A stretch of 64,000 bases of DNA from assembly GCF_002210425.1 (NCBI RefSeq), contig NZ_MWQK01000004.1, positions 372,001 through 436,000 of the forward strand, read 5' to 3'. How positions within the stretch are numbered: position 1 is the first letter of the stretch; each line of letters begins with the position of its first letter. The stretch comes from Fibrobacter sp. UWB2. GTDB taxonomy: Bacteria > Fibrobacterota > Fibrobacteria > Fibrobacterales > Fibrobacteraceae. A program made the position numbers and the translations under genes. Under the pieces are notes generated by a model. That model saw only the letters and a list, made by a program, of their open reading frames with translations. It had not been told where the DNA came from and made no database searches. Below, one piece after another: positions 1 to 64,000 of this stretch.

Positions 1-1
1 C

Positions 2-520
2 CCCATTGTATTCTTTGCGTTATTCATTTTCATCGGCGGCACGATTGTCAACATTTTGATGTCGCCCATTTACACGTTCCTCTCCGAAAAGACAGAAACC
101 ATCCTCACCGGGAAAGAGTTTCCGTTTGACATGAAGCAAACGCTCAAGGATATTTTGCGCGCCGTCGTGATTGCCGTTCGCAACACGGCAAAGCAACTCG
201 TCTTGACCGCCCTTTGTTTGCTTTTGAATTTTATTCCTGTCGCGGGGAGCATCGCATCGCTCATCTTGATATTCATCATCAACGCGTATTACTTTGGCTT
301 TGGATTTATGGACTACACCTACGAACGTTGGCGTTTGTCCCCTAAGGATAGCCGCAAGGAAACTCATAAATTAAAGTTCGTCGCATTCGCCACCGGAGCC
401 GTTTATTCGTTACCGCTTTACCTTATCTGCGGTTCATTCATTGCCGCATTTATCGGAGGCGTTTCGACAGTTGCCGCCACGCTATCGCAACTAGAATTGA
501 GCGAAAAATTGCCATCTTAA
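2..520 (+). CDS. EI24-family integral membrane protein, 3' part (5' end outside window)
   Basis: The reading frame is open from the first bases of the window, so this is the C-terminal part (about 172 residues) of a longer protein. The segment around LNFIPVAGS is typical of the EI24/CysZ-like family of multi-spanning inner-membrane proteins. Hydrophobic stretches fall at the window start, around the LNFIPVAGS segment, and near the C-terminus (YLICGSFIAAFIGG). The role of EI24 proteins is mostly unknown; CysZ is a sulfate transporter, but nothing here supports sulfate transport specifically. A TTG at 56 could be read as a start, but upstream coding continues in frame, so it is probably internal. 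Confidence 0.7.
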   Translation, partial: PIVFFALFIFIGGTIVNILMSPIYTFLSEKTETILTGKEFPFDMKQTLKDILRAVVIAVRNTAKQLVLTALCLLLNFIPVAGSIASLILIFIINAYYFGFGFMDYTYERWRLSPKDSRKETHKLKFVAFATGAVYSLPLYLICGSFIAAFIGGVSTVAATLSQLELSEKLPS

Positions 521-537
521 ATTTCTATTTTTGCGAC

Positions 538-1197
538 ATGCTCAAGAACTACATTTTTGATTTAGGCGGAGTCCTTTTGGACATCCGCATGAAAAACGCT
601 TACGAACGCTTTGTCGCTTTGGGATTGCCGCCCGCTGAACTTGAGCCGGGCGGTTCTGTTTACAAACTGATGGAAGATTACCAACTCGGGTATGTGACGA
701 CCGCAGAGTTCTGCCAGCAAGTCGCGAAGAAATGCTACAATGTAGGCAAGTGCGCCGCAAATGTTTTCGCAAGAAGCGCCGAGGCCCCGACAACGCCTCG
801 CGATATCGAAGAAGCATGGAATTCTATTTGCCTGGGAGTTGCCGACCGCAAATTACAAGCACTCCGTCGCTTGCGCAAAACAGAAGGCGTTGCAAGCGTT
901 TCGCTTTTGAGCAATACAAACGAATTGCATTGGGAATGCTGTTGCCAAAATTGGTTCAATGCGAACGGCAACAAGCTCGAAGACTTTTTCGACAAGATTT
1001 TCTTGAGTCAGGAGCTCCATTTGCAAAAGCCCGATCCCGAGATTTTCAAGACCGCCATTCGCGAGCTCGGAGCCTCCCCCGCCGAAACAATCTTCCTTGA
1101 CGATAGCCCCGTCAACACCGCCGCCGCAGCAGCCTGTGGATTACAGACGCTTACCGTAACGGCAGACATTGACTGGGTGGAAACGTTAAGGATTTAA
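538..1197 (+). CDS. HAD-superfamily hydrolase (subfamily IA, YihX-like)
   Basis: A 219-residue phosphatase-like protein of the haloacid dehalogenase superfamily. Motif I is FDLGGVLLD near residue 8, with Gly-Gly in place of the usual second Asp region, as in YihX and other sugar-phosphate phosphatases. Motif II is LLSNTN (about residue 122), the motif III lysine is in LQKPDPEIF, and motif IV is FLDDSPVN. An insert between motifs I and II forms the helical cap. The likely reaction is hydrolysis of a small phosphomonoester in the cytoplasm; the substrate cannot be read from the sequence. It starts 17 bases after the EI24 gene with no strong Shine-Dalgarno sequence, so it is probably co-transcribed with it. 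Confidence 0.85.
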   Translation: MLKNYIFDLGGVLLDIRMKNAYERFVALGLPPAELEPGGSVYKLMEDYQLGYVTTAEFCQQVAKKCYNVGKCAANVFARSAEAPTTPRDIEEAWNSICLGVADRKLQALRRLRKTEGVASVSLLSNTNELHWECCCQNWFNANGNKLEDFFDKIFLSQELHLQKPDPEIFKTAIRELGASPAETIFLDDSPVNTAAAAACGLQTLTVTADIDWVETLRI

Positions 1198-1202
1198 TTT
1201 TA

Positions 1203-1760
1203 TTAGATGCTCTTTCCGTCGCTAAAGGCATTGCCCACGCGGCGTTCCATCACGTAGTAGCCGTGACCTGCTGAATCGTAGCAAACCGGAGCTAATTTTT
1301 CGACGGAGAGTTTTCCGTCTTGATCGAGCACGGATTCGTCGGCAGTGACGTTCACGATTTCACCGAGCAAAAGTTCGGATTCTTCGTCGTAGCTCACGAG
1401 CTTGCATTCAAGCGTGAGAGGCAATTCAGCAACAAGCGGGGCATCGACATTTTCGCTCTTGACGGATGTAAAACCGGCCTTCGCAAATTTGTCAGCCACT
1501 CGGTTACCACTGGTAATGCCCAAATAGTCGATAGCCTTGATGTGGTCCGCAGTAGCCATGCTCACGGTAAAAGCCTTGCGAGCAAGAATGTTCGGGATGG
1601 TCTTGTGGGTCTTAGCCACGTAAATGGCAACCTGGTTGTTGTCGCTGATAGAGCCCCAGGCAGCCACCATGGCGTTTGCAGAGCCATCTTCGTTATAAGT
1701 GGCGATGACCAAAGTCGGCTGCGGGTACAGATATGTTTTTACTCCAAGATTTTTGCGCAT
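1203..1760 (-). CDS. Flavin reductase-like / flavoredoxin domain protein
   Basis: A 185-residue single-domain protein resembling the FMN-binding flavin reductase-like family (DIM6/NTAB, flavoredoxin). The N-terminus (YPQPTLVIATYNEDG, then ANAMVAAWGSI) is the typical beta-strand region that binds FMN, followed by KTIPNILARKAFTVSM. A Shine-Dalgarno GGAG lies 6 bases before the ATG. Family members bind FMN and take part in flavin or other small-molecule reduction; no partner oxygenase gene is adjacent. It converges with the HAD gene, with only five bases between the stop codons. Confidence 0.85.
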   Translation of the reverse strand: MRKNLGVKTYLYPQPTLVIATYNEDGSANAMVAAWGSISDNNQVAIYVAKTHKTIPNILARKAFTVSMATADHIKAIDYLGITSGNRVADKFAKAGFTSVKSENVDAPLVAELPLTLECKLVSYDEESELLLGEIVNVTADESVLDQDGKLSVEKLAPVCYDSAGHGYYVMERRVGNAFSDGKSI

Positions 1761-1795
1761 AGACGCTCCTTTTTTCTTGAAATATAAATAAAAAC

Positions 1796-2446
1796 TTATC
1801 TAATCGAGCAAGAGCCCTGAACACGATTCTGAATCGTCTCGACCTTTTCCTTATCCTTGCAGATCCACCGCATTATTCCGGCGCCACATTTATCAATGGT
1901 CTCTTCGCTATAGCCACAGCTATTGAGGCACGCCACCATCAATTTATACTCAACTGTTATGTCAAAGCGTTCGTTGCAGTACAATTTATCCACAACAGCA
2001 GCTCCAACAGCGGCTCCGACAACAGCAGCGCCAGCCCCCGTTAAAAGTTTGCCCCACTTACGTTCCTTTGGCTGACTGTCTGTCGCCACATTAGCGTTTT
2101 CTTCAGCCACCGGCTCTTCTACATTTTCAACGATAGGAGCAACATTCGGCTTTTCAACAACAGGGGCGACATTCGGTTTTTCAATAACCGGCTGAATTTC
2201 AGGAGCCGTTTTCTTTTCGGCGCCCATGTCAAGCAGTATTTGGCGTTGTTCACGCAACATAGCGAAAACAGAATCGACCAGAGAATCCTTGTTAATCGGA
2301 GCCTTCCAACCCTTGTAAAGGGAATCTCGGTAAGCCTCGTCTGTCAAGCATTTAGAAGCCTTGACAACACATTCTCTTTTTTGATAATCGCAAGACATCA
2401 ACATTCCTGCAACCAGCACAATGTAAATCAACAGTATTTTTTTCAT
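1796..2446 (-). CDS. Putative lipoprotein with glycine-zipper segment and Cys-rich C-terminal domain
   Basis: A 216-residue protein with a lipoprotein signal peptide: MKKILLIYIVL followed by a lipobox ending MLMSC at about residue 19. The middle contains repeated PVIEKPNVAPVVEKPNVAP-like Pro/Val/Glu spacer repeats (about residues 85-110). A Gly/Ala/Val-rich hydrophobic stretch (GAGAAVVGAAVGAAVV, about residues 137-152) resembles a glycine zipper. The last about 60 residues carry six spaced cysteines (C..C-x3-C..C..C..C) and match the C-terminal domain of the protein at 2961-3566 in cysteine spacing. Function unknown. It is last of a three-gene minus-strand group and starts 3 bases after the stop of the 2450-2944 gene. 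Confidence 0.6.
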   Translation of the reverse strand: MKKILLIYIVLVAGMLMSCDYQKRECVVKASKCLTDEAYRDSLYKGWKAPINKDSLVDSVFAMLREQRQILLDMGAEKKTAPEIQPVIEKPNVAPVVEKPNVAPIVENVEEPVAEENANVATDSQPKERKWGKLLTGAGAAVVGAAVGAAVVDKLYCNERFDITVEYKLMVACLNSCGYSEETIDKCGAGIMRWICKDKEKVETIQNRVQGSCSIR

Positions 2447-2449
2447 AGT

Positions 2450-2944
2450 CTAAAAATCAAATTCATCTTTTCCGTCATCGTCTTTTTTGCCGGAAAAGAG
2501 CTGATTCTCCTTTTCTTGTTTGATGGGTTCAATAACTTCTTTTCTGAAGCGATTCAAAAAATCTTGGCCAAAATTTTCAGCAAGCCATTGTTCTGGCTTT
2601 GGGCAATCTTTAGCCATTAAAAAATGTTTCAGTTTTTCAAAGAAGGCAATCGCCTGTTCAAGCCTTTTAGGATCCGGCTGATCTGCCTTCAATTCGCTTT
2701 CCGAAGGCTTATCGTTTTTCGGTCGTTTCTTCCAATATTTTTTCTCGACGCAATTGTCATAAGAAAATTCATCGTAATCGCTTTTTACGCTGAACTTTTT
2801 ACTAGAGGACTTCTTTTCGCTAGCGTCTTTAGGATTTTCTCTATAGTATTCCTTGACCGCTTCGGCGTACTTCATTTCACGAGCTTTAAGCATATCGTCA
2901 AGCTCGTTTCGCAAGTTCCGCCATTGATGAATTTTATCGATCAT
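2450..2944 (-). CDS. Hypothetical charged protein
   Basis: A 164-residue, strongly charged, Lys/Glu/Asp-rich protein with no signal peptide or membrane segment. The middle (about residues 40-85) is low complexity; the C-terminal half (RLEQAIAFFEKLKHFLM, then WLAENFGQDFLNRF) is predicted helical by eye. I do not recognise a family. It lies between the two proteins that share the Cys-rich domain, with very short gaps, so it is probably in the same transcript. The Shine-Dalgarno is weak (GAG ten bases upstream of ATG). Confidence 0.5.
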   Translation of the reverse strand: MIDKIHQWRNLRNELDDMLKAREMKYAEAVKEYYRENPKDASEKKSSSKKFSVKSDYDEFSYDNCVEKKYWKKRPKNDKPSESELKADQPDPKRLEQAIAFFEKLKHFLMAKDCPKPEQWLAENFGQDFLNRFRKEVIEPIKQEKENQLFSGKKDDDGKDEFDF

Positions 2945-2960
2945 GGTAGTCTCAAATAAA

Positions 2961-3566
2961 TCAATATCTATAAGAATTTCCTATCGGGCAAGAATAATAA
3001 AATTCATTCTTTGACTCCGAATACTCTTTCTTTTCACTGCACTCAAACTCTCTAATTTTTTCGGCACATTTATTAATGTGATAAGAACCACAAGACTTGA
3101 CGCAAGCCTGCATCATATAGTATTCTTGTTCAAGAGTGTAATATGCACAATGAGTATCGGCATCGTCGACAGCCACTCCAGCCCCAATGCCAATTCCGCC
3201 AACAGCAAGTCCAGTAGCTACAATAGCGGCTCCCTTGACACTCTTTTTTTCAGTTATTTTATTTGCCTTCATAGTATCAACTTTGTCCTTAATTGAGGTC
3301 TTTATTTTTTCACTTTTGGCTTGCGCCATTCGAATCGTTTGATTCGCCACCTTCTTAGTTGCAGAAGTTCCACGTTGAGCTGTATGAATTACAGACTCTT
3401 TCGCTTTGTCAGCAACGTCCTTCGCTCTTTTTAGAATTTCTTCACGGCCTTCTTTTGTCGAAAGTCCGCTTTCATCGACAACTTCCTGAACAGTATCCTT
3501 GATAACCGTTCCTGCCTTTTGGACTTTTTCCTTGATTTGATTTATAAAAGGATTTTTTTCGCTCAT
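2961..3566 (-). CDS. Hypothetical protein with helical N-terminus, glycine-zipper segment and Cys-rich C-terminal domain
   Basis: A 201-residue protein. The start chosen is the ATG at 3566 because AAGGA lies eight bases upstream; the frame could extend 36 codons further. Residues 1-100 are an amphipathic, Lys/Ala-rich helix with KEKVQKAG.. and ADKAKESV..-type repeats, similar in style to LEA or apolipoprotein-like proteins. A Gly/Ala/Val hydrophobic segment follows (about residues 112-132). The C-terminal about 65 residues (DTHCAYYTLEQEYYMMQAC onwards) share cysteine spacing with the lipoprotein at 1796-2446. There is no signal peptide, so the Cys-rich domain probably reaches the periplasm, if at all, through the hydrophobic segment. 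Function unknown; likely first gene of the group. Confidence 0.55.
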   Translation of the reverse strand: MSEKNPFINQIKEKVQKAGTVIKDTVQEVVDESGLSTKEGREEILKRAKDVADKAKESVIHTAQRGTSATKKVANQTIRMAQAKSEKIKTSIKDKVDTMKANKITEKKSVKGAAIVATGLAVGGIGIGAGVAVDDADTHCAYYTLEQEYYMMQACVKSCGSYHINKCAEKIREFECSEKKEYSESKNEFYYSCPIGNSYRY

Positions 3567-3723
3567 AAAATTTCCTTGAGGGACAAAAATAATTTTTTCA
3601 CTCAAAAATTTTTTCGACGAATATTGAAAAGCACTCAAAATCGTCAATTTTCGCGTAAAATCGCCATTTTTCACTTTTTTCTTTGTCCCCTTTTGTCCCT
3701 TTTCGGGTTTCTACATCTGTAAA

Positions 3724-3749
3724 TGTCAGCGGGAAACTCCCTCCTGACA
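3724..3749. promoter_or_regulatory. Inverted repeat TGTCAG-N14-CTGACA upstream of the 3779 gene
   Basis: TGTCAG at 3724-3729 and CTGACA at 3744-3749 form an inverted pair about 30 bases before the start of the next gene. The same half-sites recur at 4091-4107, in front of the XRE-PIN-ankyrin gene, with a shorter spacer. This could be an operator for that XRE-type regulator. The differing spacers weaken the case. Confidence 0.3.
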
Positions 3750-3778
3750 CAAAAAAAACAACCCAAAGAGGTCATTTT

Positions 3779-4105
3779 ATGAGAAATCTCGGAACAACAC
3801 TTACACAGCACTCTTACAGCGCTTGCTTCGGCAGATTCGGCAGAACTTCGGACAACAGAACCGTTGCCATCCTGACTCAGATCAGAGACGAAGAAGGCCA
3901 CCCTCTCACCGACCATGTCTGGGTGAAACTCCAGAATTTTTGCTTTGACGAAGCCCCTCTTAAAAAAGGTGAACGAGTCTTCTTTTCCGCCGAGCCTTAT
4001 CGCTACATCAAGGGCGTTTACAAGAGCAGGGCCATCAAGCAACTGCAATCTGACATCGGCCTAAGAAACGTCATTTTTTTTGGCCGTGAATGTCAGAAAA
4101 ACTGA
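3779..4105 (+). CDS. Hypothetical small protein, possibly OB-fold-like
   Basis: A 108-residue protein. The start at 3779 is chosen because AAAGAGG lies seven bases upstream (spacer TCATTTT); an in-frame upstream extension is less likely. The pattern of short beta-strand segments (TVAILTQIRDE, HVWVKLQNFCF, KKGERVFFSAEPYRYIKG) resembles small OB-fold, nucleic-acid-binding-like proteins of mobile elements, but this is only an impression. It sits 71 bases before the XRE-PIN-ankyrin gene on the same strand. Function unknown. Confidence 0.5.
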   Translation: MRNLGTTLTQHSYSACFGRFGRTSDNRTVAILTQIRDEEGHPLTDHVWVKLQNFCFDEAPLKKGERVFFSAEPYRYIKGVYKSRAIKQLQSDIGLRNVIFFGRECQKN

Positions 4106-4107
4106 CA
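4091..4107. promoter_or_regulatory. Inverted repeat TGTCAG-N5-CTGACA before the XRE-PIN-ankyrin operon
   Basis: A 6-bp inverted pair overlaps the stop codon of the preceding gene and lies about 70 bases before the ATG at 4177. It is not followed by a T-run, so it does not look like a terminator. It shares its half-sites with 3724-3749 and may be an operator bound by the XRE domain encoded just downstream. Confidence 0.3.
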
Positions 4108-4176
4108 TCAAGGTTAAAAAAAAGAGCCTAGCACCCGTTCAGCGACATAAAAACAAACATCTACAAGGAGCCAACC

Positions 4177-5397
4177 ATGAACTTCGAAAACACCGCCAAA
4201 GAAATCCTGAAAATCAGAATCAGCAACAACCTCACTCAAGATGAATTTGCCCGCAAGCTGGACGTTTCACGCCCGACCGTATCTAACTGGGAACTCGCCA
4301 AATGCATCCCGACCACCGAGCAGATTATGAAAATCAATGACGTATTCCATGTCAGTGCAAACGAAATTCTGCAGATTAAAAAGAGTACCATTTTCGTCCT
4401 TGACACCTGCGTCATACTCAACCGTCCAAGAATCATCAATCAGCTTCTTGGAAACGAAAACATTAGCCAGATTATCATTCCCGACACCGTTATTTCCGAG
4501 CTCAATTATCAAAAGGATCATGGGCAAAAACAGCAAGCATGGCTCGCCATGGTTACAATCGAGAAGTTCCGCAAAGAATACCCGCACAAGCTCTCCATAG
4601 TTCATGAAGAAAACGCCAACGGCATCAATGATCAAAAAATCATTTTTGCTGCAACGCAAGTCGCCAAGCGCAACATCCACAGCATAGTGTATATGCTGAC
4701 GAACGATGTTTTCTTTTCTCTTGCTGAAATCAAGTTGCACAATCTTGAAGTTTTGAATCTGCAAGACTTTGAAGAAAAGTTCCCTATCAACGCCAACGGT
4801 TTTAACAGAGAAGCTTCATTCCGCTTTTTTGCAGAAGTCAAAGCAGGAAACATCAAGACCGCCAAAATAGCCTTGAGCAAAGGAGCAAATCCCAACTTCA
4901 TCCATCCTGAATCAGGCTACACCCCACTCATTCAAGCTGTCCGCAACAGAGATAAATCCATGACTGAATTTATTGCAAACCACCCAAAAACAAACTGCGA
5001 CCTTTGCGATGAAGCCAAATACAGACTCCCCGCTATTAGCCACGCGGTTCAACTTGGAGAAATGGCACTTGTAAAAACACTCGTAGAAGCCGGTGCTGAT
5101 ATTGACTGCCAGTCTCAAGGAAAAAATCGCGGCAACACGGCATTAATGATTTCTGCATGGCATGGAAAACAAGACTTTGTCCAGTATTTCTATCAGAACG
5201 GAGCTTGCCCAAATCAGCAGGATTCCAACGGATTTACCGCTCTTATCAAGGCCTGCATCAAAAAACAGGTATCCTGCGCCAAATTTCTTTACCCATTAAC
5301 AGATCCCAAAATCAGAAGTTTCGAAGGACTTACCGCATTAGACTACGCCATAAAAAGCAATAACACGGAACTCTTAAACTTTTTCAAGGAAGCTTAA
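4177..5397 (+). CDS. XRE helix-turn-helix / PIN ribonuclease / ankyrin-repeat fusion protein
   Basis: A 406-residue three-part protein. Residues 8-65 are a lambda-repressor-type HTH (NLTQDEFARKLDVSRPTVSNWE). Residues 72-200 look like a PIN domain of the PhoH-associated type, with the acidic set D76 (FVLDTCVIL), E108 (VISELN), D152 (NDQKI) and D177 (LTNDVFF), so a metal-dependent RNase activity is plausible. Residues 210-406 contain about five ankyrin repeats (GYTPLIQAV, GNTALMISAWHG, GFTALIKAC, GLTALDYAI). PIN proteins usually cut RNA and are often toxins, ankyrins bind proteins, and the HTH suggests autoregulation. AAGGAG lies seven bases before the ATG. It is the first gene of a four-gene operon; its stop is two bases before the next ATG. 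The combined function is unknown. Confidence 0.8.
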   Translation: MNFENTAKEILKIRISNNLTQDEFARKLDVSRPTVSNWELAKCIPTTEQIMKINDVFHVSANEILQIKKSTIFVLDTCVILNRPRIINQLLGNENISQIIIPDTVISELNYQKDHGQKQQAWLAMVTIEKFRKEYPHKLSIVHEENANGINDQKIIFAATQVAKRNIHSIVYMLTNDVFFSLAEIKLHNLEVLNLQDFEEKFPINANGFNREASFRFFAEVKAGNIKTAKIALSKGANPNFIHPESGYTPLIQAVRNRDKSMTEFIANHPKTNCDLCDEAKYRLPAISHAVQLGEMALVKTLVEAGADIDCQSQGKNRGNTALMISAWHGKQDFVQYFYQNGACPNQQDSNGFTALIKACIKKQVSCAKFLYPLTDPKIRSFEGLTALDYAIKSNNTELLNFFKEA

Positions 5398-5399
5398 TC

Positions 5400-6296
5400 A
5401 TGATCGACCGCGCCTGTATTTCGCTCTCTAGCAAATGCCAACTTCGTTGCACCTACTGCCATTTCGACACACACATCGACAAAAACAGCGTTGTTGAAAT
5501 CGGCGAAACCAACGCCAAGAAAATCATCAGCAACCTTTTGGACTACGCCAAAGCCCATCATGGCCACATAAAGATTGGCCTTGTTGGCTCCGGTGAACCC
5601 CTGTTGCGTTTCAAGCTCATCAAAGCCATTATTGAAATGGAAAAAGTCATTGATAAAGAGCACCTCTTAAGCTTTTACACCATCTCAAACGGGATGCATT
5701 TCAATGAAGATATCTGCCAATTCTTTTTCGAGAACCGCGATATCCTCAAGCTCTGCTTTTCAATTGACGGATACGAATCCATCAACGACTTGTGCCGCGT
5801 AAATGCGACTGGGAAGGGTTCTTTTGCAACCATCATGCAATCTGTAGAACTCTATAAAAAGATGTTTGGTGAAGCGCCTTCTGTAAATGCCACAGTCCAC
5901 CGCGAAACATTACGCCACGCCCAAAGCGTATTGGATTTCTTTGAAGAAAACTTCAAGAACGTCACGTTTTCAAGACTTGTTGATGTTGAATCTCCGCATT
6001 TGTTCATCAGCAAAAAAGACTTCCAGGAATTTCTGGAACTCGCCCAAACCCGCAAGATTGAAATGAGGCAGTTCAAGGCAAAGAAATACGACTGCACCAT
6101 GTATGGTCAACTTTGCGGCGTCGGACGCACCAACATCTATTTCGACAACGGAAAAGTTTACCCCTGCGGACGATTCGTCGGAAACTCCAAATACGAACTC
6201 GGCAACGCGACAGACCCTATTGACGGAATTGAACGTTATATGGTCTCTCACATCACCCCATGCGCTGATGGTCAGTGCTATTACGACAACCTCTAA
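5400..6296 (+). CDS. Radical SAM protein with SPASM/twitch-like C-terminus
   Basis: A 298-residue enzyme. The radical SAM cluster motif is C13-x3-C17-x2-C20 (CQLRCTYC). VGSGEPLLR near residue 62 is the glycine-rich SAM-binding region. The C-terminus has further cysteines (QLCGVGRTNIYFDNG, VYPCGRF, TPCADGQCYY) in the pattern of a twitch/SPASM auxiliary iron-sulfur cluster domain. Such enzymes often modify peptides, but other substrates are known. It follows the XRE-PIN-ankyrin gene by two bases and precedes the kinase/HAD gene by 12 bases. The substrate cannot be deduced; the neighbouring phosphatase and phosphoribosyltransferase make a nucleotide or small-molecule substrate as likely as a peptide. 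Confidence 0.85.
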   Translation: MIDRACISLSSKCQLRCTYCHFDTHIDKNSVVEIGETNAKKIISNLLDYAKAHHGHIKIGLVGSGEPLLRFKLIKAIIEMEKVIDKEHLLSFYTISNGMHFNEDICQFFFENRDILKLCFSIDGYESINDLCRVNATGKGSFATIMQSVELYKKMFGEAPSVNATVHRETLRHAQSVLDFFEENFKNVTFSRLVDVESPHLFISKKDFQEFLELAQTRKIEMRQFKAKKYDCTMYGQLCGVGRTNIYFDNGKVYPCGRFVGNSKYELGNATDPIDGIERYMVSHITPCADGQCYYDNL

Positions 6297-6308
6297 AAGG
6301 ATACTTAT

Positions 6309-7505
6309 ATGAAGTACGCGATCTATGGAATCTCCTGCTGCGGCAAAGACACGTTCATAAACAAGCTCCTCAAATCCGGTAAATTCGAAGGCTACGAACA
6401 CCCCAAGGGCTCGGAATCCCTCAACACCATCGCTTTAGACTCCTTTGGAAAAATTTTCAAGGAACTTTCTGCAAGCGACAAGGATGATGTTCGCGCCGAA
6501 TATGCCCAAAAGCTTATGCAAAAGGAAAACATCTTTGCAGATGGCCACTACTGTTTCCCCAAAGACGGCAAGTACGATACCGTCTTCACGAAGAACGATG
6601 CTGAATGCTACGACACATTCTTCTACCTGAAGGCAAAGCCGGAAGACGTCAAAAGTCGCATCGCAAACTCTGCGAAAAATCAGAAATTCGCCAACCTTTC
6701 TGCAAGCGACATTGACGCATGGCAAAAGAAAGAAATCGGTGAACTTCGCGATATCTGCTTCAAAATCAAAAAGGACTTCATCGTTCTCGACAGCGATTTT
6801 GAAAGCACCATCGCCTTCATCGAAACGTACACGACAAACTACAAGACGCGCAACAGCTATCAGCAGGCCGCCCGTCTTGCCGAAATTTGCAAAAGCAAAG
6901 CCTCCGGGAAAAAGATTGCGTTGTTCGACTGCGACAGAACCATCGTCAAAGAAGACACCGGAACAGACTATTTCAAGGCAAACGGTGCATCCTTGGAACC
7001 CGTCAAGGAAATCTTTGCAGGTGACATTTATTCACAATACCAGTTCTGGAAATACAACCAGCTGCACAAGAATTTTACGGTACGCCCATCCACCAATCAA
7101 TTCCATTTCAACACCCTTGTGACGGAAAAAATTGGCGAGCTCCGTAACGAAGGATATTTCATCGTCGGAGTCACTTCTGGAATCAGCACCATCTGGCAGC
7201 AAATTTTCAGAGAGAACAACATCGTTGACCTGATGGTGAATAGCGATGAGACCACGGGAACAACGATTTCCGATTTTGTCAAGGGATTCCTTGCGCAAAA
7301 CATTTCTCACGACCACGAAGTTTTCGCCTGCGGAGATAGCTTGACCGACATCTATATGTTGGAATCCGCCTCTAAACAGGGCGTCATCTACGCACCGGGA
7401 AAAACGCGTTCTTCCGTACAGGAATATTTGAACGCCCACCCCGAAACAAAAATCAAGCAATTCAAACAAAACCCCAATCAGTACAACAACATCGAGGTTG
7501 TCTAA
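6309..7505 (+). CDS. Fusion of P-loop kinase-like domain and HAD phosphatase
   Basis: A 398-residue bifunctional-looking protein. Residues 1-175 start with a Walker A motif (GISCCGKDT, residues 7-15) as in nucleotide or nucleoside kinases; the rest of the domain is divergent. Residues 200-370 are a HAD phosphatase of the phosphoserine phosphatase-like group: D207 and D209 in LFDCDRTIV, a motif II region GVTSGIST, and FACGDSLTD as motif IV. A kinase and a phosphatase in one chain suggest trimming or salvage of a phosphorylated small molecule, perhaps a nucleotide; this is inference. Its TAA overlaps the ATG of the next gene (TAATG), so translation is coupled. Confidence 0.75.
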   Translation: MKYAIYGISCCGKDTFINKLLKSGKFEGYEHPKGSESLNTIALDSFGKIFKELSASDKDDVRAEYAQKLMQKENIFADGHYCFPKDGKYDTVFTKNDAECYDTFFYLKAKPEDVKSRIANSAKNQKFANLSASDIDAWQKKEIGELRDICFKIKKDFIVLDSDFESTIAFIETYTTNYKTRNSYQQAARLAEICKSKASGKKIALFDCDRTIVKEDTGTDYFKANGASLEPVKEIFAGDIYSQYQFWKYNQLHKNFTVRPSTNQFHFNTLVTEKIGELRNEGYFIVGVTSGISTIWQQIFRENNIVDLMVNSDETTGTTISDFVKGFLAQNISHDHEVFACGDSLTDIYMLESASKQGVIYAPGKTRSSVQEYLNAHPETKIKQFKQNPNQYNNIEVV

Positions 7506-8062
7506 TGATTAACGCATTGACCGAAGCCAAGAACAACGAAAGCATCAACGAATTGATTGCTATCTGCAAAAGCGACTCCAACGTCATTGGAGCAAGCCTG
7601 CGCCACGCCCACTACCGTTTGGGTTTTGCGCTCACGTCCGCCTTCAAGCAGGACTTCCACAACTCCGTCGCCGTCTGCTTTATGCGAGGAGGCCTCCCCT
7701 TCTCCATGGGTATCGCTGACGCCCTGGATTGTCCTATCGTCTTTTTCGACGACAAAACATCTCCCAACTTTTTCCAAGACAACCAAGAACTGTTGAAGGG
7801 AAAGCAAGTCCTCTTGATCGACTCCGTCATCAATTCCGGCAAATCCATGATCAAAGCTATCGAAAGCCTGAACGGGATTTCTAGTGACATCAAGATTATG
7901 ACCAACGTTCTCTGCTATAAGGCTGTAGAAAAGTTCAGCACGCTGGACACCTATACAGTGCGTATTTCAGGGAATTCCTTCAAGGGCTCAAACGTTAAAG
8001 TTCAAAGTGGAAATAAAGGCCCAGATACAGGCGATCGACTGTTCAAGACACAGTTATTCTAG
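7505..8062 (+). CDS. Phosphoribosyltransferase-domain protein
   Basis: A 185-residue protein of the type I phosphoribosyltransferase fold. The PRPP-binding loop is recognisable as VLLIDSVINSGKSM (residues 102-115), with Ser and Ser-Gly-Lys where many members have Asp-Asp and Thr-Gly-x-Thr. CFMRGGLPFSMGIADAL around residue 60 matches the uracil-PRTase-like region. It is the last gene of the operon and converges with the sigma-54 activator gene eight bases away. In Ter-linked gene clusters, PRTase and HAD proteins have been proposed to make a nucleoside-like metabolite; this protein could play such a role. The altered PRPP motif may mean a sensing or modified function. Confidence 0.75.
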   Translation: MINALTEAKNNESINELIAICKSDSNVIGASLRHAHYRLGFALTSAFKQDFHNSVAVCFMRGGLPFSMGIADALDCPIVFFDDKTSPNFFQDNQELLKGKQVLLIDSVINSGKSMIKAIESLNGISSDIKIMTNVLCYKAVEKFSTLDTYTVRISGNSFKGSNVKVQSGNKGPDTGDRLFKTQLF

Positions 8063-8070
8063 CTGTTATT

Positions 8071-9489
8071 TCACTTCATCGCATTTTGCAATGTCTTTGA
8101 GGTACATTCAAGCTTTTGAGCAGCAGCTTCCTGAGTTCCATACTTATCACATGAATACTTGGCAAGTTTCTGCTGAAAAAGCTTGGTCGCCTCTTTCCAA
8201 TTCAAATTTTGGAATTCTGAAAATTCTCCAATATCAAAAGTTCCATTCGGAGAGTCATCCGCAGGAAGATCTTTCAGGATTTCCTCAATCGTCTTTTTGC
8301 CATTCCATGCAATAAACTGATAAGCAATAGACTGCAATGTTCGGAAATTTCCCGACAATCTAGAAGTCTTGAAATATTTTTCAAGATACTTATCCATGGG
8401 AGCATCCTTCGGAGAGCTATCCAAGCGGACTGTTTTCCAAACTTCATTCCAGTCCGTCTCAATGTCTTCGCGACATTCCCGCAAAGGCGGTATTACCACC
8501 CGATAGAAACTAATTCGGTCATAAAAATCGGGATCTAACTTCTTCCGTAATTCAGAGTCTGTTAGGTTTGAAGCACATACAAGCTCCACATCCGCCGTAG
8601 ATTCTTTATCATCGCCCACAATGCGATAGCGATGTTTTTTATCCTGCAATGTTCGAAGCAACTTGCGTTGTACACCTTTCGGCAAATCCTGGATTTCATC
8701 CAAAAAAAGGATTTTGCCGTCAGCCTCTCCAAAATAGCCCTTTTTGTCAGCCGTAGCACCAGTAAAAGAACCCTTTTTATGACCAAACATCGCAGATTCC
8801 GCTAGATTAGAATCCAATGTTCCACAAGCAACCGAAACAACATCTTTTTTCTTAATCTTCGAAACAACAGATTCAACCAAACGACTTTTGCCAATGCCAC
8901 GTTCTCCCAGCAAAAGCATCGGCACACTCTGAATGCTTGCGTAAACACGAATTTGCTCTAAAGCTTTTTTGCGAGCCTCAGATTTTACATACTCCGGTTT
9001 ATAAATCGCCTCTTTCGGATTTTCCTTTTCATACCTACGGAGTTCACTTAAATAAGTATCTATCGGAAAATCAACATTATCACAAGTCGTCCCCCCAGTC
9101 TTGCGATTAATTTGTGAAGAAACTAGTCGCGTTCCATCGGGAAAAACGCCTCCCGCATACAGAATAAGCCAAACAGAATGCATTGCAGGCGTACCTGAAG
9201 ACACATTGATGAACAAATTCGGTTCATCATTCACCATCGGGAGAATTTCTCGCTTTATGATTTCATAAATCTCTTTATGCGCAGTCGGATTCTTGACATT
9301 CACCTCTACCGGATTTATAGCCGAACTAAGCGGCTTTACTTTTTCCAGTTTTTCGGCATATTCCTTTTGGTAAAGGTATATAACCTTTTCAACGTCATAT
9401 TTTTGACCCAACTTTTTCAACAACGATTCTAAAGCATTAGGATCGTTATTGACAGCCATCCAAGTGAGCAATGTGATTTTCGTTTTCAT
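8071..9489 (-). CDS. RtcR-like sigma-54-dependent activator with CARF-like N-terminal sensor
   Basis: A 472-residue enhancer-binding protein. Residues 1-150 look like a CARF domain: an initial beta-strand with TLLTW, and NVSSGTPAMHSVWLIL at 95-110, the small-residue ligand-binding loop typical of CARF proteins. The AAA+ domain follows: Walker A GERGIGKS (195-202), sigma-54-contacting loop GSFTGA (240-245, usually GAFTGA), Walker B LFLDEIQ (261-267). A short Fis-type HTH is at the C-terminus (YGTQEAAAQKLECTSKTL). RtcR is the known family with this order; it activates RNA-repair genes after sensing RNA ends. As last gene of the operon behind the sigma-54 promoter at 24623-24638, it probably drives its own operon (inference). 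Confidence 0.85.
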   Translation of the reverse strand: MKTKITLLTWMAVNNDPNALESLLKKLGQKYDVEKVIYLYQKEYAEKLEKVKPLSSAINPVEVNVKNPTAHKEIYEIIKREILPMVNDEPNLFINVSSGTPAMHSVWLILYAGGVFPDGTRLVSSQINRKTGGTTCDNVDFPIDTYLSELRRYEKENPKEAIYKPEYVKSEARKKALEQIRVYASIQSVPMLLLGERGIGKSRLVESVVSKIKKKDVVSVACGTLDSNLAESAMFGHKKGSFTGATADKKGYFGEADGKILFLDEIQDLPKGVQRKLLRTLQDKKHRYRIVGDDKESTADVELVCASNLTDSELRKKLDPDFYDRISFYRVVIPPLRECREDIETDWNEVWKTVRLDSSPKDAPMDKYLEKYFKTSRLSGNFRTLQSIAYQFIAWNGKKTIEEILKDLPADDSPNGTFDIGEFSEFQNLNWKEATKLFQQKLAKYSCDKYGTQEAAAQKLECTSKTLQNAMK

Positions 9490-9512
9490 ATCAATAGCAA
9501 TTTATACATCCA

Positions 9513-12500
9513 TCATTCGTTAAAATCAGCTTCCAAAACCTTAATGGCATTAGAATCAATCAATCCAGACAAATATCCATGTGCAGCATATAACAATTCT
9601 GGGGTATGGTCATCAGGCGAGCGTTCAATATCAAATGTAAGAAAAGTCTTAATTTCACATTTTATGGACTTCATGTTTTCAACAATGCTTTTTACATACG
9701 GATTTGCAACAGGAGAAAGGGCGGACAGCATATTACTATCAGCATCTTTGCCATTTTTCTTTTTACGCAAGCGACATAGCGCAATCAAGCATTCTAAACA
9801 TGCAGAATACAATCGATTATCATTCAGATTTTTTTGCTTTTTTAGCTTTGGTGACACCGCAGCCTTTAGCTGATTATTTTTCAAATCATCAAACTGCTTT
9901 TGGATTGCAGTAACAAGGACTCTAGCATCATACGATGTCAAATTGAAGACAAAGCTATTTACACGCCATAACGCAACCGCTAAAATCCTTATTGCGTATT
10001 CCGCCTTTTTAGGGTCCTCAAGCAACGAGAATGTCCGCTCTAATAAATCATTTTGCCATTCCGTAGAACAGTCTCCAAGTGCGTAAGCAATCCAGTTTGG
10101 ATAATCAAAATAATCTGAGACGTTATCTAGAACATTTGTCAGATACGGATAAAACCAATCTGGAATATCTTTATGCATACAAGACAAGAAAAACATAAAT
10201 TCATTTGCTACACATGTAGGGAGTTTTTCTTCTTGCAAAATATTCTTCAATTTTTCTAGTACTTTTTTAGTACCCTCACGGAACACTATGGGACAAGCCT
10301 CATCTTCAATACTTCTGCCGTTATTCCATACCATTATGGCCGGGAATCTGAGAGATTTTGTAAATTCAGTCTTATTCCAATTACGTCCAACAACATGAGG
10401 ATCAACCCCTTGAATTCCTTTACGCGTTTCCATCAAACAGCACCAGACTTTACATCCGACTTGAGGATGTTGCCTATTATCGATGAAACAAATGGCATCC
10501 CTATTTAGACGACTTATATGAAAAAAGAACGCACTTTTATTATCATTCTGGCTTGAAAATGTTGGTTTTGGAGAAAAAGTACGCAGAAGAGTAAAAGTTC
10601 CAGAGTATATAATTTTTGAATATTCCTTAGGCAACCATTCGTCAATCAAATTTGATTTTTTTTCTAAATCACGTTTTTTCACCGCCCGCATATCCGCCCA
10701 AGTATATTCTCGAACAAAATTCGGCACAGGCATATCGTGGATATAATCCTTATGCGACTTATTTTCCCACTTCACGGATACCGACTTAAATTCCGCAGTT
10801 TCTGAAATCGGAATAAATTCCAAATTATACGGAAGCGGATTTCCATACGTATAAGTCAACTTTAAGCGGCATGTTGTTTCTCGTTCAAGAGGCAACGAAG
10901 AATCCTTTATAAACGCAAAATACTTCGAAGATTCTTTATTCGCCCCCTGCGCAAGCGGAAACTCGTAGAATTCTTTACCTATAGGGAAACTGAATTTCCA
11001 CGGAATTTTAATATCTACCGGTCTACCAACAACAGGACGAATGGAAACTATTTCAGGTTCTACAAGAACATATTCCTTTCCTGTAGAATCAACCATACTG
11101 AGCTTTGGCAGAACATCTAGCCACAAAGGAATATCAGGAGTAATTTTCTGCAAACAATCGTATTCAACCGCCCCTACAGACGAGTCGTCATCGGCATAAA
11201 AGACAATCTCTTTTTTCGCTGCTGTTATTTTTTGAAATGAAGTTTTAGATTCAAAATGGAATTCATCAACAGAAAATGAATCTTTTAACAAGTTTGCATC
11301 TAGCGAAGTCAACAAGTGTTCCATATTTTTCGGAACATTTTTTGGCGGGATTATTTTTTTGACATCTTCTCTCGTCACAGACAAACGCTGGAATACAAAA
11401 CCTTTTGTTTCAGGATTTTCCTTTGCTAGTTCCTTATCGTAATTAACTCGTATTTTAGACTTTATTTCATAGTCTTCATAAATCATCCTTACCGAGATTA
11501 CATCGCCCTCATGGAAATTCTTTTGAATATCCTGCAATTTGGTAAACAGGATAGCAATACTCCTTGGTAAAATTTCCGTATTCGAGAACGTCGAATTCAT
11601 GCTAAACTTAAAAGCATTCACACTCGGCGAGAAATCATCTACATCGTCACTGGTGACATAAAGGCATTTGCCACAACACAATTCACCCTTTATGGTTTTT
11701 GCAAAACTGCTACACGCTTTTTCCACATAACTCTTATTATCATCAGAATCCGAATCCGGCAACAATTTAGCATTAAAAATGGAATGAATCGAAAAAGTCT
11801 TATAATCCTTTGATTTTGTATAAATCAATTTTGAATGAGCCGAAGAACAGGGATACCAAATATCCTTGACACATTGAGACTGATGAACAAGCTTTTGTGA
11901 AAAGCGCCCTTTAGATCCATTTCCAAAAGTATAAGAAGGTAAAACCGTGCTAAGGTCAACAGCGGCAACCTCTGTCAATTTCACATCACCATTGACAAAT
12001 TTTTCAGGAACCGCAAACGCTTTATTCGGCAATAGACTATTACATTTATCTTCTGCAAATGAAAATAATTGCGTCACCTCCGAAATTTGAGGAATGCTGA
12101 AATCGTCCAAAGTGTATTTAATCTTTCCCCAAGACGAAGTTTTCATGTACCCGACAAGAGCCGTTTTTTCCGGCATCAAGCTCAGTGACATACTATCAGG
12201 AAAAAGGACCCTTTGTTGAAACCGAACATCATTATAGCGATTCATTTTCGCCACAAAAAGCCAAAAACATGCTGACTTTTTTAACGATTCAAGATGGTCT
12301 AAATCATATTGAACTTGATCATTCAAATTCCGAAGCATCAAGTGAGCTTTCCAGATTTTGCGATAATTCTTATCGTTGAGAAGGGTATTGTTTGGAGGAG
12401 TGTTGTTCCACTTGCCTATCAGCAAAGCCTCATCACTTTTCAGCCATTGGTGTACCGTTGATACAAAACGTTCAAAGTCCTCACTTATGGAAAGTCCACA

Positions 12501-13010
12501 CTTATAGCAAGCATTTTCCTTCTCTAAAAGAACGTCCTCTAAATTTTGCATAAAGACCTTGAACAGGCGATTTTCAGCAGTATCAAGGCTTGTTGTATGA
12601 TACACCCCCATCATGCGCTGTTCAGACGCAATTTTTTGTTTTACAGTAAAGCCAGGCTTTTTAGCAAGCCACATCATGCTTCGGCTATCAACTTCACGTA
12701 CTTGTTCAGGGCGTGTAATCCGGTGCTCACGAATATTTTTTTCATGAAGCAAATCAATCAAATTGCGAACAGCGGTAGAAACAAAGCACACGACATGTTG
12801 CAAGCGGTCATTCTGCCAATCGCACTTTTCTGCATTGACAGAAGAAAGGCCGTACAAAACATCATCAACTGTAACAGGGAGAGGATCATCTGTAACAGGG
12901 TCAAACTCCATTACTGATGAGAACAATCCTACTATAGAAAACAGAAGTTCATACTCTTTTCCATTTCCCGCAGCGATCTGCTTATATATTGTACAAAGCT
13001 CTACCGACAT
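9513..13010 (-). CDS. DUF2357-like large protein (McrC-type N-terminal region), partner of McrB-like ATPase
   Basis: A 1165-residue protein. Around residues 90-170, ITRPEQV.., MMWLAKKPG and YHTTSLDTAENRLFK match the pattern of DUF2357, the domain found N-terminal to the PD-(D/E)XK nuclease in McrC-type proteins encoded next to McrB ATPases. In the remaining about 900 residues I cannot find a convincing nuclease motif (Asp, then Glu-x-Lys). The middle contains beta-rich segments and the C-terminus is helical, perhaps a repeat scaffold. It starts 16 bases after the McrB-like gene and precedes the activator gene by 23 bases. The likely role is the DNA-recognition or effector partner of the McrB-like ATPase; whether it cuts DNA is open. 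Confidence 0.65.
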   Translation of the reverse strand: MSVELCTIYKQIAAGNGKEYELLFSIVGLFSSVMEFDPVTDDPLPVTVDDVLYGLSSVNAEKCDWQNDRLQHVVCFVSTAVRNLIDLLHEKNIREHRITRPEQVREVDSRSMMWLAKKPGFTVKQKIASEQRMMGVYHTTSLDTAENRLFKVFMQNLEDVLLEKENACYKCGLSISEDFERFVSTVHQWLKSDEALLIGKWNNTPPNNTLLNDKNYRKIWKAHLMLRNLNDQVQYDLDHLESLKKSACFWLFVAKMNRYNDVRFQQRVLFPDSMSLSLMPEKTALVGYMKTSSWGKIKYTLDDFSIPQISEVTQLFSFAEDKCNSLLPNKAFAVPEKFVNGDVKLTEVAAVDLSTVLPSYTFGNGSKGRFSQKLVHQSQCVKDIWYPCSSAHSKLIYTKSKDYKTFSIHSIFNAKLLPDSDSDDNKSYVEKACSSFAKTIKGELCCGKCLYVTSDDVDDFSPSVNAFKFSMNSTFSNTEILPRSIAILFTKLQDIQKNFHEGDVISVRMIYEDYEIKSKIRVNYDKELAKENPETKGFVFQRLSVTREDVKKIIPPKNVPKNMEHLLTSLDANLLKDSFSVDEFHFESKTSFQKITAAKKEIVFYADDDSSVGAVEYDCLQKITPDIPLWLDVLPKLSMVDSTGKEYVLVEPEIVSIRPVVGRPVDIKIPWKFSFPIGKEFYEFPLAQGANKESSKYFAFIKDSSLPLERETTCRLKLTYTYGNPLPYNLEFIPISETAEFKSVSVKWENKSHKDYIHDMPVPNFVREYTWADMRAVKKRDLEKKSNLIDEWLPKEYSKIIYSGTFTLLRTFSPKPTFSSQNDNKSAFFFHISRLNRDAICFIDNRQHPQVGCKVWCCLMETRKGIQGVDPHVVGRNWNKTEFTKSLRFPAIMVWNNGRSIEDEACPIVFREGTKKVLEKLKNILQEEKLPTCVANEFMFFLSCMHKDIPDWFYPYLTNVLDNVSDYFDYPNWIAYALGDCSTEWQNDLLERTFSLLEDPKKAEYAIRILAVALWRVNSFVFNLTSYDARVLVTAIQKQFDDLKNNQLKAAVSPKLKKQKNLNDNRLYSACLECLIALCRLRKKKNGKDADSNMLSALSPVANPYVKSIVENMKSIKCEIKTFLTFDIERSPDDHTPELLYAAHGYLSGLIDSNAIKVLEADFNE

Positions 13011-13026
13011 ACCAATTCCTTACGCC

Positions 13027-15696
13027 TTAGTCTTGTTTTGCCTCAGCAGAATCTTTTGCATTCTGCGGATCATTCGAAACATCGTCACGCAGCAAATAAC
13101 CAGATGTTGTCCAAATAAACTGACCATAATTCTGTTCTACCGCATTCTTGAAGTCTTCATGAAGAGTTTCAGGAATAATGCCTTTAATCGCATCCAGCAC
13201 ATCTTTCTGCGTACCGCGAGTTTCAAGACCGCGAAGCTTAGGCATCACCTTCTGCACCAACTGATCTTCAAACGCGTTATCCATAGCATGCTTACGAGAC
13301 GAATCACTTTCAGCAGCAATGACGTCAGGATAAAGCGACATATAGTTTTCAATAGACTGCCAGACACGATGGCCCAAGGCACGTCCCGCCTTTCCAAGCT
13401 GTTCGTTAATCTGTTCGATTTTTTCCTTGTAGCCATTAATGAGGTTGTCTTCAAAATCAACCGCATTCTGCCAAGAGCTCCAATTGGATTTCAACAGAAG
13501 TGGTGCAGGTTCTGCAAGGACGCTATTTTTCCTAGAACGGATTAACGTTTTGGGACGCGGGAAATTAATCACGATTCCGCGGTCAAGAACCTTGTCCGAA
13601 AGAGTCTTTGTCGTTTCGTCGTTATTCATCGTACCCGTCCAAAGAACATTGCGTCCCAAACGAAGCGGAAAATCAGCCATTTTGCTTCCGATTTTCACAC
13701 CAATAAACGGGAACGAGCGATCATTTTCCTTAAGGCCACGACGAGTCTCAAGCTTACTCAAAAAGTCCGCAAAATAAAGTTCAACGTTCGCAAGATTCAT
13801 TTCATCCAAGAGGATCATCGTCATGACATCATTAAGCCCCTGCTGATCATCAACATTACGCTGAGACTGCGCCAGCAAACGGAGCATATCCGTCGGTTCA
13901 AAGCAATTATCAATCGAGTTGTAATAACCAAGCATTGCTTCCTGACAATCCCAGTTCGGTTCCACAGGCATCGAAAGGAAATTGATACCGCCAAAGCGGG
14001 AGTAAAGACGCGGAAGTTCCGACTTACCCGTACCGCTCACGCCTGCAAGCACCGTAAGCGGAGACATTTCAGAAGTTTTAAGAGCCGTATGGAAAGCTTT
14101 AAGAATACGGTTCGAGAAATGGAACCCGCTTTGTTCAATCTTATCATTAATGCCCTTAAGCCATTCCGTTTCCTTAATATCCGCCGATTTATTACGGTCT
14201 AAATGTTCCTTAATCAACGGTTCATTGATAGCCTTGATACGGTCATCACGTTCTGCAGGATTTTCATAAGTCGAGCGAAGACGAGTAAGCTGGTCTTCCA
14301 CAATTTTTTTGTCTTTTTCAAGAGCGTCAATCCTCTGACCCAAAGAATCCTTTTCTGCTAAAGCTTGTGTAAGCTGACTATGCAAAGCCCCACTCTGAAG
14401 AATCTTTTCCGCAACAGCATTTTCACGTTCTACAAGCTTTTCTTTTTCTTCTGCCAAATCAGCCGCAGTTTTCTGCAACGTATAAGACGGTGTATTATTG
14501 ACCTTTTCTAAAGCAAGGGCAAGTTCCTGCTTTACGCGCTGGTAATCCAAAAGGATTTCCGCAGGATTTTTGCCGTCAAATTCAGCCTTAAGGTCTTCGA
14601 ATTTTGCAACAATGCTTTCATTAGCATGGATAGAATTACGCAAAGATGCAGCTTCTTCTTCAATCCGTTTAATCTTGCGATCCTTATCAGCAAGGATTTC
14701 AGAATAACGTTTTTCTACATCATTATCAATATTTTTTTCTCTTTCATCAAGACCCTTAGATTTGACATCATTACGTTTTTCTTTAAAGGAAACAATACGA
14801 TCACGTCCGTCCAAATCATCGTTTTTGGCGTTGAGTTCCTGCTCGCGAGTATCCATCTCAGCAATTTTCTTCGAGAATTCATCAACATTCTTTCCACTCG
14901 ATTCAAGCTGAACCCTGAGAGTTTCAAAATTCGCCATCGTCTTTTCATAAGTAGCAGTAGTCTTGTCGAATTCAGCTTTTTGCTGTTTTAACTCATTGAC
15001 AAGGCCTTGTTTATCTTCACAGAGAGCTTTATTTTGGGCATCAAGTTCCGTATTCTTTCCAGAAAGTTCCGCATTTTCTTTTTTCAATTTTTCAATTTGA
15101 TTTTTTAAATTTTCAGTATCAACTTTTGCAGCATCAATAATTCCATTAGCCTTGCCTTTAGCGTCATTGACAATGCGGTCATATTCCGTTTTTGCACTCA
15201 AGCGAATTTTTTCGGCAAAGTCATTAGCTTCACTCTGAATTTTTTCAGCAGCCTTTTTCGCGTCTTCACGCAACGTTTCACAGTATTCTGTTGCAGAATT
15301 GCGCATTTTCTGAATTTCTTCTTTGGTTTCATTGATACGCTTTTCATGCAAGTCAGCAGCGAGCTTTTCGGCATCCTTAAAAAGTTCAGCCTTCTTCTGC
15401 GCAAGATCGTGAGAAGCTGCGACAAGCGATGCCTCAATCTTTTTAAAAGCCTCTTCTTGGGCATTAAGCGCAATTTTACGAGCCACGACATCAGCCTTTT
15501 GCTCATTAAAGGCCTTAATTTCTTCTTCCGTCGGGATAGACGCTTCGCGGGACTTGTAATTTTCAAGCTGATTATTCAAATCCGTGATTTGATTTTTCTG
15601 TTCATCAATTTTTTTCTTTGATGCATCAAGAAGTTTTTTGACATCTTCCTTAGAGTAAACATTCTCTTCTTTTGTATAATCTTTTTCTTCAGACAT
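13027..15696 (-). CDS. McrB-like AAA+ GTPase/ATPase with long N-terminal coiled coil
   Basis: An 889-residue protein. The start is the ATG at 15696, preceded by GGAG nine bases upstream. Residues 1-490 are almost continuous Lys/Glu/Ala-rich coiled coil with heptad character. The C-terminal third is an AAA+ domain of the McrB/MoxR-related type: Walker A GVSGTGKSE, Walker B MILLDEMNLA, then a sensor region WTGTMNND and DKVLDRG. In McrBC, McrB forms a hexameric GTP-driven motor that works with the McrC nuclease. The coiled coil replaces the usual DNA-binding N-terminus, so it may sense or bridge something else. It is followed by the DUF2357 gene, as expected for an McrB/McrC-like pair. Confidence 0.8.
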   Translation of the reverse strand: MSEEKDYTKEENVYSKEDVKKLLDASKKKIDEQKNQITDLNNQLENYKSREASIPTEEEIKAFNEQKADVVARKIALNAQEEAFKKIEASLVAASHDLAQKKAELFKDAEKLAADLHEKRINETKEEIQKMRNSATEYCETLREDAKKAAEKIQSEANDFAEKIRLSAKTEYDRIVNDAKGKANGIIDAAKVDTENLKNQIEKLKKENAELSGKNTELDAQNKALCEDKQGLVNELKQQKAEFDKTTATYEKTMANFETLRVQLESSGKNVDEFSKKIAEMDTREQELNAKNDDLDGRDRIVSFKEKRNDVKSKGLDEREKNIDNDVEKRYSEILADKDRKIKRIEEEAASLRNSIHANESIVAKFEDLKAEFDGKNPAEILLDYQRVKQELALALEKVNNTPSYTLQKTAADLAEEKEKLVERENAVAEKILQSGALHSQLTQALAEKDSLGQRIDALEKDKKIVEDQLTRLRSTYENPAERDDRIKAINEPLIKEHLDRNKSADIKETEWLKGINDKIEQSGFHFSNRILKAFHTALKTSEMSPLTVLAGVSGTGKSELPRLYSRFGGINFLSMPVEPNWDCQEAMLGYYNSIDNCFEPTDMLRLLAQSQRNVDDQQGLNDVMTMILLDEMNLANVELYFADFLSKLETRRGLKENDRSFPFIGVKIGSKMADFPLRLGRNVLWTGTMNNDETTKTLSDKVLDRGIVINFPRPKTLIRSRKNSVLAEPAPLLLKSNWSSWQNAVDFEDNLINGYKEKIEQINEQLGKAGRALGHRVWQSIENYMSLYPDVIAAESDSSRKHAMDNAFEDQLVQKVMPKLRGLETRGTQKDVLDAIKGIIPETLHEDFKNAVEQNYGQFIWTTSGYLLRDDVSNDPQNAKDSAEAKQD

Positions 15697-15732
15697 AGTT
15701 TTTATCTCCAATTAATATTTAAATTCTTTCTT

Positions 15733-17808
15733 TTAGCCGTTAAACAAATAACTTGTTAAAAATCCATTTTTCGCAAAATAATGAATCAAATCAATTATTC
15801 GTTTTTTTATTTCTAGAGTCCTTTTCTCATCAATAGAATCCGGAATTTCCCCATGAGACCGTTTATGCGCGATATAACATATATCCGAGAGCATTTCACG
15901 CCATTGGGCAGAAATTCCTCGCAACAACTCCGCATCGGCAAGCGTACAAAAAGCGATACAGGCAGCATTCATTGAAGCATTTTTCCTATTCAACGCAGCG
16001 CTAATTTTATCTTCTTTTGTCTTAAGCAACGTTTTAAATACATTTTCTTCAGGAATTACAAAACCAGCACGTTTTACCTTTTCCACCCAACCTGAATTTT
16101 TCAGTTCATCACCAAGACATTCATTTACCGATTTAAACAAATACTCCAAAATTCGATATTGATCAAGAATAATCGCATTATTCAAATTTTCAGCATTCGT
16201 TCCACGGCGTTCCATATCAATAATAAAGCTGATCAAACCCGCATTCAATGCATAGCATAGCGAAAATCCAAGAGAATCCTCCATTCTAGAAATAGCCTCA
16301 TCTCGTTCATTCCGCAAAGCAATCTTTTCTTCAAAAGAAAATTCACTTGCTTCCTTTACCTTGATATTGAGTCCCTTTTGCATCAAAAGAAGAATTTCTT
16401 TGTACGCTTCTTCTACATAGGTAGGAAAATCCTCAATTTTCCCAACAGATCCTTCGTGCATTCCTTGATTGCGTTTTTCATTCAAATCTACAAGGATACA
16501 CAGGAAATCGGGATTTTCGCTTGCAAATTCTTTAAGCCAAGACTCTTGATCTAAAGATATCAGAAGCAAATCCAAAAGAGGTAACAGTTTTGGAGTCTTT
16601 TCAAAGGCATTCCAAAGTTTCCCATTCTTTTGACAGAAAGCTTTCCTCTCATTCAAGCCAACATCAAAACCAAGATTTTGCGCACTTTTAAAAGCCGAAC
16701 TTCCAATAATATGGGTAGACGCTTTGCTATTGAACATTCTTCTATTCTTGTCAAGAACCGTTTTAGCGCAGTACTCATTAGAACGCTTGTGCAAAATATA
16801 GAAGAGGACCCATTCTACAAGTTGAATCAAATAAACTACAGAATCAACCATCGCTGAGCGCAATTTATCTTCCTTGTCTGGAGAATCCACAAACGAATTC
16901 AATTCCTTCATGCATTTCTGTACAGGAACGAGCTTTTCCTTCAATTTGGAGTACCTTTCGACAGACTTGCTTACAGAAGAACTATTATTCGCATTTGTTC
17001 TTACCTGGACACTTTCACGAAGGCTTGCAATATATTTCTTATCAACATCATTCTTAATCCGCTGAACAGAAAAGAACGAAGTCACCTTACCAAAGCCATC
17101 AGTAAACACCCAGTCTCGAGACGAGCCTTCCGGCTGAAAGACATCCATCAAAATCCATCTGAGATTTTTTGACGTATTTTGCTTTTCTTCTACACGCGCA
17201 TAGATTCCGTCTTTACCAGGGTAAAGCTTATGAAGCATCGCTGTAACGTCTTCACTTCGCGGGACAAAATTCAAATTCTTGTCATATTGAAGTTTGTAAG
17301 CGGTTTCAAATTCATCCGATTCGGTTCCTGCTGTCGAGTAACCTTTATATTTGAAAAAAGACCTTCCTGATTCTTCCCACACCTCTTTTCCAAAAGAGTA
17401 ATTAAATCGGTCATTGTCTTCCAACATGCTAAAATAAGGAACGACATCTCCAGATACAGCATCAACATAAACATGTATTGAACTACTGTGATTTTCAATC
17501 ATCTCACCCAATCTTTGTTTGCCAATATCTGTTATCTTGAAACAACCATCAAGGCATCCATGCTGTTCAAGACGCGACTGCATAAAAGAAATAAGATCTT
17601 CTTCTAATCCTGTACTTGAAGCAATATCCTTGATATCAGTCACATTGATATCCGCAAGCCGAAGGATTACCTCTTCGATGATATTTCTCTCATAATCATC
17701 AACACCCGCAGCTTGGGCAATGAACTCAAAACAAGGCCACAAAATTTTTTGGCGTATTCTTACAGGGAATGCACCATTCCATTCTTTTCCACCAATTATT
17801 TTTTCCAT
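15733..17808 (-). CDS. Uncharacterised protein with N-terminal winged-helix-like region
   Basis: A 691-residue protein that I do not assign to a named family. The first about 110 residues (EEVILRLADINVTDIKDIASSTGL and DGCFKITDIGKQRLGE, each a helix-turn-helix then wing pattern) look like a winged helix. This is followed by VYVDAVSGDVVPYF, a strand-turn element also seen after winged helices in some DNA-processing proteins. The C-terminal half is helical with conserved-looking NEKRNQGMHEGS and CYIAHKRSHGEIPDS, possibly histidine-containing helical bundles. Its ATG overlaps the end of the helicase gene by 13 bases, and a 36-base gap separates it from the McrB-like gene. By context it is probably the helicase's partner or DNA-binding subunit. 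Confidence 0.55.
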   Translation of the reverse strand: MEKIIGGKEWNGAFPVRIRQKILWPCFEFIAQAAGVDDYERNIIEEVILRLADINVTDIKDIASSTGLEEDLISFMQSRLEQHGCLDGCFKITDIGKQRLGEMIENHSSSIHVYVDAVSGDVVPYFSMLEDNDRFNYSFGKEVWEESGRSFFKYKGYSTAGTESDEFETAYKLQYDKNLNFVPRSEDVTAMLHKLYPGKDGIYARVEEKQNTSKNLRWILMDVFQPEGSSRDWVFTDGFGKVTSFFSVQRIKNDVDKKYIASLRESVQVRTNANNSSSVSKSVERYSKLKEKLVPVQKCMKELNSFVDSPDKEDKLRSAMVDSVVYLIQLVEWVLFYILHKRSNEYCAKTVLDKNRRMFNSKASTHIIGSSAFKSAQNLGFDVGLNERKAFCQKNGKLWNAFEKTPKLLPLLDLLLISLDQESWLKEFASENPDFLCILVDLNEKRNQGMHEGSVGKIEDFPTYVEEAYKEILLLMQKGLNIKVKEASEFSFEEKIALRNERDEAISRMEDSLGFSLCYALNAGLISFIIDMERRGTNAENLNNAIILDQYRILEYLFKSVNECLGDELKNSGWVEKVKRAGFVIPEENVFKTLLKTKEDKISAALNRKNASMNAACIAFCTLADAELLRGISAQWREMLSDICYIAHKRSHGEIPDSIDEKRTLEIKKRIIDLIHYFAKNGFLTSYLFNG

Positions 17809-20800
17809 GTCAAGACCACTCCATAACCTTCGTCATTTTTTCCATTGCACAAATCATAAAATTCAGCCAAAGCAGGCACCTTTTGAGCCCTCGCCTTTTC
17901 AGATGTCACAAAATCTTTACTTCCAACAGCAATAAGGACTTTTTTCTGACGAGACATACTGACGCAAAGTCTATTGGGAGTAAGAAAATCAATAGCCCCT
18001 GTAGAACGCACAACCGAAAGAAAGACGACATCAAATTCCATTCCCTGGAAAGCATCAACAGTTCCAACCTTGTAAGTCACAGAATCTTTCAATTCCTTTT
18101 TATAACGTCCAAGCTTTTGCAGAATGAGATTTCGCTGAGCGCTATAGAACGTAATGATACCAAAGCTCATTTTCTTTTCTTTAGCAAGATGATTCTGACT
18201 CCGTACAAAATTCATCATAGTCTCGACTATACACTCGGCTTCGCAATCACGAATTCGGCTCGTTCCATGCTTTTCTTCTCTACCGCATTCTTTAGGAACA
18301 TCAATCCAAACCGCAGCCTTATTTTCAATCCCAGGAAGATTGTGTTCAAAGTCGCTCGCCGGTCTTGGAGATTCGTATCCTTCGCCATAAGGCTCATAGA
18401 AAAGACGGGAACAGAAATGTCCTAAAACAGGATGAGTACGGAACTGTTTATCCAATGTAATCGTCCGCTTTATGCCATCCTTTTCCTCTAATTCCTTGAG
18501 TTTCTTGAACAATAGCTCAAAAAGGCTTAACTTGAAAGCATTCTCGTAAGCGTCATTCACATTTTCTGACGACTCCGAAGTGGAATCTTTCTTGGATTCC
18601 ATTTCCTGTTGCGTTTTTTCATAAACATCATTGCAAAGGTCGTCATCAACGAGTTGCGGCAATTGCCTATGGTCACCCACAAGAATAATACGTTTTACAG
18701 CTTTGCACATCGGGATAAGCAAATCGGGAGGAGTCGCTCTAGCCGCTTCATCCACAATAACGGTATCATACAATTTGATATAGGAACTATTCGCCTGTTC
18801 AACAGATTTTTTTTGCTTCGTTATATCCTTTCCAACAGACTGCTGGCTTGTCGCTGCATAAACATAATCACATTCCTTCAATGTTCGGGCAAACGCCTGA
18901 TGCCCCGAACGAAGAGCGTCTACCCAATCTGCAATAATCTGATCCTTTTTACTTTTTTTGCTATGGAGCGACATCAAGAAAACGACAACCTTATTGCATA
19001 AGGACATAACCTCGTCATCAACCTCAAAAGCAAAATATGCAGGTCTTGGGGAAAATTCCTCAAGCAAAATTGATTTCAATTCAGCAAGTTTTTGAAGTTG
19101 TTCTGTCGATGGCGATGCGTTTCCAACAACCAAATCCATTAAAAACGATTCCCATTCTTGATGCCTAGGCAGCCAAATACTTTCAAGCGCAAAATACAAT
19201 TCTTCTACACGCTTTTGTCCATCATCAGAATACGTTTTTTCAGAAGTTCTGATGGAAAGGATTTTTCTAAATAAAGCCTTATCCACAGAAGAAATAGCCT
19301 TATCTTTTCGCAACAAGAGATTTCTCGCTTCAGAAGCAAGCTTTTCTGACACAGGGAGCAAAGCAACATATTCAAGCAAGCTCTCTTTATTTTCTGGTAA
19401 CGGAGATATTCTATATTCGGCAATTTTATCTGCAAAGATTTCTTCGCTATGAGAAATTTCAATATTCGGATGAAGCGAAAGGACTCTTTCTTCAATTTCC
19501 TTACACCAGGAATCTATATGTTCGTTGTAGCTCCCATGAGCGTCACGACGCTTTCCATATTTCCAAGTCGGCAGGGAATTGATGCGAATTCGCTCAATCA
19601 TGTTTTCTACAGCGTCATGCTGATACGACGTTGCAAGGACACGACCCGCAGTGACACCGCGTTTATCCTGCATTTCATTCAAAAGTTCAAGAACAGCCGT
19701 AATGACTGTAGTCTTGCCAGTGCCAGGAGGCCCCTGCACAAGAGCAATTTCAGGAGTAGTCAGAGCCACGTCAATCGCTTCAAGCTGTCGATCTGTTGGC
19801 GGATTCCTAAATATTTTCTCTTGCACACGATTTGAAATATGCATCTTGGAAGGATTCTTACCAAATGACATAAAATCAAAACTGCCTTCCAAAATATTTC
19901 CCAAAAAATTGATGCCCGCACGTCCCGTAGATATCATATCCCAGGCATCCTGCTGTCGATTGATTTGGCTCTCTTCGCCAGTCATGGACATCCAAATACA
20001 GCCTTTCTGAGGAATGTTTGAAATTGTCGGAGCATTTTTATCCGTCGGGAGCGTAAGTTGAATCCAATTACCTTCATAATCGGCAACATCACATACAACT
20101 TCTTCTTGAACTACTTTCTTTTTTGCTTGATTCTCATTTGCTTCTATCGCCTTGCGTTCCTTCGCAGCGAGACTCTTCTTTTCGCAATATTCAAGGAAAT
20201 CACATTTTATATCCTGCATAAAAAGAGGCTGTGCCACATTATTGAAGCAAAGGACCGCTTCTTCGACCGAAGATTCCTTCATTTTTTTAGAAATATTTTC
20301 CTTAAAATAAAGCTTTATGCAGTCTTCAGAAACAGGAGTGCAACGTTCATAATGCAATACGCCGAACTTTCGAGCCTGTTCAAGAATACGATTTCCACGA
20401 GCCGCAGTATATTCGCGCCAAGCCTTTAAATAACTGCCGCTTTTTTCAATCAGATTTTTAAGCTTTTCAAGATTGTATTCAGAAGCCTTTGTTTTCTGAT
20501 CCGAAAAAGAGATGTTCGCCTTTACCAAGTGAAAATTGCAAGCGGGGCGAATATTTTTACGCAAAGCCGTACCGGTTACCGTAAAATATTTTTCAGTTCC
20601 GGTTGAGGTTAAATTTTTCTGTTGCACCTTTATAGCAAAACATTTACCAAAATGACTGCACAGAATTGAAAAAGCGCTACCAATTTCTGTTTTTTCCGGT
20701 TCATCTGAATCATCGGCATTCTCCTCCTGTTCATCATTTGGAGTTTCGGAATCCCCTTGCATGATAAAATAAGATTCACCATCAAGCATCACCATGCAAT

Positions 20801-21209
20801 CTTCAGCAAGCCTCTTTCGGAATTCTTCAACATCTTTGCCTTTTTTATCCTGCAGTTTGCCAAATTTTTCCATTTCTGCAAGAATAGCAACATCGCCAAA
20901 TTCTACAACAGCCCCCGCAAACACATAAAAATCAAAAATAAATTCACCGTCTTTGGAGACCGACTTTACTTCGCATATATGCGCTTGTTTTCTGCGGAAG
21001 CAGAAATCCACATTTTCTTTGTCCTGCTTATTCTTGAAATCAAATTCAACAGCCCGATCTTTCGTCCGGATAATATAGTTATGATGAATGGGATTCGGCA
21101 CGACTGTAAAAGAGCCTACTTTTATGCATGAAGCATCTTTATCAACAACAACCTTTGCTTCAATATTCTCATAAAACGGAACAGTTTCAATATGATTTAC
21201 ATTCATCAT
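17796..21209 (-). CDS. UPF1/DNA2-like superfamily 1 helicase
   Basis: A 1137-residue protein (start taken at the ATG at 21209, which overlaps the kinase stop as TGATG; a GTG two codons upstream also exists). The N-terminal about 450 residues are a beta-rich accessory region. The helicase core carries QGPPGTGKTTV (Walker A), IVDEAARATPP (DEAA box, motif II), GDHRQLPQL (motif III), LDKQFRTHP (motif IV) and VDAFQGMEFDVV (motif V), then SMSRQKK (motif VI). These are the signatures of the UPF1/DNA2/SMUBP-2 group of SF1B helicases, which unwind DNA or RNA 5' to 3'. Such helicases are frequent in defence loci next to kinases and nucleases. It is translationally coupled to the kinase gene upstream. 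Confidence 0.9.
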   Translation of the reverse strand: MMNVNHIETVPFYENIEAKVVVDKDASCIKVGSFTVVPNPIHHNYIIRTKDRAVEFDFKNKQDKENVDFCFRRKQAHICEVKSVSKDGEFIFDFYVFAGAVVEFGDVAILAEMEKFGKLQDKKGKDVEEFRKRLAEDCMVMLDGESYFIMQGDSETPNDEQEENADDSDEPEKTEIGSAFSILCSHFGKCFAIKVQQKNLTSTGTEKYFTVTGTALRKNIRPACNFHLVKANISFSDQKTKASEYNLEKLKNLIEKSGSYLKAWREYTAARGNRILEQARKFGVLHYERCTPVSEDCIKLYFKENISKKMKESSVEEAVLCFNNVAQPLFMQDIKCDFLEYCEKKSLAAKERKAIEANENQAKKKVVQEEVVCDVADYEGNWIQLTLPTDKNAPTISNIPQKGCIWMSMTGEESQINRQQDAWDMISTGRAGINFLGNILEGSFDFMSFGKNPSKMHISNRVQEKIFRNPPTDRQLEAIDVALTTPEIALVQGPPGTGKTTVITAVLELLNEMQDKRGVTAGRVLATSYQHDAVENMIERIRINSLPTWKYGKRRDAHGSYNEHIDSWCKEIEERVLSLHPNIEISHSEEIFADKIAEYRISPLPENKESLLEYVALLPVSEKLASEARNLLLRKDKAISSVDKALFRKILSIRTSEKTYSDDGQKRVEELYFALESIWLPRHQEWESFLMDLVVGNASPSTEQLQKLAELKSILLEEFSPRPAYFAFEVDDEVMSLCNKVVVFLMSLHSKKSKKDQIIADWVDALRSGHQAFARTLKECDYVYAATSQQSVGKDITKQKKSVEQANSSYIKLYDTVIVDEAARATPPDLLIPMCKAVKRIILVGDHRQLPQLVDDDLCNDVYEKTQQEMESKKDSTSESSENVNDAYENAFKLSLFELLFKKLKELEEKDGIKRTITLDKQFRTHPVLGHFCSRLFYEPYGEGYESPRPASDFEHNLPGIENKAAVWIDVPKECGREEKHGTSRIRDCEAECIVETMMNFVRSQNHLAKEKKMSFGIITFYSAQRNLILQKLGRYKKELKDSVTYKVGTVDAFQGMEFDVVFLSVVRSTGAIDFLTPNRLCVSMSRQKKVLIAVGSKDFVTSEKARAQKVPALAEFYDLCNGKNDEGYGVVLTWKK

Positions 21210-22699
21210 CAGCACTTCCCCACAATTTCAACAGAAAGAGTACGAGACCATTCGTTGCGTCCAACACATTTTAAGGCATACGTTTCGCCCTTCCTTATCT
21301 GAAGAATGTAACGACCCGAAATTTTTTCTTCTTTTCCATTTACACCCATAAAAAAGTCACAATTATCCACAAACTGCAATTGCAAAGAAAACTCGATACC
21401 TCTGCCATTATAATTTACAGTACGTACTTTAAAGACTCCACGATAAAAAGTGTTTACATCAAACGGCATAAACACATGTTCTGGCAAAGGAAATTCAGAA
21501 CCAGAATTATCTTCACAAAATTCCAATTCATGAGCAAAGACAACCTTGCCATTTTCATCTTTCAACAGCAAAATCGGAGGATGCTTTTTATCACACCAAG
21601 GACAATTTTTTGCAGATTCATCATACACAAAGCTCATGCCACAATCGGGACAACGCACGCTTTGTGCCTGCGAATGGGCAAACGCTCTTGCCCAAAGAAC
21701 CGACGTAGGTCGAATTTTCGGGTTTTCACGACCTTCTTCTGAGAAAGTCATGTTGAACAAAGTGAAAGTCTCGTCAGTCAAGAAATTCTGCCTAGGCAAA
21801 CCATCATCTGTATGGTTAGAAACATCGCTAAAATCTTCAACCCAAGGAATTTTGCCAGAATATTGTGGATCTATATCAACTTGCTTTTGTTCATCTTCTT
21901 TTTTCGCATCTTTAGCGGTTACATCCCAATCGTCTTCAAAACCTCCAACCTTGGCCATTTTTCCTGCAAACGGATGGAGAGCAGCAAGAGTTTCAAAGGC
22001 TAACGTAGCAAAGGAATACACATCGCTATTTATACTACAGCTTTTCCCCTCAAGTAATTCCGGAGCCGCATAGCGAGGCGTATATACCAATTTCTCAGAA
22101 TCCTCACCAGGAATAAAAACATTGTCTGCATCAATAAGCCAAACATTCTGAGTTGTAAACTTAGGATCTTTTGTCACAAACACATTATTCGGAGACAAAT
22201 CGCAATAGACCATCCCTACACCATGCATTTTAGCCAACAAAGCCGCAAGTTTCGCAAGCAGTTCAAAACGCCTACGGTGTCCACCATCTTCAGACATTTT
22301 TCCAATCGCTTTTTCATCCAAAGGAACAAGGTCAGAAAAACCCGTCATATCACCCATAAGACGCATCACATAGCCAGAATAATCTACAAGGCGAGCCATC
22401 GGATAAGCCAAATGAAGCCTTTCCGGAAATGGTTTTTGCATAATCGCCTTAAAGGCTGCATCATTTTTTAAGAAAGTTTCCTTATTTTTGTCCCTACAGA
22501 TAAGACGACCTTTGGAATCAAGTGCAAACTTTATAACAATCTCAGGATTGCGAGTAAGGCAAACAACACCTTGCCCTCCTTGACCTAGAACTTTAGCGAT
22601 ATCGTGCGAGCAACCATAAGAATCCAGCACACTTCTAATTTCTACAGTATTCCCTTCACTATCACACAAGGGAAAAACATTTTCATCAGCATTTTGCAT
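21209..22699 (-). CDS. Ser/Thr protein kinase with C-terminal zinc ribbon (TerY-P triad kinase)
   Basis: A 496-residue protein kinase. The glycine loop is GQGGQGVV (about residues 39-46), the ATP lysine lies in VIKFA, the catalytic loop is YCDLSPNNVFV and the metal motif LIDADN stands in for DFG. TPRYAAPELLEG is the activation segment end. After the kinase domain comes a four-cysteine zinc ribbon, CPDC-x9-CPWC (about residues 348-364), and a beta-rich tail of about 100 residues. A kinase with this C-terminal zinc ribbon, next to a PP2C phosphatase and a TerY vWA protein, is the TerY-P triad described in Ter-related stress and defence loci. Its ATG overlaps the PP2C stop (TAATG). Confidence 0.9.
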   Translation of the reverse strand: MQNADENVFPLCDSEGNTVEIRSVLDSYGCSHDIAKVLGQGGQGVVCLTRNPEIVIKFALDSKGRLICRDKNKETFLKNDAAFKAIMQKPFPERLHLAYPMARLVDYSGYVMRLMGDMTGFSDLVPLDEKAIGKMSEDGGHRRRFELLAKLAALLAKMHGVGMVYCDLSPNNVFVTKDPKFTTQNVWLIDADNVFIPGEDSEKLVYTPRYAAPELLEGKSCSINSDVYSFATLAFETLAALHPFAGKMAKVGGFEDDWDVTAKDAKKEDEQKQVDIDPQYSGKIPWVEDFSDVSNHTDDGLPRQNFLTDETFTLFNMTFSEEGRENPKIRPTSVLWARAFAHSQAQSVRCPDCGMSFVYDESAKNCPWCDKKHPPILLLKDENGKVVFAHELEFCEDNSGSEFPLPEHVFMPFDVNTFYRGVFKVRTVNYNGRGIEFSLQLQFVDNCDFFMGVNGKEEKISGRYILQIRKGETYALKCVGRNEWSRTLSVEIVGKC

Positions 22700-23424
22700 T
22701 ACAGCCCCGCTACAACAATAGTTTTGTCATCGGTATGGTGCGGAACAGGCCATTTTTCCATCATATTCCGCAAAAAAGCGTTTCGCTTCCAAAAGAACAT
22801 TTTCTTCAATTCGCAGAAAATATCTTCCGCAAATGGAAGTTCCTTCCCAGAATTCATATCTGCGGATATTCCATCCGTCGACAACACAACCCCTTTAAAC
22901 AAAGACCTATCATAAATGGCATACTTAAATTCCCGCACCGCAGAAGAATCCGACAACGAGCAAGTCGCATTAGAAAATGAACCATCCTTGTCATCCGTCA
23001 GTGCAACACTTTGAGAAGACTCCTTGCCCAATAGGCAAATCATGCCATCTCCAAGTCTTGCGGTCAATATTTTTGTTTTCGTTGCAAATACAAAAAGGCA
23101 TGTTGCAGAGCATTCTTTTACATCGTGAGGCAAAACCGACTTTTTCCATTGTTCAACAACATTCTCAAACAACTGAGAAATCGGATAAGACGAATGCTTG
23201 TTTTTTACAAAGAGCTCAATTTCCTTGGCCACAGACATGCACGCCATCTTTGAACCTAAATCAGAATAAGGCTTGCTCCCCATACCATCAGAAACAACGA
23301 AGAGAGAATACTTTCTTTTTTTCAGGTACAAGAACGCATCTTGATTGACAATTCCATGCAACACATGGGACGGCCCCTTAACGCTTGCGCCACATACAAA
23401 TTTTTTTCCAAAGCAAAACATCAC
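22699..23424 (-). CDS. PP2C-type protein phosphatase (TerY-P triad)
   Basis: A 241-residue, single-domain Mn/Mg-dependent phosphatase. Metal-binding motifs are visible: NQDAF near residue 27, VVSDGMGSKPYSDLGSK (residues 43-59), TARLGDGMICLL and VLSTDGI. It has no transmembrane segment and so acts in the cytoplasm. It would remove phosphate from targets of the adjacent kinase, giving a reversible switch. It overlaps the upstream vWA gene by four bases (ATGA) and the downstream kinase gene by one base, so the three proteins are probably made in fixed proportion. Confidence 0.9.
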   Translation of the reverse strand: MMFCFGKKFVCGASVKGPSHVLHGIVNQDAFLYLKKRKYSLFVVSDGMGSKPYSDLGSKMACMSVAKEIELFVKNKHSSYPISQLFENVVEQWKKSVLPHDVKECSATCLFVFATKTKILTARLGDGMICLLGKESSQSVALTDDKDGSFSNATCSLSDSSAVREFKYAIYDRSLFKGVVLSTDGISADMNSGKELPFAEDIFCELKKMFFWKRNAFLRNMMEKWPVPHHTDDKTIVVAGL

Positions 23425-23867
23425 CAGCCCTCTTCTTCGGTAGAACAGTCTTGTTGACTCATCAAAATTTCCACGGTCTTCAATACATCTTCAGCAAGAA
23501 CCACATTCAAGCTTGAAAAAAACTTATAAGCCGAAACATCCATGGCATCACCGCCACAAAGAACGAGATACAAAGAATCTTTTGAGTTTTCTATAAAATC
23601 TTTTATGACGCGCGACTTACAACATGAATCAGCCAAAGAATAGGCATCCGTCAAAAGCAGTGTTTTTTTCTCGTTGCACTTTTCAATTAAAGACTCAAAT
23701 TCGTTCGCACTGCCGTCCCACTGTATTTTTTCAACAGTAATCCGATCCGTCTCATCAGCCAATTTTTCACAAGCAGAAAGAGTCTGCAAAATATTGCCAA
23801 CAATTAATGGCTTACCCATGGCATACATACTGCCAGAAACATCAACAATAACATACAGCTCTTTCAT
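23421..23867 (-). CDS. Small von Willebrand factor A (vWA) domain protein
   Basis: A 148-residue protein consisting of a compact vWA domain. It has a complete MIDAS start motif DVSGSM (residues 9-14); the second Asp appears in LLLTDAYSLAD. vWA domains with MIDAS bind metal-dependently to partner proteins. Next to TerY, PP2C and kinase genes, it is probably the second vWA component seen in some TerY-P loci. It follows the TerY-like gene by 17 bases and overlaps the PP2C gene by four. Confidence 0.75.
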   Translation of the reverse strand: MKELYVIVDVSGSMYAMGKPLIVGNILQTLSACEKLADETDRITVEKIQWDGSANEFESLIEKCNEKKTLLLTDAYSLADSCCKSRVIKDFIENSKDSLYLVLCGGDAMDVSAYKFFSSLNVVLAEDVLKTVEILMSQQDCSTEEEGW

Positions 23868-23884
23868 GCTTAAGATTCTCCCAA

Positions 23885-24577
23885 TTACAGATCTAAACCG
23901 AATTCTTTAGCCAAGTCTTCCAAACGTGCAGGCGTATTACTTGCAGCAGGCAGAAGAGCATTGGGATTCTGCGAACGGCTGCGGACAGAAACGCTCATCG
24001 TCACAAACTTGAAAAAGTCACGAATCTGCGTTGCCTGATCTGCGCGGAACACCTTGTTTTCCGTGCCGCTGAGGAACTTGTTCAGAACGTCGTCTGCCTC
24101 TGTAGTCCCAATAGCCATGGCAAAGCGTTCACACTTCGAGCTACGACCCGAACCAATAAAAGCCTGCATGGCATCTTTCCAATCATCGTTAGGCTCTCCA
24201 TCCGAAACAAGGACCACAGCAGGGCGGTAACCGCTAGAAGGGATAATAGACTTGTCTTCAAGCATATCCTTCGCCATGCGAAGAGCGGCACCCATCGGAG
24301 TGTTGCCATTTGCGTTCAAACACAAAAGACTTTCAATATTCTTTGCAGGCTGCAGCGGGACATCGTAAGTAGCTCCGCCCACACCAAAACTGATAACGGC
24401 AACATTGATATCAACCTCACCCTGACCAGCCGTCTTAAAAGATTCGATCATTTCGTTGACCGATGCATTGAGCTGGTTGATTTTGTTGCCGGACATACTA
24501 CAACTGCGATCAAGCAGCAGAATCACAGGAAGCGGGCGAGCTTTGGCAACGGTATACTTAGAAGGATCAAATGCCAT
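23885..24577 (-). CDS. terY: TerY-like vWA domain protein
   Basis: A 230-residue vWA protein closely matching the TerY pattern: RPLPVILLLDRSCSMSGNKI with MIDAS DRSCSMS (Cys where Gly is usual), NTPMGAALRMA carrying the MIDAS threonine, and VLVSDGEPNDDW carrying the second Asp. The C-terminal about 35 residues are a Ser/Asn/Pro linker and short helix. TerY proteins are cytoplasmic scaffolds in tellurite-resistance-type and phage-defence gene clusters. It is the first gene of the nine-gene operon, with AGGAG eight bases before the ATG and a sigma-54-type promoter at 24623-24638. Confidence 0.85.
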   Translation of the reverse strand: MAFDPSKYTVAKARPLPVILLLDRSCSMSGNKINQLNASVNEMIESFKTAGQGEVDINVAVISFGVGGATYDVPLQPAKNIESLLCLNANGNTPMGAALRMAKDMLEDKSIIPSSGYRPAVVLVSDGEPNDDWKDAMQAFIGSGRSSKCERFAMAIGTTEADDVLNKFLSGTENKVFRADQATQIRDFFKFVTMSVSVRSRSQNPNALLPAASNTPARLEDLAKEFGLDL

Positions 24578-24622
24578 AATAAAATCTCCTTTATGTTATG
24601 GTCAAAATTACACTTTTTCAAA

Positions 24623-24638
24623 TGCAAAATTCATGCCA
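24623..24638 (-). promoter_or_regulatory. Sigma-54 (-24/-12) promoter of the TerY-McrB operon
   Basis: On the minus strand the sequence reads TGGCATG-AATT-TTGCA; consensus is TGGCACG-N4-TTGCA. The GG and GC pairs are separated by exactly ten bases, as sigma-54 holoenzyme requires. Transcription should begin near 24612, about 35 bases before the TerY start codon. The presence of a GSFTGA-containing activator in the same operon supports the call. Confidence 0.8.
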
Positions 24639-24696
24639 AGTAAAAAAATGCCGTTTTTACGGGAAAATCAACATTTCTGCAAAACCAATATTTAAT

Positions 24697-24737
24697 ATAC
24701 GTAATATTTTTCTTTTAAATGGAAAAATTTTTCGTAT
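24697..24737. promoter_or_regulatory. Candidate enhancer (upstream activating site): 15-bp inverted repeat
   Basis: Arms ATACGTAATATTTTT (24697-24711) and AAAAATTTTTCGTAT (24723-24737) are inverted copies with 13 of 15 positions matching, separated by 11 bases. It lies about 85-125 bases upstream of the predicted TerY-operon start, the usual distance for a sigma-54 activator site. The AT-rich arms mean chance similarity cannot be excluded. Confidence 0.5.
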
Positions 24738-24863
24738 TAAACAAGCAACACACCATAGTTCTTTTTTCCAAAGATATCTGACGCCCCAGAAAAGTCCCCT
24801 TTTTGTTCAAAAAACGACACCTTATTCATTATTTCAAACAAGAGCCCAACATTAGCTGCAATT

Positions 24864-24879
24864 TGGCACGCATTTCGCT
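24864..24879 (+). promoter_or_regulatory. Sigma-54-like promoter facing the HicA-like gene
   Basis: TGGCACG at 24864-24870, four bases, then TCGCT at 24875-24879. The -24 element is perfect, the GG-to-GC spacing is the required ten bases, and the -12 element has one change (TCGC for TTGC). Predicted start near 24890, about 30 bases before the ATG at 24921. Confidence 0.6.
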
Positions 24880-24920
24880 ATTCCCTCGGCATCCAACAAA
24901 CCTTAGCCCAGGAGAGCACA

Positions 24921-25127
24921 ATGCAGCCTTACATTTCCAACAACAAAGACATCCGCGATTTCGTCCTAAACATCTTAAAGTCCAAAAAATGGGAAATCGC
25001 ACGTCACGGCAAGCACGTCATCTTGCGACACATTGAAGAAGGAGCAAATAAGATATTCTCTGTTCCATGCACTCCAAGCGATTCCAGAGCTTTTTCAAAC
25101 TTCTGTAGAGACTATATCGCTACGTAA
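24921..25127 (+). CDS. Small HicA-like (dsRBD-fold) protein
   Basis: A 68-residue protein with AGGAGAG seven bases before the ATG. KKWEIARHGKHVILRH resembles the core of HicA-type mRNA interferases, in which a Gly-x-His motif carries the catalytic histidine. VPCTPSDSRAFSNF resembles the TPSDxRAxxN ending of phage-borne HicA-like proteins. No HicB-type antitoxin is adjacent, so it may not be a toxin. It sits behind the plus-strand sigma-54-like promoter, which would tie its expression to that of the divergent TerY operon. Confidence 0.5.
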   Translation: MQPYISNNKDIRDFVLNILKSKKWEIARHGKHVILRHIEEGANKIFSVPCTPSDSRAFSNFCRDYIAT

Positions 25128-25214
25128 GAGAATTTCTTATCCAATCCGGCAAGATTCAAAACAGCATTGCCTAAAAACTCCCAACATGGGAAAACTTTTA
25201 TAGAGGATTCTTAT

Positions 25215-25478
25215 ATGACTAGAAACATGCCTGAGATTATCAAAAAGGCACACGCCGCTTCCTTCCAGAACAGAGGGCTCGTAAAAAGATCCCAGATGTG
25301 CGGCTGCTTCTTTTGCTGCAAAACATTCCCCGCATCAGAAGTAGAAGACTTCTGCATCGACAGGGAAGACCTGACAGCGTTATGCCCATACTGCGCTATT
25401 GACTCTGTCATCCCTGACGCTTCCGGATGGCCTGTAGACGCAGCATTCATGAAAAAGATGAAGCGCTACTGGTTTTAG
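25215..25478 (+). CDS. Small Cys-rich conserved protein (putative zinc binder)
   Basis: An 87-residue protein starting at the ATG at 25215 (GAGG eight bases upstream). It has two cysteine clusters, CGCFFCCKTF and LCPYCAIDSVI, with the pattern CxxC...CPYC of a widespread family of about 80-90-residue uncharacterised cytoplasmic proteins. Zinc binding through these cysteines is likely by pattern. It follows the HicA-like gene by 87 bases and ends just before a strong terminator, so the two may share a transcript. Confidence 0.7.
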   Translation: MTRNMPEIIKKAHAASFQNRGLVKRSQMCGCFFCCKTFPASEVEDFCIDREDLTALCPYCAIDSVIPDASGWPVDAAFMKKMKRYWF

Positions 25479-25499
25479 TAACCAGCAGCGCCTCACCCA

Positions 25500-25533
25500 G
25501 CCTAAAATAGGTAACCTATTTTAGGCAATTTTT
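25500..25533 (+). terminator. Rho-independent terminator
   Basis: A perfect 12-bp stem, GCCTAAAATAGG (25500-25511) and its complement (25515-25526) with a three-base loop, is followed by AATTTTT. It lies 22 bases after the stop of the Cys-rich protein gene and separates it from the convergent phosphatase gene. Confidence 0.85.
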
Positions 25534-25550
25534 AAATATTTTCCCCGTCC

Positions 25551-27038
25551 TTATCCTTTGTACTTTATCACAAGCATGGTGAGGTCGTCGCTCTGTTCCG
25601 CGCCATTCACAAACTCGGACACCGCATGTGACATCGTATCCAGCAGTTGCTGCGGTTCCGCAAATGCGGAGAGTTCACTATTGCCTCCAGTTTTTCCACC
25701 CCCACAAATCGTTTTTTCAACGCGCTTCAATCCAAACAGCTTTCCATTTGCGTTCATCGCTTCGGTGAGGCCATCCGTATAGAGCAAGATCATATCGCCC
25801 GCAGCGATGACCGATTCCTGGATATTGTATTTTTTTTCTTCTATGACCCCGATAGGGATATTTGCGGTAACATCGAGATATCGCATATTACGTCCAGTAA
25901 TGATAATGGGCTTTTCATGGCCGGCATTGCAGTAGCTCAGGCGCCCCGTTGCAAGGTCTAGCACACCAACAAAAAGCGTTGCAAACATTCCCGTCGTATT
26001 TCCACGACTGGCCATCGTGTTCATTCCCATCACAATGTGAGATGGATCATCGACTTTAGTTGCAATCGTGCGGAACACGGCCTGCGTCATCGACATGACA
26101 AGTGCCGCCGGGATTCCCTTGCCGCAGACGTCACCGATATTGAAGAACAGCTTTCCATCACGCACAAAATAATCATAAAAATCGCCACCCACCTGTTTTG
26201 CCGGGACCTGACTACCAACGATATTCAGGAATTCGCTTTCGGGCAGCGGTGGCGGAAGCATCGCCGTCTGGATCGCATTTGCAATGCCAAGTTCCCTGTT
26301 AATCAGGTCTTTTTCGGCACTGACTTTGCTTAACTTACGGACGCTGATGATGCTGCGGTACATGATAAAGCCAAGCACAAAGAGGCCGACAAGCTGAAGA
26401 ATGATGACAGGGATAAGCGAGCGCTGTTGGTTATCGTACAGCTGCACAGCCATCGAAGAGAGTTCTCGCATCGGGACGTCGGCGCCAATAACGGCAACGA
26501 CACGTCCTTGAGGATCGTGGACTGGCCGCGAGAATGTAGACATCAGCGCCACGTAATAGCGGCTCATGTACGGTTCGCTCCAGGAACCTGTGCCATGCAA
26601 GCCCTCGCGGTACCAAGTGCGTTCCGTATAGTCAAATCCTATCACGGTGTCTTTTATTTCGTTGGTTGCATCGTCCCTAAACGTAAAATACCCATCGCGA
26701 AGGCCATCACTCCCCACACGATAGGCAAAATCGACGCCGACAATTTCAGGATGGTTCGCAACCACTCGTTGCAACGCCATGTGCAACGAATCTTGCTGTT
26801 GTGTATCGACAAGGCGCTCCACTTCCGGCAGCACAGCCGCAATGGCAGATTCTGCAATTTCCTTGACTTCAATGATTCGGTTTGCAGAGGTAAGATCGTG
26901 CTTGGCCATTTCCTTAATTTGTGCGGTAATGGCACGGCGTGTAGAAATGTACTGCACTGCGGTCGTCAGTTCAAGCAACAATGCAGCAACTACGAGGACC
27001 GTAACGCTCCGTATTTTTGTATGGCGGGATGTGTTCAT
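25551..27038 (-). CDS. Membrane-bound RsbU/SpoIIE-type serine phosphatase with Cache-like sensor
   Basis: A 495-residue protein; the start at 27038 follows GAGGGG. One transmembrane helix near the N-terminus (SVTVLVVAALLLELTT), a periplasmic region to about residue 215 with a Cache-like pattern (GYFTFRD..YTERTWYREGL..WSEPYMSRYYVALMSTFSRPV), a second helix (LIPVIILQLVGLFVLGFIMY), then a PP2C-type SpoIIE phosphatase domain (VGGDFYDYF, GDVCGKGIPAALVMS, LLYTDGLTEAMN). Such proteins sense small molecules outside and dephosphorylate an anti-anti-sigma protein inside. No such partner is adjacent. Confidence 0.9.
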   Translation of the reverse strand: MNTSRHTKIRSVTVLVVAALLLELTTAVQYISTRRAITAQIKEMAKHDLTSANRIIEVKEIAESAIAAVLPEVERLVDTQQQDSLHMALQRVVANHPEIVGVDFAYRVGSDGLRDGYFTFRDDATNEIKDTVIGFDYTERTWYREGLHGTGSWSEPYMSRYYVALMSTFSRPVHDPQGRVVAVIGADVPMRELSSMAVQLYDNQQRSLIPVIILQLVGLFVLGFIMYRSIISVRKLSKVSAEKDLINRELGIANAIQTAMLPPPLPESEFLNIVGSQVPAKQVGGDFYDYFVRDGKLFFNIGDVCGKGIPAALVMSMTQAVFRTIATKVDDPSHIVMGMNTMASRGNTTGMFATLFVGVLDLATGRLSYCNAGHEKPIIITGRNMRYLDVTANIPIGVIEEKKYNIQESVIAAGDMILLYTDGLTEAMNANGKLFGLKRVEKTICGGGKTGGNSELSAFAEPQQLLDTMSHAVSEFVNGAEQSDDLTMLVIKYKG

Positions 27039-27154
27039 AATACTGCGCCCCTCAACATGCAATTCTTGTAGTTTTATAATATATGTTATTTAGGGGAAAA
27101 ATCGCAATTTAGGTTTCTATTTTTGTTCAAAATCACAATCTTTACAATAAAAAA

Positions 27155-27832
27155 CTAGTCCAAAAGCCCTTTATTTTGGCGTTGGAACACAAAATAATAA
27201 ATCAGGCTCCAGGCACCCCACAAAACGCAAAGCGCCATGCCGACATAGCCAACGGTATAAACGGTCGAGGCAATTGAGTCACATTTCAAAAGCAGGCCAG
27301 TTTCCGAGAGGATAAAGTTCCAGTCGTGGAACCCGTAAGGGGCTTCGGCACCGGTGCCACCGCTAATGAGCATGAGTTTCATCGGGAGAGCATCTTCGAT
27401 GTAAGGCGCCACGTCAATCAGGTTTTCGAACGCCCACCAAAGCGCAATCGAAGCGCCGAACAGGTCACGGGGTTTAATCCAAAGTGCTAAGCAAAATACG
27501 AGCGGCATAATCGTCTGGAAAAGCGAGCCACCAAGCGACGTAATCACTTCGCTCCCGAAGATTCTAAAAACGATGTGCCCCGTTTCGTGAACCGGCAGGT
27601 TCAGGTTGTGCAGGAATTGCGCAATCCAGGATTCATACCCGCCAGCGAACGCCTGTAGCGTAAAGAATGCCATCGCCACAAGCAACACGATGCGGACCGT
27701 GAAAAAGTTATTATGCCCGAGCGGTCGCGGCAGCAAAAAGAACTGCACCCAAGCAGGCCATTCATCTGGCTCGTTCAACCAATCCAGTATTCGGGCAAGT
27801 AATGGTTTCTTTTCGTGTGGGACAAAAGCCAT
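27155..27832 (-). CDS. Multi-pass membrane protein with HExxH motif (M50-like)
   Basis: A 225-residue integral membrane protein. The start at 27832 is chosen because GGAGGG sits four bases upstream; an ATG four codons earlier would overlap the acyltransferase stop. About four or five hydrophobic segments are visible. LPVHETGHIVF within a hydrophobic stretch has the HExxH zinc motif of site-2-protease-like (M50) metalloproteases; the LDG-type second motif is not evident, so activity is uncertain. The gene is immediately downstream of an LpxL-type acyltransferase. Confidence 0.65.
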   Translation of the reverse strand: MAFVPHEKKPLLARILDWLNEPDEWPAWVQFFLLPRPLGHNNFFTVRIVLLVAMAFFTLQAFAGGYESWIAQFLHNLNLPVHETGHIVFRIFGSEVITSLGGSLFQTIMPLVFCLALWIKPRDLFGASIALWWAFENLIDVAPYIEDALPMKLMLISGGTGAEAPYGFHDWNFILSETGLLLKCDSIASTVYTVGYVGMALCVLWGAWSLIYYFVFQRQNKGLLD

Positions 27833-27833
27833 G

Positions 27834-28706
27834 TTACCCTCCATAGATTTCTGGCGACTGGCTGTAGAATCGACGGTGCGTGAAGCTGTACCAGAGATTC
27901 GGATTTTCGCAGATGCGCTCTTCGAGCCACTTGTTAAATTTTTCGGCGACTTTGGACTGCACGCCTCCCACCTCGACAGCGTGGAGCACGCGAACTTTTT
28001 TTGAAGACGAGTGTTCTAGAGATTCATCTTTCGGAGATGCGCCGCGTTCCTCCATCCAGCAAATAAACACAGGTGTTTGCGGACGATGCCTGAGCAAAAA
28101 GTCCGGCAGCGGATTCACATTTACGGGTTGCCCCAAGAGCGTTCCCGAAAGTGCGCTCGGAATGCGGGAATCCTGATCGGAAAGCAAGCAGAAAAGATTG
28201 CCTTCGTTCAAGATGCGTATAAAGTCGCGAGGTGTCCGGGCATCCACGGAATAACTCAGGCCATTGACCGCACGGATTTTGCGTTCAAGAATGTTATTAA
28301 GCCACTTGGGCTTCACGGGTATATAACTTGCGACAAGTGGGATTTCAAGGCGGCAAAGCCACGGCCCCATCGCTTCGTAATTGCCGTAATGCGCGGTCAA
28401 GAAGATTCCGCCGCTCCGCATTTTTTCGAGCACCGGAATAGCCGCCTCGTCAAGTGCAAAGTCCCAGCCATCCACACAGCACGGGTATGCGGTAAAATCA
28501 TGCGGCAACTTCTTGAAAGTCCCGAAACGAAACAAGAGTTCGCTCGCATGACGCGTCAAGTTAAGCAAAAGTTCATCGTAGTTGACGGGTGAAGCCACAT
28601 GCTTTGCATTAGCTAATACGGTTTTATGCTTCCAGCCCGTAAGCCGAAGCACCACGTAAGCACCGCACGCAAAAACCGCCGCCAATATTTTACCAAAGAA
28701 AATCAT
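27834..28706 (-). CDS. LpxL/HtrB-type lauroyl (lysophospholipid) acyltransferase
   Basis: A 290-residue membrane-anchored acyltransferase. An N-terminal hydrophobic helix (ILAAVFACGAYVVLRL) is followed by the catalytic H-x4-E motif in LTAHYGNYEAMGPWL (about residue 100) and FCLLSDQDSRIPSA, a typical LpxL/LpxM motif. These enzymes add secondary acyl chains to lipid A at the inner membrane, indicating a lipopolysaccharide-type outer membrane. Length matches the family (about 300). It is first of a two-gene transcript with the M50-like protein. Confidence 0.85.
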   Translation of the reverse strand: MIFFGKILAAVFACGAYVVLRLTGWKHKTVLANAKHVASPVNYDELLLNLTRHASELLFRFGTFKKLPHDFTAYPCCVDGWDFALDEAAIPVLEKMRSGGIFLTAHYGNYEAMGPWLCRLEIPLVASYIPVKPKWLNNILERKIRAVNGLSYSVDARTPRDFIRILNEGNLFCLLSDQDSRIPSALSGTLLGQPVNVNPLPDFLLRHRPQTPVFICWMEERGASPKDESLEHSSSKKVRVLHAVEVGGVQSKVAEKFNKWLEERICENPNLWYSFTHRRFYSQSPEIYGG

Positions 28707-28827
28707 TACGGATTAAAGATACGAAAAATATTTTTGTTTCGGCGATAGAACGGGATACGGAATCGTTCACATCAAGCGAGGAAAAGCGTCCGCCATAGCT
28801 ACGGACATTCAAATTTCAGCCGAACCA

Positions 28828-28987
28828 TTACGAAATCTCACTTTTTTAAACACATTTCGTAGCACTTCAAAATCTGAACCTTTACGAAATCTCATATTTT
28901 TTATCACTTTTCGTAATATTTCAGAAAACGAACTATTGCGAAATCTCTATTTTTTTAGTAGATTTCGTAATACTACTAGAGGTTCTT
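28828..28987. repeat. Three tandem 54-bp repeats, each with an internal TTACGAAA/TTTCGTAA inverted pair
   Basis: Units begin at 28828, 28882 and 28936, exactly 54 bases apart. Each starts TTACGAAATCTC (TTGCGAAATCTC in the third), continues into a T-run, and carries TTTCGTA about 27 bases after its start, forming an inverted pair with the opening. The last unit runs up to the start codon of the ATPase gene at 28988. The tail of each unit is more variable; the bases just before 28828 resemble the end of a unit. The likely role is an operator or binding array for the downstream gene. Confidence 0.8.
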
Positions 28988-30409
28988 ATGGAAAAGCTCA
29001 TTGTCGGAAGGTTAAAGGAAAAGGCTCTTTTTGAAGAATGCGCGCAATCAGGAAAGCCCGAATTCATTACAGTCTATGGCCGACGTCGCATCGGAAAAAC
29101 ATTCTTGATTCGCGAATACTTCAACGACAAGTTCGACTTTTATTGCACCGGGTCGTATGGAGCAAGCAAAGAAGAACAGCTGAGCCGATTCTGCCAAAAG
29201 ATTGCGGAATATTCCAAGAGTTTCGTTCCGGCCGTAAGTTCTTGGGACGAGGCATTCACCTTACTACAAAACTATTTAGGAAGCATCAAAGGGCGCCCCA
29301 TAACAGTCTTTATAGACGAACTCCCTTGGCTGGACACCCCTCGTTCAAAATTCTTGAACGCATTCGAATATTTCTGGAACAGCTGGGGTTCCCGACAAGA
29401 CAATCTCAAACTAATCGTATGTGGATCCGCAACTTCGTGGATGACAAACAAACTCCTCGGCAACAAGGGAGGTCTCCACAACCGCGTTACAAGGAGAATC
29501 CACCTCTCAGCATTTACTCTTAAAGAAACCGAAGACTTTATAAAGTCCAGAGGAATGCCTTATTCAAGGCAACAAGTTTTTGAGACATACATGTGCCTTG
29601 GCGGCACGCCGTTCTACTTGGATATGCTGAAAAAAGGTCTCAGTACAACGCAAAATATAGACGAACTATTTTTCGCACCCAACGCTCCCCTTGCCGAAGA
29701 ATACGGATTCCTATTCAAGTCCTTGTTTAACGATTCAACGATGTATAAGCGAATCGTTGAATTGCTCGCAAAAAAGACTATTGGGATGACTCGTTCTGAA
29801 ATTGTAGCCGCACTAAAAATTTCTGATAGCGGTGTGCTAACGGAAGTTTTAGAAAACCTTGAAAATTGCGACTTTATCCGTAGCTATGCAGCCTTCGGAA
29901 AAAAAGCAAAAGACATCATGTACCAACTCGTAGATCTCTATTCACTATTTTATCTACGCTATGCCAAAAATTACCGTGGTGGAGACAAAAACAGATGGAG
30001 CAACATGATTGATTCACCAAGTCGCAGAGCATGGAGCGGCTACGCCTTTGAGCAAGTCTGTTTAAATCACATCGACCAAATCAAGCAAAAACTTGGCATT
30101 TCAGGAATCCAAAGCGATGTATGTTCTTGGCGTTACAAAGGCGACAAAGATTCGCAAGGAGCACAAATCGACCTGCTAATCGACCGTCGCGACCAAGTCA
30201 TCAATCTCTGCGAAATGAAATATTCTAGCAAGCCTTACGAAATCACCTCTACGTATATGGAATATTTAAAACAACGCCGCGAGACATTCCGCGAAGTCAC
30301 AAAGACCCGCAAGTCGCTTTACTTGACACTTGTAACGCCATGCGGCCTCGCGAAGAACGCTGCATGGAACGAAATTCAAAACGAGTTGACGTTAGACGAT
30401 TTATTCTAG
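28988..30409 (+). CDS. Archaeal-type AAA ATPase with C-terminal PD-(D/E)XK-like domain
   Basis: A 473-residue protein. The ATPase domain has Walker A YGRRRIGKTFL (about residues 30-40) and Walker B TVFIDELPWLD, typical of the ATPase_2 (archaeal ATPase) family. A winged-helix-like region follows near residues 250-300 (MTRSEIVAALKISDSGVLTEVLENLE). The C-terminal DUF234-like region ends in AQIDLLIDRRDQVINLCEMKY, an Asp-x(n)-Glu-x-Lys arrangement as in PD-(D/E)XK nucleases. The family is common and often multi-copy in anaerobes; its biological role is not established. AGAGG lies eight bases before the ATG, within the third 54-bp repeat unit. Confidence 0.85.
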   Translation: MEKLIVGRLKEKALFEECAQSGKPEFITVYGRRRIGKTFLIREYFNDKFDFYCTGSYGASKEEQLSRFCQKIAEYSKSFVPAVSSWDEAFTLLQNYLGSIKGRPITVFIDELPWLDTPRSKFLNAFEYFWNSWGSRQDNLKLIVCGSATSWMTNKLLGNKGGLHNRVTRRIHLSAFTLKETEDFIKSRGMPYSRQQVFETYMCLGGTPFYLDMLKKGLSTTQNIDELFFAPNAPLAEEYGFLFKSLFNDSTMYKRIVELLAKKTIGMTRSEIVAALKISDSGVLTEVLENLENCDFIRSYAAFGKKAKDIMYQLVDLYSLFYLRYAKNYRGGDKNRWSNMIDSPSRRAWSGYAFEQVCLNHIDQIKQKLGISGIQSDVCSWRYKGDKDSQGAQIDLLIDRRDQVINLCEMKYSSKPYEITSTYMEYLKQRRETFREVTKTRKSLYLTLVTPCGLAKNAAWNEIQNELTLDDLF

Positions 30410-30427
30410 TTTGTCCACCAAGGTATT

Positions 30428-31159
30428 ATGATTTACAAAGAAACCAAATCAGTCAACGACAAACCGCAAGAAGTTCCTGACGATAAAATTCAGGAGAACG
30501 TCCTGCGTGGCGAGAAACTGATTGCCAGGTCAAAGAAATCGATTCAAACAATTATCTTGGCAGATTTGTTCATTTTCGTGATTGGGATAGCAACACTCAG
30601 CTTAGGTTCCAATTTTTTTGACAATCTATTTCTTATTATATATCCAATCCTATCCCTATTCATATTCTTCATGTTGTTTTCAACAGCCTCAATTTATTGC
30701 AAATGGCTTTACCATATTTTAAGAAACCTTCGCAAATGGACAGAAACACGATTTTTTCCAAAGGATGCCGCTATCGGATCGCTATTTCCCTGCATCGGCC
30801 AGTTCATGACGTTTTTCATTTTCAAGGACATCCTCACACAACAAAAAAAGATTCTTGAGGAACATGGTATCTATTCCGCACCCATACCAACGTTCCTTCT
30901 TTTGACCCCGCTCATACCTGCCACCTTTCTTTTCCTGTTCTTTTTACTAACACTCGGGATGATAAAGAGTATCCAATTTTGGACTTTTTTAGTCTTCACC
31001 AGTTTTTTCTTCCCTATTATAAGGTACGTCTTTATCTTCAAAGTACTCTTCGACATATTCGCAATCATCACCCTGCTCATCTACATGAAGTTGGTTCAAC
31101 AGCCCATATCAAATGAAAAGGCGATTGCCCAATTGAACATCGACAACACAAACCCCTAA
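30428..31159 (+). CDS. DUF4328-like membrane protein
   Basis: A 243-residue membrane protein with about five hydrophobic helices (IILADLFIFVIGIATLSL, LFLIIYPILSLFIFFML, TFLLLTPLIPATFLFLFF and two near the C-terminus). The central part YCKWLYHILRNLRKW..FFPKDAAIGSLFPCIGQF resembles DUF4328, a domain with WxYRAxxNL- and WxxxxFxPFxNL-type motifs. Function unknown. It begins 18 bases after the ATPase gene. Confidence 0.6.
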   Translation: MIYKETKSVNDKPQEVPDDKIQENVLRGEKLIARSKKSIQTIILADLFIFVIGIATLSLGSNFFDNLFLIIYPILSLFIFFMLFSTASIYCKWLYHILRNLRKWTETRFFPKDAAIGSLFPCIGQFMTFFIFKDILTQQKKILEEHGIYSAPIPTFLLLTPLIPATFLFLFFLLTLGMIKSIQFWTFLVFTSFFFPIIRYVFIFKVLFDIFAIITLLIYMKLVQQPISNEKAIAQLNIDNTNP

Positions 31160-31184
31160 AACTTTTACTACTATTATACATACT

Positions 31185-31541
31185 ATGAGTGAAAATTGTC
31201 TTTTCTGCAAAATCATCAAGGGTGAAATCCCTTCCAAGAAAATCTACGAAGACGACGATGTGTTCGCCTTCTATGACATCGCCCCGCAAGCTCCGGTACA
31301 CTTTTTGGTCGTGCCGAAGCGCCACATTGCAACCATCATGGACATGAAGCCGGAAGATTGCGAACTCGTGGGTAAGATGCTTTACCGCGCACAGCTCATC
31401 GCGAAAGACCTCGGCCTCGAAGAAGGCGGCGCACGCTTTGTGTTCAACTGCAAGGCTGACGCCGGTCAGACGGTGTTCCACATCCACCTGCACGTCGTTG
31501 GCGGACAGGAAATGGGCTGGCCTCCGTTCCCAGCGAAGTAA
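31185..31541 (+). CDS. hinT: HIT-family nucleotide hydrolase (HinT-like)
   Basis: A 118-residue histidine triad protein. It begins CLFCKIIKGEIPSKKIYEDD, has FLVVPKRHI in the middle, and ends with the catalytic triad FHIHLHVVGG followed by GWPP, exactly as in HinT/PKCI proteins. These cytoplasmic enzymes hydrolyse adenosine phosphoramidates and related AMP conjugates. Length and C-terminus are complete. It is followed 24 bases later by recO. Confidence 0.93.
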   Translation: MSENCLFCKIIKGEIPSKKIYEDDDVFAFYDIAPQAPVHFLVVPKRHIATIMDMKPEDCELVGKMLYRAQLIAKDLGLEEGGARFVFNCKADAGQTVFHIHLHVVGGQEMGWPPFPAK

Positions 31542-31565
31542 TCACGGCATAAAAGCCGCGAACTT

Positions 31566-32303
31566 ATGATCAAAACTCGCGCTATAGTTCTGCACCGCTT
31601 TCCGTACAGCGATTCTAGCTTTATCGTCAAGGCGCTTACGGAAGAAAGCGGGATTGTCTCGTTTATCGTGAAGGGCGGAAAGAAAAAGGAATCTCCGTTC
31701 CGGGGAGCCCTTGATCCGCTCGCGTTAAGCGAAGTCGTTTTTCGCCAAAATCCGAATACCGATTTGCAGTTCATCAAGGAAGCTACGCTTTTGGACTGGC
31801 GTAAGAACTTGCGCAACGATTTACTCAGCACAGCGAAAGCGCAGGTCATGACCGAAATGATTCTGCGTTACGCGCCGCAAGGCGTCCCCCTGCAAGAAGA
31901 ATTTGAGCGGTTGGAACAAGCCATCAGCGAATTTGATGAGGTTATCACCGACAAGTCGCGCATTTTTGCGCAGTGGCTCCTGGACACTTGCGATATGTGG
32001 GGCTACAATCTAGACCTCACCACTTGCAGCCGCTGCGGTCGCACACTCGAAAAGCCTGCCGCAGACTTTTTCCCCGAAACAGGCGGATTCGTATGCCAAA
32101 CATGCCTCGGTGTCGAGCACCCGCGTGCACGATTAGAAACGCTCAATGGGCTTTGGGCGCTTCAAACAGGCGGCAAAATCGAGCGTCCTGAATTCGCCGA
32201 GAACGCGCTCCTCACCTACTTGCGCCATCACATCGGATTTTTAAAAGAAATCCACTCCATAAAATTCTTGAACGAAACACGAAAGCTGTTTGATTATCAT
32301 TAA
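31566..32303 (+). CDS. recO: DNA repair protein RecO
   Basis: A 245-residue protein. The N-terminal OB-fold (IKTRAIVLHRFPYSDSSFIVKALTEESG) and KGGKKKESPFRGALDPL are typical of RecO. A zinc-binding CSRCGR...CQTC pair lies at about residues 155-180, and the helical C-terminus is present. RecO loads RecA onto gapped DNA together with RecR. It is full length for the family. Confidence 0.9.
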   Translation: MIKTRAIVLHRFPYSDSSFIVKALTEESGIVSFIVKGGKKKESPFRGALDPLALSEVVFRQNPNTDLQFIKEATLLDWRKNLRNDLLSTAKAQVMTEMILRYAPQGVPLQEEFERLEQAISEFDEVITDKSRIFAQWLLDTCDMWGYNLDLTTCSRCGRTLEKPAADFFPETGGFVCQTCLGVEHPRARLETLNGLWALQTGGKIERPEFAENALLTYLRHHIGFLKEIHSIKFLNETRKLFDYH

Positions 32304-32392
32304 GTTCATTCACTGGATTCCGCCGGAATAGCCATAACTTTACACTATTTGTATATTTGCCCTAGTTGAAAAGTTTAAGTGAAGAGGTCATC

Positions 32393-33139
32393 ATGTTAAC
32401 ACCAGAAGATATCAAAGCAAAAAAATCCAAGCACGAAATGATTTCCATGATCACCGCCTACGACTTCGCTTTCGCAAACATTGCAGAAGCCGCCGGAATT
32501 GACCAGATTCTCGTAGGCGATAGCCTTGCAAACACAATGCTCGGTTACAAGAGCACGCGTGAAATCGGCATGACCGAAATGCTCATCTTCGCAGCCGCCG
32601 TTTGCCGCGGCGCCCCGAACACGCACGTCATTGGCGACATGCCCTACATGAGCGACAAGGATCCGCAAACCGCTTACGACAACGCCCGCCGCTTTTTGGA
32701 CGTGGGCTGTTCCAGCATCAAGCTCGAAGGCACTCCCGAAGGCGTCATCGAATTTTTGCGCAGCAAGGACATTCCCGTTTGCGCCCACCTCGGACTTTTA
32801 CCGCAGACTGCAGAAAACTTCAAGCAGAAAGGCAAAACCGAAGAAGAAGCTCGCGCCATTGAAGAGGCAGCAAAGTTCGTCGACGGTCTCGGATGCTTCG
32901 AAATGGTTCTCGAACACATTCCCGAAGAACTTGGTGCAAAAATCACGAAAGAAGTCTCCGCACCGACAATTGGCATTGGCGGAGGCAAGTTCACAGACGG
33001 TCATGTTCTCGTGATGCACGATGCTCTCGGCATGCATCCGAACAAAATTCCGCCGTTCGCCACAAAGTTCGTAGATATGTATTCCGTTGGTGTTCAAGGA
33101 GTTAAGAAATACATCGAAAGTGTCAAGGCTAGAGCTTAA
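32393..33139 (+). CDS. panB: 3-methyl-2-oxobutanoate hydroxymethyltransferase (PanB)
   Basis: A 248-residue enzyme; the start at 32393 follows GAGG. It makes ketopantoate, the first committed step of pantothenate and coenzyme A synthesis. Family signatures are MITAYDFAFANIAEAAGIDQILVGDS at the N-terminus (metal site Asp in VGDS), SIKLEGT, CAHLGLLPQ and TIGIGGG. It is about 15 residues shorter than many PanB proteins but complete in motif content. A terminator-like hairpin follows at 33196. Confidence 0.95.
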   Translation: MLTPEDIKAKKSKHEMISMITAYDFAFANIAEAAGIDQILVGDSLANTMLGYKSTREIGMTEMLIFAAAVCRGAPNTHVIGDMPYMSDKDPQTAYDNARRFLDVGCSSIKLEGTPEGVIEFLRSKDIPVCAHLGLLPQTAENFKQKGKTEEEARAIEEAAKFVDGLGCFEMVLEHIPEELGAKITKEVSAPTIGIGGGKFTDGHVLVMHDALGMHPNKIPPFATKFVDMYSVGVQGVKKYIESVKARA

Positions 33140-33195
33140 TTAAAAATATTTAGTTCTAAATTTAAGATAAACTAAAATCATTTTTATTTAGCAAA

Positions 33196-33224
33196 TTGAT
33201 CTCGCAAGAGGTCGATTTTATTTT
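33196..33224 (+). terminator. Rho-independent terminator after panB
   Basis: TTGATCTC and GAGGTCGA (33196-33203 and 33208-33215) form an 8-bp stem with two G-U pairs and a GCAA tetraloop, followed by TTTTATTTT. It lies about 55 bases after the panB stop. Confidence 0.7.
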
Positions 33225-33314
33225 ACTCAAAATTGTTAACGATAACATTTTTCTATCAAGTGAACGCTATAACAAAATTTTTTCAAAAAAAATCACTTTT
33301 TTTTAAATTATGTG

Positions 33315-33343
33315 TTGATTATTTGTGAAAAAGAAGTTATTTT
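33315..33343 (+). promoter_or_regulatory. Candidate sigma-70-type promoter of the histone-like gene
   Basis: TTGATT (33315-33320), a 17-base spacer and TATTTT (33338-33343), about 40 bases before the ATG at 33385. Each element is one or two bases off consensus, in a very AT-rich stretch, so the assignment is tentative. Confidence 0.45.
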
Positions 33344-33384
33344 TCAGGTATCAACAAATAAATAACAAAAAAGGAAGAAAAAAA

Positions 33385-33573
33385 ATGGCTACAAAAACTG
33401 TTGCAAAGAAACCCGCCGCTGCTAAGAAGCCCGCTGCTGCTAAGAAGCCGGCCGCTGCCAAGAAGCCTGCTGCCGCTAAGAAGCCGGCCGCTGCTAAGAA
33501 GCCCGCTGCCGCTAAGAAGCCGGCCGCTGCCAAGAAGCCGACTGCTGCTAAGAAGCCGGCCGCCAAGAAGTAA
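33385..33573 (+). CDS. Histone H1-like Lys/Ala/Pro repeat protein
   Basis: A 62-residue, highly basic protein. After MATKTVAKKP it is almost entirely tandem copies of the hexapeptide AAAKKP (eight or nine copies, one with Thr), ending AAKK. The start at 33385 follows AAGGAAG. Such repeats are found in bacterial histone H1-like and AlgP-type proteins, which bind DNA through lysines without a fixed fold. At DNA level the units are 18 bases long, so the copy number should vary easily between strains. It has its own promoter candidate and a strong terminator, so it is a single-gene transcript, probably abundant. Confidence 0.8.
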   Translation: MATKTVAKKPAAAKKPAAAKKPAAAKKPAAAKKPAAAKKPAAAKKPAAAKKPTAAKKPAAKK

Positions 33574-33597
33574 TCTTCTTTTTGATCCAACGATTTT

Positions 33598-33626
33598 GAC
33601 CCGCAGACCTCTGCGGGTCTTTTTTT
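33598..33626 (+). terminator. Rho-independent terminator after the histone-like gene
   Basis: GACCCGCAGA and TCTGCGGGTC form a perfect 10-bp stem (33598-33619) with a CC loop, followed by seven T. A textbook intrinsic terminator 25 bases after the stop codon. Confidence 0.93.
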
Positions 33627-33665
33627 ATATTGGCGGTCCGCCCTCCGTTTACTATTTTTGTTAGC

Positions 33666-34022
33666 ATGATTTCAGAAAATGATTTGACCAATTCGCAGAA
33701 CATTCCCTTTGAAGAACGCATCGCCCGCATCGAAAAGATGATTGAAGCCGAAGCAGAACCGAAAGCATTCGAACTCGGACTTTTGCTCGCTCTCAAGATG
33801 GGCCAGGAAATCCGCGAAAAGAAACCGCTCGGCAGCACGACAGGCGACATCGTCGCCGCATGGAGTTCCAAGTACCCGGAATCCGTCGTTGAAGAAGCAA
33901 TCGCTCACGCCAAGCAGTTCCTCACAAATCCAGGCGCCCTCGCCGAAAAGATGAAGAACATCATGCTGAAAAAGATGAATCAGCAAGAAGAAAAAAAGGA
34001 CGAGGCCGAAAGTGGAAAATAA
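33666..34022 (+). CDS. Hypothetical helical protein
   Basis: A 118-residue protein of unknown function. The start at 33666 (MISENDLTNSQN) is the first ATG after the terminator; a longer in-frame version starting upstream is less likely. The sequence is acidic to neutral and mostly helical (PFEERIARIEKMIEAEAEPKAFELGLLLALKMGQEI). It has no signal or membrane segment. Its last 11 bases overlap the Ppx/GppA gene, suggesting co-translation with it. Confidence 0.6.
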   Translation: MISENDLTNSQNIPFEERIARIEKMIEAEAEPKAFELGLLLALKMGQEIREKKPLGSTTGDIVAAWSSKYPESVVEEAIAHAKQFLTNPGALAEKMKNIMLKKMNQQEEKKDEAESGK

Positions 34023-35022
34023 ACTCCAGGCAACCATTGACATCGGGAGTCACAGCTGCATTTTGCTAATCGCAGCGTTCGAAGTCGCACCTGCCGAATC
34101 AAGTGAAGCGCCTGTAGCACCGCGCAAGATTCTCGTGCCGAAACTCCAGAAGGTCGAAGTCTGCCGCCTCGGCGAAGACATTTACGAACACGGGAAAATC
34201 ACGCCCGAACGCATCCAGGAACTCGTCAACATCATGACCAAGTTCCGCATGGACTTGCACGCCCTCGGCGCAGACCTCAAGGCAGTCGCGATGACCGAAG
34301 CCATGCGCAAGGCCACAAACCCGGACGAAGTGATTGAAGCTGTCGAAAAAGCAGTATGGGTCAAGCCGCGCGTCATCACCGGAGAAGAAGAAGGCAAGCT
34401 CACCTACCGCTCCGTCAAGGAATGGCACGGCGAAGGAAACGTCACAATTGACATCGGTGGCGGTTCCACAGAACTCAGCAACGGCGAAACGACATTCTCG
34501 ATTCCCGTTGGCGCGCTCAAGATGTTCAAGGCGATGGGCCCAATTCCCGGTCCGGAATACAAGAAGTTTATCAAGGAAACATTCAAGGACTTGTCCTTCA
34601 AGGGCATGACGAAAAAGCCTGTCTACCTTATCGGTGGTACAGGCACCGCACTTGCGATGGTCTTCTTGAACAGCCAAACGTTTGACTACAAGGCGATTGA
34701 AGGTCTCGAAATGAGCCTTGCCGACCTTGAAGCGGTCACCACGCGCATCACGAATCTTTCGAAAGAACTCCGCGCGATGCTCCCAGGACTTGGAAACGGC
34801 CGCCACGAAGTTATCATTTGCGGTTTGTTCTGGTTGCGTTCGCTCCTCGAAAAGCTTCGCGTAGAAACGTTCAAGATCAGTACGGCAGGACTCCGCTTCG
34901 GACTCCTCTACCCGCCAGAAAAAGAACCGGAACCCAAGCCAAAGAAGCGCCCGGCATTCCTAAAAAAGACGGATGCCACATCCGAGACGGCGATCCCCGA
35001 ACAGGTCGGGGATGACAAATAA
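34012..35022 (+). CDS. Ppx/GppA-family exopolyphosphatase / pppGpp phosphatase
   Basis: A 336-residue enzyme of the ASKHA fold with a GTG start overlapping the preceding gene. ATIDIGSHSCILLI is the phosphate-1 motif, VTIDIGGGSTELS the phosphate-2 motif, and LIGGTGTALA follows the connecting region. The family hydrolyses polyphosphate or pppGpp; which one cannot be told from this. The last about 12 residues (ETAIPEQVGDD region) are encoded by a REP-like hairpin at 34993-35017, so the natural C-terminus may have been extended by repeat insertion. Confidence 0.85.
   Translation: MENKLQATIDIGSHSCILLIAAFEVAPAESSEAPVAPRKILVPKLQKVEVCRLGEDIYEHGKITPERIQELVNIMTKFRMDLHALGADLKAVAMTEAMRKATNPDEVIEAVEKAVWVKPRVITGEEEGKLTYRSVKEWHGEGNVTIDIGGGSTELSNGETTFSIPVGALKMFKAMGPIPGPEYKKFIKETFKDLSFKGMTKKPVYLIGGTGTALAMVFLNSQTFDYKAIEGLEMSLADLEAVTTRITNLSKELRAMLPGLGNGRHEVIICGLFWLRSLLEKLRVETFKISTAGLRFGLLYPPEKEPEPKPKKRPAFLKKTDATSETAIPEQVGDDK
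34993..35017. repeat. REP-like hairpin element, copy 1
   Basis: ATCCCCGA (34993-35000) and TCGGGGAT (35006-35013) form an 8-bp hairpin with a five-base loop, followed by GACA. On the minus strand it reads TGTCATCCCCGA.., the same heading as the elements at 35037 and 47751. It lies within the 3' end of the Ppx/GppA gene. Confidence 0.6.
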
Positions 35023-35036
35023 AGGAGATGCTTGAT

Positions 35037-35071
35037 GGATCCTATCGCCTCTACGAGGCTCCAGGATGACA
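35037..35071. repeat. REP-like hairpin element, copy 2
   Basis: Interrupted inverted repeat ATCCT-ATC-GCCTC-TAC-GAGGC-TCC-AGGAT (35039-35067), followed by GACA. On the minus strand it begins TGTCATCCTGGAGCC. It occupies most of the gap between the Ppx/GppA and pseudouridine synthase genes. Confidence 0.6.
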
Positions 35072-35084
35072 GAGCAAAAAGATT

Positions 35085-35816
35085 ATGCGTATAAACAAGT
35101 ACATTTCTCTCAGTGGTTTTGCTAGCCGCCGTGCCGCAGACGAACTCGTCGCCGACGGTCGCGTACAGGTAAACGGAGAAACAATCTCTGACCTCGGCCA
35201 TCAAGTGGACGAAACCAAGGACCAGGTGACGGTTGACGGAAAGTTGCTGAAGCTCCCGACAAACAAGAAAACAAAAGTCATCATGCTCCACAAGCCGGCT
35301 GGTTGTGTTTGCACCAAGGACGACCCGCAGGGCCGCCGCACGGTTTACGATTACTTGCCACCGGGATACCATAATTTCAAGTACGTTGGACGACTTGACT
35401 TGCAAAGCCGCGGTCTCTTGCTTTTCACCGACGACGGCGAATTGCTTTACCGCCTCACGCACCCGAGTTTTGAAGTGCCGCGCAGCTACTACGTGTGGAC
35501 CACTCGCCCGCTCAGCGAATCTGCCGCCCAGCGCTTGGTCGATGGCGTGGACATCCGCGACCCGGAAGATCCGGACGCCCAGGAAGAAATTGCATTCGCC
35601 ACAGACGTCTACCTCGAAAACGGATTTGCAGAACTTGTGCTTATCGAAGGCAAAAACCGTGAAATCCGCCGCATGATGCGTGCCATCGGTTACGAAATCC
35701 GCGACCTCAAGCGCGTAAGCTACTGCCAAATTCAGCTCGGCGACTTGCCCGCAGGCGAATTCCGCGAACTCACGCCCAACGAATTGAACAAATTGCGACA
35801 GGCCGTGCACTTGTAG
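35085..35816 (+). CDS. RsuA/RluB-family rRNA pseudouridine synthase
   Basis: A 243-residue enzyme. Residues 1-60 are an S4 RNA-binding domain (MRINKYISLSGFASRRAADELV, VQVNGE). The catalytic motif is GRLDLQSRGLLLFTDDG, with the conserved Asp in RLD, and KNREIRRMMRAIGY near the C-terminus is family-typical. It isomerises a uridine in ribosomal RNA; whether the target is 23S (RluB/RluF-like) or 16S (RsuA-like) is not decided here. It is followed seven bases later by a metallophosphatase gene. Confidence 0.92.
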   Translation: MRINKYISLSGFASRRAADELVADGRVQVNGETISDLGHQVDETKDQVTVDGKLLKLPTNKKTKVIMLHKPAGCVCTKDDPQGRRTVYDYLPPGYHNFKYVGRLDLQSRGLLLFTDDGELLYRLTHPSFEVPRSYYVWTTRPLSESAAQRLVDGVDIRDPEDPDAQEEIAFATDVYLENGFAELVLIEGKNREIRRMMRAIGYEIRDLKRVSYCQIQLGDLPAGEFRELTPNELNKLRQAVHL

Positions 35817-35823
35817 GCGATCC

Positions 35824-36651
35824 ATGAAACGTACTTTATATATCGGTGATGTTCATGGTTGCGCAGACGAACTCTCTGCGATTATCGACCAATTCGGCTT
35901 TGTGCGCGGTAGCGATACCATTTACCAGACCGGCGATATCATCAACAAAGGTCCCGACATGATGCGTGCCATGCGCATTGTCGAGGAACTCGGCATTCTA
36001 ACCGTCCGCGGAAACCACGAAGAACATCTCATCCGCATGATGGAAACGCCCAAGAGCAACTGGACCGAAAAGCAGAAGAAGCGCTTCAAGGCGCTTTCGC
36101 TTGACGAATGGGTTTACATCCGCGATACCGTGAAGAACTGGCCGCTCTGGCGCGACACGCCGCACGCCCTCCTCGTGCACGCAGGCCTAGAACCGGGCAA
36201 GACGCGTCTCGAAGACATGAGCCCCGAAGTGCTCCTTTCCATCCGCTACTGGAATGACAAACCCTGGTTTGAACAGGTCAAGTGGAACAAGCTCGTCATC
36301 TTTGGACATTGGGCCAAGATGGGCTTCGTGAACATTCCTGGATTTATCGGTCTCGATTCCGGTTGCGTCTACGGCAAGGCACTCACCGCCTGGTGCCCCG
36401 AAGAAGACAAGTTCTACAGCGTCCCCGCCCTCCGCGAATACACACCCGTCAAGGACAAGGCAAAAGAATCCGAAGCCGCCCCCTGCAAAGTGCTCGGCGA
36501 CAACTCCCCCGATTCCGTGCCACCCAAGACGTTCGACGAAATTAAGGAACGGATTGCAAGTGGCGACATCGCCCGCAAGGAAGAGACTCCCGAAGAATCG
36601 AACATCCGCAAGGCAAGCCCCTCCATCAGCGCTGAATGGGCCGGGTATTAA
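35824..36651 (+). CDS. Calcineurin-like metallophosphatase (PrpA/ApaH-type)
   Basis: A 275-residue metallophosphoesterase. It has GDVHGCADEL (residues 8-17), GDIINKGPD and VRGNHEEHL, the three dinuclear-metal motifs, and later LVHAGLEPG and IFGHWA. The arrangement is that of serine/threonine phosphatase 1 or diadenosine tetraphosphate hydrolase relatives. The C-terminal about 70 residues are charged and probably disordered. Substrate unknown. It lies between the pseudouridine synthase and nadA on the same strand. Confidence 0.88.
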   Translation: MKRTLYIGDVHGCADELSAIIDQFGFVRGSDTIYQTGDIINKGPDMMRAMRIVEELGILTVRGNHEEHLIRMMETPKSNWTEKQKKRFKALSLDEWVYIRDTVKNWPLWRDTPHALLVHAGLEPGKTRLEDMSPEVLLSIRYWNDKPWFEQVKWNKLVIFGHWAKMGFVNIPGFIGLDSGCVYGKALTAWCPEEDKFYSVPALREYTPVKDKAKESEAAPCKVLGDNSPDSVPPKTFDEIKERIASGDIARKEETPEESNIRKASPSISAEWAGY

Positions 36652-36690
36652 TTTACTATCTTTTAACTAGGCAATAATCTAGGTAACACA

Positions 36691-37704
36691 ATGACAGCAG
36701 AAGAACTTTACAATCGTCTCAAGTCCGTCAAGCCGGGCGCAGCCCTTTGCACCTACACCATGGAAAAAGTGGAAAAGATGCTCCCGCTCATCAACGAAAT
36801 CAACGAGCTCAAGAAAGAACAGGATACCGTTATCCTCGCCCACAGCTACTGCGCTCCTGAAATTCTTTTGGGCGTTGCCGACTTCACTGGCGATAGCTTT
36901 AAGCTCAGCAAGGACGCCACCACCGTCCAGCAAAAGACCATTCTCTTCTCTGCCGTGCGTTTCATGGGCGAAACCGCCAAGATTTTGAACCCGCAAAAGG
37001 ATGTGATTATCCCGGGCCCGCTCACGGGTTGCAGCCTCGCCGATTCCATTACCGGCAAGGATGTCGAAGAACTCCGCAAGCAGAATCCGGACTACACGTT
37101 TGTCTGCTACATCAACACGACTGCCGACGTGAAGGCCGCCTGCGATGTCTGCGTGACTAGCGGTAACGTGATGCACATCGTCGAAACGATTCCGTCCGAC
37201 AAGATTTTCTTTGTTCCGGATGCTCTCATGGGCCAGAACATCATCGACGAAATGAAGCGTCGCGGTGTCAAGAAGGACATCAAGCTCTATAACGGCTGCT
37301 GCTACGTTCACGAAAACTACGACCCGGATTTAATCCAGTTCTTCCGTAGCCAAAACCCGAATCTCAAGGTGATTAGCCACCCGGAATGCAACCCGTCTGT
37401 CGCCATGCTTAGTGACTACGTCGGAAGCACAGGCCAGATGGTGAGCTACATCAACCAGCAGCCCAAAGACAGCTGCATTTTGCTCCTCACGGAATGCGGC
37501 CTCAATGCCCGTATGCACTACGAACATCCGGACATGAACTTTATCGGTAGCTGCTGCATGTGCAAATACATGAAGTCGAACTCACTCGAAAACATTCTGG
37601 AAGCACTCCGCCACCCCGAAAAGGCAGAACACATCTCGCTCGACGAAGGCGTGCGCGTGAAGGCCAAGAAGTGCATCGACGCCATGTTCAAATATGCCGA
37701 ATAA
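36691..37704 (+). CDS. nadA: Quinolinate synthase NadA
   Basis: A 337-residue enzyme that condenses iminoaspartate with dihydroxyacetone phosphate to quinolinate, the route to NAD. VILAHSYCAPEILLGVADFTGDSFKL is the N-terminal signature, CNPSVAMLSDYVGSTGQM and NFIGSCCMCKYMKSNSLENIL are later ones. Three conserved cysteines for the 4Fe-4S cluster are available, although extra cysteines in SCCMCK make exact assignment uncertain. Nadb and NadC genes are not in the window. Confidence 0.93.
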   Translation: MTAEELYNRLKSVKPGAALCTYTMEKVEKMLPLINEINELKKEQDTVILAHSYCAPEILLGVADFTGDSFKLSKDATTVQQKTILFSAVRFMGETAKILNPQKDVIIPGPLTGCSLADSITGKDVEELRKQNPDYTFVCYINTTADVKAACDVCVTSGNVMHIVETIPSDKIFFVPDALMGQNIIDEMKRRGVKKDIKLYNGCCYVHENYDPDLIQFFRSQNPNLKVISHPECNPSVAMLSDYVGSTGQMVSYINQQPKDSCILLLTECGLNARMHYEHPDMNFIGSCCMCKYMKSNSLENILEALRHPEKAEHISLDEGVRVKAKKCIDAMFKYAE

Positions 37705-37735
37705 ACCCTGCAAAACATAACTATTTGCAACAGGT

Positions 37736-37763
37736 TGCCCTTAAAATTCTATTTTTAAGGGCA
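37736..37763 (+). terminator. Probable terminator after nadA
   Basis: TGCCCTTAAAA (37736-37746) pairs perfectly with TTTTAAGGGCA (37753-37763) around a six-base loop. The downstream bases (CTAATTATTTT) are T-rich rather than a pure T-run. It lies 31 bases after the nadA stop and just before the next gene's ribosome binding site, so attenuation is also possible. Confidence 0.5.
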
Positions 37764-37783
37764 CTAATTATTTTGGAGGAAAA

Positions 37784-38473
37784 ATGAGAAAAATTTTGTT
37801 GGCAATCGCTTTGGTATGTTCGGCTGTTTTTGCGCAACCCGACGACAGCGATTTCAGCTACTGGCCGCGTTCTTATTTTGCAAGCATTGGCTTTAACGTC
37901 ATTGCTAACCGTGGTGATTTGTTCAAGCGTGATATGAAAATCATCGACAAGGACGGCGATGAAGAAACGGTCAACCTTCCAATATCGAAGATTTTTATTG
38001 CCCCGGACTACAATCTAGGTGTCAACATCCGCGAATTCACATTTGGGCTTTCGTTCCAATACTGGTCTTATGAGGGAAAAATTGCAAACCTCCCCGAAGA
38101 TTTAAACGAGCAGGACGTCCGTTATTACAGATTCGGATTCGAAGCAAGCTACAACTTTTTCTATCCTGACTTTTTCCAGGTGGGTGTCGGTCTCGGATAT
38201 TCATTTTCTAGCTTAAAGGCCGAAAACAACGTGACAAGCATCAAGGGATTTTTTGATTCCGAATTGATGGGTTCCGGTGTAGGCATCATCTCGTACATGC
38301 GCTATTATATAACAGACTTTTTCTGCCTGTCCCCTTCCTTGCGCATTTATGAGAACTGGTACAAGGCGGTCCACACTAAAAATAGCGGAACTGTAGAATT
38401 TGACGATGTCGATATCAGCTACTTCTGGCAAACTTATATAGCCATATCGATCAACGCAATGGTTCAGTTTTAA
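37784..38473 (+). CDS. Outer-membrane beta-barrel protein
   Basis: A 229-residue secreted protein. The signal peptide MRKILLAIALVCSAVFAQ ends in a cleavage site near residue 17. The remainder shows alternating hydrophobic, aromatic strands (YSFSSL.., YYRFGFEASYNFF, FQVGVGLGYSF) as in small outer-membrane porin-like barrels, ending in a hydrophobic residue pattern with a C-terminal Phe (NAMVQF). GGAGG precedes the ATG. Function unknown; possibly a structural or transport barrel. Confidence 0.7.
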   Translation: MRKILLAIALVCSAVFAQPDDSDFSYWPRSYFASIGFNVIANRGDLFKRDMKIIDKDGDEETVNLPISKIFIAPDYNLGVNIREFTFGLSFQYWSYEGKIANLPEDLNEQDVRYYRFGFEASYNFFYPDFFQVGVGLGYSFSSLKAENNVTSIKGFFDSELMGSGVGIISYMRYYITDFFCLSPSLRIYENWYKAVHTKNSGTVEFDDVDISYFWQTYIAISINAMVQF

Positions 38474-38498
38474 TTAAAAACTAAAGAAGGCACAAAAA

Positions 38499-40034
38499 AT
38501 GATAACATTCCTAATCGGTGTTGCAATCCTCATCCTTGGATATTTCACCTACGGCAAGTTCGTCGAACGCGTGTTCGGACCAGACGACCGCAAGACTCCG
38601 GCACTCGCAAACCCGGATGGCGTTGACCGAGTCCCGATGCCGCACTGGAAAAACGTTCTCATTCAGCTTTTGAACATTGCAGGCATTGGCCCTGTGATCG
38701 GCGTGATTCTTGGCATCAAGTTTGGCGCCATCGTGTTCATCTTGCTCCCGCTCGGAAACGTGCTCGGCGGTGCTGTGCACGACTACTTCAGCGGCATGAT
38801 CAGCATGCGCAACAACGGTTACAACGTTCCGGCACTCTCCCGTAAGTTCTTGGGCAAGGGTCCGGCAAAGCTTGTGATGACACTTATCTCGGTCGCGCTC
38901 ATTCTCGTTGGCGCCGTGTTCACCAACACTCCGGCAGCACTCGTGAATACGCCGATTCTCGCAGGCAGCCACGTTTCGCCGACTCTTTTCTGGATTGCCG
39001 TCGCCGTCATTTTTGCCTACTACTTCATCAGCACCTTCTTCCCGATTGACAAGATTATCGGCCGCATCTACCCGGTTTTTGGCGCCCTCCTGATTCTCGC
39101 CTCCCTCGCTATTTTCGTGGGCATCGTCCCGAACTTGAACGTCCTCGATGAATTCTGCTTTGCAGACATCATGAGCAACTTCCATAAGCATCCGGCTGGC
39201 CAGCCGATCATCCCGATGCTCTTCGTGACGATTGCTTGCGGCATCATCAGCGGTTTTCACAGCACACAAAGCCCGCTCGTTGCCCGTACGGAAGTGACCG
39301 AAAAGACCGGTCGCCAGACGTTCTACGGCATGATGATTATTGAAGGTTTGATTGGTATGATTTGGGCCGCAGGTGGCATGTTCATTTATCACCAGATGCC
39401 GGAACTTTTGACAGGCGCTTCGGGCGTGAAGGTTTTGAGCGTTCTCGTTTCGACCGTGATTCCTTGGGCTCCGATTTCGATCCTCGTGGTCGTGGGCGTA
39501 ATTATCCTTGCTATTACAAGTGGCGACACAAGCCTCCGCAGCCTCCGCCTTACGATTGCTGAACTTACGGGCCTTGAACAGACCTCCGTGCGTAACCGTT
39601 TGATTCTCACGATTCCGATGTTCGCTCTCTGCGCTGTGATTATCTTCTGGAGCAACTTGAACCCCGAAGGTTTCAATATCTTGTGGAACTACTTCAGCTG
39701 GAGCAACCAGCTCATGGCCGTTTGCAGCCTCTGCGTGGCAACCGTTTATCTCCGCAGTAAAAAGAAGAACTTCTGGATTGCGCTTATCCCGTGCATGTTC
39801 ATGACGTTCATTACGGCTGATTACATCCTCTGGGTGAGCCCGGAAAACCTCAAGGGCGCTCCGCTCGGCTTTGGTCTCGACTACAAGACCGCTCTTGTGA
39901 TCGCACTCCATGACGCTGCTATTCTCGGATTCTTCCTCTGCGTTCGTGGCAAGGAGCTTACCAAGATGCCTGATTTCGATGCCGATGTTTGGAGACCGGA
40001 ACTGGACGAAGGTAAAATTCCGAAGGCTCAGTAA
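38499..40034 (+). CDS. cstA: Carbon starvation protein CstA-family transporter
   Basis: A 511-residue inner-membrane transporter with about 12-14 helices. Family signatures include GPVIGVILG and FGAIVFILLPLGNVLGGAVHDYFSGM near the N-terminus and GFHSTQSPLVARTEV in the middle. CstA proteins import pyruvate or peptides in other bacteria. It is shorter than E. coli CstA (about 700) but within the range of the short form. AAGAAGG precedes the ATG. The preceding barrel gene ends 25 bases upstream; recD2 starts 33 bases later. Confidence 0.9.
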   Translation: MITFLIGVAILILGYFTYGKFVERVFGPDDRKTPALANPDGVDRVPMPHWKNVLIQLLNIAGIGPVIGVILGIKFGAIVFILLPLGNVLGGAVHDYFSGMISMRNNGYNVPALSRKFLGKGPAKLVMTLISVALILVGAVFTNTPAALVNTPILAGSHVSPTLFWIAVAVIFAYYFISTFFPIDKIIGRIYPVFGALLILASLAIFVGIVPNLNVLDEFCFADIMSNFHKHPAGQPIIPMLFVTIACGIISGFHSTQSPLVARTEVTEKTGRQTFYGMMIIEGLIGMIWAAGGMFIYHQMPELLTGASGVKVLSVLVSTVIPWAPISILVVVGVIILAITSGDTSLRSLRLTIAELTGLEQTSVRNRLILTIPMFALCAVIIFWSNLNPEGFNILWNYFSWSNQLMAVCSLCVATVYLRSKKKNFWIALIPCMFMTFITADYILWVSPENLKGAPLGFGLDYKTALVIALHDAAILGFFLCVRGKELTKMPDFDADVWRPELDEGKIPKAQ

Positions 40035-40067
40035 TCAAGCGCCGCAAATACAAACGCCGCAAAATTC

Positions 40068-42206
40068 GTGCAAGTTAAAGGTTCAATCAAAAGCATCACG
40101 TTCCATAGCCAGCAAAATGGCTTTACCGTGATGCGCCTGAACGATATCGAAAGCAAGAAGGTCGTTGTCGTCACAGGGACATTCCCTGCTTTGCAGGCCG
40201 GCGAAACGATTGTAGTAGAGGGCGACTGGGGTTCGCATCCGAAATACGGGAAGCAGTTCCAGGCGACTTCTTTTGAATACCTCGCTACAGACGATAACGA
40301 CATCCTTGAATACTTGGCGAGTGGACAATTTCCGGGCGTGGGGCAAAAGATTGCCGAACGCATTGTGGAAGCTTTTGGCGATGCAACCGCTGACATTCTC
40401 GACAACAATCCGGACAAGTTCCGCGAAGTAAAAATCAAAGGCTTCCCCGCCCGCAAGGTGGAAGCTTTTTTGGCACGTTGGCAAGAAGCGCGTCACAGCC
40501 GCGAAACGATGCTGTTTTTGTACAAGCACGAAATTGTCGGCAGCGTGGCAAAGCGCCTTTGGAACAAGTTCGGACAAGCGACGATTGAACGCATTACGCA
40601 AAACCCGTACATGCTCTGCGAAGAAGTCTGGGGCATCGGATTTTTGAAGGCCGACGAAATCGCGCAGAAAGTCGGATTCCCGAAAGACAGCCCCAAGCGC
40701 TTCCAGGCGGCATTGCTTTACACATTGCAAGAAGCGTCTGTGAGCGATGGACATGTGTTTTTGCCGAAGAACGTGCTCCTGGAACGCACATTCCGCAACT
40801 TGCGTTTGATGCAGGACGACGAAGGCGCCATCAACACGCTCCTCGACGAATTCGAAAAGGCAAGCGATTCTGGGCGCATCACGCGCGAAGGCGACGACTG
40901 CTATTTTCCGCCGCTTTACAATGCCGAGCAGCGCATCGCAGACAACATCAAGCTCCGTTTGCGCTACAACGAACTGCCAATAGACAACTTTGAAAACAAC
41001 CTTGCGCAGTGGGAACGCGAACACAAGTTCAGCTTTGACCCGATCCAAAAACGCGCAATCCAAATGGCGCTCTCGCGAAAGATTTCCATCATCACCGGTG
41101 GCCCCGGCACAGGTAAGACAACAATCCTCAAGGGGATTCTGTACCTCGCCCGCCAAATGGAAGAGTGCGTAAGCCTCACGGCCCCGACAGGGCGCGCAGC
41201 CAAGCGCATGGGCGAATGCTGTGGCGAAAAAGCCCGCACAATCCATCGTTTGCTCGAAGTAGACCCGATTTCGGGCAAGTTCCATCGCGATGGCGACAAC
41301 AAGCTTCAATGCAATTTGCTCATTGTCGATGAATTCAGTATGGTCGATACGTGGCTTGCCGCCTCGCTCCTCGAAGCAACGCCACTCAATGCGCGTATCG
41401 TTCTCGTGGGCGATGCCGACCAGCTCCCCAGCGTGGGAGCTGGCAATGTGCTGAACGACTTGTTGCGTTGCCCCAAGATTCCGAGCACCCGCCTTCAGCA
41501 CATTTTCCGCCAGGCCGGCGGAAACGACATCGCCGACAAAGCATCGAAAATCAATCAGGGCATTAGCCCCTCGCCCATCGAAGGCACGAATTTCCACTTT
41601 TTGCCCTACGAGTCGGCCGATGAAGCTAAAGACATCATCGCCCGCCTCATCACTCGCGGCATTAAGGAAAAAATCGACGTCGATACGCAAGAAATGCAGC
41701 TCCTCACGCCGATGCGCAAAGGACCGCTCGGCATTTACGAGCTAAATAACTTTTTGCAAGACCTCCTGAACCCCGACAAGGAACGCATCAAAATCGCGAG
41801 CGGCAACTGGAGTACTGGCGACCGCGTGATGCAAATCCGCAACAACTACGACAAGAACGTGTTCAACGGAGACGTCGGCATCATCTACAAAATCGGGAAA
41901 GACACGAAAAAAATCACGGTCTTTTACGATGACAAGACTGTCGATTACGAGCCCGATGAAGCCGATGAACTTATCCTTGCGTACGCCTGCACTATCCACA
42001 AGAGCCAGGGTAGCGAATACCCCGCCGTCATCGTCGTACTAGATTCGAGCCACAGCATTATGCTGCAAAGGAACCTCATCTACACCGCCATCACGCGTGC
42101 GAAAGGCCATGTGTGGATTTTGTCTGCACCAGGAGCATTCTACCAAGCCGTGCGCAACAACCGCAGCACAAGACGCTACACACGCCTCACCGAGAAGTTG
42201 GGTTAG
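40068..42206 (+). CDS. recD2: RecD2-type ATP-dependent DNA helicase
   Basis: A 712-residue SF1 helicase, GTG start. The N-terminal about 200 residues contain an OB-like region and helix-hairpin-helix units (GVGQKIAERIVEAFGD, IKGFPARKVEAF, VWGIGFLKADEIAQKVGF) characteristic of RecD2, which works without RecBC. The helicase core has Walker A GGPGTGKTTIL, TAPTGRAAKRM, Walker B IVDEFSMVD, GDADQLPSVGAGN and AYACTIHKSQGSEYP. It unwinds DNA 5' to 3' during repair. Length is typical of the family (700-750). Confidence 0.93.
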   Translation: MQVKGSIKSITFHSQQNGFTVMRLNDIESKKVVVVTGTFPALQAGETIVVEGDWGSHPKYGKQFQATSFEYLATDDNDILEYLASGQFPGVGQKIAERIVEAFGDATADILDNNPDKFREVKIKGFPARKVEAFLARWQEARHSRETMLFLYKHEIVGSVAKRLWNKFGQATIERITQNPYMLCEEVWGIGFLKADEIAQKVGFPKDSPKRFQAALLYTLQEASVSDGHVFLPKNVLLERTFRNLRLMQDDEGAINTLLDEFEKASDSGRITREGDDCYFPPLYNAEQRIADNIKLRLRYNELPIDNFENNLAQWEREHKFSFDPIQKRAIQMALSRKISIITGGPGTGKTTILKGILYLARQMEECVSLTAPTGRAAKRMGECCGEKARTIHRLLEVDPISGKFHRDGDNKLQCNLLIVDEFSMVDTWLAASLLEATPLNARIVLVGDADQLPSVGAGNVLNDLLRCPKIPSTRLQHIFRQAGGNDIADKASKINQGISPSPIEGTNFHFLPYESADEAKDIIARLITRGIKEKIDVDTQEMQLLTPMRKGPLGIYELNNFLQDLLNPDKERIKIASGNWSTGDRVMQIRNNYDKNVFNGDVGIIYKIGKDTKKITVFYDDKTVDYEPDEADELILAYACTIHKSQGSEYPAVIVVLDSSHSIMLQRNLIYTAITRAKGHVWILSAPGAFYQAVRNNRSTRRYTRLTEKLG

Positions 42207-42254
42207 TTTCAAAATGCGCGGGCATTTCAGCACGAGCATTCGACGATTCTCATC

Positions 42255-42289
42255 ACTATTGACTAATAACTAATGACTAACGACCAAAT
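42255..42289. repeat. Five imperfect tandem heptamers
   Basis: ACTATTG, ACTAATA, ACTAATG, ACTAACG and ACCAAAT follow one another without gap in the convergent gap between recD2 and the LamG lipoprotein gene. Each copy differs from its neighbour by one or two bases. No gene or terminator is evident in this 83-base gap. Confidence 0.6.
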
Positions 42290-44002
42290 CTATTTCGGCC
42301 AGTAGCCAGTTGGCTTTTGGTTCAAGTAAATGAGTCTCGCCCATTCAGAACCTTTCGCCTTATTCATAAAGTAAAGTTCATCAAGCGAACCCTTGAAAAC
42401 ACGGTCCACCTTTCCGCTGGACTGCTTGCGGGCGCCAATGACAAACGGACCATCAGACGTTCGCTTATCATCCGTATTGTTGCGGCTAATCAAAACATCT
42501 TCAAGTTTGCCATTCCTGAAAATCGCCGTTGAATCGCCCGACTTGACGACCGTAAAATGCACCCACTGCTTGTAATCGGTTTCCGGCGCAATCGCGATGC
42601 TCGCCTCATACCAATGACCCAAATCCGATTCATCGAGTTCCTTGTACATCCAGCTCGAACGGTCGCTATCACCAGCCTGATACTTGAAGTGGTATTCCGC
42701 TTCGGACTTGCTCCAGATGAATCGAGATGTCGAAGTATCTTCAACATTCACCCAGAACGATGATGTAAAGCTAGAGGTATCCTTTAACGCAAAGCCCGAA
42801 TAGTCTGCGGATTCCAGAACTTCAATAACAGAAGATTTACCGTTAAATACAAATGCTCCACCAATAATTCCATCGCCAGTAGAAACATCAGTGACGCGTC
42901 CCTTGAACGGATTATCGCCAGAAGTCAAGACTGATGAATCCGGGAATTCACGTTCATCAAAGTTCCATGCAGCGACAAAGCCATCCGTATAAGAGAACGG
43001 ATCTGCGGCACCCGGCACCTCCGCAACCCCAGCATTCCACGCGAAAACGAGCTTCTGCGTTTCGCGTTGCGGGTAAAGCGTCGACAAGCGAACCCACAAC
43101 CCCATCGGGAGAGAATCCTTGTCATAAACGACCTTGAATGTTGTCCAGTCCGAAGCAGGCTCCAAATAAACTTTAAGTGCAGAAATATTCTTGACAAGCG
43201 ATTCACGGTCATCTGCATTCAAGTCACTCAAACGGACATACAGCGGGAATCCTTCGATGGTATCGTGCAAGTCAATACCCGTCGCCGCCGTGTTGAGCGG
43301 GATTTCCAAAGTGCGAACCGACTCATCATAAAAAAGCGTCGGAACAGCCTCCGGCCCACCAACATAAACAGCCTTGATGCTATTAGAGCCCTCCGAAGTA
43401 CTCACTTGTACCGAATCATAGTACGATGCCGGCACATTGGTAAAAATCGCATACGCCCCAACGTCATCCTCAGCAATTTTTGCAGTCGCCTTGTACGTTG
43501 AGCCTACGATAGAAACACTCGCCAGCGAGTCCTTGGATTCAGGCAAATAGACCTTAATATTGCGGCTTTGATTCATTTTCAAATCAACAGATTGCACAGA
43601 ATCTGTCGCAATTTTCAGACCCGACTCACGAAGTGCAAAAGACTTTCCATCCGGCACTTCATAAAACGCTTCCAAGTTGTAAACACCCTCAGGCAAGCTA
43701 TCAAATGCAAAATGCCCCATCGAATCCGCAGTCGTTGTGTAGTACGACGTGCTATCTTCTTTTGCAGGATCGAAATCCGCCGGGACGCAGTAAACTCGGG
43801 CGTAAGACGCAACTTTCGCGGAAACTTGCGAACCGTCCATAAACGCAAGCGTGCCCATCAATTCCGGGGAACCAACTTCGGAACTGTTCCCGCCCGCCAC
43901 CTTATTGTCGGAGCAAGATACGAGGAAAACCATTGCAAGCAACGCCTGCAACGCGAACAATGCAGAAACCGCCGATTTAGCCAATCGAGTATTTCGTTTC
44001 AT
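42290..44002 (-). CDS. Secreted lipoprotein with LamG/concanavalin A-like domain
   Basis: A 570-residue protein with lipoprotein signal peptide; the lipobox is FLVSCS at about residue 30. Residues 45-130 look like a carboxypeptidase-regulatory/Ig-like beta-sandwich (SYYTTTADSMGHFAFDSLPEGVYNLEAFY). The C-terminal about 220 residues are a LamG-like laminin G/concanavalin A-like jellyroll (FVAAWNFDE..SGFALKDTSSFTSSFWVN..WVHFTVVKSGD..KGSLDELYFM). It probably binds carbohydrate or protein at the cell surface. It follows the TIGR02147 gene by seven bases on the same strand. Confidence 0.8.
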   Translation of the reverse strand: MKRNTRLAKSAVSALFALQALLAMVFLVSCSDNKVAGGNSSEVGSPELMGTLAFMDGSQVSAKVASYARVYCVPADFDPAKEDSTSYYTTTADSMGHFAFDSLPEGVYNLEAFYEVPDGKSFALRESGLKIATDSVQSVDLKMNQSRNIKVYLPESKDSLASVSIVGSTYKATAKIAEDDVGAYAIFTNVPASYYDSVQVSTSEGSNSIKAVYVGGPEAVPTLFYDESVRTLEIPLNTAATGIDLHDTIEGFPLYVRLSDLNADDRESLVKNISALKVYLEPASDWTTFKVVYDKDSLPMGLWVRLSTLYPQRETQKLVFAWNAGVAEVPGAADPFSYTDGFVAAWNFDEREFPDSSVLTSGDNPFKGRVTDVSTGDGIIGGAFVFNGKSSVIEVLESADYSGFALKDTSSFTSSFWVNVEDTSTSRFIWSKSEAEYHFKYQAGDSDRSSWMYKELDESDLGHWYEASIAIAPETDYKQWVHFTVVKSGDSTAIFRNGKLEDVLISRNNTDDKRTSDGPFVIGARKQSSGKVDRVFKGSLDELYFMNKAKGSEWARLIYLNQKPTGYWPK

Positions 44003-44009
44003 TGCATCC

Positions 44010-44897
44010 TCACTTGGACAACGGGAAAATCTGGATATTCATCTGGAAAACGCGGCCACCGTCCTCGTCCTCATTAGCAATCATAGAAATTTTTTTGCGG
44101 AACTCATTGATGCACTTGACAATTTTCTTGTAAGAACCCTCCGAAATGCCAAGAGTCACACTGCTGAGGTTGCGTTCGCTGCCGGGAATCGTCGAGATGG
44201 ACTCCTTCGCCAAATCAATAAATTCCTTGTGGTAATTGATAAACGCCTGCTGGATGACCTTGTCGCCTGTGCTAATCGCCGGATTGTTCAAAATCCAGTT
44301 GCCCTTGGCGTCCTTCTTGATCAGCCCGACTCGTTCCAGCAAATCCACCGCCTGCCGCGCCTGCTCTCCAGAAATCGGCGGCATCAAGCGCGCCCCGAGA
44401 GCATCGTAATCGCCATCAAAACCAATCATCCCGATAATCGAGCGGATTGCGGAATAGTACCAGTGCGAATAAACTTCATACTGGTATGCGCGAGTCAAAA
44501 GCATCTGCTGCGTGAAACGGTAAGTCGCCGTGATTTCTTCCATGCGCTTCTTGTAATTTTCACGCTCGTCGTCGTTGGACGCCTGGCAGAACAGCACCAT
44601 CGCCTCGAAATACGCAGCCTCGCTTTCATCGAATTGCAATCCACCGACAATTTTTGCAATGCTCGCCGGAGTGAGGCTCTTTTCGCCCTTCATCACGCGC
44701 GAAATAAAATCCTTGGACGAAAATCCAAGCTTGTCCGAAAAACTCCGCAGCGAATAACGGCGGTTCAAGGCTTGCGCACACTCAAAATAGTGCCGCAAAT
44801 AAGCGCGGTAATCATCAAATTCAAAAACCGACATGCGCTTCGGAGGGATTGAACCGAGACGCTCTTCAGGCTGCAATTTTTCTGCACTGGATTTCAT
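44010..44897 (-). CDS. TIGR02147/DUF4423-family protein
   Basis: A 295-residue protein of a family originally defined from many paralogues in Fibrobacter succinogenes. FEFDDYRAYLRHYFECAQ at the N-terminus, then RRYSLRSFSDKLGFSSKDFISRVMKGEKSLT, a cro/HTH-like unit, are characteristic. The later part (TYRFTQQMLLTRAYQYEVYSHWYYSAIRSII, then AVDLLERVGLIKKDAKGNWIL) looks like a winged helix. Family members are often paired with a lipoprotein gene, as here. A regulatory role is likely but unproven. Confidence 0.88.
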   Translation of the reverse strand: MKSSAEKLQPEERLGSIPPKRMSVFEFDDYRAYLRHYFECAQALNRRYSLRSFSDKLGFSSKDFISRVMKGEKSLTPASIAKIVGGLQFDESEAAYFEAMVLFCQASNDDERENYKKRMEEITATYRFTQQMLLTRAYQYEVYSHWYYSAIRSIIGMIGFDGDYDALGARLMPPISGEQARQAVDLLERVGLIKKDAKGNWILNNPAISTGDKVIQQAFINYHKEFIDLAKESISTIPGSERNLSSVTLGISEGSYKKIVKCINEFRKKISMIANEDEDGGRVFQMNIQIFPLSK

Positions 44898-45055
44898 ACT
44901 CTAAAAATATATTGTAAAGCCGATATTCGGTAAAAATGCCCCAAAAACAGCATCAAAATCGTTGTCTACCGAGGACGCTTTGTTCCCGAGGCACCTGTTT
45001 TCCCTCGACTTTTAGGGCACACGCATCTATCTTTATAAAAAAAGGAATTTTGCTC

Positions 45056-45165
45056 TAGCATCGGATTGAGCTATAAAAGCCCCACACCAAAACAAGCTCT
45101 AGCGATGCTACGGGAACAGGTCCATCTCTCAAACACGCAGGGAACGACTCCGGTCGTTCCCTTTT
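45056..45165 (+). ncRNA. Candidate structured small RNA or leader
   Basis: TAGCATCG (45056-45063) pairs with CGATGCTA (45103-45110), with an inner GAGCT/AGCTC pair and a large loop. It is followed by an intrinsic terminator (45140-45165). No promoter with good -35/-10 elements was found upstream and no convincing coding frame lies inside. A small RNA transcribed rightward from the gap between the TIGR02147 and SGNH genes is therefore a possibility only. Confidence 0.3.
45140..45165 (+). terminator. Intrinsic terminator, plus strand
   Basis: GGGAACGAC (45140-45148) and GTCGTTCCC (45153-45161) form a perfect 9-bp stem with a TCCG loop, followed by TTTT. It lies five bases beyond the stop codon of the minus-strand SGNH gene; the T-run is on the plus strand, so it also may end that gene only weakly. 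Confidence 0.6.
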
Positions 45166-45170
45166 CAGTT

Positions 45171-46217
45171 TTAGCGTTTGATATAGATTTTCTGGTGCGA
45201 TGGTCCGCGAGCTTTCAGAGCGCGGCCTTGAGCGTCAAAACGTCGCGCCGATTTAGCCATGTTCGCGACTCCCGCTGAATTATCGTGAGCGACACGAGCC
45301 CCCGGCTTCAAGGCGGTCGTCTTTTCGACTTTCAACGGAGCAGTCACAATTCGCGAAAGCGTATTCTCATCCACTTTCACAGAAACCTTGTACTCGCCCA
45401 CTTCCGAAACCTCAAGCGTTTCACGAGTTTCGCCATCAAGCAGTTTTCCGTCCTTGTACCACTGATAACCAAAGCCCTTCGGAGCCTTGAGCAACGAGCC
45501 TTCCTGCGTTACCTGCAATGTATCCATCTGCAAATGGGCATACACAATTTCTGCCAAATGCTTTGCGCCCTCGACAGACGGATGCACCATATCTTCCAAA
45601 TACCAACTCGGATGTTCAAGGGCGCTAAAACGAGAATGCAAGTCAATCACGTTCACGCCCTTTTCGAGCCCAGCACGCAAAATCGCAGGGTTCACGCGAT
45701 TCACGACCGCCGTATCAAGAATATTCCATTCTACGTTGTTCACATAAGGTGCCAAGCAAATAAAAATATGCGGTTTCGACTTCACCTGGAACGTGTCAAT
45801 CAACGCCTCAAAATCCGCCGTAATCGCAGAGTCCACCGCAGCATCCTGCGCCGGAGTATTCCAAGTCGTGTACGATTTCGAATCGTTCGTTCCCAGCTCG
45901 ATGATAACCGTATCTGCAGCGAATTCTATCGCCGGCGCAAAGCGGTAACCCTTCCAATACGAAGCCTGATCGTCCTTGCGGACCGTAAGTCCGCTCACGC
46001 CAAAATTCTCGACCGTATCGCTCGGCACATCGCCGCGCAGCATCCCCTGCAAATGATGCGGGTAGCTCGTTTGGTCAGGCCAAGACTCAATCCCGTAACC
46101 ATACGTGATACTATTGCCAACGCAAGCGACCTTACCCGCCGCAAACGCCGATGCCACCATAGCTGACGACACAGCTGCCGCAGCCAAAACTATCTTCCCA
46201 AACATATTCATAACCAT
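45171..46217 (-). CDS. Secreted SGNH-family hydrolase (GDSL esterase)
   Basis: A 348-residue protein; the ATG at 46217 is preferred among three close ATGs, none with a clear Shine-Dalgarno. A signal peptide (FGKIVLAAAAVSSAMVASAFAA) leads to the exported SGNH domain: block I GNSITYG (Ser nucleophile), block III GTNDSKS, block V HPSVEGAKHL (catalytic His). The C-terminal about 110 residues are an Ig-like domain (KAPKGFGYQWYKDGKLLDGETRETLEVSEVGEYKVSV) and a Lys/Arg-rich end. In a plant-cell-wall degrader this would fit a carbohydrate acetyl esterase; that is inference. Confidence 0.8.
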   Translation of the reverse strand: MVMNMFGKIVLAAAAVSSAMVASAFAAGKVACVGNSITYGYGIESWPDQTSYPHHLQGMLRGDVPSDTVENFGVSGLTVRKDDQASYWKGYRFAPAIEFAADTVIIELGTNDSKSYTTWNTPAQDAAVDSAITADFEALIDTFQVKSKPHIFICLAPYVNNVEWNILDTAVVNRVNPAILRAGLEKGVNVIDLHSRFSALEHPSWYLEDMVHPSVEGAKHLAEIVYAHLQMDTLQVTQEGSLLKAPKGFGYQWYKDGKLLDGETRETLEVSEVGEYKVSVKVDENTLSRIVTAPLKVEKTTALKPGARVAHDNSAGVANMAKSARRFDAQGRALKARGPSHQKIYIKR

Positions 46218-46262
46218 GAGGTAAATATAATCAAGAAAATGTTCGGCATTCATCCCCTTCCG

Positions 46263-46291
46263 AAAAACTCCAATGCTCCGTTGGAGTTTTT
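46263..46291. promoter_or_regulatory. 11-bp inverted repeat between divergent genes
   Basis: AAAAACTCCAA (46263-46273) and TTGGAGTTTTT (46281-46291) are perfectly complementary around a seven-base loop. It has an A-run before and a T-run after, so it reads as a bidirectional terminator, yet it lies upstream of both flanking genes (SGNH gene leftward, ATPase gene rightward). It may insulate the two promoters or be an operator. Confidence 0.45.
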
Positions 46292-46334
46292 CCTTAACAA
46301 TTAACCCCTATTCCGATCAAATTTCGTATTTCTA

Positions 46335-46446
46335 CAAAATCAGACCGAATAAAAATCCAAAATCATACCGATTAAAAACATTAAATCGAACCGAATGAAA
46401 ATAGCAAATTACACCGAATATATTGACAAAATCATACCGATTATAT
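46335..46446. repeat. Five 23-bp iterons upstream of the DUF4143 ATPase gene
   Basis: The core ACCGAAT/ACCGATT starts at 46344, 46367, 46390, 46413 and 46436, exactly 23 bases apart, embedded in A-rich spacers such as AAAATCATACCGATTAAAAA. The last copy ends about 17 bases before the start codon at 46459. Equal phasing at about two helical turns puts every core on nearly the same DNA face. A cooperative protein-binding array or operator is likely. Confidence 0.85.
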
Positions 46447-46458
46447 ATTTTAAGGGGT

Positions 46459-47736
46459 ATGAAATCGTCAAATTACAAGCCAAGAATCGTCGATAACCAA
46501 ATAGAAAACGCCCTTTCAACCTTCGGAGCCGTATGCATCGAAGGTCCCAAATGGTGCGGCAAAACCTGGACTTCCGATTATCACGCCAACAGCAAAATCG
46601 AACTAGGCGACCCAAGTGGCAATTTCCAGAACCGACAACTTGCGGAGCTCGACCCAAAACTGATTTTAAGCGGAGATACACCTCGACTCATCGATGAATG
46701 GCAGGAAGTTCCGTCAGTATGGGACGCCGTTCGTTACGAAGTTGATCATCGTGCGCTCAAGGGTCAATTTATCCTGACAGGTTCATCTACACCGTCGCGT
46801 AAAGGAGTTCTGCACAGCGGAGCCGGACGAATCGCCAAAATTCGCATGCGGCCAATGTCGCTATACGAATCAGGAGCCTCTAGCGGAAAGGTTTCGTTAC
46901 TGGACATTTGCAACGGCAAAATCGAACCAGTCATGACGGGAGACGTCCAATTAAACGACTTGATAGAACTCGTGGTTCGCGGTGGATGGCCAGGCAATCT
47001 TGGACTTTCTACGGAACAATCCATGGCCATTCCTAAAGCCTATCTTGAAGCCATTATCGACGACGATATGGATCGTCTTGACGGAATCAAACGAAACAAA
47101 AGCAAGATGACGTTGTTACTCAGATCTCTTGCCAGAAACGAATCAACCACAGCAACAAACAAAATATTGAAGAACGACATCAAAGAAATCGATGATGACG
47201 ACATCGACTCGGATACAATAGCAAGCTACCTTGATGTTTTAAAAAGACTCTTTCTTGTCGAGAACCAGCCTCCATTCTGCACAAAAATACGCTCCAAGCT
47301 TAGAGTCAAGCAAGCCGAAAAACGACACCTCGCCGACCCTTCACTTGCAGTAGCACTATTGGGAGCGACACCTAGCAAACTTTTAAATGATCTGAACACT
47401 CTAGGCTTTCTTTTCGAATCACTTTGCGAACGCGACTTGGATATCTACGCAAAATCCTTCGGAGGAAAACTATACCATTACCAAGACTACGCAAACAAGG
47501 AAATAGACTCCGTTATTGAGATGCCCGATGGTAGCTGGAACGCTTTTGAAATAAAGCTCGGAGCAAATCAGATTGATGAAGCAGCACGCAACTTATTAGA
47601 TATACAGAACGATATTTCCAATGATCCAGCAGGAATTCCCCCATCCAATCTCTGCGTCATTTGCGGAATGAGCAACGCCGCCTACAAGCGTCCTGACGGA
47701 GTATTCGTAGTGCCGATTACAGCGTTGAAGAATTAA
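46459..47736 (+). CDS. AAA_14/DUF4143 ATPase
   Basis: A 425-residue protein; start at 46459 after AAGGGG. The ATPase domain has an altered Walker A EGPKWCGKTWT (about residues 30-40) and Walker B RLIDEWQEVP, typical of AAA_14 proteins (Lys-Thr present; Asp-Glu present). A DUF4143-type C-terminal region (EKRHLADPSLAVALLG, then GFLFESLCERDL, then YHYQDYANKEIDSVIE with EIKLG) ends in a PD-(D/E)XK-like Asp/Glu-x-Lys. The family is multi-copy in many anaerobes and its role is unknown. It sits behind a five-copy iteron array. Confidence 0.88.
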   Translation: MKSSNYKPRIVDNQIENALSTFGAVCIEGPKWCGKTWTSDYHANSKIELGDPSGNFQNRQLAELDPKLILSGDTPRLIDEWQEVPSVWDAVRYEVDHRALKGQFILTGSSTPSRKGVLHSGAGRIAKIRMRPMSLYESGASSGKVSLLDICNGKIEPVMTGDVQLNDLIELVVRGGWPGNLGLSTEQSMAIPKAYLEAIIDDDMDRLDGIKRNKSKMTLLLRSLARNESTTATNKILKNDIKEIDDDDIDSDTIASYLDVLKRLFLVENQPPFCTKIRSKLRVKQAEKRHLADPSLAVALLGATPSKLLNDLNTLGFLFESLCERDLDIYAKSFGGKLYHYQDYANKEIDSVIEMPDGSWNAFEIKLGANQIDEAARNLLDIQNDISNDPAGIPPSNLCVICGMSNAAYKRPDGVFVVPITALKN

Positions 47737-47750
47737 GCCTAAAAATAGCA

Positions 47751-47776
47751 ATGCCGGCACTATGGCCGGCATGACA
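47751..47776. repeat. REP-like hairpin element, copy 3 (or terminator)
   Basis: ATGCCGGC (47751-47758) and GCCGGCAT (47765-47772) form an 8-bp GC-rich hairpin with a six-base loop, then GACA. On the minus strand it reads TGTCATGCCGGCC, the heading shared with the elements at 34993 and 35037. It lies between two convergent genes, where it may also act as a terminator. Confidence 0.55.
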
Positions 47777-47810
47777 TTTTCAAAGTAATATGGCTTCAAC
47801 CACTTAACCC

Positions 47811-48371
47811 TTATGTATTGTATTCCCTGTCGGGGTGTTCCGCCATCTCGTCCAGTTGAATCTGGTGGATGACCACATGACCTTCGACAAGGCTTTTTTG
47901 CACATCGATAATGCGCTGGTTCCAAGAACCTCTGAACTTGATATCCAGGGACTTTTTCGCCATGACAAACGGACCGTCGATGAGAATGTCCGCGAACGTG
48001 AGCAGTTCAAAGAGCTCCGGCTTTTCGGGCGTAAGCTTCATCAGCTGTTCGTACGTGTATCCCGTGAAAATCACGAGATTGAGACCGCGTTCCTTGATTT
48101 CGCGGGCAAGCGGAATAAGAGCCGCCGCCTGGTCCATCGGATCGCCTCCGCTAAACGTCACACCATCGAGCAGCGGATTTTCCTTGATCATCGTGATGAT
48201 CGCTTCGCGCTCGATAAAGTGTCCGCCCTCAAAATCATGAGTCTGCGGATTCTGGCAACCCGGGCAGTTGTGGTGACAGCCCTGGGTAAACACAGTCAGG
48301 CGGATTCCGGGACCGTCCACGAATGATTCGGGCTCAATCCCTGCAATCCGCAGTGGAGGATATTCATCCAT
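47811..48371 (-). CDS. nrdG: Anaerobic ribonucleotide reductase activating protein NrdG
   Basis: A 186-residue radical SAM activase. The cluster motif is CHHNCPGC (C-x3-C-x2-C) around residues 32-39, followed by NPQTHDF and TFSGGDP. NrdG uses SAM to install the glycyl radical on NrdD. It starts one base after the end of the separate glycyl-radical gene and is third of the operon nrdD-(glycyl segment)-nrdG. Confidence 0.93.
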   Translation of the reverse strand: MDEYPPLRIAGIEPESFVDGPGIRLTVFTQGCHHNCPGCQNPQTHDFEGGHFIEREAIITMIKENPLLDGVTFSGGDPMDQAAALIPLAREIKERGLNLVIFTGYTYEQLMKLTPEKPELFELLTFADILIDGPFVMAKKSLDIKFRGSWNQRIIDVQKSLVEGHVVIHQIQLDEMAEHPDREYNT

Positions 48372-48372
48372 C

Positions 48373-48519
48373 TTATACGCCGTGCTTTACGCGATCGTTG
48401 ACTTCAGCGCGCTTGGCATTGTTGAAGCGGTCGACTGTACCGACAAGGTAACCTGTAATGCGGCGGATGCGTTCGAATCCGACACCTTCACCATACTGAG
48501 ACATTTCTTTTTCAGACAT
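48373..48519 (-). CDS. Separate glycyl-radical segment of the class III ribonucleotide reductase
   Basis: A 48-residue gene with AAGGAG eight bases before its ATG. It contains RRITGYLVGTVDRFNNAKR and DRVKH, the glycyl-radical motif (R-x-T/C-G-Y-L) and closing helix that normally form the C-terminus of NrdD. NrdD here (48540-50870) ends before that motif, in a different reading frame, so this is not simple stop readthrough. A similar split is known for NrdD-like proteins annotated as very short reductases in some spirochaetes and firmicutes. It presumably docks on NrdD and receives the radical from NrdG. Confidence 0.85.
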   Translation of the reverse strand: MSEKEMSQYGEGVGFERIRRITGYLVGTVDRFNNAKRAEVNDRVKHGV

Positions 48520-48539
48520 TTTTTGCACTCCTTGTAAAA

Positions 48540-50870
48540 TCATCTAATCCCTCTGAATGCGGGCATTCCTGGGAATTTCTTTCTAAGTTCTTCGAGCTTT
48601 TCGCACGAAATCGCATGGCCTTCGCTACGTCCGCAACGCGGGCAAACATCGCCAATCACACCCACAAATCCGCAAACCGGGTCGCGGTCCACCGGATGGT
48701 TGATAGAACCATAACCGATACCCACCTTTGCCATGTGCTTCACAATCTTTTCGAAAGCGTCCAAGTTCTGCGTCGGGTCGCCATCAAGTTCGATGTAGCT
48801 GATGTGGCCTGCGTTGGTGAGCGCATGGTACGGGGCTTCGAGCGAGAGCTTCTTGAAAGCAGAAATCTTGTAGTAGACCGGCACATGGAAAGAGTTGGTG
48901 TAGTAATCGCGGTCGGTAACGCCCGGGATAATGCCAAACTTCTTCTTGTCCATGCGCACAAAGCGGCCAGAGAGGCCTTCAGCCGGTGTTGCAAGCAAGC
49001 TGAAGTTGAGGCCAAGGCGTTCGGATTCCTTGTCGCAGAATTCGCGCATGTGGCCGATAATCTTGAGGCCGAGTTCCTGGGAAGCTTCGGATTCGCCATG
49101 GTGCTTGCCCGTGAGCATCACCAATGTTTCAGCAAGGCCGATAAAGCCAATGGAGAGCGTACCGTGCTTGATGACTTCGCCCACGGTATCTTCCCAGCCG
49201 AGCTTGTCGGAATCGATCCACACGCCCTGTCCCATGAGGAACGGGAAGTTCTTGACCTTGCGGCGGCTCTGCACAGCAAAGCGTTCCATGAGCTGGTCGC
49301 TCACGAGCTGAAGCATGCGGTCGAGTTCCTTGAAGAACAGGTCCACGGACTTCATCTTGATAGCAATACGCGGGAGGTTAATCGAGGTAAAGCTCAAGTT
49401 GCCACGGCCGTAAGAGATTTCGCGGCTCGGGTCGTAATGGTTGCCAATCACGCGGGTACGGCAGCCCATGTACGAAATTTCGGTTTCCGGATGACCCGGC
49501 TTGTAGTACTGCAGGTTATACGGAGCGTCCTGGAAGCTAAAGTTCGGGAACAGGCGCTTGGCACTCACGCGGCAGGCGAGCTTGAACAAGTCGTAGTTCG
49601 GTTCGCCCGGATTGAGGTTGATGCCGTCCTTGACGCGGAAAATCTGGATCGGGAAGATAGCCGTTTCACCACCGCCGAGGCCTTCTTCGGTCGTGAGGAG
49701 CAAGTTCTTCATGACCATGCGGGCTTCCGGTTCCGTGCACATACCATAGTTGATGCTAGAGAACGGTGTCTGGGCACCAGCGCGGCTGTGCATGGAGTTC
49801 AAGTTGTGGACAAAAGCTTCCATTGCCTGGAACGTTGCCTTGTCGGTTTCTTCGTAAGCCATCTTTTCGGCAAACTTCTGGGCGTTCTTTACCGTTTCGG
49901 CGTCATAAGTTTTGGAAAGTTCGTGGGCTTCAGTTGTCTGGAACTTTTCATTCGGCACGAGCGTTGCCACCATGCCCATTTCAGCCATTTCGCCGTGGAG
50001 CTTTTTCACCACCGGCTGGATTTCTTCTTCGGTCTTGCCCGTCAAGAGCATGAGAGCCTTGACCATGTTCGAAAGGTAAGCCTTGCGATACGTGATGCGC
50101 ACACCGTTTGCCATGGCGTAATCGAAGTTCGGCACGGACTGTCCACCGTGCTGGTCGTTCTGGTTACTCTGAATGGCGATAGCGGCCAAAGCGGCGTAGC
50201 TGCGGATATCCTTCGGTTCACGCAAGTGACCGTGACCCGTGTTGAAGCCGTTCTTGAACAACTTAATGAGGTCAATCTGGCAGCAGGTCATCGTAAGAGA
50301 ATAGAAGTCGAGGTCATGGATGTGAATGTCACCATCCATGTGGGCGCGGCTGTGTTCCGGCTTGAGCATCATCATCGTGTAGAAGTGCTTAGCGGATTCA
50401 GAACCGTACTTGAGCATGGTGCCCATGGCGGTATCGCCATCGATATTGGCGTTTTCGCGCTTGAGGTCGGATTCCTTGGCAGAGCTGAACGTAATGTCAT
50501 GAAGCGTCTGCATGAGGCGGGTGTTGACTTCACGTACGCGAGTACGTTCGGCACGATACAAGATATAGCTCTTGGCGGTATCGGCGTAACCGCCTTCGGT
50601 CAAAGCCTTTTCAACAGCATCCTGGATTTCTTCGATGTCCGGCTTGGTCTTATTTTCGGCTTCGAGATGGCCTACAGCTTCGGCAGCAACCTTGAGAGCG
50701 ACGTTCGTCAAAAGGTCATCACTTCCAAGCAAATTCATCTGGGCTTGTGAAGCCTTAATCTGTTCATCCAATTCGCCAGAGGCTCTAAAAGCCTTGATTA
50801 CGGCGTCTGCAATCTTCTCGATGTTGAACGGCATCTCGCGGCCGTCGCGCTTTTTGACAGTAAAAATCAT
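48540..50870 (-). CDS. nrdD: Anaerobic ribonucleoside-triphosphate reductase NrdD (without its glycyl-radical end)
   Basis: A 776-residue class III ribonucleotide reductase. An ATP cone (VKKRDGREMPFNIEKIADAVIKAF) begins the protein. The catalytic body carries DGDIHIHDLDFYS and QNDQHGGQSVPNFDYAMANG near residues 185-260 and LGLNFSLLATPAEGL towards the C-terminus. It ends with a zinc site, VCGFVGVIGDVCPRCGRSEG, and CEKL, after which the glycyl-radical motif would be expected but is absent; it is supplied by the adjacent 48-residue gene. Makes deoxyribonucleotides without oxygen. Confidence 0.93.
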   Translation of the reverse strand: MIFTVKKRDGREMPFNIEKIADAVIKAFRASGELDEQIKASQAQMNLLGSDDLLTNVALKVAAEAVGHLEAENKTKPDIEEIQDAVEKALTEGGYADTAKSYILYRAERTRVREVNTRLMQTLHDITFSSAKESDLKRENANIDGDTAMGTMLKYGSESAKHFYTMMMLKPEHSRAHMDGDIHIHDLDFYSLTMTCCQIDLIKLFKNGFNTGHGHLREPKDIRSYAALAAIAIQSNQNDQHGGQSVPNFDYAMANGVRITYRKAYLSNMVKALMLLTGKTEEEIQPVVKKLHGEMAEMGMVATLVPNEKFQTTEAHELSKTYDAETVKNAQKFAEKMAYEETDKATFQAMEAFVHNLNSMHSRAGAQTPFSSINYGMCTEPEARMVMKNLLLTTEEGLGGGETAIFPIQIFRVKDGINLNPGEPNYDLFKLACRVSAKRLFPNFSFQDAPYNLQYYKPGHPETEISYMGCRTRVIGNHYDPSREISYGRGNLSFTSINLPRIAIKMKSVDLFFKELDRMLQLVSDQLMERFAVQSRRKVKNFPFLMGQGVWIDSDKLGWEDTVGEVIKHGTLSIGFIGLAETLVMLTGKHHGESEASQELGLKIIGHMREFCDKESERLGLNFSLLATPAEGLSGRFVRMDKKKFGIIPGVTDRDYYTNSFHVPVYYKISAFKKLSLEAPYHALTNAGHISYIELDGDPTQNLDAFEKIVKHMAKVGIGYGSINHPVDRDPVCGFVGVIGDVCPRCGRSEGHAISCEKLEELRKKFPGMPAFRGIR

Positions 50871-50924
50871 CTAAAAAAAACCTTCAATTCCCGTTTCCTC
50901 AAATATAGTCAAATTTCTCCGATT

Positions 50925-50973
50925 TTACTATATCTTGTGTTCGAAGTCGAACCACACCCACAAGATGTAGGTC
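50925..50973 (-). promoter_or_regulatory. Candidate NrdR box pair upstream of nrdD
   Basis: TTACTATATCTTGTGT (50925-50940) matches 13 of 16 positions of the NrdR-box consensus as I remember it; a weaker copy, about 10 of 16, starts 33 bases later at 50958. NrdR boxes normally occur in pairs 31-32 bases apart in front of ribonucleotide reductase genes. nrdD starts at 50870, 55 bases away. Confidence 0.4.
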
Positions 50974-51020
50974 GACATCACTACAAGTATAATAAATCTT
51001 AGTCCAATTTGGAAGACTTT

Positions 51021-51049
51021 TTGCACGTAAGATGTAATTTTTTTATAAT
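51021..51049 (+). promoter_or_regulatory. Sigma-70-type promoter of the flavodoxin-like gene
   Basis: TTGCAC (51021-51026) and TATAAT (51044-51049) with a 17-base spacer. The predicted start is near 51056, about 24 bases before the ATG at 51080. The -10 is perfect and the -35 differs at two positions. Confidence 0.7.
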
Positions 51050-51079
51050 ATTTCCTCAACTTATCAACAAGAAAAAATA

Positions 51080-51607
51080 ATGAACAATCAAATCACAATT
51101 CTTCTATCGCATCCGAACATTTCTAACTCCATGTTCAACAAACACTTAGTGGATATCAACAGAAAAAATCCCAATTTTGTGTTTCACCACCTTGACAAAA
51201 ACCGGGTTAATGGCTACTTCGACCTGGAGGCCGAAAAAAAATTGTTGAGGGAGTCCAAGGCGATTGTTTGGCAGTTCCCTATATATTGGTATAACTCCCC
51301 CGCCAGTTTGCGCGACTGGCAAGACCAGGTCATGAGCCCGATTGTCTACAGCGCGGACAACTTCTTGAAGGGAATGCCCGTACGCGTCGTATTTACGGCA
51401 GGCGCCGCCGCAGAGCACTACACCCACGAAGGCCTCAACCGCTACACCGCCGAAGAAATGCTCATCCCGTTCGAAATGACCGCAAATGCAGCCGGCATGA
51501 AGTGGTTTAAGCCGCTTGGATTCTACGGATGCAGCCCGGATATGACAAAAGCCGCCCTCGAAAAGGCGGCCAAGGAATATGAAGAAAGTCTGTTAGAACT
51601 ACTTTAG
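51080..51607 (+). CDS. NAD(P)H-dependent oxidoreductase, KefF/NQO-like flavodoxin fold
   Basis: A 175-residue flavoprotein. ILLSHPNISNSMFN is the FMN phosphate-binding region and VWQFPIYWYNSPASLRDWQDQV is the family signature of NAD(P)H:quinone reductases such as KefF and MdaB. VVFTAGAAAEHY follows the quinone/nicotinamide-binding turn. It probably carries out two-electron quinone reduction in the cytoplasm. There is only a weak ribosome binding site (AAGAAA). Its last nine bases overlap the convergent SIMPL gene. Confidence 0.85.
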   Translation: MNNQITILLSHPNISNSMFNKHLVDINRKNPNFVFHHLDKNRVNGYFDLEAEKKLLRESKAIVWQFPIYWYNSPASLRDWQDQVMSPIVYSADNFLKGMPVRVVFTAGAAAEHYTHEGLNRYTAEEMLIPFEMTANAAGMKWFKPLGFYGCSPDMTKAALEKAAKEYEESLLELL

Positions 51608-52384
51608 TTCATAAACGACGCGGACAGAAGCGCTTACCTCGACGGAGTCGGCAATTGCGGTTTCGTCGGGAGCGGCGGCACCGTCCATCATGGCATTAGC
51701 CGCAAGCATGACGCCCTTGGCACGGTAGACACGATTGTACTGGTTGTAGATGATTCCGCCGCCTTCGCCATTGATTTGAAGAACGCGACCGAGCTTGGCG
51801 CCAACGCCTTCGGCATAGTCATTAGCCTTGGCCGTTGCCTTTTTACCCGCCGCCTTGATGACAGTAGACTGCACCGCATCGACATCCTTGAGCTGGGCGG
51901 ACGTGCGCTGGATTTCGACATCCGGTTCCGAAGAAAGTGCCTGCACGAGAGCGGCGGCATCAATCTTACGATTTACCGTAATCACAAAGCTCTGCGTGGC
52001 CACGTAACCGACGAGTTCGCGCTTGCTATTGCGATAAGACCATTCCTTGTGGATTTCAACGCTGTTCTGTTCCACGTTGGACTGCGGAATTTCAAGCGAT
52101 TTCACATTTTCGAAAATCACGGAACGGCGTTCAGCCAAGCGCTTGGAAACCGATTCCTTGTCCTTGCCGCGGATTTCAAGGCTAAAGCCCATCTCGAACT
52201 TGTCGGCGGCAAACTTCTTGGATTCCGAAGCCGAAACTTCAATGCGCGGCACTTCGAATGCAACAGTTCCGTTAGATGCTGCTACAGGAACAGCCGCCGG
52301 TTCACTTTTAACGACGCGAATGAGAACGCACACGCAGACGATTAGCAGTACGAGATAGATGATGTTAAGCAATTTCGAGATCAT
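51599..52384 (-). CDS. SIMPL (DUF541) domain membrane-anchored protein
   Basis: A 261-residue protein with an N-terminal membrane anchor (LLNIIYLVLLIVCVCVLIRVV) and a periplasmic SIMPL/DUF541 domain (about residues 50-260): SKKFAADKFEMGFSLEI, VEQNSVEIHKEW, KKATAKANDYAEGVGAKLG. Related proteins (e.g. mouse SIMPL and bacterial BP26) form ring-like assemblies; the bacterial role is unclear. It is downstream of a longer SIMPL paralogue on the same strand. Confidence 0.85.
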   Translation of the reverse strand: MISKLLNIIYLVLLIVCVCVLIRVVKSEPAAVPVAASNGTVAFEVPRIEVSASESKKFAADKFEMGFSLEIRGKDKESVSKRLAERRSVIFENVKSLEIPQSNVEQNSVEIHKEWSYRNSKRELVGYVATQSFVITVNRKIDAAALVQALSSEPDVEIQRTSAQLKDVDAVQSTVIKAAGKKATAKANDYAEGVGAKLGRVLQINGEGGGIIYNQYNRVYRAKGVMLAANAMMDGAAAPDETAIADSVEVSASVRVVYELK

Positions 52385-52446
52385 CGTTAAGCCCTCTTTT
52401 TAATGTTTTGAATTTAAAATAGTCATTTTCCAAGCGAAAGACCACT

Positions 52447-53883
52447 TTACTGGAGTTCGACGACGTAATTAATCCTAGCACCGACCGTGACGGAATCTGC
52501 GATTGCTCTAGATGGAGGAGGCATGTCGTTACCAAGCACAATGCCCCCGCCATAAGACTTTGGAGCTAACTTTCCCCGATATTCATTCCAATATTCCCGT
52601 GATACCATTCCATCATCAACATCAATGATCTTGCCAACTTTCATGCCAAGCCCAGCAGCAAAAGCTTCCGCTTTTTCCATCGCCTTTTGGCTTGTCAAAA
52701 TTTCAATTTTCGCAGTCAACGAATCCCTATTTTTGAGTTTCGGCGTAACACCAGAGAACTCGACATCTCGTTCCTGAGCAAGCACATTCACTAGCGCACT
52801 AGCAACGTCCATAGATTTTACATAAACCTTAAAGCATTTGGAAGCCGAGTACCCACCAAATTCGCCCAATGAACGTACTTTTGCCATCGGTCTTGTTCTA
52901 TTCTTTTGGAGTTTTATATCAAAATCATCAACGTCGGTTCGCGGAATATCTAAGGAATCCAAACGTTCAAGAATAGAGACTCTACGTTTTTCCATCAACT
53001 CATACAAACTTTTTTTATTTGTACCAACTATTTCAAGAGTAAAATTTGTTTCAAATTCATCAGCGGCGTACTTGCGTTCTTCATTATTGTGAACGAAAAG
53101 CACTACAGGTTCATTAGAAGATTCGGCCTTTTCATTGGAAAGCAACTCCATTTCAAGACTCAACCTAGCTTCAATCTCTACGGAATCAGCTTTTTCGAAC
53201 CACCAATAACGATCCTGGTCCACATTTCCATTCGCCATCAAGATTTTTCCTAGTTTGCTGCCAGCACCTTGTGCATAATTTTCAGCCTTCGCAAGCGCTT
53301 TGTCACACACGTTCTTGACGACTTTAGCCTGCAAAGCGGCCATATCCTTTAACTGAGGTTCCGATCTTTTGATTTCAAAATCAGGCTCTGCCGAAAGAAG
53401 CTGTATAAAATCTTTTTTCAACTGCTTTGTCCCTACGTGAACCTTAAATTTTTGACTTGAACTAAAACCAAGAAACGAACGCTTCCCCGGATTTGCATAC
53501 TGATAATCATAATCCCATTCCTTGGAGAGCTCAATACTAGATTGTTCCACATTCGATTCAGAAATGCCAACAGACTTCAGAATTTCAAACAAGCGATTTC
53601 GTTTTTCACCCATCTTACGATAAAGAATTTTTTTATCGGTACCAACCATGGAAAGTTCAACCGACAGAACATACTCGTCAGCAGCAAACTTTTTAGACTC
53701 CCTAGCAAAAACCGCGACCTTCGGCACCGAAGATTTATTTCCTTCGGCAAACTCCGAAGACACCGATACCGCCGAATTTTTTCGCGTTTCCGCCACATCG
53801 CTTTGCTGCCCGAGTTTCATCGAAAGAATCAGGCATACAAATGCAAGCACAATGATGACGATGTACGAAACCTTGTTTTGCAT
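52447..53883 (-). CDS. Two-domain SIMPL (DUF541) membrane-anchored protein
   Basis: A 478-residue protein with one N-terminal anchor (VSYIVIIVLAFVCLILSM) and two SIMPL domains: residues about 55-255 (SKKFAADEYVLSVELSMVGT) and 270-478 (ERKYAADEFETNFTLEIVGT). The two halves and the single-domain protein at 51599-52384 share F/YAADxFE, ..KSLxxPxSDV and KAxxxAxxYAxGxGxKxGKI. This points to gene duplication followed by fusion. Both probably act in the periplasm. Function unknown. Confidence 0.85.
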   Translation of the reverse strand: MQNKVSYIVIIVLAFVCLILSMKLGQQSDVAETRKNSAVSVSSEFAEGNKSSVPKVAVFARESKKFAADEYVLSVELSMVGTDKKILYRKMGEKRNRLFEILKSVGISESNVEQSSIELSKEWDYDYQYANPGKRSFLGFSSSQKFKVHVGTKQLKKDFIQLLSAEPDFEIKRSEPQLKDMAALQAKVVKNVCDKALAKAENYAQGAGSKLGKILMANGNVDQDRYWWFEKADSVEIEARLSLEMELLSNEKAESSNEPVVLFVHNNEERKYAADEFETNFTLEIVGTNKKSLYELMEKRRVSILERLDSLDIPRTDVDDFDIKLQKNRTRPMAKVRSLGEFGGYSASKCFKVYVKSMDVASALVNVLAQERDVEFSGVTPKLKNRDSLTAKIEILTSQKAMEKAEAFAAGLGMKVGKIIDVDDGMVSREYWNEYRGKLAPKSYGGGIVLGNDMPPPSRAIADSVTVGARINYVVELQ

Positions 53884-54015
53884 ATATTTCTCCTTTTTTC
53901 AAAACATCCACAAAAACAAAACCGCAGGTGAATCATCCCTGCGGAATTCATTCAACGATAAACTACTTAATTTCTTATTTATAATTCAGAAAAATTAAGT
54001 TTACTTCAGTCATTC

Positions 54016-55515
54016 TTATACGCGTTTTGCGCAAACAAGATTTGCGACAAAGTTCACGACAAGTGCCACGACGATAGTGGTAGTCATGCTGATGAAGGGC
54101 AACCACGGCCAGCTAAAGATGCCGCCGAAGACAGCTTTCACGCCAAACGCTGGGATTCCCTGGAACAAGACGAGGCTAGCCATACCGCAAAGCACAGCGA
54201 CAATCACAACCCAAGCGCGTAACGCTTTTTCTGCGGTTCCAAAGACCTTGTCAGCAAAGAATGCCAAGAGGAACATGCCAAGAAGCGGTCCTGTGAAAAG
54301 CCCTGTAAAGAAGATGGCGTTTTTGAGGAGGCTCCCCTGCTGCGTTGCAGCAAAGAGAGCAAAGAACACACCGAGCACGCCCCAGACAACCGTCCAGATT
54401 TTAGCACGTTTGAGTCCGCCCATCCCCGTCGATTCGCCCCAACCGAGGAAGTCGCGTTCGGATGTATTGCTGAGGGAATTGATAGCGCTAGAAAGGCTAC
54501 TCATCGCCGCCGCACAAATGGCAGCGACAATCAAGCCAGTCACACCAGACGGCAGCGCATTCACGATAAAGTACGGGAACACGTCATTTTGCCCAAGGTT
54601 TTCCGGAAGCGTAGCGACTTGAGCCTTTTTGTAAAAGACAAAGAGAGCAGCACCCACCCAGTAAAAGAGAATCGAAACGGCGCAGCCAAGCACCATCGAA
54701 AGCACACTCGAACGGTTCGCCGCCTTCACATCCTTGCAGCTGAGGTAGCGCTGTACAAACTGCTGATCGCAACCGCGAATGGCAATTTCAAGAATCGCAT
54801 ACGCAAAGCCCGCCGAGATAAGCGTGCGCGCATCGGAAATATCCATCGACGGATTCCACCAGCGCGTCTTGCCCGCTTCACTGGCGAGTGTTGCCATTTC
54901 GCCAAAGCCGCCCACCTGACTTGCGATAATCAAGAGCACAAGCACGCCACCGCCAAAGAACACGCAGAACTGCATCACGTCGGTCCAAATGACCGCCTTA
55001 ATGCCACCAAACCACGTGTAGAAAATCGCAATCGCCGCCGAGACGATAATCGCCAGTTTCAAGTCGATGTGCAAAATCTGCGCAAGCACCAGCGAGGGCG
55101 CGTAAAGCAAAATACCCGTGCGGAGGAGCAAATGCAAACAGTAAAAGACAGCAGCCAAACGGCGCACCGCACGGCTCCCAAAGCGCACTTCAAAAAGTTC
55201 ATAAGCGCTCGAAATGCCAGACGTGCGGAAACGCGGGATAAAAACAAAGCCCACCACAAAAATGCTCAATAACGCACCGATCTGGAACATCAAAAACGTC
55301 ATGTCGTCGCCGAAAACATCGGCAGGCGCGCCAAGGAAAGTCGTTGCACTCACGGAAGTTGCAATAAGGCTAATGCCCACAGCCACCCACGGCATCGAGC
55401 CGCCACCAAACATGTATTCCTTGAGGTTCTTGTTGCCGCGAGAAACCCACAAGCCAATTGCAAGTGAGAGGAGCAAGTAGGCAAATAAGACAATCCAATC
55501 GAGTGCTGTAAACAT
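54016..55515 (-). CDS. Sodium:solute symporter (SSF family)
   Basis: A 499-residue inner-membrane symporter with about 13 helices. The N-terminus ALDWIVLFAYLLLSLAIGLWVSRG and EYMFGGGSMPWVAVGISLIATSVSATTFLGAPADVFG match the sodium/glucose-type family; AAMSSLSSAINSLSNTSERD is the conserved SSF motif in helix 8. The cargo (sugar, amino acid, sialic acid or other) is not identifiable. It starts three bases after the stop of the GGDEF gene, on the same strand. Confidence 0.9.
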   Translation of the reverse strand: MFTALDWIVLFAYLLLSLAIGLWVSRGNKNLKEYMFGGGSMPWVAVGISLIATSVSATTFLGAPADVFGDDMTFLMFQIGALLSIFVVGFVFIPRFRTSGISSAYELFEVRFGSRAVRRLAAVFYCLHLLLRTGILLYAPSLVLAQILHIDLKLAIIVSAAIAIFYTWFGGIKAVIWTDVMQFCVFFGGGVLVLLIIASQVGGFGEMATLASEAGKTRWWNPSMDISDARTLISAGFAYAILEIAIRGCDQQFVQRYLSCKDVKAANRSSVLSMVLGCAVSILFYWVGAALFVFYKKAQVATLPENLGQNDVFPYFIVNALPSGVTGLIVAAICAAAMSSLSSAINSLSNTSERDFLGWGESTGMGGLKRAKIWTVVWGVLGVFFALFAATQQGSLLKNAIFFTGLFTGPLLGMFLLAFFADKVFGTAEKALRAWVVIVAVLCGMASLVLFQGIPAFGVKAVFGGIFSWPWLPFISMTTTIVVALVVNFVANLVCAKRV

Positions 55516-55518
55516 AGA

Positions 55519-57327
55519 CTATGCGCCCACTTCGGTTTCAACAGTTTCGAACTGTACGACCTGGTTACGGCCACCATCTTTAGCCTTGTAAAGAGCCTTG
55601 TCGGCGTTGTTCACGGCCTTCTTCATGTCCGAGAATTCCGGTTCCACAAGGAAGGCTCCAATGCTTACCGTCACGCGGAGCGGGTCCGTCAAGTGCACGT
55701 TGAATTCGAGCTTGCCCACCGCCTTGCGGATGCGTTCTGCCGTTTCAATCATGCCTTCCGGAGTAGTATCAACGAGAGCCACCACAAATTCTTCGCCGCC
55801 ATAGCGAGCCACGACGTCAATTTCCTTACGGATTTCGCCACTAATTGCCGTTGCAATGCCCTTGATGACTTCGTCACCAACTGGGTGTCCATACGTATCG
55901 TTCACGCGCTTGAAGTGGTCAATGTCCATCATCAAGACGCCGATGTTATACTTCTTGCGGTCGGCACGTACCTTTTCAGTGCGGAGCGCTTCTTGCAGAG
56001 AGCGGTGGTTCATAAGCCCCGTGAGGCCATCGCGCGTCGCAAGGTCCTTGTCCCTTTCGACCTGAAGAGCTCGGGCATACGCAAAGCCTGCAACACCGGC
56101 AAATGCCTTGAGGAGTTTCTTTTCATGATCCTGATAGCGGTTCGTGTAACGGCTTTCAAGGCAGATGGCAAGTTCAGCCGTCTTGGAATCCGGTTCCGAT
56201 GCCACCGGCATTACGAACAACTGACGCAGTTCCATATTGCGCTTTTCGGAATCGTTCAGGCGCGGCACGTAATCGGCATAACCCGAAGTAAACGAGCGGA
56301 ACACCGGGCGGTTTCTCATGAGCGCAAGCACAAAGATACCCTTGTCAGACAACGTAAACGTCTTATCGATAAACTGTTCAGAATCCATGCCGATGCAATA
56401 AACAACTCGGCCAGCGCATTCCTTCGGCTTGTCAAGCGCAAGGATTGTCAAGCGGTCGAACGGCATATTCTCCTTGACGTACTCGAACATCTGCTTGTAG
56501 ATGTCCTTCACCGCCATCGTCTGGAAGAACTTGCGCTGGTAGCGGTAAAGCGTACTGAACTGTTGCTGTTCAATGTAGTTCTGTGCAGAGACATAGCTCT
56601 TGAAGCTCACCATGAAAATCACATGCGCCATAAACATGAGCGCCTGAGCTTCAGCTTCCTTAAACGCATTCGGCTGCAAAGAGTCCACCAAAATTGCACC
56701 AAGGTGGCGTTCATCGCGATCCAGGATAGGTACACCCACCAACGAGCGGATTCTTCTGTTTTCGATGTAGTACGGGAGGCGCTTGCTGACAAACAAATCA
56801 CCTTCCAAAATGCGGCTAACTCCAGGACGCAAGAGCTGGCTCAAGACGCCCGTGTTTTCGGTAATCTTTGCGCTCGAGTCAATAAAGTTCTGCACATCGC
56901 TCTGGAAAGCCCTGAGCCGGAATTCATTCACACTGCCGCCATTTGTAAAAACAGTGAATGTATTCGCATCCGGCATCAGCACCTTGAGGCAGCGCAAAAT
57001 ATCCCCGAGCGCCTTATCGACATCCGAATTTGCACGGGACCAAATCTGGTTCACGCGGAGCGACGAGTTCGGTTCGTTCGTATCCGTCTTGACGTCCGTA
57101 AATTCATTGCGGATGTCCGGAGACACAACCGGCGTGAGAGCAGTCGTACGCTTGCTGCTCTTGATAACAGGAATCACAGTCGTGCCACTCGGGAGGCTCG
57201 GGCGGTTCATGACGGCGAGTGAAAACGCGACAACAGCAAAAGGAATAAGGAAAAGGAACATGCCCCCCTGAAAAGCAAGTCCCAATAATGCACCGGCTAC
57301 AACAAACAATATCTCAGATACGGACAT
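55519..57327 (-). CDS. Membrane-associated GAF-GGDEF diguanylate cyclase
   Basis: A 602-residue protein; start at 57327 after AGAGGG. Two hydrophobic segments at the N-terminus (SEILFVVAGALLGLAFQG, MFLFLIPFAVVAFSLAV), GAF-like regions at about residues 140-260 and 290-420, then a GGDEF domain (TRDGLTGLMNHRSLQE, MMDIDHFKRVNDTYGH, ARYGGEEFVVAL). GGEEF is active-type, and the inhibitory I-site has Lys instead of Arg (KEID). It likely makes cyclic di-GMP in response to a signal bound by the GAF region. It begins eight bases after lptG ends. Confidence 0.92.
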   Translation of the reverse strand: MSVSEILFVVAGALLGLAFQGGMFLFLIPFAVVAFSLAVMNRPSLPSGTTVIPVIKSSKRTTALTPVVSPDIRNEFTDVKTDTNEPNSSLRVNQIWSRANSDVDKALGDILRCLKVLMPDANTFTVFTNGGSVNEFRLRAFQSDVQNFIDSSAKITENTGVLSQLLRPGVSRILEGDLFVSKRLPYYIENRRIRSLVGVPILDRDERHLGAILVDSLQPNAFKEAEAQALMFMAHVIFMVSFKSYVSAQNYIEQQQFSTLYRYQRKFFQTMAVKDIYKQMFEYVKENMPFDRLTILALDKPKECAGRVVYCIGMDSEQFIDKTFTLSDKGIFVLALMRNRPVFRSFTSGYADYVPRLNDSEKRNMELRQLFVMPVASEPDSKTAELAICLESRYTNRYQDHEKKLLKAFAGVAGFAYARALQVERDKDLATRDGLTGLMNHRSLQEALRTEKVRADRKKYNIGVLMMDIDHFKRVNDTYGHPVGDEVIKGIATAISGEIRKEIDVVARYGGEEFVVALVDTTPEGMIETAERIRKAVGKLEFNVHLTDPLRVTVSIGAFLVEPEFSDMKKAVNNADKALYKAKDGGRNQVVQFETVETEVGA

Positions 57328-57335
57328 ACAACCCT

Positions 57336-58436
57336 CTACAAGCGGAATGATCGATATAACATTACAAACGCGAGACTGGCATAAATGAAGTGACTGTTCC
57401 ACGCCGCCCAGAACGGCGACAGAGCCCCGTTTTCACCCATCTTAAGTCCAATTCTCTCAAGAATATAATAGCTAAATACAAGCAACAGGCCAACACCGAA
57501 TTTCTGGGAAAGGCCCCCAGAACGGCTATACCGGTGGCAAAGCGCCGCCCCGATTAAAAGGACAATCAGGTTCATCCAGTGAGCGGAATACTTGAACTGG
57601 AGGGCCGTCTCCATCGCACGGGTATCTTCGCCCGAGCGTCGCAGCACGTTGATACGCGCCTTGACCATCTTGGAATCCATTTCATCGGCAAGTTGGCGTT
57701 CGTTGATCAAATCGTTCGGATGCGTGGTCACCTTGCCCTTCATGCTCTTTTGGCGCACCGGCAACACATCGACGGAACCATCCTTTTTGAATATCCGGTG
57801 GAACCCGTTTTCAAAGCGCCAAAACCCAGCCTTGGTCACCGAATCCTTTTCAATCCAGCGGATAGCACGGACATCGTAACGTTCGACCAGGCGCCCACGA
57901 TCGCGTACCAGCAGGACAACATCTCTGCCTACTTTATTCTTACCCGAGTAGTGTTTAAAGAACCAGCTGTTCTTTTCGCTATCGATAAACGTAAAGTCCT
58001 GTTTTTCCTTGATGCGCGGATTCTTACGCTTTTGCGCATTGGTTTCCATGATTTCAAAGCGCTTGTGGTTTGCATCCGGGAGCCAGTGTTCGCTCATTTC
58101 GTACGAGCCAATCGACATGAGGACACCCAAGAAGAATATCGGGAAAAGCGTCTTAAGCGGACTTTGCCCCGAGCTCTGCATGGCGCTCATTTCTAGATGA
58201 CGAGCCATATTGCCCACCGAGGCAAGCACAGAAATAAACAATGCGACAGGCGTAATCAAATAAATGATATACGGGAGATAGCTCAGGTAGTATTCCCCCA
58301 CGGACTTCATCTCGCGTGCCGACCAGGTCTTGATGTTACCAACAAAGTCAATCACAACAAAGATGAGCACCGCACCGCAGACCACGATGAGGAACATCTT
58401 CAGGAAGTTCCAGATAAGGTATCGAGAGAACTTCAT
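57336..58436 (-). CDS. lptG: Lipopolysaccharide export permease LptG-like
   Basis: A 366-residue LptF/LptG-family permease. Three N-terminal transmembrane helices (LIWNFLKMFLIVVCGAVLIF, YYLSYLPYIIYLITPVALFISVLASVG, LFPIFFLGVLMSIGSYEM), a periplasmic beta-jellyroll and three C-terminal helices (ISVLLIGAALCH-type segments). EHWLPDANHKR is the typical LptG/LptF loop. With LptF and the LptB ATPase it extracts lipopolysaccharide from the inner membrane. It overlaps lptF by four bases (ATGA). Confidence 0.85.
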   Translation of the reverse strand: MKFSRYLIWNFLKMFLIVVCGAVLIFVVIDFVGNIKTWSAREMKSVGEYYLSYLPYIIYLITPVALFISVLASVGNMARHLEMSAMQSSGQSPLKTLFPIFFLGVLMSIGSYEMSEHWLPDANHKRFEIMETNAQKRKNPRIKEKQDFTFIDSEKNSWFFKHYSGKNKVGRDVVLLVRDRGRLVERYDVRAIRWIEKDSVTKAGFWRFENGFHRIFKKDGSVDVLPVRQKSMKGKVTTHPNDLINERQLADEMDSKMVKARINVLRRSGEDTRAMETALQFKYSAHWMNLIVLLIGAALCHRYSRSGGLSQKFGVGLLLVFSYYILERIGLKMGENGALSPFWAAWNSHFIYASLAFVMLYRSFRL

Positions 58437-59872
58437 CCGAACCTCTTCTTGAATTTACCAAACAACCAAGCAACCGCCCTGATACAATAGGTAATGCCCG
58501 TATAGCGGCCAACAATCTTAAAGAAGCGCAAGACCTTGGAATTGCCCGAGAAGCGGTCGCGCACCATTGCACGAGTAAGGAGGATGCCAACGACACCGAT
58601 AATGATATTCGAAATCCACATGGCAAGTTCCGGAGAGACCACCAGACGGTCGGCCAGGTTTTCGCCACCGATGAGGCAAATCCAGTAGATGACAAAGAAC
58701 GCAAGGCTATAGAGGATGCCCGTGCCAATGCCACCCTTGCGCGCCATGATGCCAAGCGGAGCGCCAATCAGCACAAATATGAAGCATGCAAAAGCGGTGC
58801 TGAACTTCTTGTGGATTTCGACCATGTACTGCGCCGCGCGCTTGAGTTCGCCTTCCATGCGGCCCCAGGCACGTTCTGTGGCACGGAGCGAAGCCGTTTC
58901 CTGCACGCGAATCTTGCGGAGCCCCTGCATAAACTGCATGGAGTCGGCCATCGGGACTCCACTTGCCTCAGGCGGGAGGATCGAATCGCCAACGACGAGA
59001 TCACGCAAACGGACAAGCGTCGGCAAACGGCGGGTTCTAGCCTGCACAGACGCCGTATCGTACTTGGCTCGGGCATCCGTCACCACGTCCCACATCATCT
59101 CGACCGGCATTTCGCGGTCACTCCTGTAACTCCTGCTACGGCGTTCCAGGCGGTCATCCACATTCTGCATGGCAAGATCCTGCGAGAAGAATCGGATGCG
59201 GAAATAATTGTCGGAATCGTCCGGATCGACAAGATGCGTCTCGCCACTGCGGAGGCGAAGCATAAGTGTAGCACCATTGTCCACGTAGTCCATCGTTGCG
59301 CTATCGGCATAGACAATACGCGGAGCGCCCTTCTTTTCCATTTCAAAAATCTGGATGCCGTACAGCGTGCCCGAGACGGGGTCAATGCGGTTCACCCAAA
59401 GCTGCACGCCCGGGAACTGCGTAATGAGGCGCCCGGCATCAATAAATACGTGCGGTTTTTTGCGCGAAACGGCGTTCATTAGCTCTACAGACCTGTGGTT
59501 TGCCTCCGGGAGCACCCAGTTATTGAACACAACCATCAGGACAGAAAGCAAAAGAGCCACAAGCAAGACCGGGCGCATGAGCGACAAGGGCGAAATTCCC
59601 GCCGCCTTGACAGCCGTAATTTCCTGGTCCCCCGACATACGGCCAAACGTCATAAGACTTGCGACAAGCACCGCCATCGGAATAGAAAGCGAAAGCATCC
59701 ACGCCAAGTTCAACGCAAAAATTTCAAGAACCGTGGATGTAGGCAATCCCTTGGACAACACATTGTCCAAGATTTTGACCAAAAAGTCAACTACAAACAA
59801 AAAAGTAATGCCAAAGAGCGAAGCCAAAAAAGGACCAATTAGCTCTTTCAAGACATAGCGGACTAAAATCAT
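58433..59872 (-). CDS. lptF: Lipopolysaccharide export permease LptF-like
   Basis: A 479-residue permease, longer than most (350-400) because of an insert of about 90 residues in the periplasmic part (SDREMPVEMMWDVVTDARAKYDTASVQARTRRLPTLVRL). SIPMAVLVASLMTFGRMSGDQEITAVKAAGIS is the family signature and NNWVLPEANHRSVELMN is the loop. C-terminal helices (FVLIGAPLGIMARKGGIGTG) follow. It is first gene of the lptF-lptG-GGDEF-symporter run. It diverges from bamD, whose ATG lies 64 bases away. Confidence 0.88.
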   Translation of the reverse strand: MILVRYVLKELIGPFLASLFGITFLFVVDFLVKILDNVLSKGLPTSTVLEIFALNLAWMLSLSIPMAVLVASLMTFGRMSGDQEITAVKAAGISPLSLMRPVLLVALLLSVLMVVFNNWVLPEANHRSVELMNAVSRKKPHVFIDAGRLITQFPGVQLWVNRIDPVSGTLYGIQIFEMEKKGAPRIVYADSATMDYVDNGATLMLRLRSGETHLVDPDDSDNYFRIRFFSQDLAMQNVDDRLERRSRSYRSDREMPVEMMWDVVTDARAKYDTASVQARTRRLPTLVRLRDLVVGDSILPPEASGVPMADSMQFMQGLRKIRVQETASLRATERAWGRMEGELKRAAQYMVEIHKKFSTAFACFIFVLIGAPLGIMARKGGIGTGILYSLAFFVIYWICLIGGENLADRLVVSPELAMWISNIIIGVVGILLTRAMVRDRFSGNSKVLRFFKIVGRYTGITYCIRAVAWLFGKFKKRFG

Positions 59873-59936
59873 TTTTCTCTAGAGTCGTTTTTTTCTACTT
59901 TACAGCGTGAAAGTTAGAATTAACCAAAGAAAAAAA

Positions 59937-60788
59937 ATGAAAAAAGTTTTCAAGAGTACCCTGTTCGTTCCTCTTTTCCTTTATATGGCAACTATGATGG
60001 GTTGTTCTTCAACCAGTTCGTCCAAAATAACCCATACGGAATGGTGCAAAAACCGCTACGAAGCAGCAGAGCAACTCTTCAAGGCCGAAAAGTACGGCAG
60101 AGCCACAGAAAAGCTCGAAGAAATCCTTTCGACTTGCGCCGGTTCCGGCTACATGGAACAGGCCCAGTTCCTGATTGCCGAGAGCCATTTCAACCTGGAG
60201 CAGTGGATTGAAGCCCGTGGCGAATACGGAAGCTTTATCGTGAACTTCCCGGGTTCCCCGTTTGCAGAAACGGCCGAATACCGCAAGGCAGTTTCTTCGT
60301 TCAACATGGACTACAAGATTGACCGCGACGAATCCAACACGACAACCGCCATGAAGGATTTTGAGCGCTACCTCGCGAACCACCCGAATACCCCGCTCCG
60401 CGACTCCGTCAACTACTATTACAACCTCCTCGTGGACCGCGTGGCCGAAAAGGAATTCCAGACGGGCCGTCTTTATCTGCGCATGGAAAAGCCGCAGGCC
60501 GCCGTCATCTACTTCAAGGAATTTTTGGAAACATACCCCAAGGCACAGCGCCGCCAGGAAACGCTCTTCCTCATCGCAGATGCCTACACGGACCTCGACC
60601 AGTTTGAACCGGCTAGGGAATACCTCAACATCGCAAAGAATGAATCTGGCGAAGACGCCGAAATTCAAAAGCGCGTGAAGAAGGCCGAAGACAAGATTGC
60701 AAAGGCCGAGGAATCCTACGAAAAGCGCCTCAAGAAAGAAGCCGAAAAGAAACGTCTGCAAAAAGAAGAAAAGACTCTCGCTAACTAG
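59937..60788 (+). CDS. bamD: BamD/YfiO-like outer-membrane assembly lipoprotein
   Basis: A 283-residue lipoprotein; the ATG at 59937 is preferred over an upstream GTG. The signal peptide ends in a lipobox MMGCSS (about residue 22). It consists of TPR units: YEAAEQLFKAEKYGRATEKLEEIL, AQFLIAESHFNLEQWIEARGEY, FPGSPFAETAEYRKAVSS, FLETYPKAQRRQETLFLIADAY, as in BamD of the beta-barrel assembly machine. A Lys/Glu-rich tail ends the protein. BamA is not in the window. It diverges from lptF. Confidence 0.85.
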   Translation: MKKVFKSTLFVPLFLYMATMMGCSSTSSSKITHTEWCKNRYEAAEQLFKAEKYGRATEKLEEILSTCAGSGYMEQAQFLIAESHFNLEQWIEARGEYGSFIVNFPGSPFAETAEYRKAVSSFNMDYKIDRDESNTTTAMKDFERYLANHPNTPLRDSVNYYYNLLVDRVAEKEFQTGRLYLRMEKPQAAVIYFKEFLETYPKAQRRQETLFLIADAYTDLDQFEPAREYLNIAKNESGEDAEIQKRVKKAEDKIAKAEESYEKRLKKEAEKKRLQKEEKTLAN

Positions 60789-60796
60789 GCCATCGG

Positions 60797-61855
60797 ATGA
60801 AGTTTAAGTCCTGTTCTATTTCACTGCTTATGGCGTTGCTGTTTTCTGCAACGGTCTTTGCCGCAAGCGATGAGAAGCTGGACCACGACTACTCCATCCT
60901 GTCCGTATTCGTGCAGCCGTCGATTTCGTTCATCGGGTTTACCGAACGAGAATATTTTCAGGACGCCATCGATACGATTTACTACGGATTCAAGGCGACA
61001 GCCGTCAACAGCGCCGAATCCTTGAACGTCGCAAAGCAGGATTTCCAAAAGGTGAACTTCTGCTTCCCGATTACGGCGGGAATCCAGTGGCAATTCCGCG
61101 AAGACCAGTTCTTAAGCGCGGGCATCGGGTTTATCTACGACAACGAATCCGTCGTGCTGACCGACCGCAAGAGCAACACGCACAGCTACAAGTACACACT
61201 CCAGGGCGTTCCGCTATTCCTTGAATACCGGTTGGCGCTCCCCAAGAACTTCATCACACTCAGCACGGGCGGACTTTTCAGTATTGCAGTCCGTTGGTAC
61301 TGGACATTGCCGGGCACCGAAATCTACACGACATGGGGCAAACTCGAAGCGGAAAACTCCCCGTTTGGCGCTGGCTTTGGCGTAAGTGTCGGCTATCTAT
61401 TTGCAACCTGGAACAACTTTAAGCTTTATGGCGACATCGGATTTAACTCTATTTCGGTGAAGTCCAACAAGCCATTTTCATCAATCGTCCCGAACGGTCC
61501 TGACGAAAAGGCAAAATGGAACCTAGGTGGGATACAATTGCAAATTAGAGGTTCATTCGGGTTATGGAACAAGCCTAAGCCCAAGGATGACGACGACGAT
61601 GATGACGATGACGGCGAAGGCAAGAAGCCCAAAGTCAAAATCATCGACGATACGAAGAAAGATTCTATCGCTACAACGCAAGATTCCGCGAAAATCGACA
61701 CGAGTGTTGTGCAAGATTCCGCAAAAGTCGCAGATTCACTGAAGACTGCAGTGCAAGATTCCGCCGGGACTTCGCCGGTTTCGAGTACGCCAGCACCTCA
61801 AGACGCGCCCCAAAAGAGCGCGGATCCTGCAAACGTAAAATCAAAAGGTGACTGA
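60797..61855 (+). CDS. Outer-membrane beta-barrel with acidic run and repeated C-terminal tail
   Basis: A 352-residue secreted protein. The signal peptide SISLLMALLFSATVFAA is followed by a barrel-like region (about residues 30-255) with alternating aromatic strands (FLEYRLALPK, FGVSVGYLFATWNNFKLYGDIGFN). Then comes a run of consecutive Asp (about residue 260) and a low-complexity tail with repeated QDSAK/QDSAG motifs (five copies, about residues 285-335). It overlaps the next gene by one base (TGATG). Confidence 0.65.
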   Translation: MKFKSCSISLLMALLFSATVFAASDEKLDHDYSILSVFVQPSISFIGFTEREYFQDAIDTIYYGFKATAVNSAESLNVAKQDFQKVNFCFPITAGIQWQFREDQFLSAGIGFIYDNESVVLTDRKSNTHSYKYTLQGVPLFLEYRLALPKNFITLSTGGLFSIAVRWYWTLPGTEIYTTWGKLEAENSPFGAGFGVSVGYLFATWNNFKLYGDIGFNSISVKSNKPFSSIVPNGPDEKAKWNLGGIQLQIRGSFGLWNKPKPKDDDDDDDDDGEGKKPKVKIIDDTKKDSIATTQDSAKIDTSVVQDSAKVADSLKTAVQDSAGTSPVSSTPAPQDAPQKSADPANVKSKGD

Positions 61856-63474
61856 TGAGTTTTTGGCCGGGGGAAAAATTGCGTTATGCAGAAACGCATT
61901 TTAAGTTCAAGCTACCCTGGTCGCTCCTTTACAAGCCGTGGCCCGAAATCATTTTCGATGCACCGTTCCAATTTGTGCCGGGGGTAGAACCTTACCTCTG
62001 GATTGTCGTGCGTGACGCAGACCATTTCCCGACAACAATTAAAAATGCGGAAATTGTTTTAAAAACGCGGACGCAAAATGCGCAGGCTCCGGATTTGCAG
62101 TTACAAGATGCGCCGCAACCGGACATCGTCATCCGCAAAGACTTGAATATCGAAGTCTGCAATCAGATGAAATTCATTCCGCTTGCGCTCGGGAAAATCC
62201 CGGCAGGCACATACGAAGCGCATTGCAAACTGACCGTTGAACGCGAAGGTAAATCGCAAACGTTTGAACGCTGGAACTTGTCAAGACTCAAACCCGTTCC
62301 GCTCCGCTTTAAAGTCTTGAACGAGATGCCGCCCATCGCCCCCGGCTACGCCGCAGGCGAAATGCACTGCCACACGCACTACTCCGCAGACCATGTGGAA
62401 TACGGCGCCACGCCCGAAGTCTTGCAGCTCGCCGCCAAGGCGGTCGGGCTCGACTTTGTGAACTGCACCGACCACGCTTACGACTTTGCATTCACGCAAG
62501 AGGACTACACCAAGGAAGCAGACTCACCCGTTCCGAGATTCCAGAAGTTGCGCGAAGAAATCGCAGCGCTCCCAGTGAAAGATGAAAACGGAGGCGATAT
62601 GCCGCTCATGCTCGCCGGCGAAGAAGTATCTGCAGGGAACAGCAAAGGCGAGAATGTACACATGACAGTCCTCGCCCCCGAAGGTTACCTCCCGGGGCTC
62701 GGCGACTGCGGCCGCTATTGGCTCGAAAACAGACCAACGCGTAGCATCAAGCAAATCCTGAACATGACCGAGGCGCACTGCTTCGCAGCGCATCCGTTCC
62801 AGCAAATGGGACTCTTGGAAAAGTTCGTGTTCCGTCGCGGTTACTGGAAGCCCGAAGATTTGCAACTGAAAAACAAGCATTCGATTCGCGGACTGCAATT
62901 CTGGAACGGCATCCGCGATGAAGGTTTCAAGCTCGGTCGAGAATTTTGGATAAATGAATTAGGCAAAGGCAATTATTTGCTCCCCATCGGCGGAAACGAT
63001 GCCCACGGCGACCTGAACAGCATGACTGCTGTAGACTTGCCACTTATTTCGCTCAAGCACACCCGTGCGCATACCTTCGGGAATGTAAGAACGGTGATTA
63101 AACTAGATGAGAGTGGAGCAAAACAAAAGTCCCCGCTCTCGCTTGCAGACATTAACGCAGCCTTCGCAGCAGACAACTGCTACATTACGGATGGTCCTGC
63201 CCTCTGGTGGGAACGCGACAATAACGGAATCACGTTCCACGCCCGCAGCAACAAAGAGACCGGCGGTGGATTCCGCTATGTTCGCATTTACGGTCGCCGC
63301 ATACAGAACAACGGGAAGTTCGCCCCCGAAGAAGAAGTCATGATCGGGAGCCAAGTTGCCACCCCCGACCACGCCGACATTCCGGTCGCGACACTCGGAT
63401 TTGCTTACGTCCGCGCCGAATGCGAAACGGCTACCGGCAAGTTCGCTCTCACATCTGCAGCACAGTTGCTCTGA
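61855..63474 (+). CDS. PHP-type metal-dependent hydrolase (CehA/McbA-like)
   Basis: A 539-residue protein. After an N-terminal beta-rich region of about 160 residues, it has the PHP signature GEMHCHTHYSADHVEYGATP (H-x-H metal motif) followed by GLDFVNCTDHAYDF and AGEEVSAGNSKGENVHM, and HPFQQMG and GGNDAHGDLN later. The same order occurs in the CehA/McbA carboxyl-ester hydrolases and their many uncharacterised relatives. No signal peptide, so cytoplasmic. The substrate is unknown; it probably hydrolyses a phosphate or carbamate ester. Confidence 0.8.
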   Translation: MSFWPGEKLRYAETHFKFKLPWSLLYKPWPEIIFDAPFQFVPGVEPYLWIVVRDADHFPTTIKNAEIVLKTRTQNAQAPDLQLQDAPQPDIVIRKDLNIEVCNQMKFIPLALGKIPAGTYEAHCKLTVEREGKSQTFERWNLSRLKPVPLRFKVLNEMPPIAPGYAAGEMHCHTHYSADHVEYGATPEVLQLAAKAVGLDFVNCTDHAYDFAFTQEDYTKEADSPVPRFQKLREEIAALPVKDENGGDMPLMLAGEEVSAGNSKGENVHMTVLAPEGYLPGLGDCGRYWLENRPTRSIKQILNMTEAHCFAAHPFQQMGLLEKFVFRRGYWKPEDLQLKNKHSIRGLQFWNGIRDEGFKLGREFWINELGKGNYLLPIGGNDAHGDLNSMTAVDLPLISLKHTRAHTFGNVRTVIKLDESGAKQKSPLSLADINAAFAADNCYITDGPALWWERDNNGITFHARSNKETGGGFRYVRIYGRRIQNNGKFAPEEEVMIGSQVATPDHADIPVATLGFAYVRAECETATGKFALTSAAQLL

Positions 63475-63612
63475 CAGCGTTTCAAAAAATTCCTTAAATA
63501 TTTGCTTTTGAAACGATTGCATGTTATTTTTTGAACAAGCAGGAACACTTATTGTTTTTGATTTTTAGTGAATTTTGCTTTTGGGGAATATTTAAAGTTG
63601 GTTTTCCTTTTT

Positions 63613-63628
63613 GGCACGCAGTTTGCTT
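63613..63628 (+). promoter_or_regulatory. Sigma-54 (-24/-12) promoter
   Basis: TGGCACG (63613-63619), four bases, TTGCT (63624-63628): a full match to the consensus TGGCACG-N4-TTGCW with exactly ten bases between GG and GC. The predicted start is near 63640, about 45 bases before the ATG at 63684. A cognate activator site was not identified. Confidence 0.85.
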
Positions 63629-63683
63629 CTAAACTAAAAAATAAGATGTCCGATTTTACTAATGATGCAGAAGGAAGGTCGCC

Positions 63684-64000
63684 ATGCCACACTTTATATC
63701 GCCCATGATTCGCCGCCGACCGGATGCAGATAAACTCGGCACAGACCCGCGTGCAATCCAAGAATCCGCGCCATCCCCGATTGTACAAAGCATCGATTTT
63801 TCGCAGACCGCGCCGCCATCAACAGAACAAGGCTCCGAGCAGTTCGAAGAACAGCAACAGATTCCGCCCGATGTCCGCGTGAGCGAGGGCGGTTTTAGGC
63901 AAATCCGCGACGAGAGTCTCGTGCTTTTGTCACAGGGCATTACGCACCGCATCGAGCGCTCCGAAGAAGGCCCGTTCCAGATTTTCGTGGAGCCTGAAAA
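63684..64000 (+). CDS. 5' part of a probable rhomboid-like membrane protease (cut by window end)
   Basis: The first 105 residues of a longer gene; AAGGAAGG lies about seven bases before the ATG. The N-terminus is hydrophilic and Pro/Gln-rich (about residues 1-70), then LVLLSQGITHRIERSEEGPFQIFVEPE, a pattern often found in the cytoplasmic N-domain of rhomboid-family intramembrane proteases. The catalytic core lies beyond the window, so the family call is tentative. It is preceded by a consensus sigma-54 promoter. Confidence 0.4.
   Translation, partial: MPHFISPMIRRRPDADKLGTDPRAIQESAPSPIVQSIDFSQTAPPSTEQGSEQFEEQQQIPPDVRVSEGGFRQIRDESLVLLSQGITHRIERSEEGPFQIFVEPE

Follow-up and report, generated by a model that had tools for sequence, protein, structure and literature searches.

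The segment at 24697-24879 of the window, by which we mean the whole 64-kb stretch of DNA analysed here, is very probably a sigma-54 control region acting in both directions, through which an inducible antiviral module is run by the CARF-AAA+-HTH activator that is encoded in the module's own operon. The promoter and its upstream dyads exist, are non-random and track the activator across genomes and effector types, as shown by computation, and we infer binding and activation by this protein, positive feedback and a ligand.

The operon and its sigma-54 promoter

The operon comprises nine minus-strand genes running from 24577 to 8071 (16.5 kb), with overlaps or gaps of at most 23 nt between them:

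23885-24577, minus: terY, VWA protein, first gene (PF00092, 2.6e-14; PADLOC TerY, 2.7e-5)
23421-23867, minus: second, shorter VWA-like protein (vwa2), named from position and sequence, with no family match
22699-23424, minus: PP2C phosphatase of the TerY-P triad (PF13672, 4.1e-38)
21209-22699, minus: Ser/Thr kinase of the TerY-P triad, with a zinc-ribbon-like C-terminal CxxC region (PF00069, 1.2e-11)
17796-21215, minus: CnuH-like SF1 helicase, PADLOC MkoA (PF13087, 6.4e-32; MkoA, 6.9e-95)
15733-17808, minus: CnuE-like protein with two HEPN motifs (sequence motifs; weak MkoB match)
13027-15711, minus: CnuB-like coiled-coil McrB-type GTPase (PADLOC PDC-M26A, 4e-31; Walker A and MNxxD read from the sequence)
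9513-13010, minus: CnuC-like DUF2357 protein (PF09823, 1.7e-11)
8071-9489, minus: CARF-AAA+-HTH sigma-54 activator of the RtcR_PspF1 type, last gene (PDLC01994, 5.8e-173; PF00158, 9.1e-38)

The passages of PMC11090510 define Type III-A CoCoNuTs by a CnuE that carries a pair of HEPN motifs, RxxxxH plus RxH near the C terminus. In the CnuE-like protein of the window, RNQGMH at residue 446 fits RxxxxH and RSH at residue 650 fits RxH; both are kept in G072, the genome with the closest orthologue, where the second VWA-like protein also has an orthologue (69%). The remainder of the gene set is present as well, namely a McrB-type CnuB with a coiled coil, a McrC-type CnuC assigned solely by its DUF2357 domain, the helicase CnuH and the TerY-P triad. 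By these published criteria, the operon is a predicted CoCoNuT of Type III-A that includes a TerY-P triad.

The last gene encodes a protein that the PADLOC model RtcR_PspF1 (CARF_AAA_HTH, PDLC01994) spans over residues 3-472, its full length; PF00158 lies above the Pfam cut-off and Cas_Csm6_CARF (E 1.2e-4) below it, and the score for RtcR proper (NF038308) is 188.7 bits against an equivalog cut-off of 650. Its sigma-54 contact loop reads GSFTGA, a variant at position 2 of the GAFTGA found in several orthologues. We looked for a clear sigma-70 promoter upstream of the activator gene and found none, which counts against the model, since an activator whose sole promoter depends on sigma-54 would still need a basal supply.

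The region in front of terY, together with the divergent unit beyond it, contains the following features:

24623-24639, minus: sigma-54 (-24/-12) promoter TTGGCATGAATTTTGCA of the TerY/CoCoNuT operon (direct reading; score 0.98)
24697-24716, minus: proximal dyad AAAAGAAAAATATTACGTAT of the operator (UAS), 20 bp, centre about -94
24718-24737, minus: distal UAS dyad ATACGAAAAATTTTTCCATT, 20 bp, consensus ATACGAAAAATTTTTCGTAT, centre about -115
24697-24737, no strand: inverted repeat of the initial annotation (13/15), consisting of the outer half-sites of the two tandem dyads
24863-24879, plus: second, divergent sigma-54-like promoter TTGGCACGCATTTCGCT, with TCGC for TTGC in the -12 element
24921-25127, plus: HicA-like small ORF, 68 aa (PF07927, E 1e-3, below the Pfam cut-off)
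25167-25478, plus: small Cys-rich ORF, 103 aa, of no family, with a homologue directly behind a UAS/sigma-54 promoter in G094 (L041)
25500-25526, plus: terminator-like hairpin at the end of the divergent unit

The initial annotation had read a minus-strand sigma-54 promoter with GG and GC ten bases apart, and direct reading bore out both the letters and the spacing: in TTGGCATGAATTTTGCA, read from 24639 to 24623, GG lies at 24637-24636 and GC at 24625-24624 with 10 bases between, in agreement with the consensus YTGGCACG-N4-TTGCW with GG-N10-GC. The pattern TGGCAYGN4TTGCW has 22 exact matches in the 3.53-Mb genome, TTGGCATGAATTTTGCA among them, as opposed to two for the reversed control pattern, and such elements are therefore in use in this genome, which encodes an rpoN-type sigma factor (Sigma54_DBD, PF04552, E 1.6e-50). 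Judging from the promoter position, transcription would start near 24613 on the minus strand, giving a predicted 5' leader of about 35-36 nt up to the terY start codon at 24577. Equivalents of TTGGCATGAATTTTGCA were found at the operon starts beside orthologous regulators. Elsewhere in the window, another full-score sigma-54 promoter match, TTGGCACGCAGTTTGCT, lies at 63611-63627 on the plus strand, without the UAS listed above.

A probable tandem-dyad operator that follows the activator

The inverted repeat that the initial annotation had proposed as the operator is indeed present, with arms at 24697-24711 and 24723-24737 matched at 13 of 15 positions; it could be lengthened to 14 of 16, and it lies at -84 to -124 relative to the predicted start near 24613. 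Since the relatives carry two full dyads 20-21 bp apart, we dropped the single inverted repeat, and the operator is probably better read as two tandem 20-bp dyads. In the window these are 21 bp apart and together form a 41-bp site, of which only the outer arms are conspicuous because each dyad alone is imperfect.

The 20-bp palindrome ATACGAAAAATTTTTCGTAT was derived by comparing the first activator loci, the window site among them. In the 3.53-Mb genome, a 20-mer with up to three mismatches to ATACGAAAAATTTTTCGTAT occurs only at the window locus. When the matrix came from other loci, the window site reached 30.7, whereas none of 1000 dinucleotide shuffles went above 19.3; a matrix trained without its own genome (G000) and G072 gave it 35.2. 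These scores are somewhat optimistic, since the consensus used to choose the training positions had itself been taken in part from the window site, and the dyads are A/T-rich, so that A-tracts could account for part of the similarity. With the matrix lacking G000 and G072, none of 20 other sigma-54-like sites in the genome exceeded 7.3 and the next best place in the window reached 14.3; in 270 kb, the 11 highest-scoring tandem sites all belonged to activator-associated promoters. When leave-group-out matrices were used with a dyad spacing of 20-22 imposed, 16 of 18 promoters exceeded all 1000 dinucleotide shuffles; G039 and G090 were weak in this test (7 and 11 of 1000 shuffles), and at these two loci sigma-54 promoters were present and convincing tandem dyads were not found. 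A scan without imposed spacing returned dyad pairs 20-21 bp apart in G000, G072, G094 (three promoters), G015 and G045. The G045 locus contains a perfect 20/20 match to ATACGAAAAATTTTTCGTAT, 90 bp upstream of the sigma-54 promoter beside its activator; the palindrome had been fixed from the first loci before this match, which is free of position-picking bias.

We then searched 201 genomes with the combined pattern GAAAANNTWTTC-N53..83-TGGC-N7-TTGC. As a result, 22 matches were obtained, compared with six for the reversed control; ten adjoin an activator, covering 7 of the 11 activator-bearing genomes, and the other 12 are scattered, three of them being one shared sequence. When all the fetched matches were rescored, a strong sigma-54 site accompanied by tandem dyads was seen only beside the activator. 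The UAS alone was rejected as a genome-wide search key, being near background at up to two mismatches, and pairing with the sigma-54 element was required.

The activator has 12 orthologous copies, its own included, in 11 of the 201 genomes (35-100% identity), and their surroundings vary. G072 has the same operon as the window with the activator last; in G094 (copy 1) and G078 a distant TerY-P/CoCoNuT-like operon has the activator divergent; helicase operons with the activator last are found in G037 and G015; and in G094 (copy 2), G045, G006, G057, G039 and G090 it lies in other operons. The G094 activator is 93% identical to that of the window, while its operon proteins are only 24-39% identical; with such an activator a matching UAS is expected under our hypothesis, and both UAS and promoter are indeed kept. 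Conservation of the repeat next to the operon in relatives, which the initial annotation had set as a test, was likewise found, for example beside the G072 orthologue. Promoter and dyads thus follow the activator orthologues across effector operons and gene orders, as computation shows. Behind the sigma-54 promoters of G045 and G090, the first ORFs are small, similar and unclassified (L046:1890-2174 and L047:113-451; 94 and 112 aa).

The protein side varies in parallel with the DNA sites. In the alignment, all eight activators that have this UAS share the stretch C[TS][ST]KTLQN in the recognition helix without variation, and it is altered in G090, G006, G057 and G039, the four with diverged or weak sites. 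The G037 activator (L042:396-1805) is chimeric: its CARF domain is 83% identical to that of G015, which has the same helicase system, and 58% to that of the window, whereas AAA+ and HTH show 91% identity with the window activator and 77% and 68% with those of G015. This chimerism suggests that sensor and effector system move together and that the DNA-binding part is exchanged separately.

In the loci examined outside the activator family, no conservation of the UAS sequence was seen, and the matches to the promoter were weaker. Weak sigma-54-like sites stand 53-55 bp ahead of the first gene in Pseudomonas composti and on two Vibrio plasmids, where the dyads are different and uncertain, and in Pontibrevibacter no such site was found before the first gene; a set of 80 loci matched mostly via the common AAA+ domain and was little informative. 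The helicase operon of the relatives resembles plasmid operons of Vibrio and Pontibrevibacter, in which a four-gene unit of helicase, hypothetical protein, PLD-like protein and CARF activator is present; P. composti has similar-sized genes in the same order (these loci being L203, L205, L206 and L103). A Klebsiella plasmid (L204) retains an IS-interrupted remnant, and a type III-B CRISPR locus is found nearby in Vibrio aerogenes.

A divergent promoter, rival explanations and a proposed switch

The plus-strand promoter at 24863-24879 is an addition to the initial annotation, which had missed it. The UAS is common to both promoters, lying 145-166 bp from TTGGCACGCATTTCGCT, and the two divergent promoters were also detected as an inverted repeat (I3). 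The same divergent arrangement with the same TCGC variant occurs in G072 (L043:2624, minus), and divergent promoter pairs around a shared UAS occur in G037 and G015. G078 and G094 carry the HicA-like gene at another place in the island, with a UAS and sigma-54 promoter of its own in front; these second sites, L040:5227 (minus) in G094 and L045:13936 (plus) in G078, precede HicA-like genes that are non-divergent from the main operon. Since a HicA-like gene with UAS and promoter is found in several relatives, it is a recurrent partner. We call it HicA-like only, because PF07927 gave 19.6 bits against a cut-off of 27. In the window the frame ends early (68 aa versus about 92 aa in relatives), so the gene may be non-functional here; its sigma-54 promoter and UAS are kept.

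Three other accounts of the region were weighed. The operon might be run by an ordinary sigma-70 promoter, the sigma-54 match being fortuitous. Two sigma-70-like matches do lie between the sigma-54 site and terY, but two are what shuffling predicts (2.2), the better match has its end within the start codon, and beside the activator the sigma-54 element is conserved in position whether the operons are orthologous or not, which makes this account extremely improbable. The A/T-rich dyads could also be a repressor operator or a nucleoid-protein or bending site instead of an activator UAS, as would suit their A-tract composition and the AT-rich AAAACGS-type element that also lies 18-29 bp upstream of 6 of 17 activator-associated promoters, as against about 1.5% of 70-bp window tiles. 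Yet, at about -90 to -120, dyads paired in tandem at a distance of two helical turns recur only beside the activator family and are absent from 20 other sigma-54-like sites of the genome, so that we consider such a role very unlikely. The AAAACGS-type element itself, seen at promoters in the window, L040, L042, L045, L046 and L049, is a possible bending site; present at only 6 of 17 promoters, it was set aside as an extra element between UAS and promoter.

A different sigma-54 activator might use the UAS while the CARF protein works elsewhere, and the genome does contain at least seven other AAA+ activator matches. The relatives have those activators too, yet no tandem UAS with a sigma-54 promoter was found in the absence of the CARF activator, and regulator and UAS move together between arrangements; we give this possibility hardly any weight. 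The initial annotation had the repeat bound by the RtcR-like protein encoded at the operon's end, acting on a sigma-54 promoter. This claim is supported in its main part, because promoter and dyads follow the regulator, and was revised by replacing the single repeat with tandem dyads and by adding the divergent promoter that shares them.

Under control by the operon's own activator, the CARF domain would sense a ligand, perhaps RNA ends with 2',3'-cyclic phosphate by analogy with RtcR, or another CARF nucleotide. The activator would assemble on the two tandem ATACGAAAAATTTTTCGTAT-like dyads, 21 bp apart and about 94 and 115 bp upstream, and its GSFTGA loop would contact the sigma-54 polymerase waiting at TTGGCATGAATTTTGCA, so that the promoter opens. 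This would induce terY, vwa2, the PP2C phosphatase, the kinase, the helicase, the HEPN protein, the McrB-like GTPase, the DUF2357 protein and, as last gene, the activator, which would raise its own level in a positive feedback; the UAS would also drive the weaker, divergent sigma-54 promoter toward the HicA-like gene. Sigma-54 promoters are silent until triggered and respond in an all-or-nothing manner, and such control fits a potentially self-harming HEPN system.

On a broader reading, about which we are evenly divided, activator, tandem UAS and sigma-54 promoter would form a portable CARF-sensor switch for unrelated defence operons (the Type III-A CoCoNuT/TerY-P operon, the second TerY-P/CoCoNuT-like type and the helicase operon), in which sensor and AAA+-HTH part are exchanged independently of each other and co-induction of the HicA-like gene adds a second, growth-arresting layer of defence. 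The divergent HicA-like gene hints that the same alarm may govern another effector as well. The tandem site and promoter provide a DNA signature for regulon finding and a read-out for the CARF ligand.

Comparison with known systems

In UASs of the NtrC/PspF type, a pair of dyad sites stands about 100 bp upstream, with a few helical turns between them. The window UAS has a similar layout, with its own sequence code, and is coupled to a CARF sensor and defence genes.

The RtcR/rtcBA circuit (rsr-yrlBA-rtcBA), as described in passages of PMC9650030, PMC7790460 and PMC9879122, likewise combines a CARF-AAA+-HTH activator, a sigma-54 promoter and an upstream enhancer, and in Salmonella the toxin-antitoxin pair dinJ-yafQ lies within the sigma-54 transcript of this circuit (PMC9879122). 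In these accounts, rtcR is divergent with its own sigma-70 promoter and the target is RNA repair, whereas the family studied here would control defence operons and the activator is often the last gene.

The operon also resembles the RtcR-associated CoCoNuT superoperons of PMC11090510, which in the passages of that paper combine a CARF/RtcR-like activator with CnuB, CnuC, CnuH, CnuE and TerY-P; there the CARF gene is at the 5' end, while in the window operon it is 3'-terminal. UAS-mediated RtcR-type regulation of CoCoNuTs was predicted there in 2024, with cyclic-phosphate RNA ends proposed as ligand by analogy with RtcR, and the 41-bp tandem site with its promoter makes this prediction testable in a simple reporter. 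The passages of PMC11090510 give no UAS sequence or sigma-54 promoter for the superoperons, and the open literature searched, judged by titles, abstracts and passages, yielded no operator or sigma-54 promoter for RtcR-like-controlled CoCoNuTs. Relative to those passages, what appears to be new here is the identification of the putative UAS, the promoter and the divergent HicA-like target.

Follow-up and report, generated by a model that had tools for sequence, protein, structure and literature searches.

A three-unit 54-bp dyad array upstream of a Fibrobacter PDC-S27 ATPase gene is probably the operator of the ATPase itself

The window analyzed is a stretch of 64,000 nucleotides from Fibrobacter sp. 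UWB2. Its forward strand carries, at 28988–30409, a gene coding for a STAND-type ATPase of 473 amino acids plus stop, which was recognized by its open reading frame, Pfam domain PF01637 (ATPase_2), PADLOC profile PDLC04984 and structure prediction. The PADLOC match is full-length (E 1.9e-200; residues 4–473 against positions 3–473 of a 474-position profile) and assigns the protein to PDC-S27, a class combining ATPase_2 with PD-(D/E)XK. This label denotes a phage-defence candidate only, and an anti-phage function is inferred. No match was obtained in a PDB sequence search and no family in an NCBIfam search. The NTPase core comprises residues 1–246 (28988–29725, forward strand) and includes Walker A GRRRIGKT and Walker B FIDE. 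An AlphaFold2 model (pLDDT 93, pTM 0.91) predicts a winged helix at residues 250–314 (29735–29929, forward strand), built of helices 250–260, 269–276 and 282–293, the latter being the recognition helix, and of strands 297–301 and 310–314. A PD-(D/E)XK-like region follows at residues 376–449 (30113–30334, forward strand), with D395, E409 and K411. The 65 members that were aligned all match PF01637 and share invariant GRRR.GK and DE motifs; E409 is invariant as well, and D395 and K411 are kept in at least 90% of them. HTH profiles of the MarR/IclR type match some members (MarR_2 eight, HTH_IclR six), and the DUF234 profile matches 29, the window protein not being among them. The structural neighbors found by fold search are SSO1545, PABY2304, NLR resistosomes, CED-4, Orc1/Cdc6 and MalT. 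The archaeal ATPases PABY2304 and SSO1545 (2qen and 2fna, Z 20.7 and 20.2) are the best matches to residues 1–327, CED-4 scoring 16.2 and MalT (8bob) 13.5; the PD-(D/E)XK part was barely covered by these searches. With a Walker A and B core followed by a winged helix in an SSO1545/NLR/Orc-type fold, the window protein meets the criteria for a STAND/ATPase_2 protein. Elsewhere in the window, a short open reading frame (33325–33573) encodes repeated AAAKKP units, a lysine/alanine-rich tail like that of histone H1.

Upstream of the ATPase gene lie three tandem 54-nt copies of a single repeat family (28822–28875, 28876–28929 and 28930–28983), spaced by exactly 54 and 54 nt; the second and third copies are 76 and 72% identical to the first. 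An earlier note on this DNA had proposed three units of exact 54-bp period in front of the gene, which these copies bear out. Each unit consists of the half-site TTACGAAATCT, an A/T-rich spacer and the reverse complement of the first arm, with single-base departures in the right arm of unit 1 and in the left arm of unit 3. On the forward strand, the distal dyad occupies 28828–28861 (half-site TTACGAAATCT, A/T spacer, TTTCGTA), the second 28882–28916 and the proximal one 28936–28970. The inverted pair that had been described for every unit holds as a dyad in all three, but its exact form, TTACGAAA...TTTCGTAA, occurs only in unit 2, as unit 1 ends with TTTCGTAG and unit 3 begins with TTGCGAAA. 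The last unit was also described as overlapping the translation start region. Its dyad stops short of the start codon, however: some 16 nt separate the right arm of dyad 3 from the ATG (28988), the likely ribosome-binding site being downstream of this arm, and the center of this dyad is 35 bp before the ATG, where the core promoter is expected (an inferred position). Within the window, TTACGAAATCT with at most one mismatch is found seven times, against 1.84 expected, and four of the seven lie inside the array. That period and motif are stricter than chance is correct, although genome-scale controls were needed to establish it: the dyad pattern has three matches in the 3,528,394-bp genome, all of them in the array, and the reversed control pattern has none.

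Homologues were collected from 53 loci on public genome contigs, from matches in 55 of 111 genomes of the family and from 60 further stretches. They occur in Fibrobacter, Bacteroidota, some Firmicutes and viral contigs, the closest relatives of the window gene being those of rumen Fibrobacter MAGs. As several of the resulting 140 loci are the same gene fetched twice (e.g., L058–L060 and L005–L007), counts are based on 70 representatives at 90% identity, 69 of them testable. The best upstream dyad scored at least 9 in 62 of these 69, versus 7 of 47 other window genes, and an upstream repeat with a lag of 48–58 bp and a score of at least 13 was present in 44, versus one of the 47. Held-out homologues gave 90/98 and 60/98, respectively. 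The layout can be read directly from these upstream regions, and it persists while the letters change: the dyads often repeat at a lag of 51–55 bp with other half-sites, such as GTCGGTAACT, ATCCCTAAGT, GGCCATAACT, GTCTAAATCT, TCGCCAAAACT and TGCTGAAAT. Half-sites were assigned at 148 loci; those on the same strand lie 50–56 bp apart in 223 of 289 cases, and the starts of opposed half-sites are separated by 25 bp (139 times) or 26 bp (69 times), the next most frequent distance being 27 bp (nine times). Half-sites thus alternate about every 2.5 helical turns and repeat every five. The earlier note had suggested looking for homologues with other motifs in the same layout, and these were found, with half-sites about 26 bp apart and a period of 51–55 bp. 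Absence of the repeats from close relatives, which would have refuted its proposal, is not observed, since the three nearest ones, L005–L007 (94–99% protein identity), all carry the array. The number of units does vary among close relatives: L005 has two, and L001, L006 and L007 have three, the gene being nearly the same.

There are exceptions. Four near-identical Fibrobacter loci (L067–L070), whose products are 54–55% identical to the window protein, have the gene without any recognizable dyad; these proteins may start with an extended N-terminus. Upstream dyads are present in a distant group of roughly 25–30% identity (L002, L003, L093, L105 and L146), which was excluded from the covariation analysis. 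Viral contigs contributed ten homologue loci, eight of them near full length, and most of the eight upstream regions inspected show a similar dyad by eye (unscored). On a single 85.7-kb contig of a viral collection, two PDC-S27 genes (L340 and L346) have different upstream dyads.

For comparison, 30 PDC-S01 loci from the same genomes (28 testable) were analyzed in the same way. A palindrome score of at least 9 was reached upstream of 20/28, whereas a 48–58 bp lag was found in only 2/28. Dyads close to the promoter are thus not peculiar to PDC-S27, but the 54-bp array is. Many of these loci (L310–L339) have strong promoter palindromes without the 54-bp period, hinting that private operators are common to this wider class. 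The window itself includes a PDC-S01 candidate (E 1.4e-60), encoded by a second ATPase gene at 46423–47736 (TTG start; likely ATG at 46459). This second defence-candidate gene is preceded by an array of its own, unlike that of PDC-S27, consisting of five direct repeats of a AAATCATACCGATT-like sequence with a period of exactly 23 bp (46314–46453).

Genomes with many PDC-S27 genes allow us to separate the contribution of the protein from that of the host. The Bacteroidia genome G115 has 25 PDC-S27 matches, fragments among them; its 17 homologues with a readable half-site have 17 distinct 8-mers, 14 of which are distinct in the first five bases. Distinct half-sites number 13/13 in G121, 12/13 in G118, 12/12 in G117 and 12/12 in G129 (letters differing between arms were set to N in all five tallies, and counted as written). 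At a protein identity of 0.40–0.45, half-sites agree in 2.32 of five bases for pairs from the same genome (278 pairs) and in 2.35 for pairs from different genomes (5818 pairs). Across most of the range of protein identity, sharing a genome adds no similarity between half-sites, which climbs with protein identity to 4.55 of five bases above 70%. Judged from these sequence comparisons, the half-site follows the protein and not the host. As each of these genomes holds many private half-sites whose similarity tracks the protein, the reader must travel with the gene, and a host factor could not produce such a pattern.

A relative provides the corresponding empty site. Genome G088 (L152), which is 97.5% identical downstream, lacks the segment 28729–30410 (forward strand) and has 43 other bases in its place. 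The missing segment comprises the array and the gene and nothing else, so both move together. The downstream gene (30428–31159), considered as a partner, was dropped because it is kept at the G088 empty site; it has no Pfam, PADLOC or NCBIfam match. At another locus (L104, contig 26 of G034), a second array lies upstream of the locus' own dyads. Its half-site, CTCTAAAT, is that of the L114/L120 group, and no gene of that group was found beside it in the 597 bp examined. This orphan array is perhaps the scar of a lost cassette.

We then compared half-sites with protein residues. For the discovery set, half-sites of 64 of the 65 aligned proteins (L067 has none) were assigned by eye, before any residue comparison, in an eight-base register reading N, N, C, C/T/G, N, A/T, A, A/T and continuing with C/G and T. 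The C at position 3 in 64/64 is partly a matter of construction, as the register was chosen in part to keep it. With protein distance regressed out, and the winged helix excluded from that distance, the strongest of the 428 columns for base 4 is residue 281, followed by residue 280. A tree that likewise leaves out the winged helix has 11 branches with a change in base 4, and residue 280 changes on 8 of them (rank 1; p 3e-5 before column correction). Other bases were less clear: the top columns for bases 2 and 5 (145 and 150) lie in the NTPase domain, the top column for base 1 in the discovery set is also outside the winged helix, and top columns, when simply pooled, are only weakly enriched there (6/20, p 0.021; 5/20, p 0.072; 3/20, p 0.43). 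A scan of 401 columns in 84 held-out sequences with well-scored sites returned residue 281 as the top column for base 4 (z 7.6), residue 283 for base 1 (z 4.2) and residue 308 for base 8 (z 10.0); residue 280 was outside the first six for base 4 and second for base 5. When both sets are combined, base 6 is A in 58/62 cases with lysine 308 and T in 33/49 with arginine 308. In the window gene, the residues covarying with bases 4 and 1 are encoded at 29825–29836 (residues 280–283, start of the recognition helix) and the wing residues 307–308 at 29906–29911, both on the forward strand; it is residue 308 that covaries with bases 6 and 8. That these columns are helix and wing positions of the predicted DNA-binding domain is, in our view and in the absence of binding data, strong evidence for an ATPase that reads its own array.

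A rule for base 4 was fixed before more sequences were fetched: aspartate at 280 predicts G; otherwise, asparagine or aspartate at 281 predicts T; otherwise, glycine, serine or threonine at 281 predicts C. The held-out set came from 26 genomes (94 stretches plus further loci) and provided 124 usable homologues, 99 of them less than 90% identical to the first set. Four of the 99 were not scored, L222 and L224 because alanine 281 gives no prediction, and L241 and L296 for lack of a readable dyad. Sites were called automatically and blind to the protein by a program that demands C at position 3 and an identical base 4 in both arms. It agrees with the reading by eye in 59/64 cases, versus 56/64 for an earlier version without these demands; the revision drew on the discovery set alone and preceded all scoring of held-out predictions. 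The rule was correct for 64 of 95 homologues, compared with 44 when the base was taken from the nearest relative and 47 when C was always predicted; shuffling its predictions 20,000 times gave a mean of 34.2 and a maximum of 53. Rule and nearest relative disagree in 49 cases, the rule being right in 29 and the relative in nine. By class, 41/49 C, 8/14 T and 15/32 G predictions were right, so that most of the 31 misses concern aspartate at 280. The ten A calls, which the rule cannot predict, were retained as misses.

The position of the dyads relative to the promoter was analyzed mainly in Bacteroidota, whose promoters have a –7 box, TAnnTTTG. In a set of 125 loci, which includes a few Firmicutes or other MAGs, this box was found within 150 bp upstream of the gene in 110, compared with 30 and 31 of 125 for two controls; its median position is 31 bp before the ATG. 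Distances from the box to the nearest readable dyad center cluster at 0, 8–10, 30, 40–42, 50–54 and 60–64 bp. They are phased at 10.5 bp, the best period scanned, with a Rayleigh length of 0.77 (n = 88), the maximum of 5000 re-pairings being 0.34. For loci below 60% identity the value is 0.74 (n = 54; maximum of 5000 re-pairings 0.42), and below 50% it is 0.61 (n = 17) versus a re-pairing maximum of 0.64; among the ten loci below 45% identity, phasing could not be distinguished from re-pairings. The distance from dyad to ATG has no phase (R 0.09). At the window locus, a sigma-70 scan of 28740–29020 on both strands found no promoter, and the promoter of the window gene is for this reason inferred from position. 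An ad hoc sigma-70 scan of Fibrobacter loci returned scattered positions and was not used.

Upstream dyads, covarying recognition residues and promoter phasing meet the cognate-site criterion for autoregulatory winged-helix regulators. Although binding and expression data are lacking, we consider it very likely that the three 54-bp units are the operators of the ATPase encoded next to them, that they control its own promoter, with repression the likeliest effect at the window gene, and that they are mobile with the gene as a cassette. The earlier note had inferred control of this gene by a protein array, possibly of the ATPase itself; that inference is supported by homologues that keep the layout with different motifs and by winged-helix covariation in both discovery and held-out sets. 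In the model that we propose, each dyad would be held by two winged-helix domains of the ATPase, one at each half-site flanking the A/T-rich spacer, dimerization being inferred as much as binding. Neighboring dyads are five helical turns apart, and several dimers could be aligned along the same side of the double helix. Variable bases 1 and 4 would be read by the recognition helix (residues 280–283), and the A/T bases 6 and 8 by wing residue 308. Occupancy of the array would then control the promoter of the ATPase, and repression at the window gene would keep a candidate immune nuclease scarce until needed. Array and gene move as one cassette, and each lineage may have drifted to its own half-site, allowing many paralogues to share a cell without cross-control.

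The sign of this predicted autoregulation could also be the reverse. Working from the array in the way that MalT works from its boxes, an ATP-bound ATPase might activate its promoter and so form a positive-feedback switch for a defence gene; we regard this as possible, though rather unlikely. In most Bacteroidota the nearest readable dyad is 40–64 bp upstream of the –7 box, a position as typical of activators as of repressors, and in 47/88 cases it lies four or five turns (40–54 bp) upstream, usually without any half-site nearer to the promoter. Helical phasing would suit contact with RNA polymerase, and MalT is among the structural neighbors. Against activation, the proximal dyad center of the window and of several Fibrobacter relatives is 33–46 bp from the ATG, over the promoter region, and the –7 box is 0–10 bp from a dyad center in 12/88 Bacteroidota cases. 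Dyad positions are compatible with either sign. As the last dyad overlaps the promoter region, repression is the likeliest outcome at the window gene and is placed ahead of activation there, but not firmly, the sign being inferred.

The remaining explanations fare worse. Leader RNA hairpins, acting as an attenuator or an RNA-binding site, come to mind since each dyad could pair in a transcript and the array is near the gene. However, the –7 box is 18–70 bp downstream of the last dyad center in 74 of 99 Bacteroidota loci (in 16 it is within 17 bp, in eight more than 70 bp downstream and in one upstream), so most dyads are not transcribed; a phasing of 10.5 bp is a property of the double helix, which points to duplex DNA carrying a protein on a fixed side as the decisive feature; and an Rfam search of 28600–29100 found no match. 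We give hairpins almost no credence. Hardly more can be said for a host regulator or nucleoid protein occupying the array. A/T-spacer arrays do suit many DNA-binding proteins, but 17 homologues with 17 half-sites in one genome, half-sites that track the protein, a cassette without a second gene and a covariation that maps inside the ATPase all speak against it. The array might also be an assembly platform, an origin-like site or a cutting site for the ATPase-nuclease, comparable to the ORB of Orc1/Cdc6, with promoter control being secondary. The fold is near that of Orc1/Cdc6, the spacer is A/T-rich and, according to the available part of the source, haloarchaeal orc/cdc6 genes adjoin their own diverse recognition boxes (PMC3528665). 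Promoter phasing and a chromosomal single-gene cassette lacking replication genes make this quite improbable.

Autoregulation by the ATPase, the reading that we favor, has partial precedents, here taken from sources available only in part. MalT of E. coli and mycobacterial IniR are likewise STAND-type ATPases that act on promoters; IniR can bind the iniBAC promoter and induce it, and its ATPase domain has been likened to SSO1545 (PMC5760070). IniR differs in having a separate C-terminal DNA-binding domain and another operon as its target (PMC5760070), whereas the window protein seems to read DNA through the winged helix beside the ATPase core (no binding data are available), would target its own gene and continues into a nuclease-like domain. 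Archaeal Orc1/Cdc6 resembles it as an AAA+ protein with a winged helix (fold matches 2qby and 2v1u) whose gene adjoins recognition boxes, and these boxes vary within one genome (PMC3528665); ORB boxes are replication origins, however, while the PDC-S27 boxes are promoter-phased and belong to a mobile cassette of a single gene that includes a nuclease-like domain. In the defence system AbiE, the DNA-binding protein AbiEi uses inverted repeats to repress its own operon (PMC7319586). It is a separate antitoxin, whereas regulator and putative effector are one protein in PDC-S27. As far as the literature covered goes, none of these systems has a private operator array together with a single protein that is both regulator and nuclease-like effector. 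The accessible portions of PMC12988326 and PMC13356809 do not mention an operator, repeat or regulation for PDC-S27, and a literature search, which was not exhaustive and left subscription journals mostly outside, turned up no description of operators for PDC-S27 or for ATPases related to it.

A more speculative reading, which we think improbable, takes the array as the parking place of an NLR-like bacterial immune sensor. In plant and animal STAND sensors (the NLR immune sensors) the winged helix acts as a lock. Here, it would clamp the protein to its own promoter at rest; an attack that strips or remodels DNA, or hijacks transcription, would free it and turn the gene on, and the ATPase-nuclease would assemble. 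As each paralogue has its own half-site, at least a dozen such sensors could work independently in one cell, and the protein-to-DNA code of each would be partly readable (residues 280, 281, 283 and 308). Independently of this, our results suggest that the winged helix of a STAND ATPase, known as the lock of NLR immune sensors, can read DNA. PDC-S27 is among the commoner predicted defence genes: one survey, whose available part is silent on the regulation of PDC-S27, counted 4562 bacterial and 3503 archaeal cases (PMC12988326). For each PDC-S27 gene, the arrays yield a predicted binding site and a residue code that can be tested directly, and the 17 different sites of a single genome (G115) may represent a natural set of mutually orthogonal regulators.
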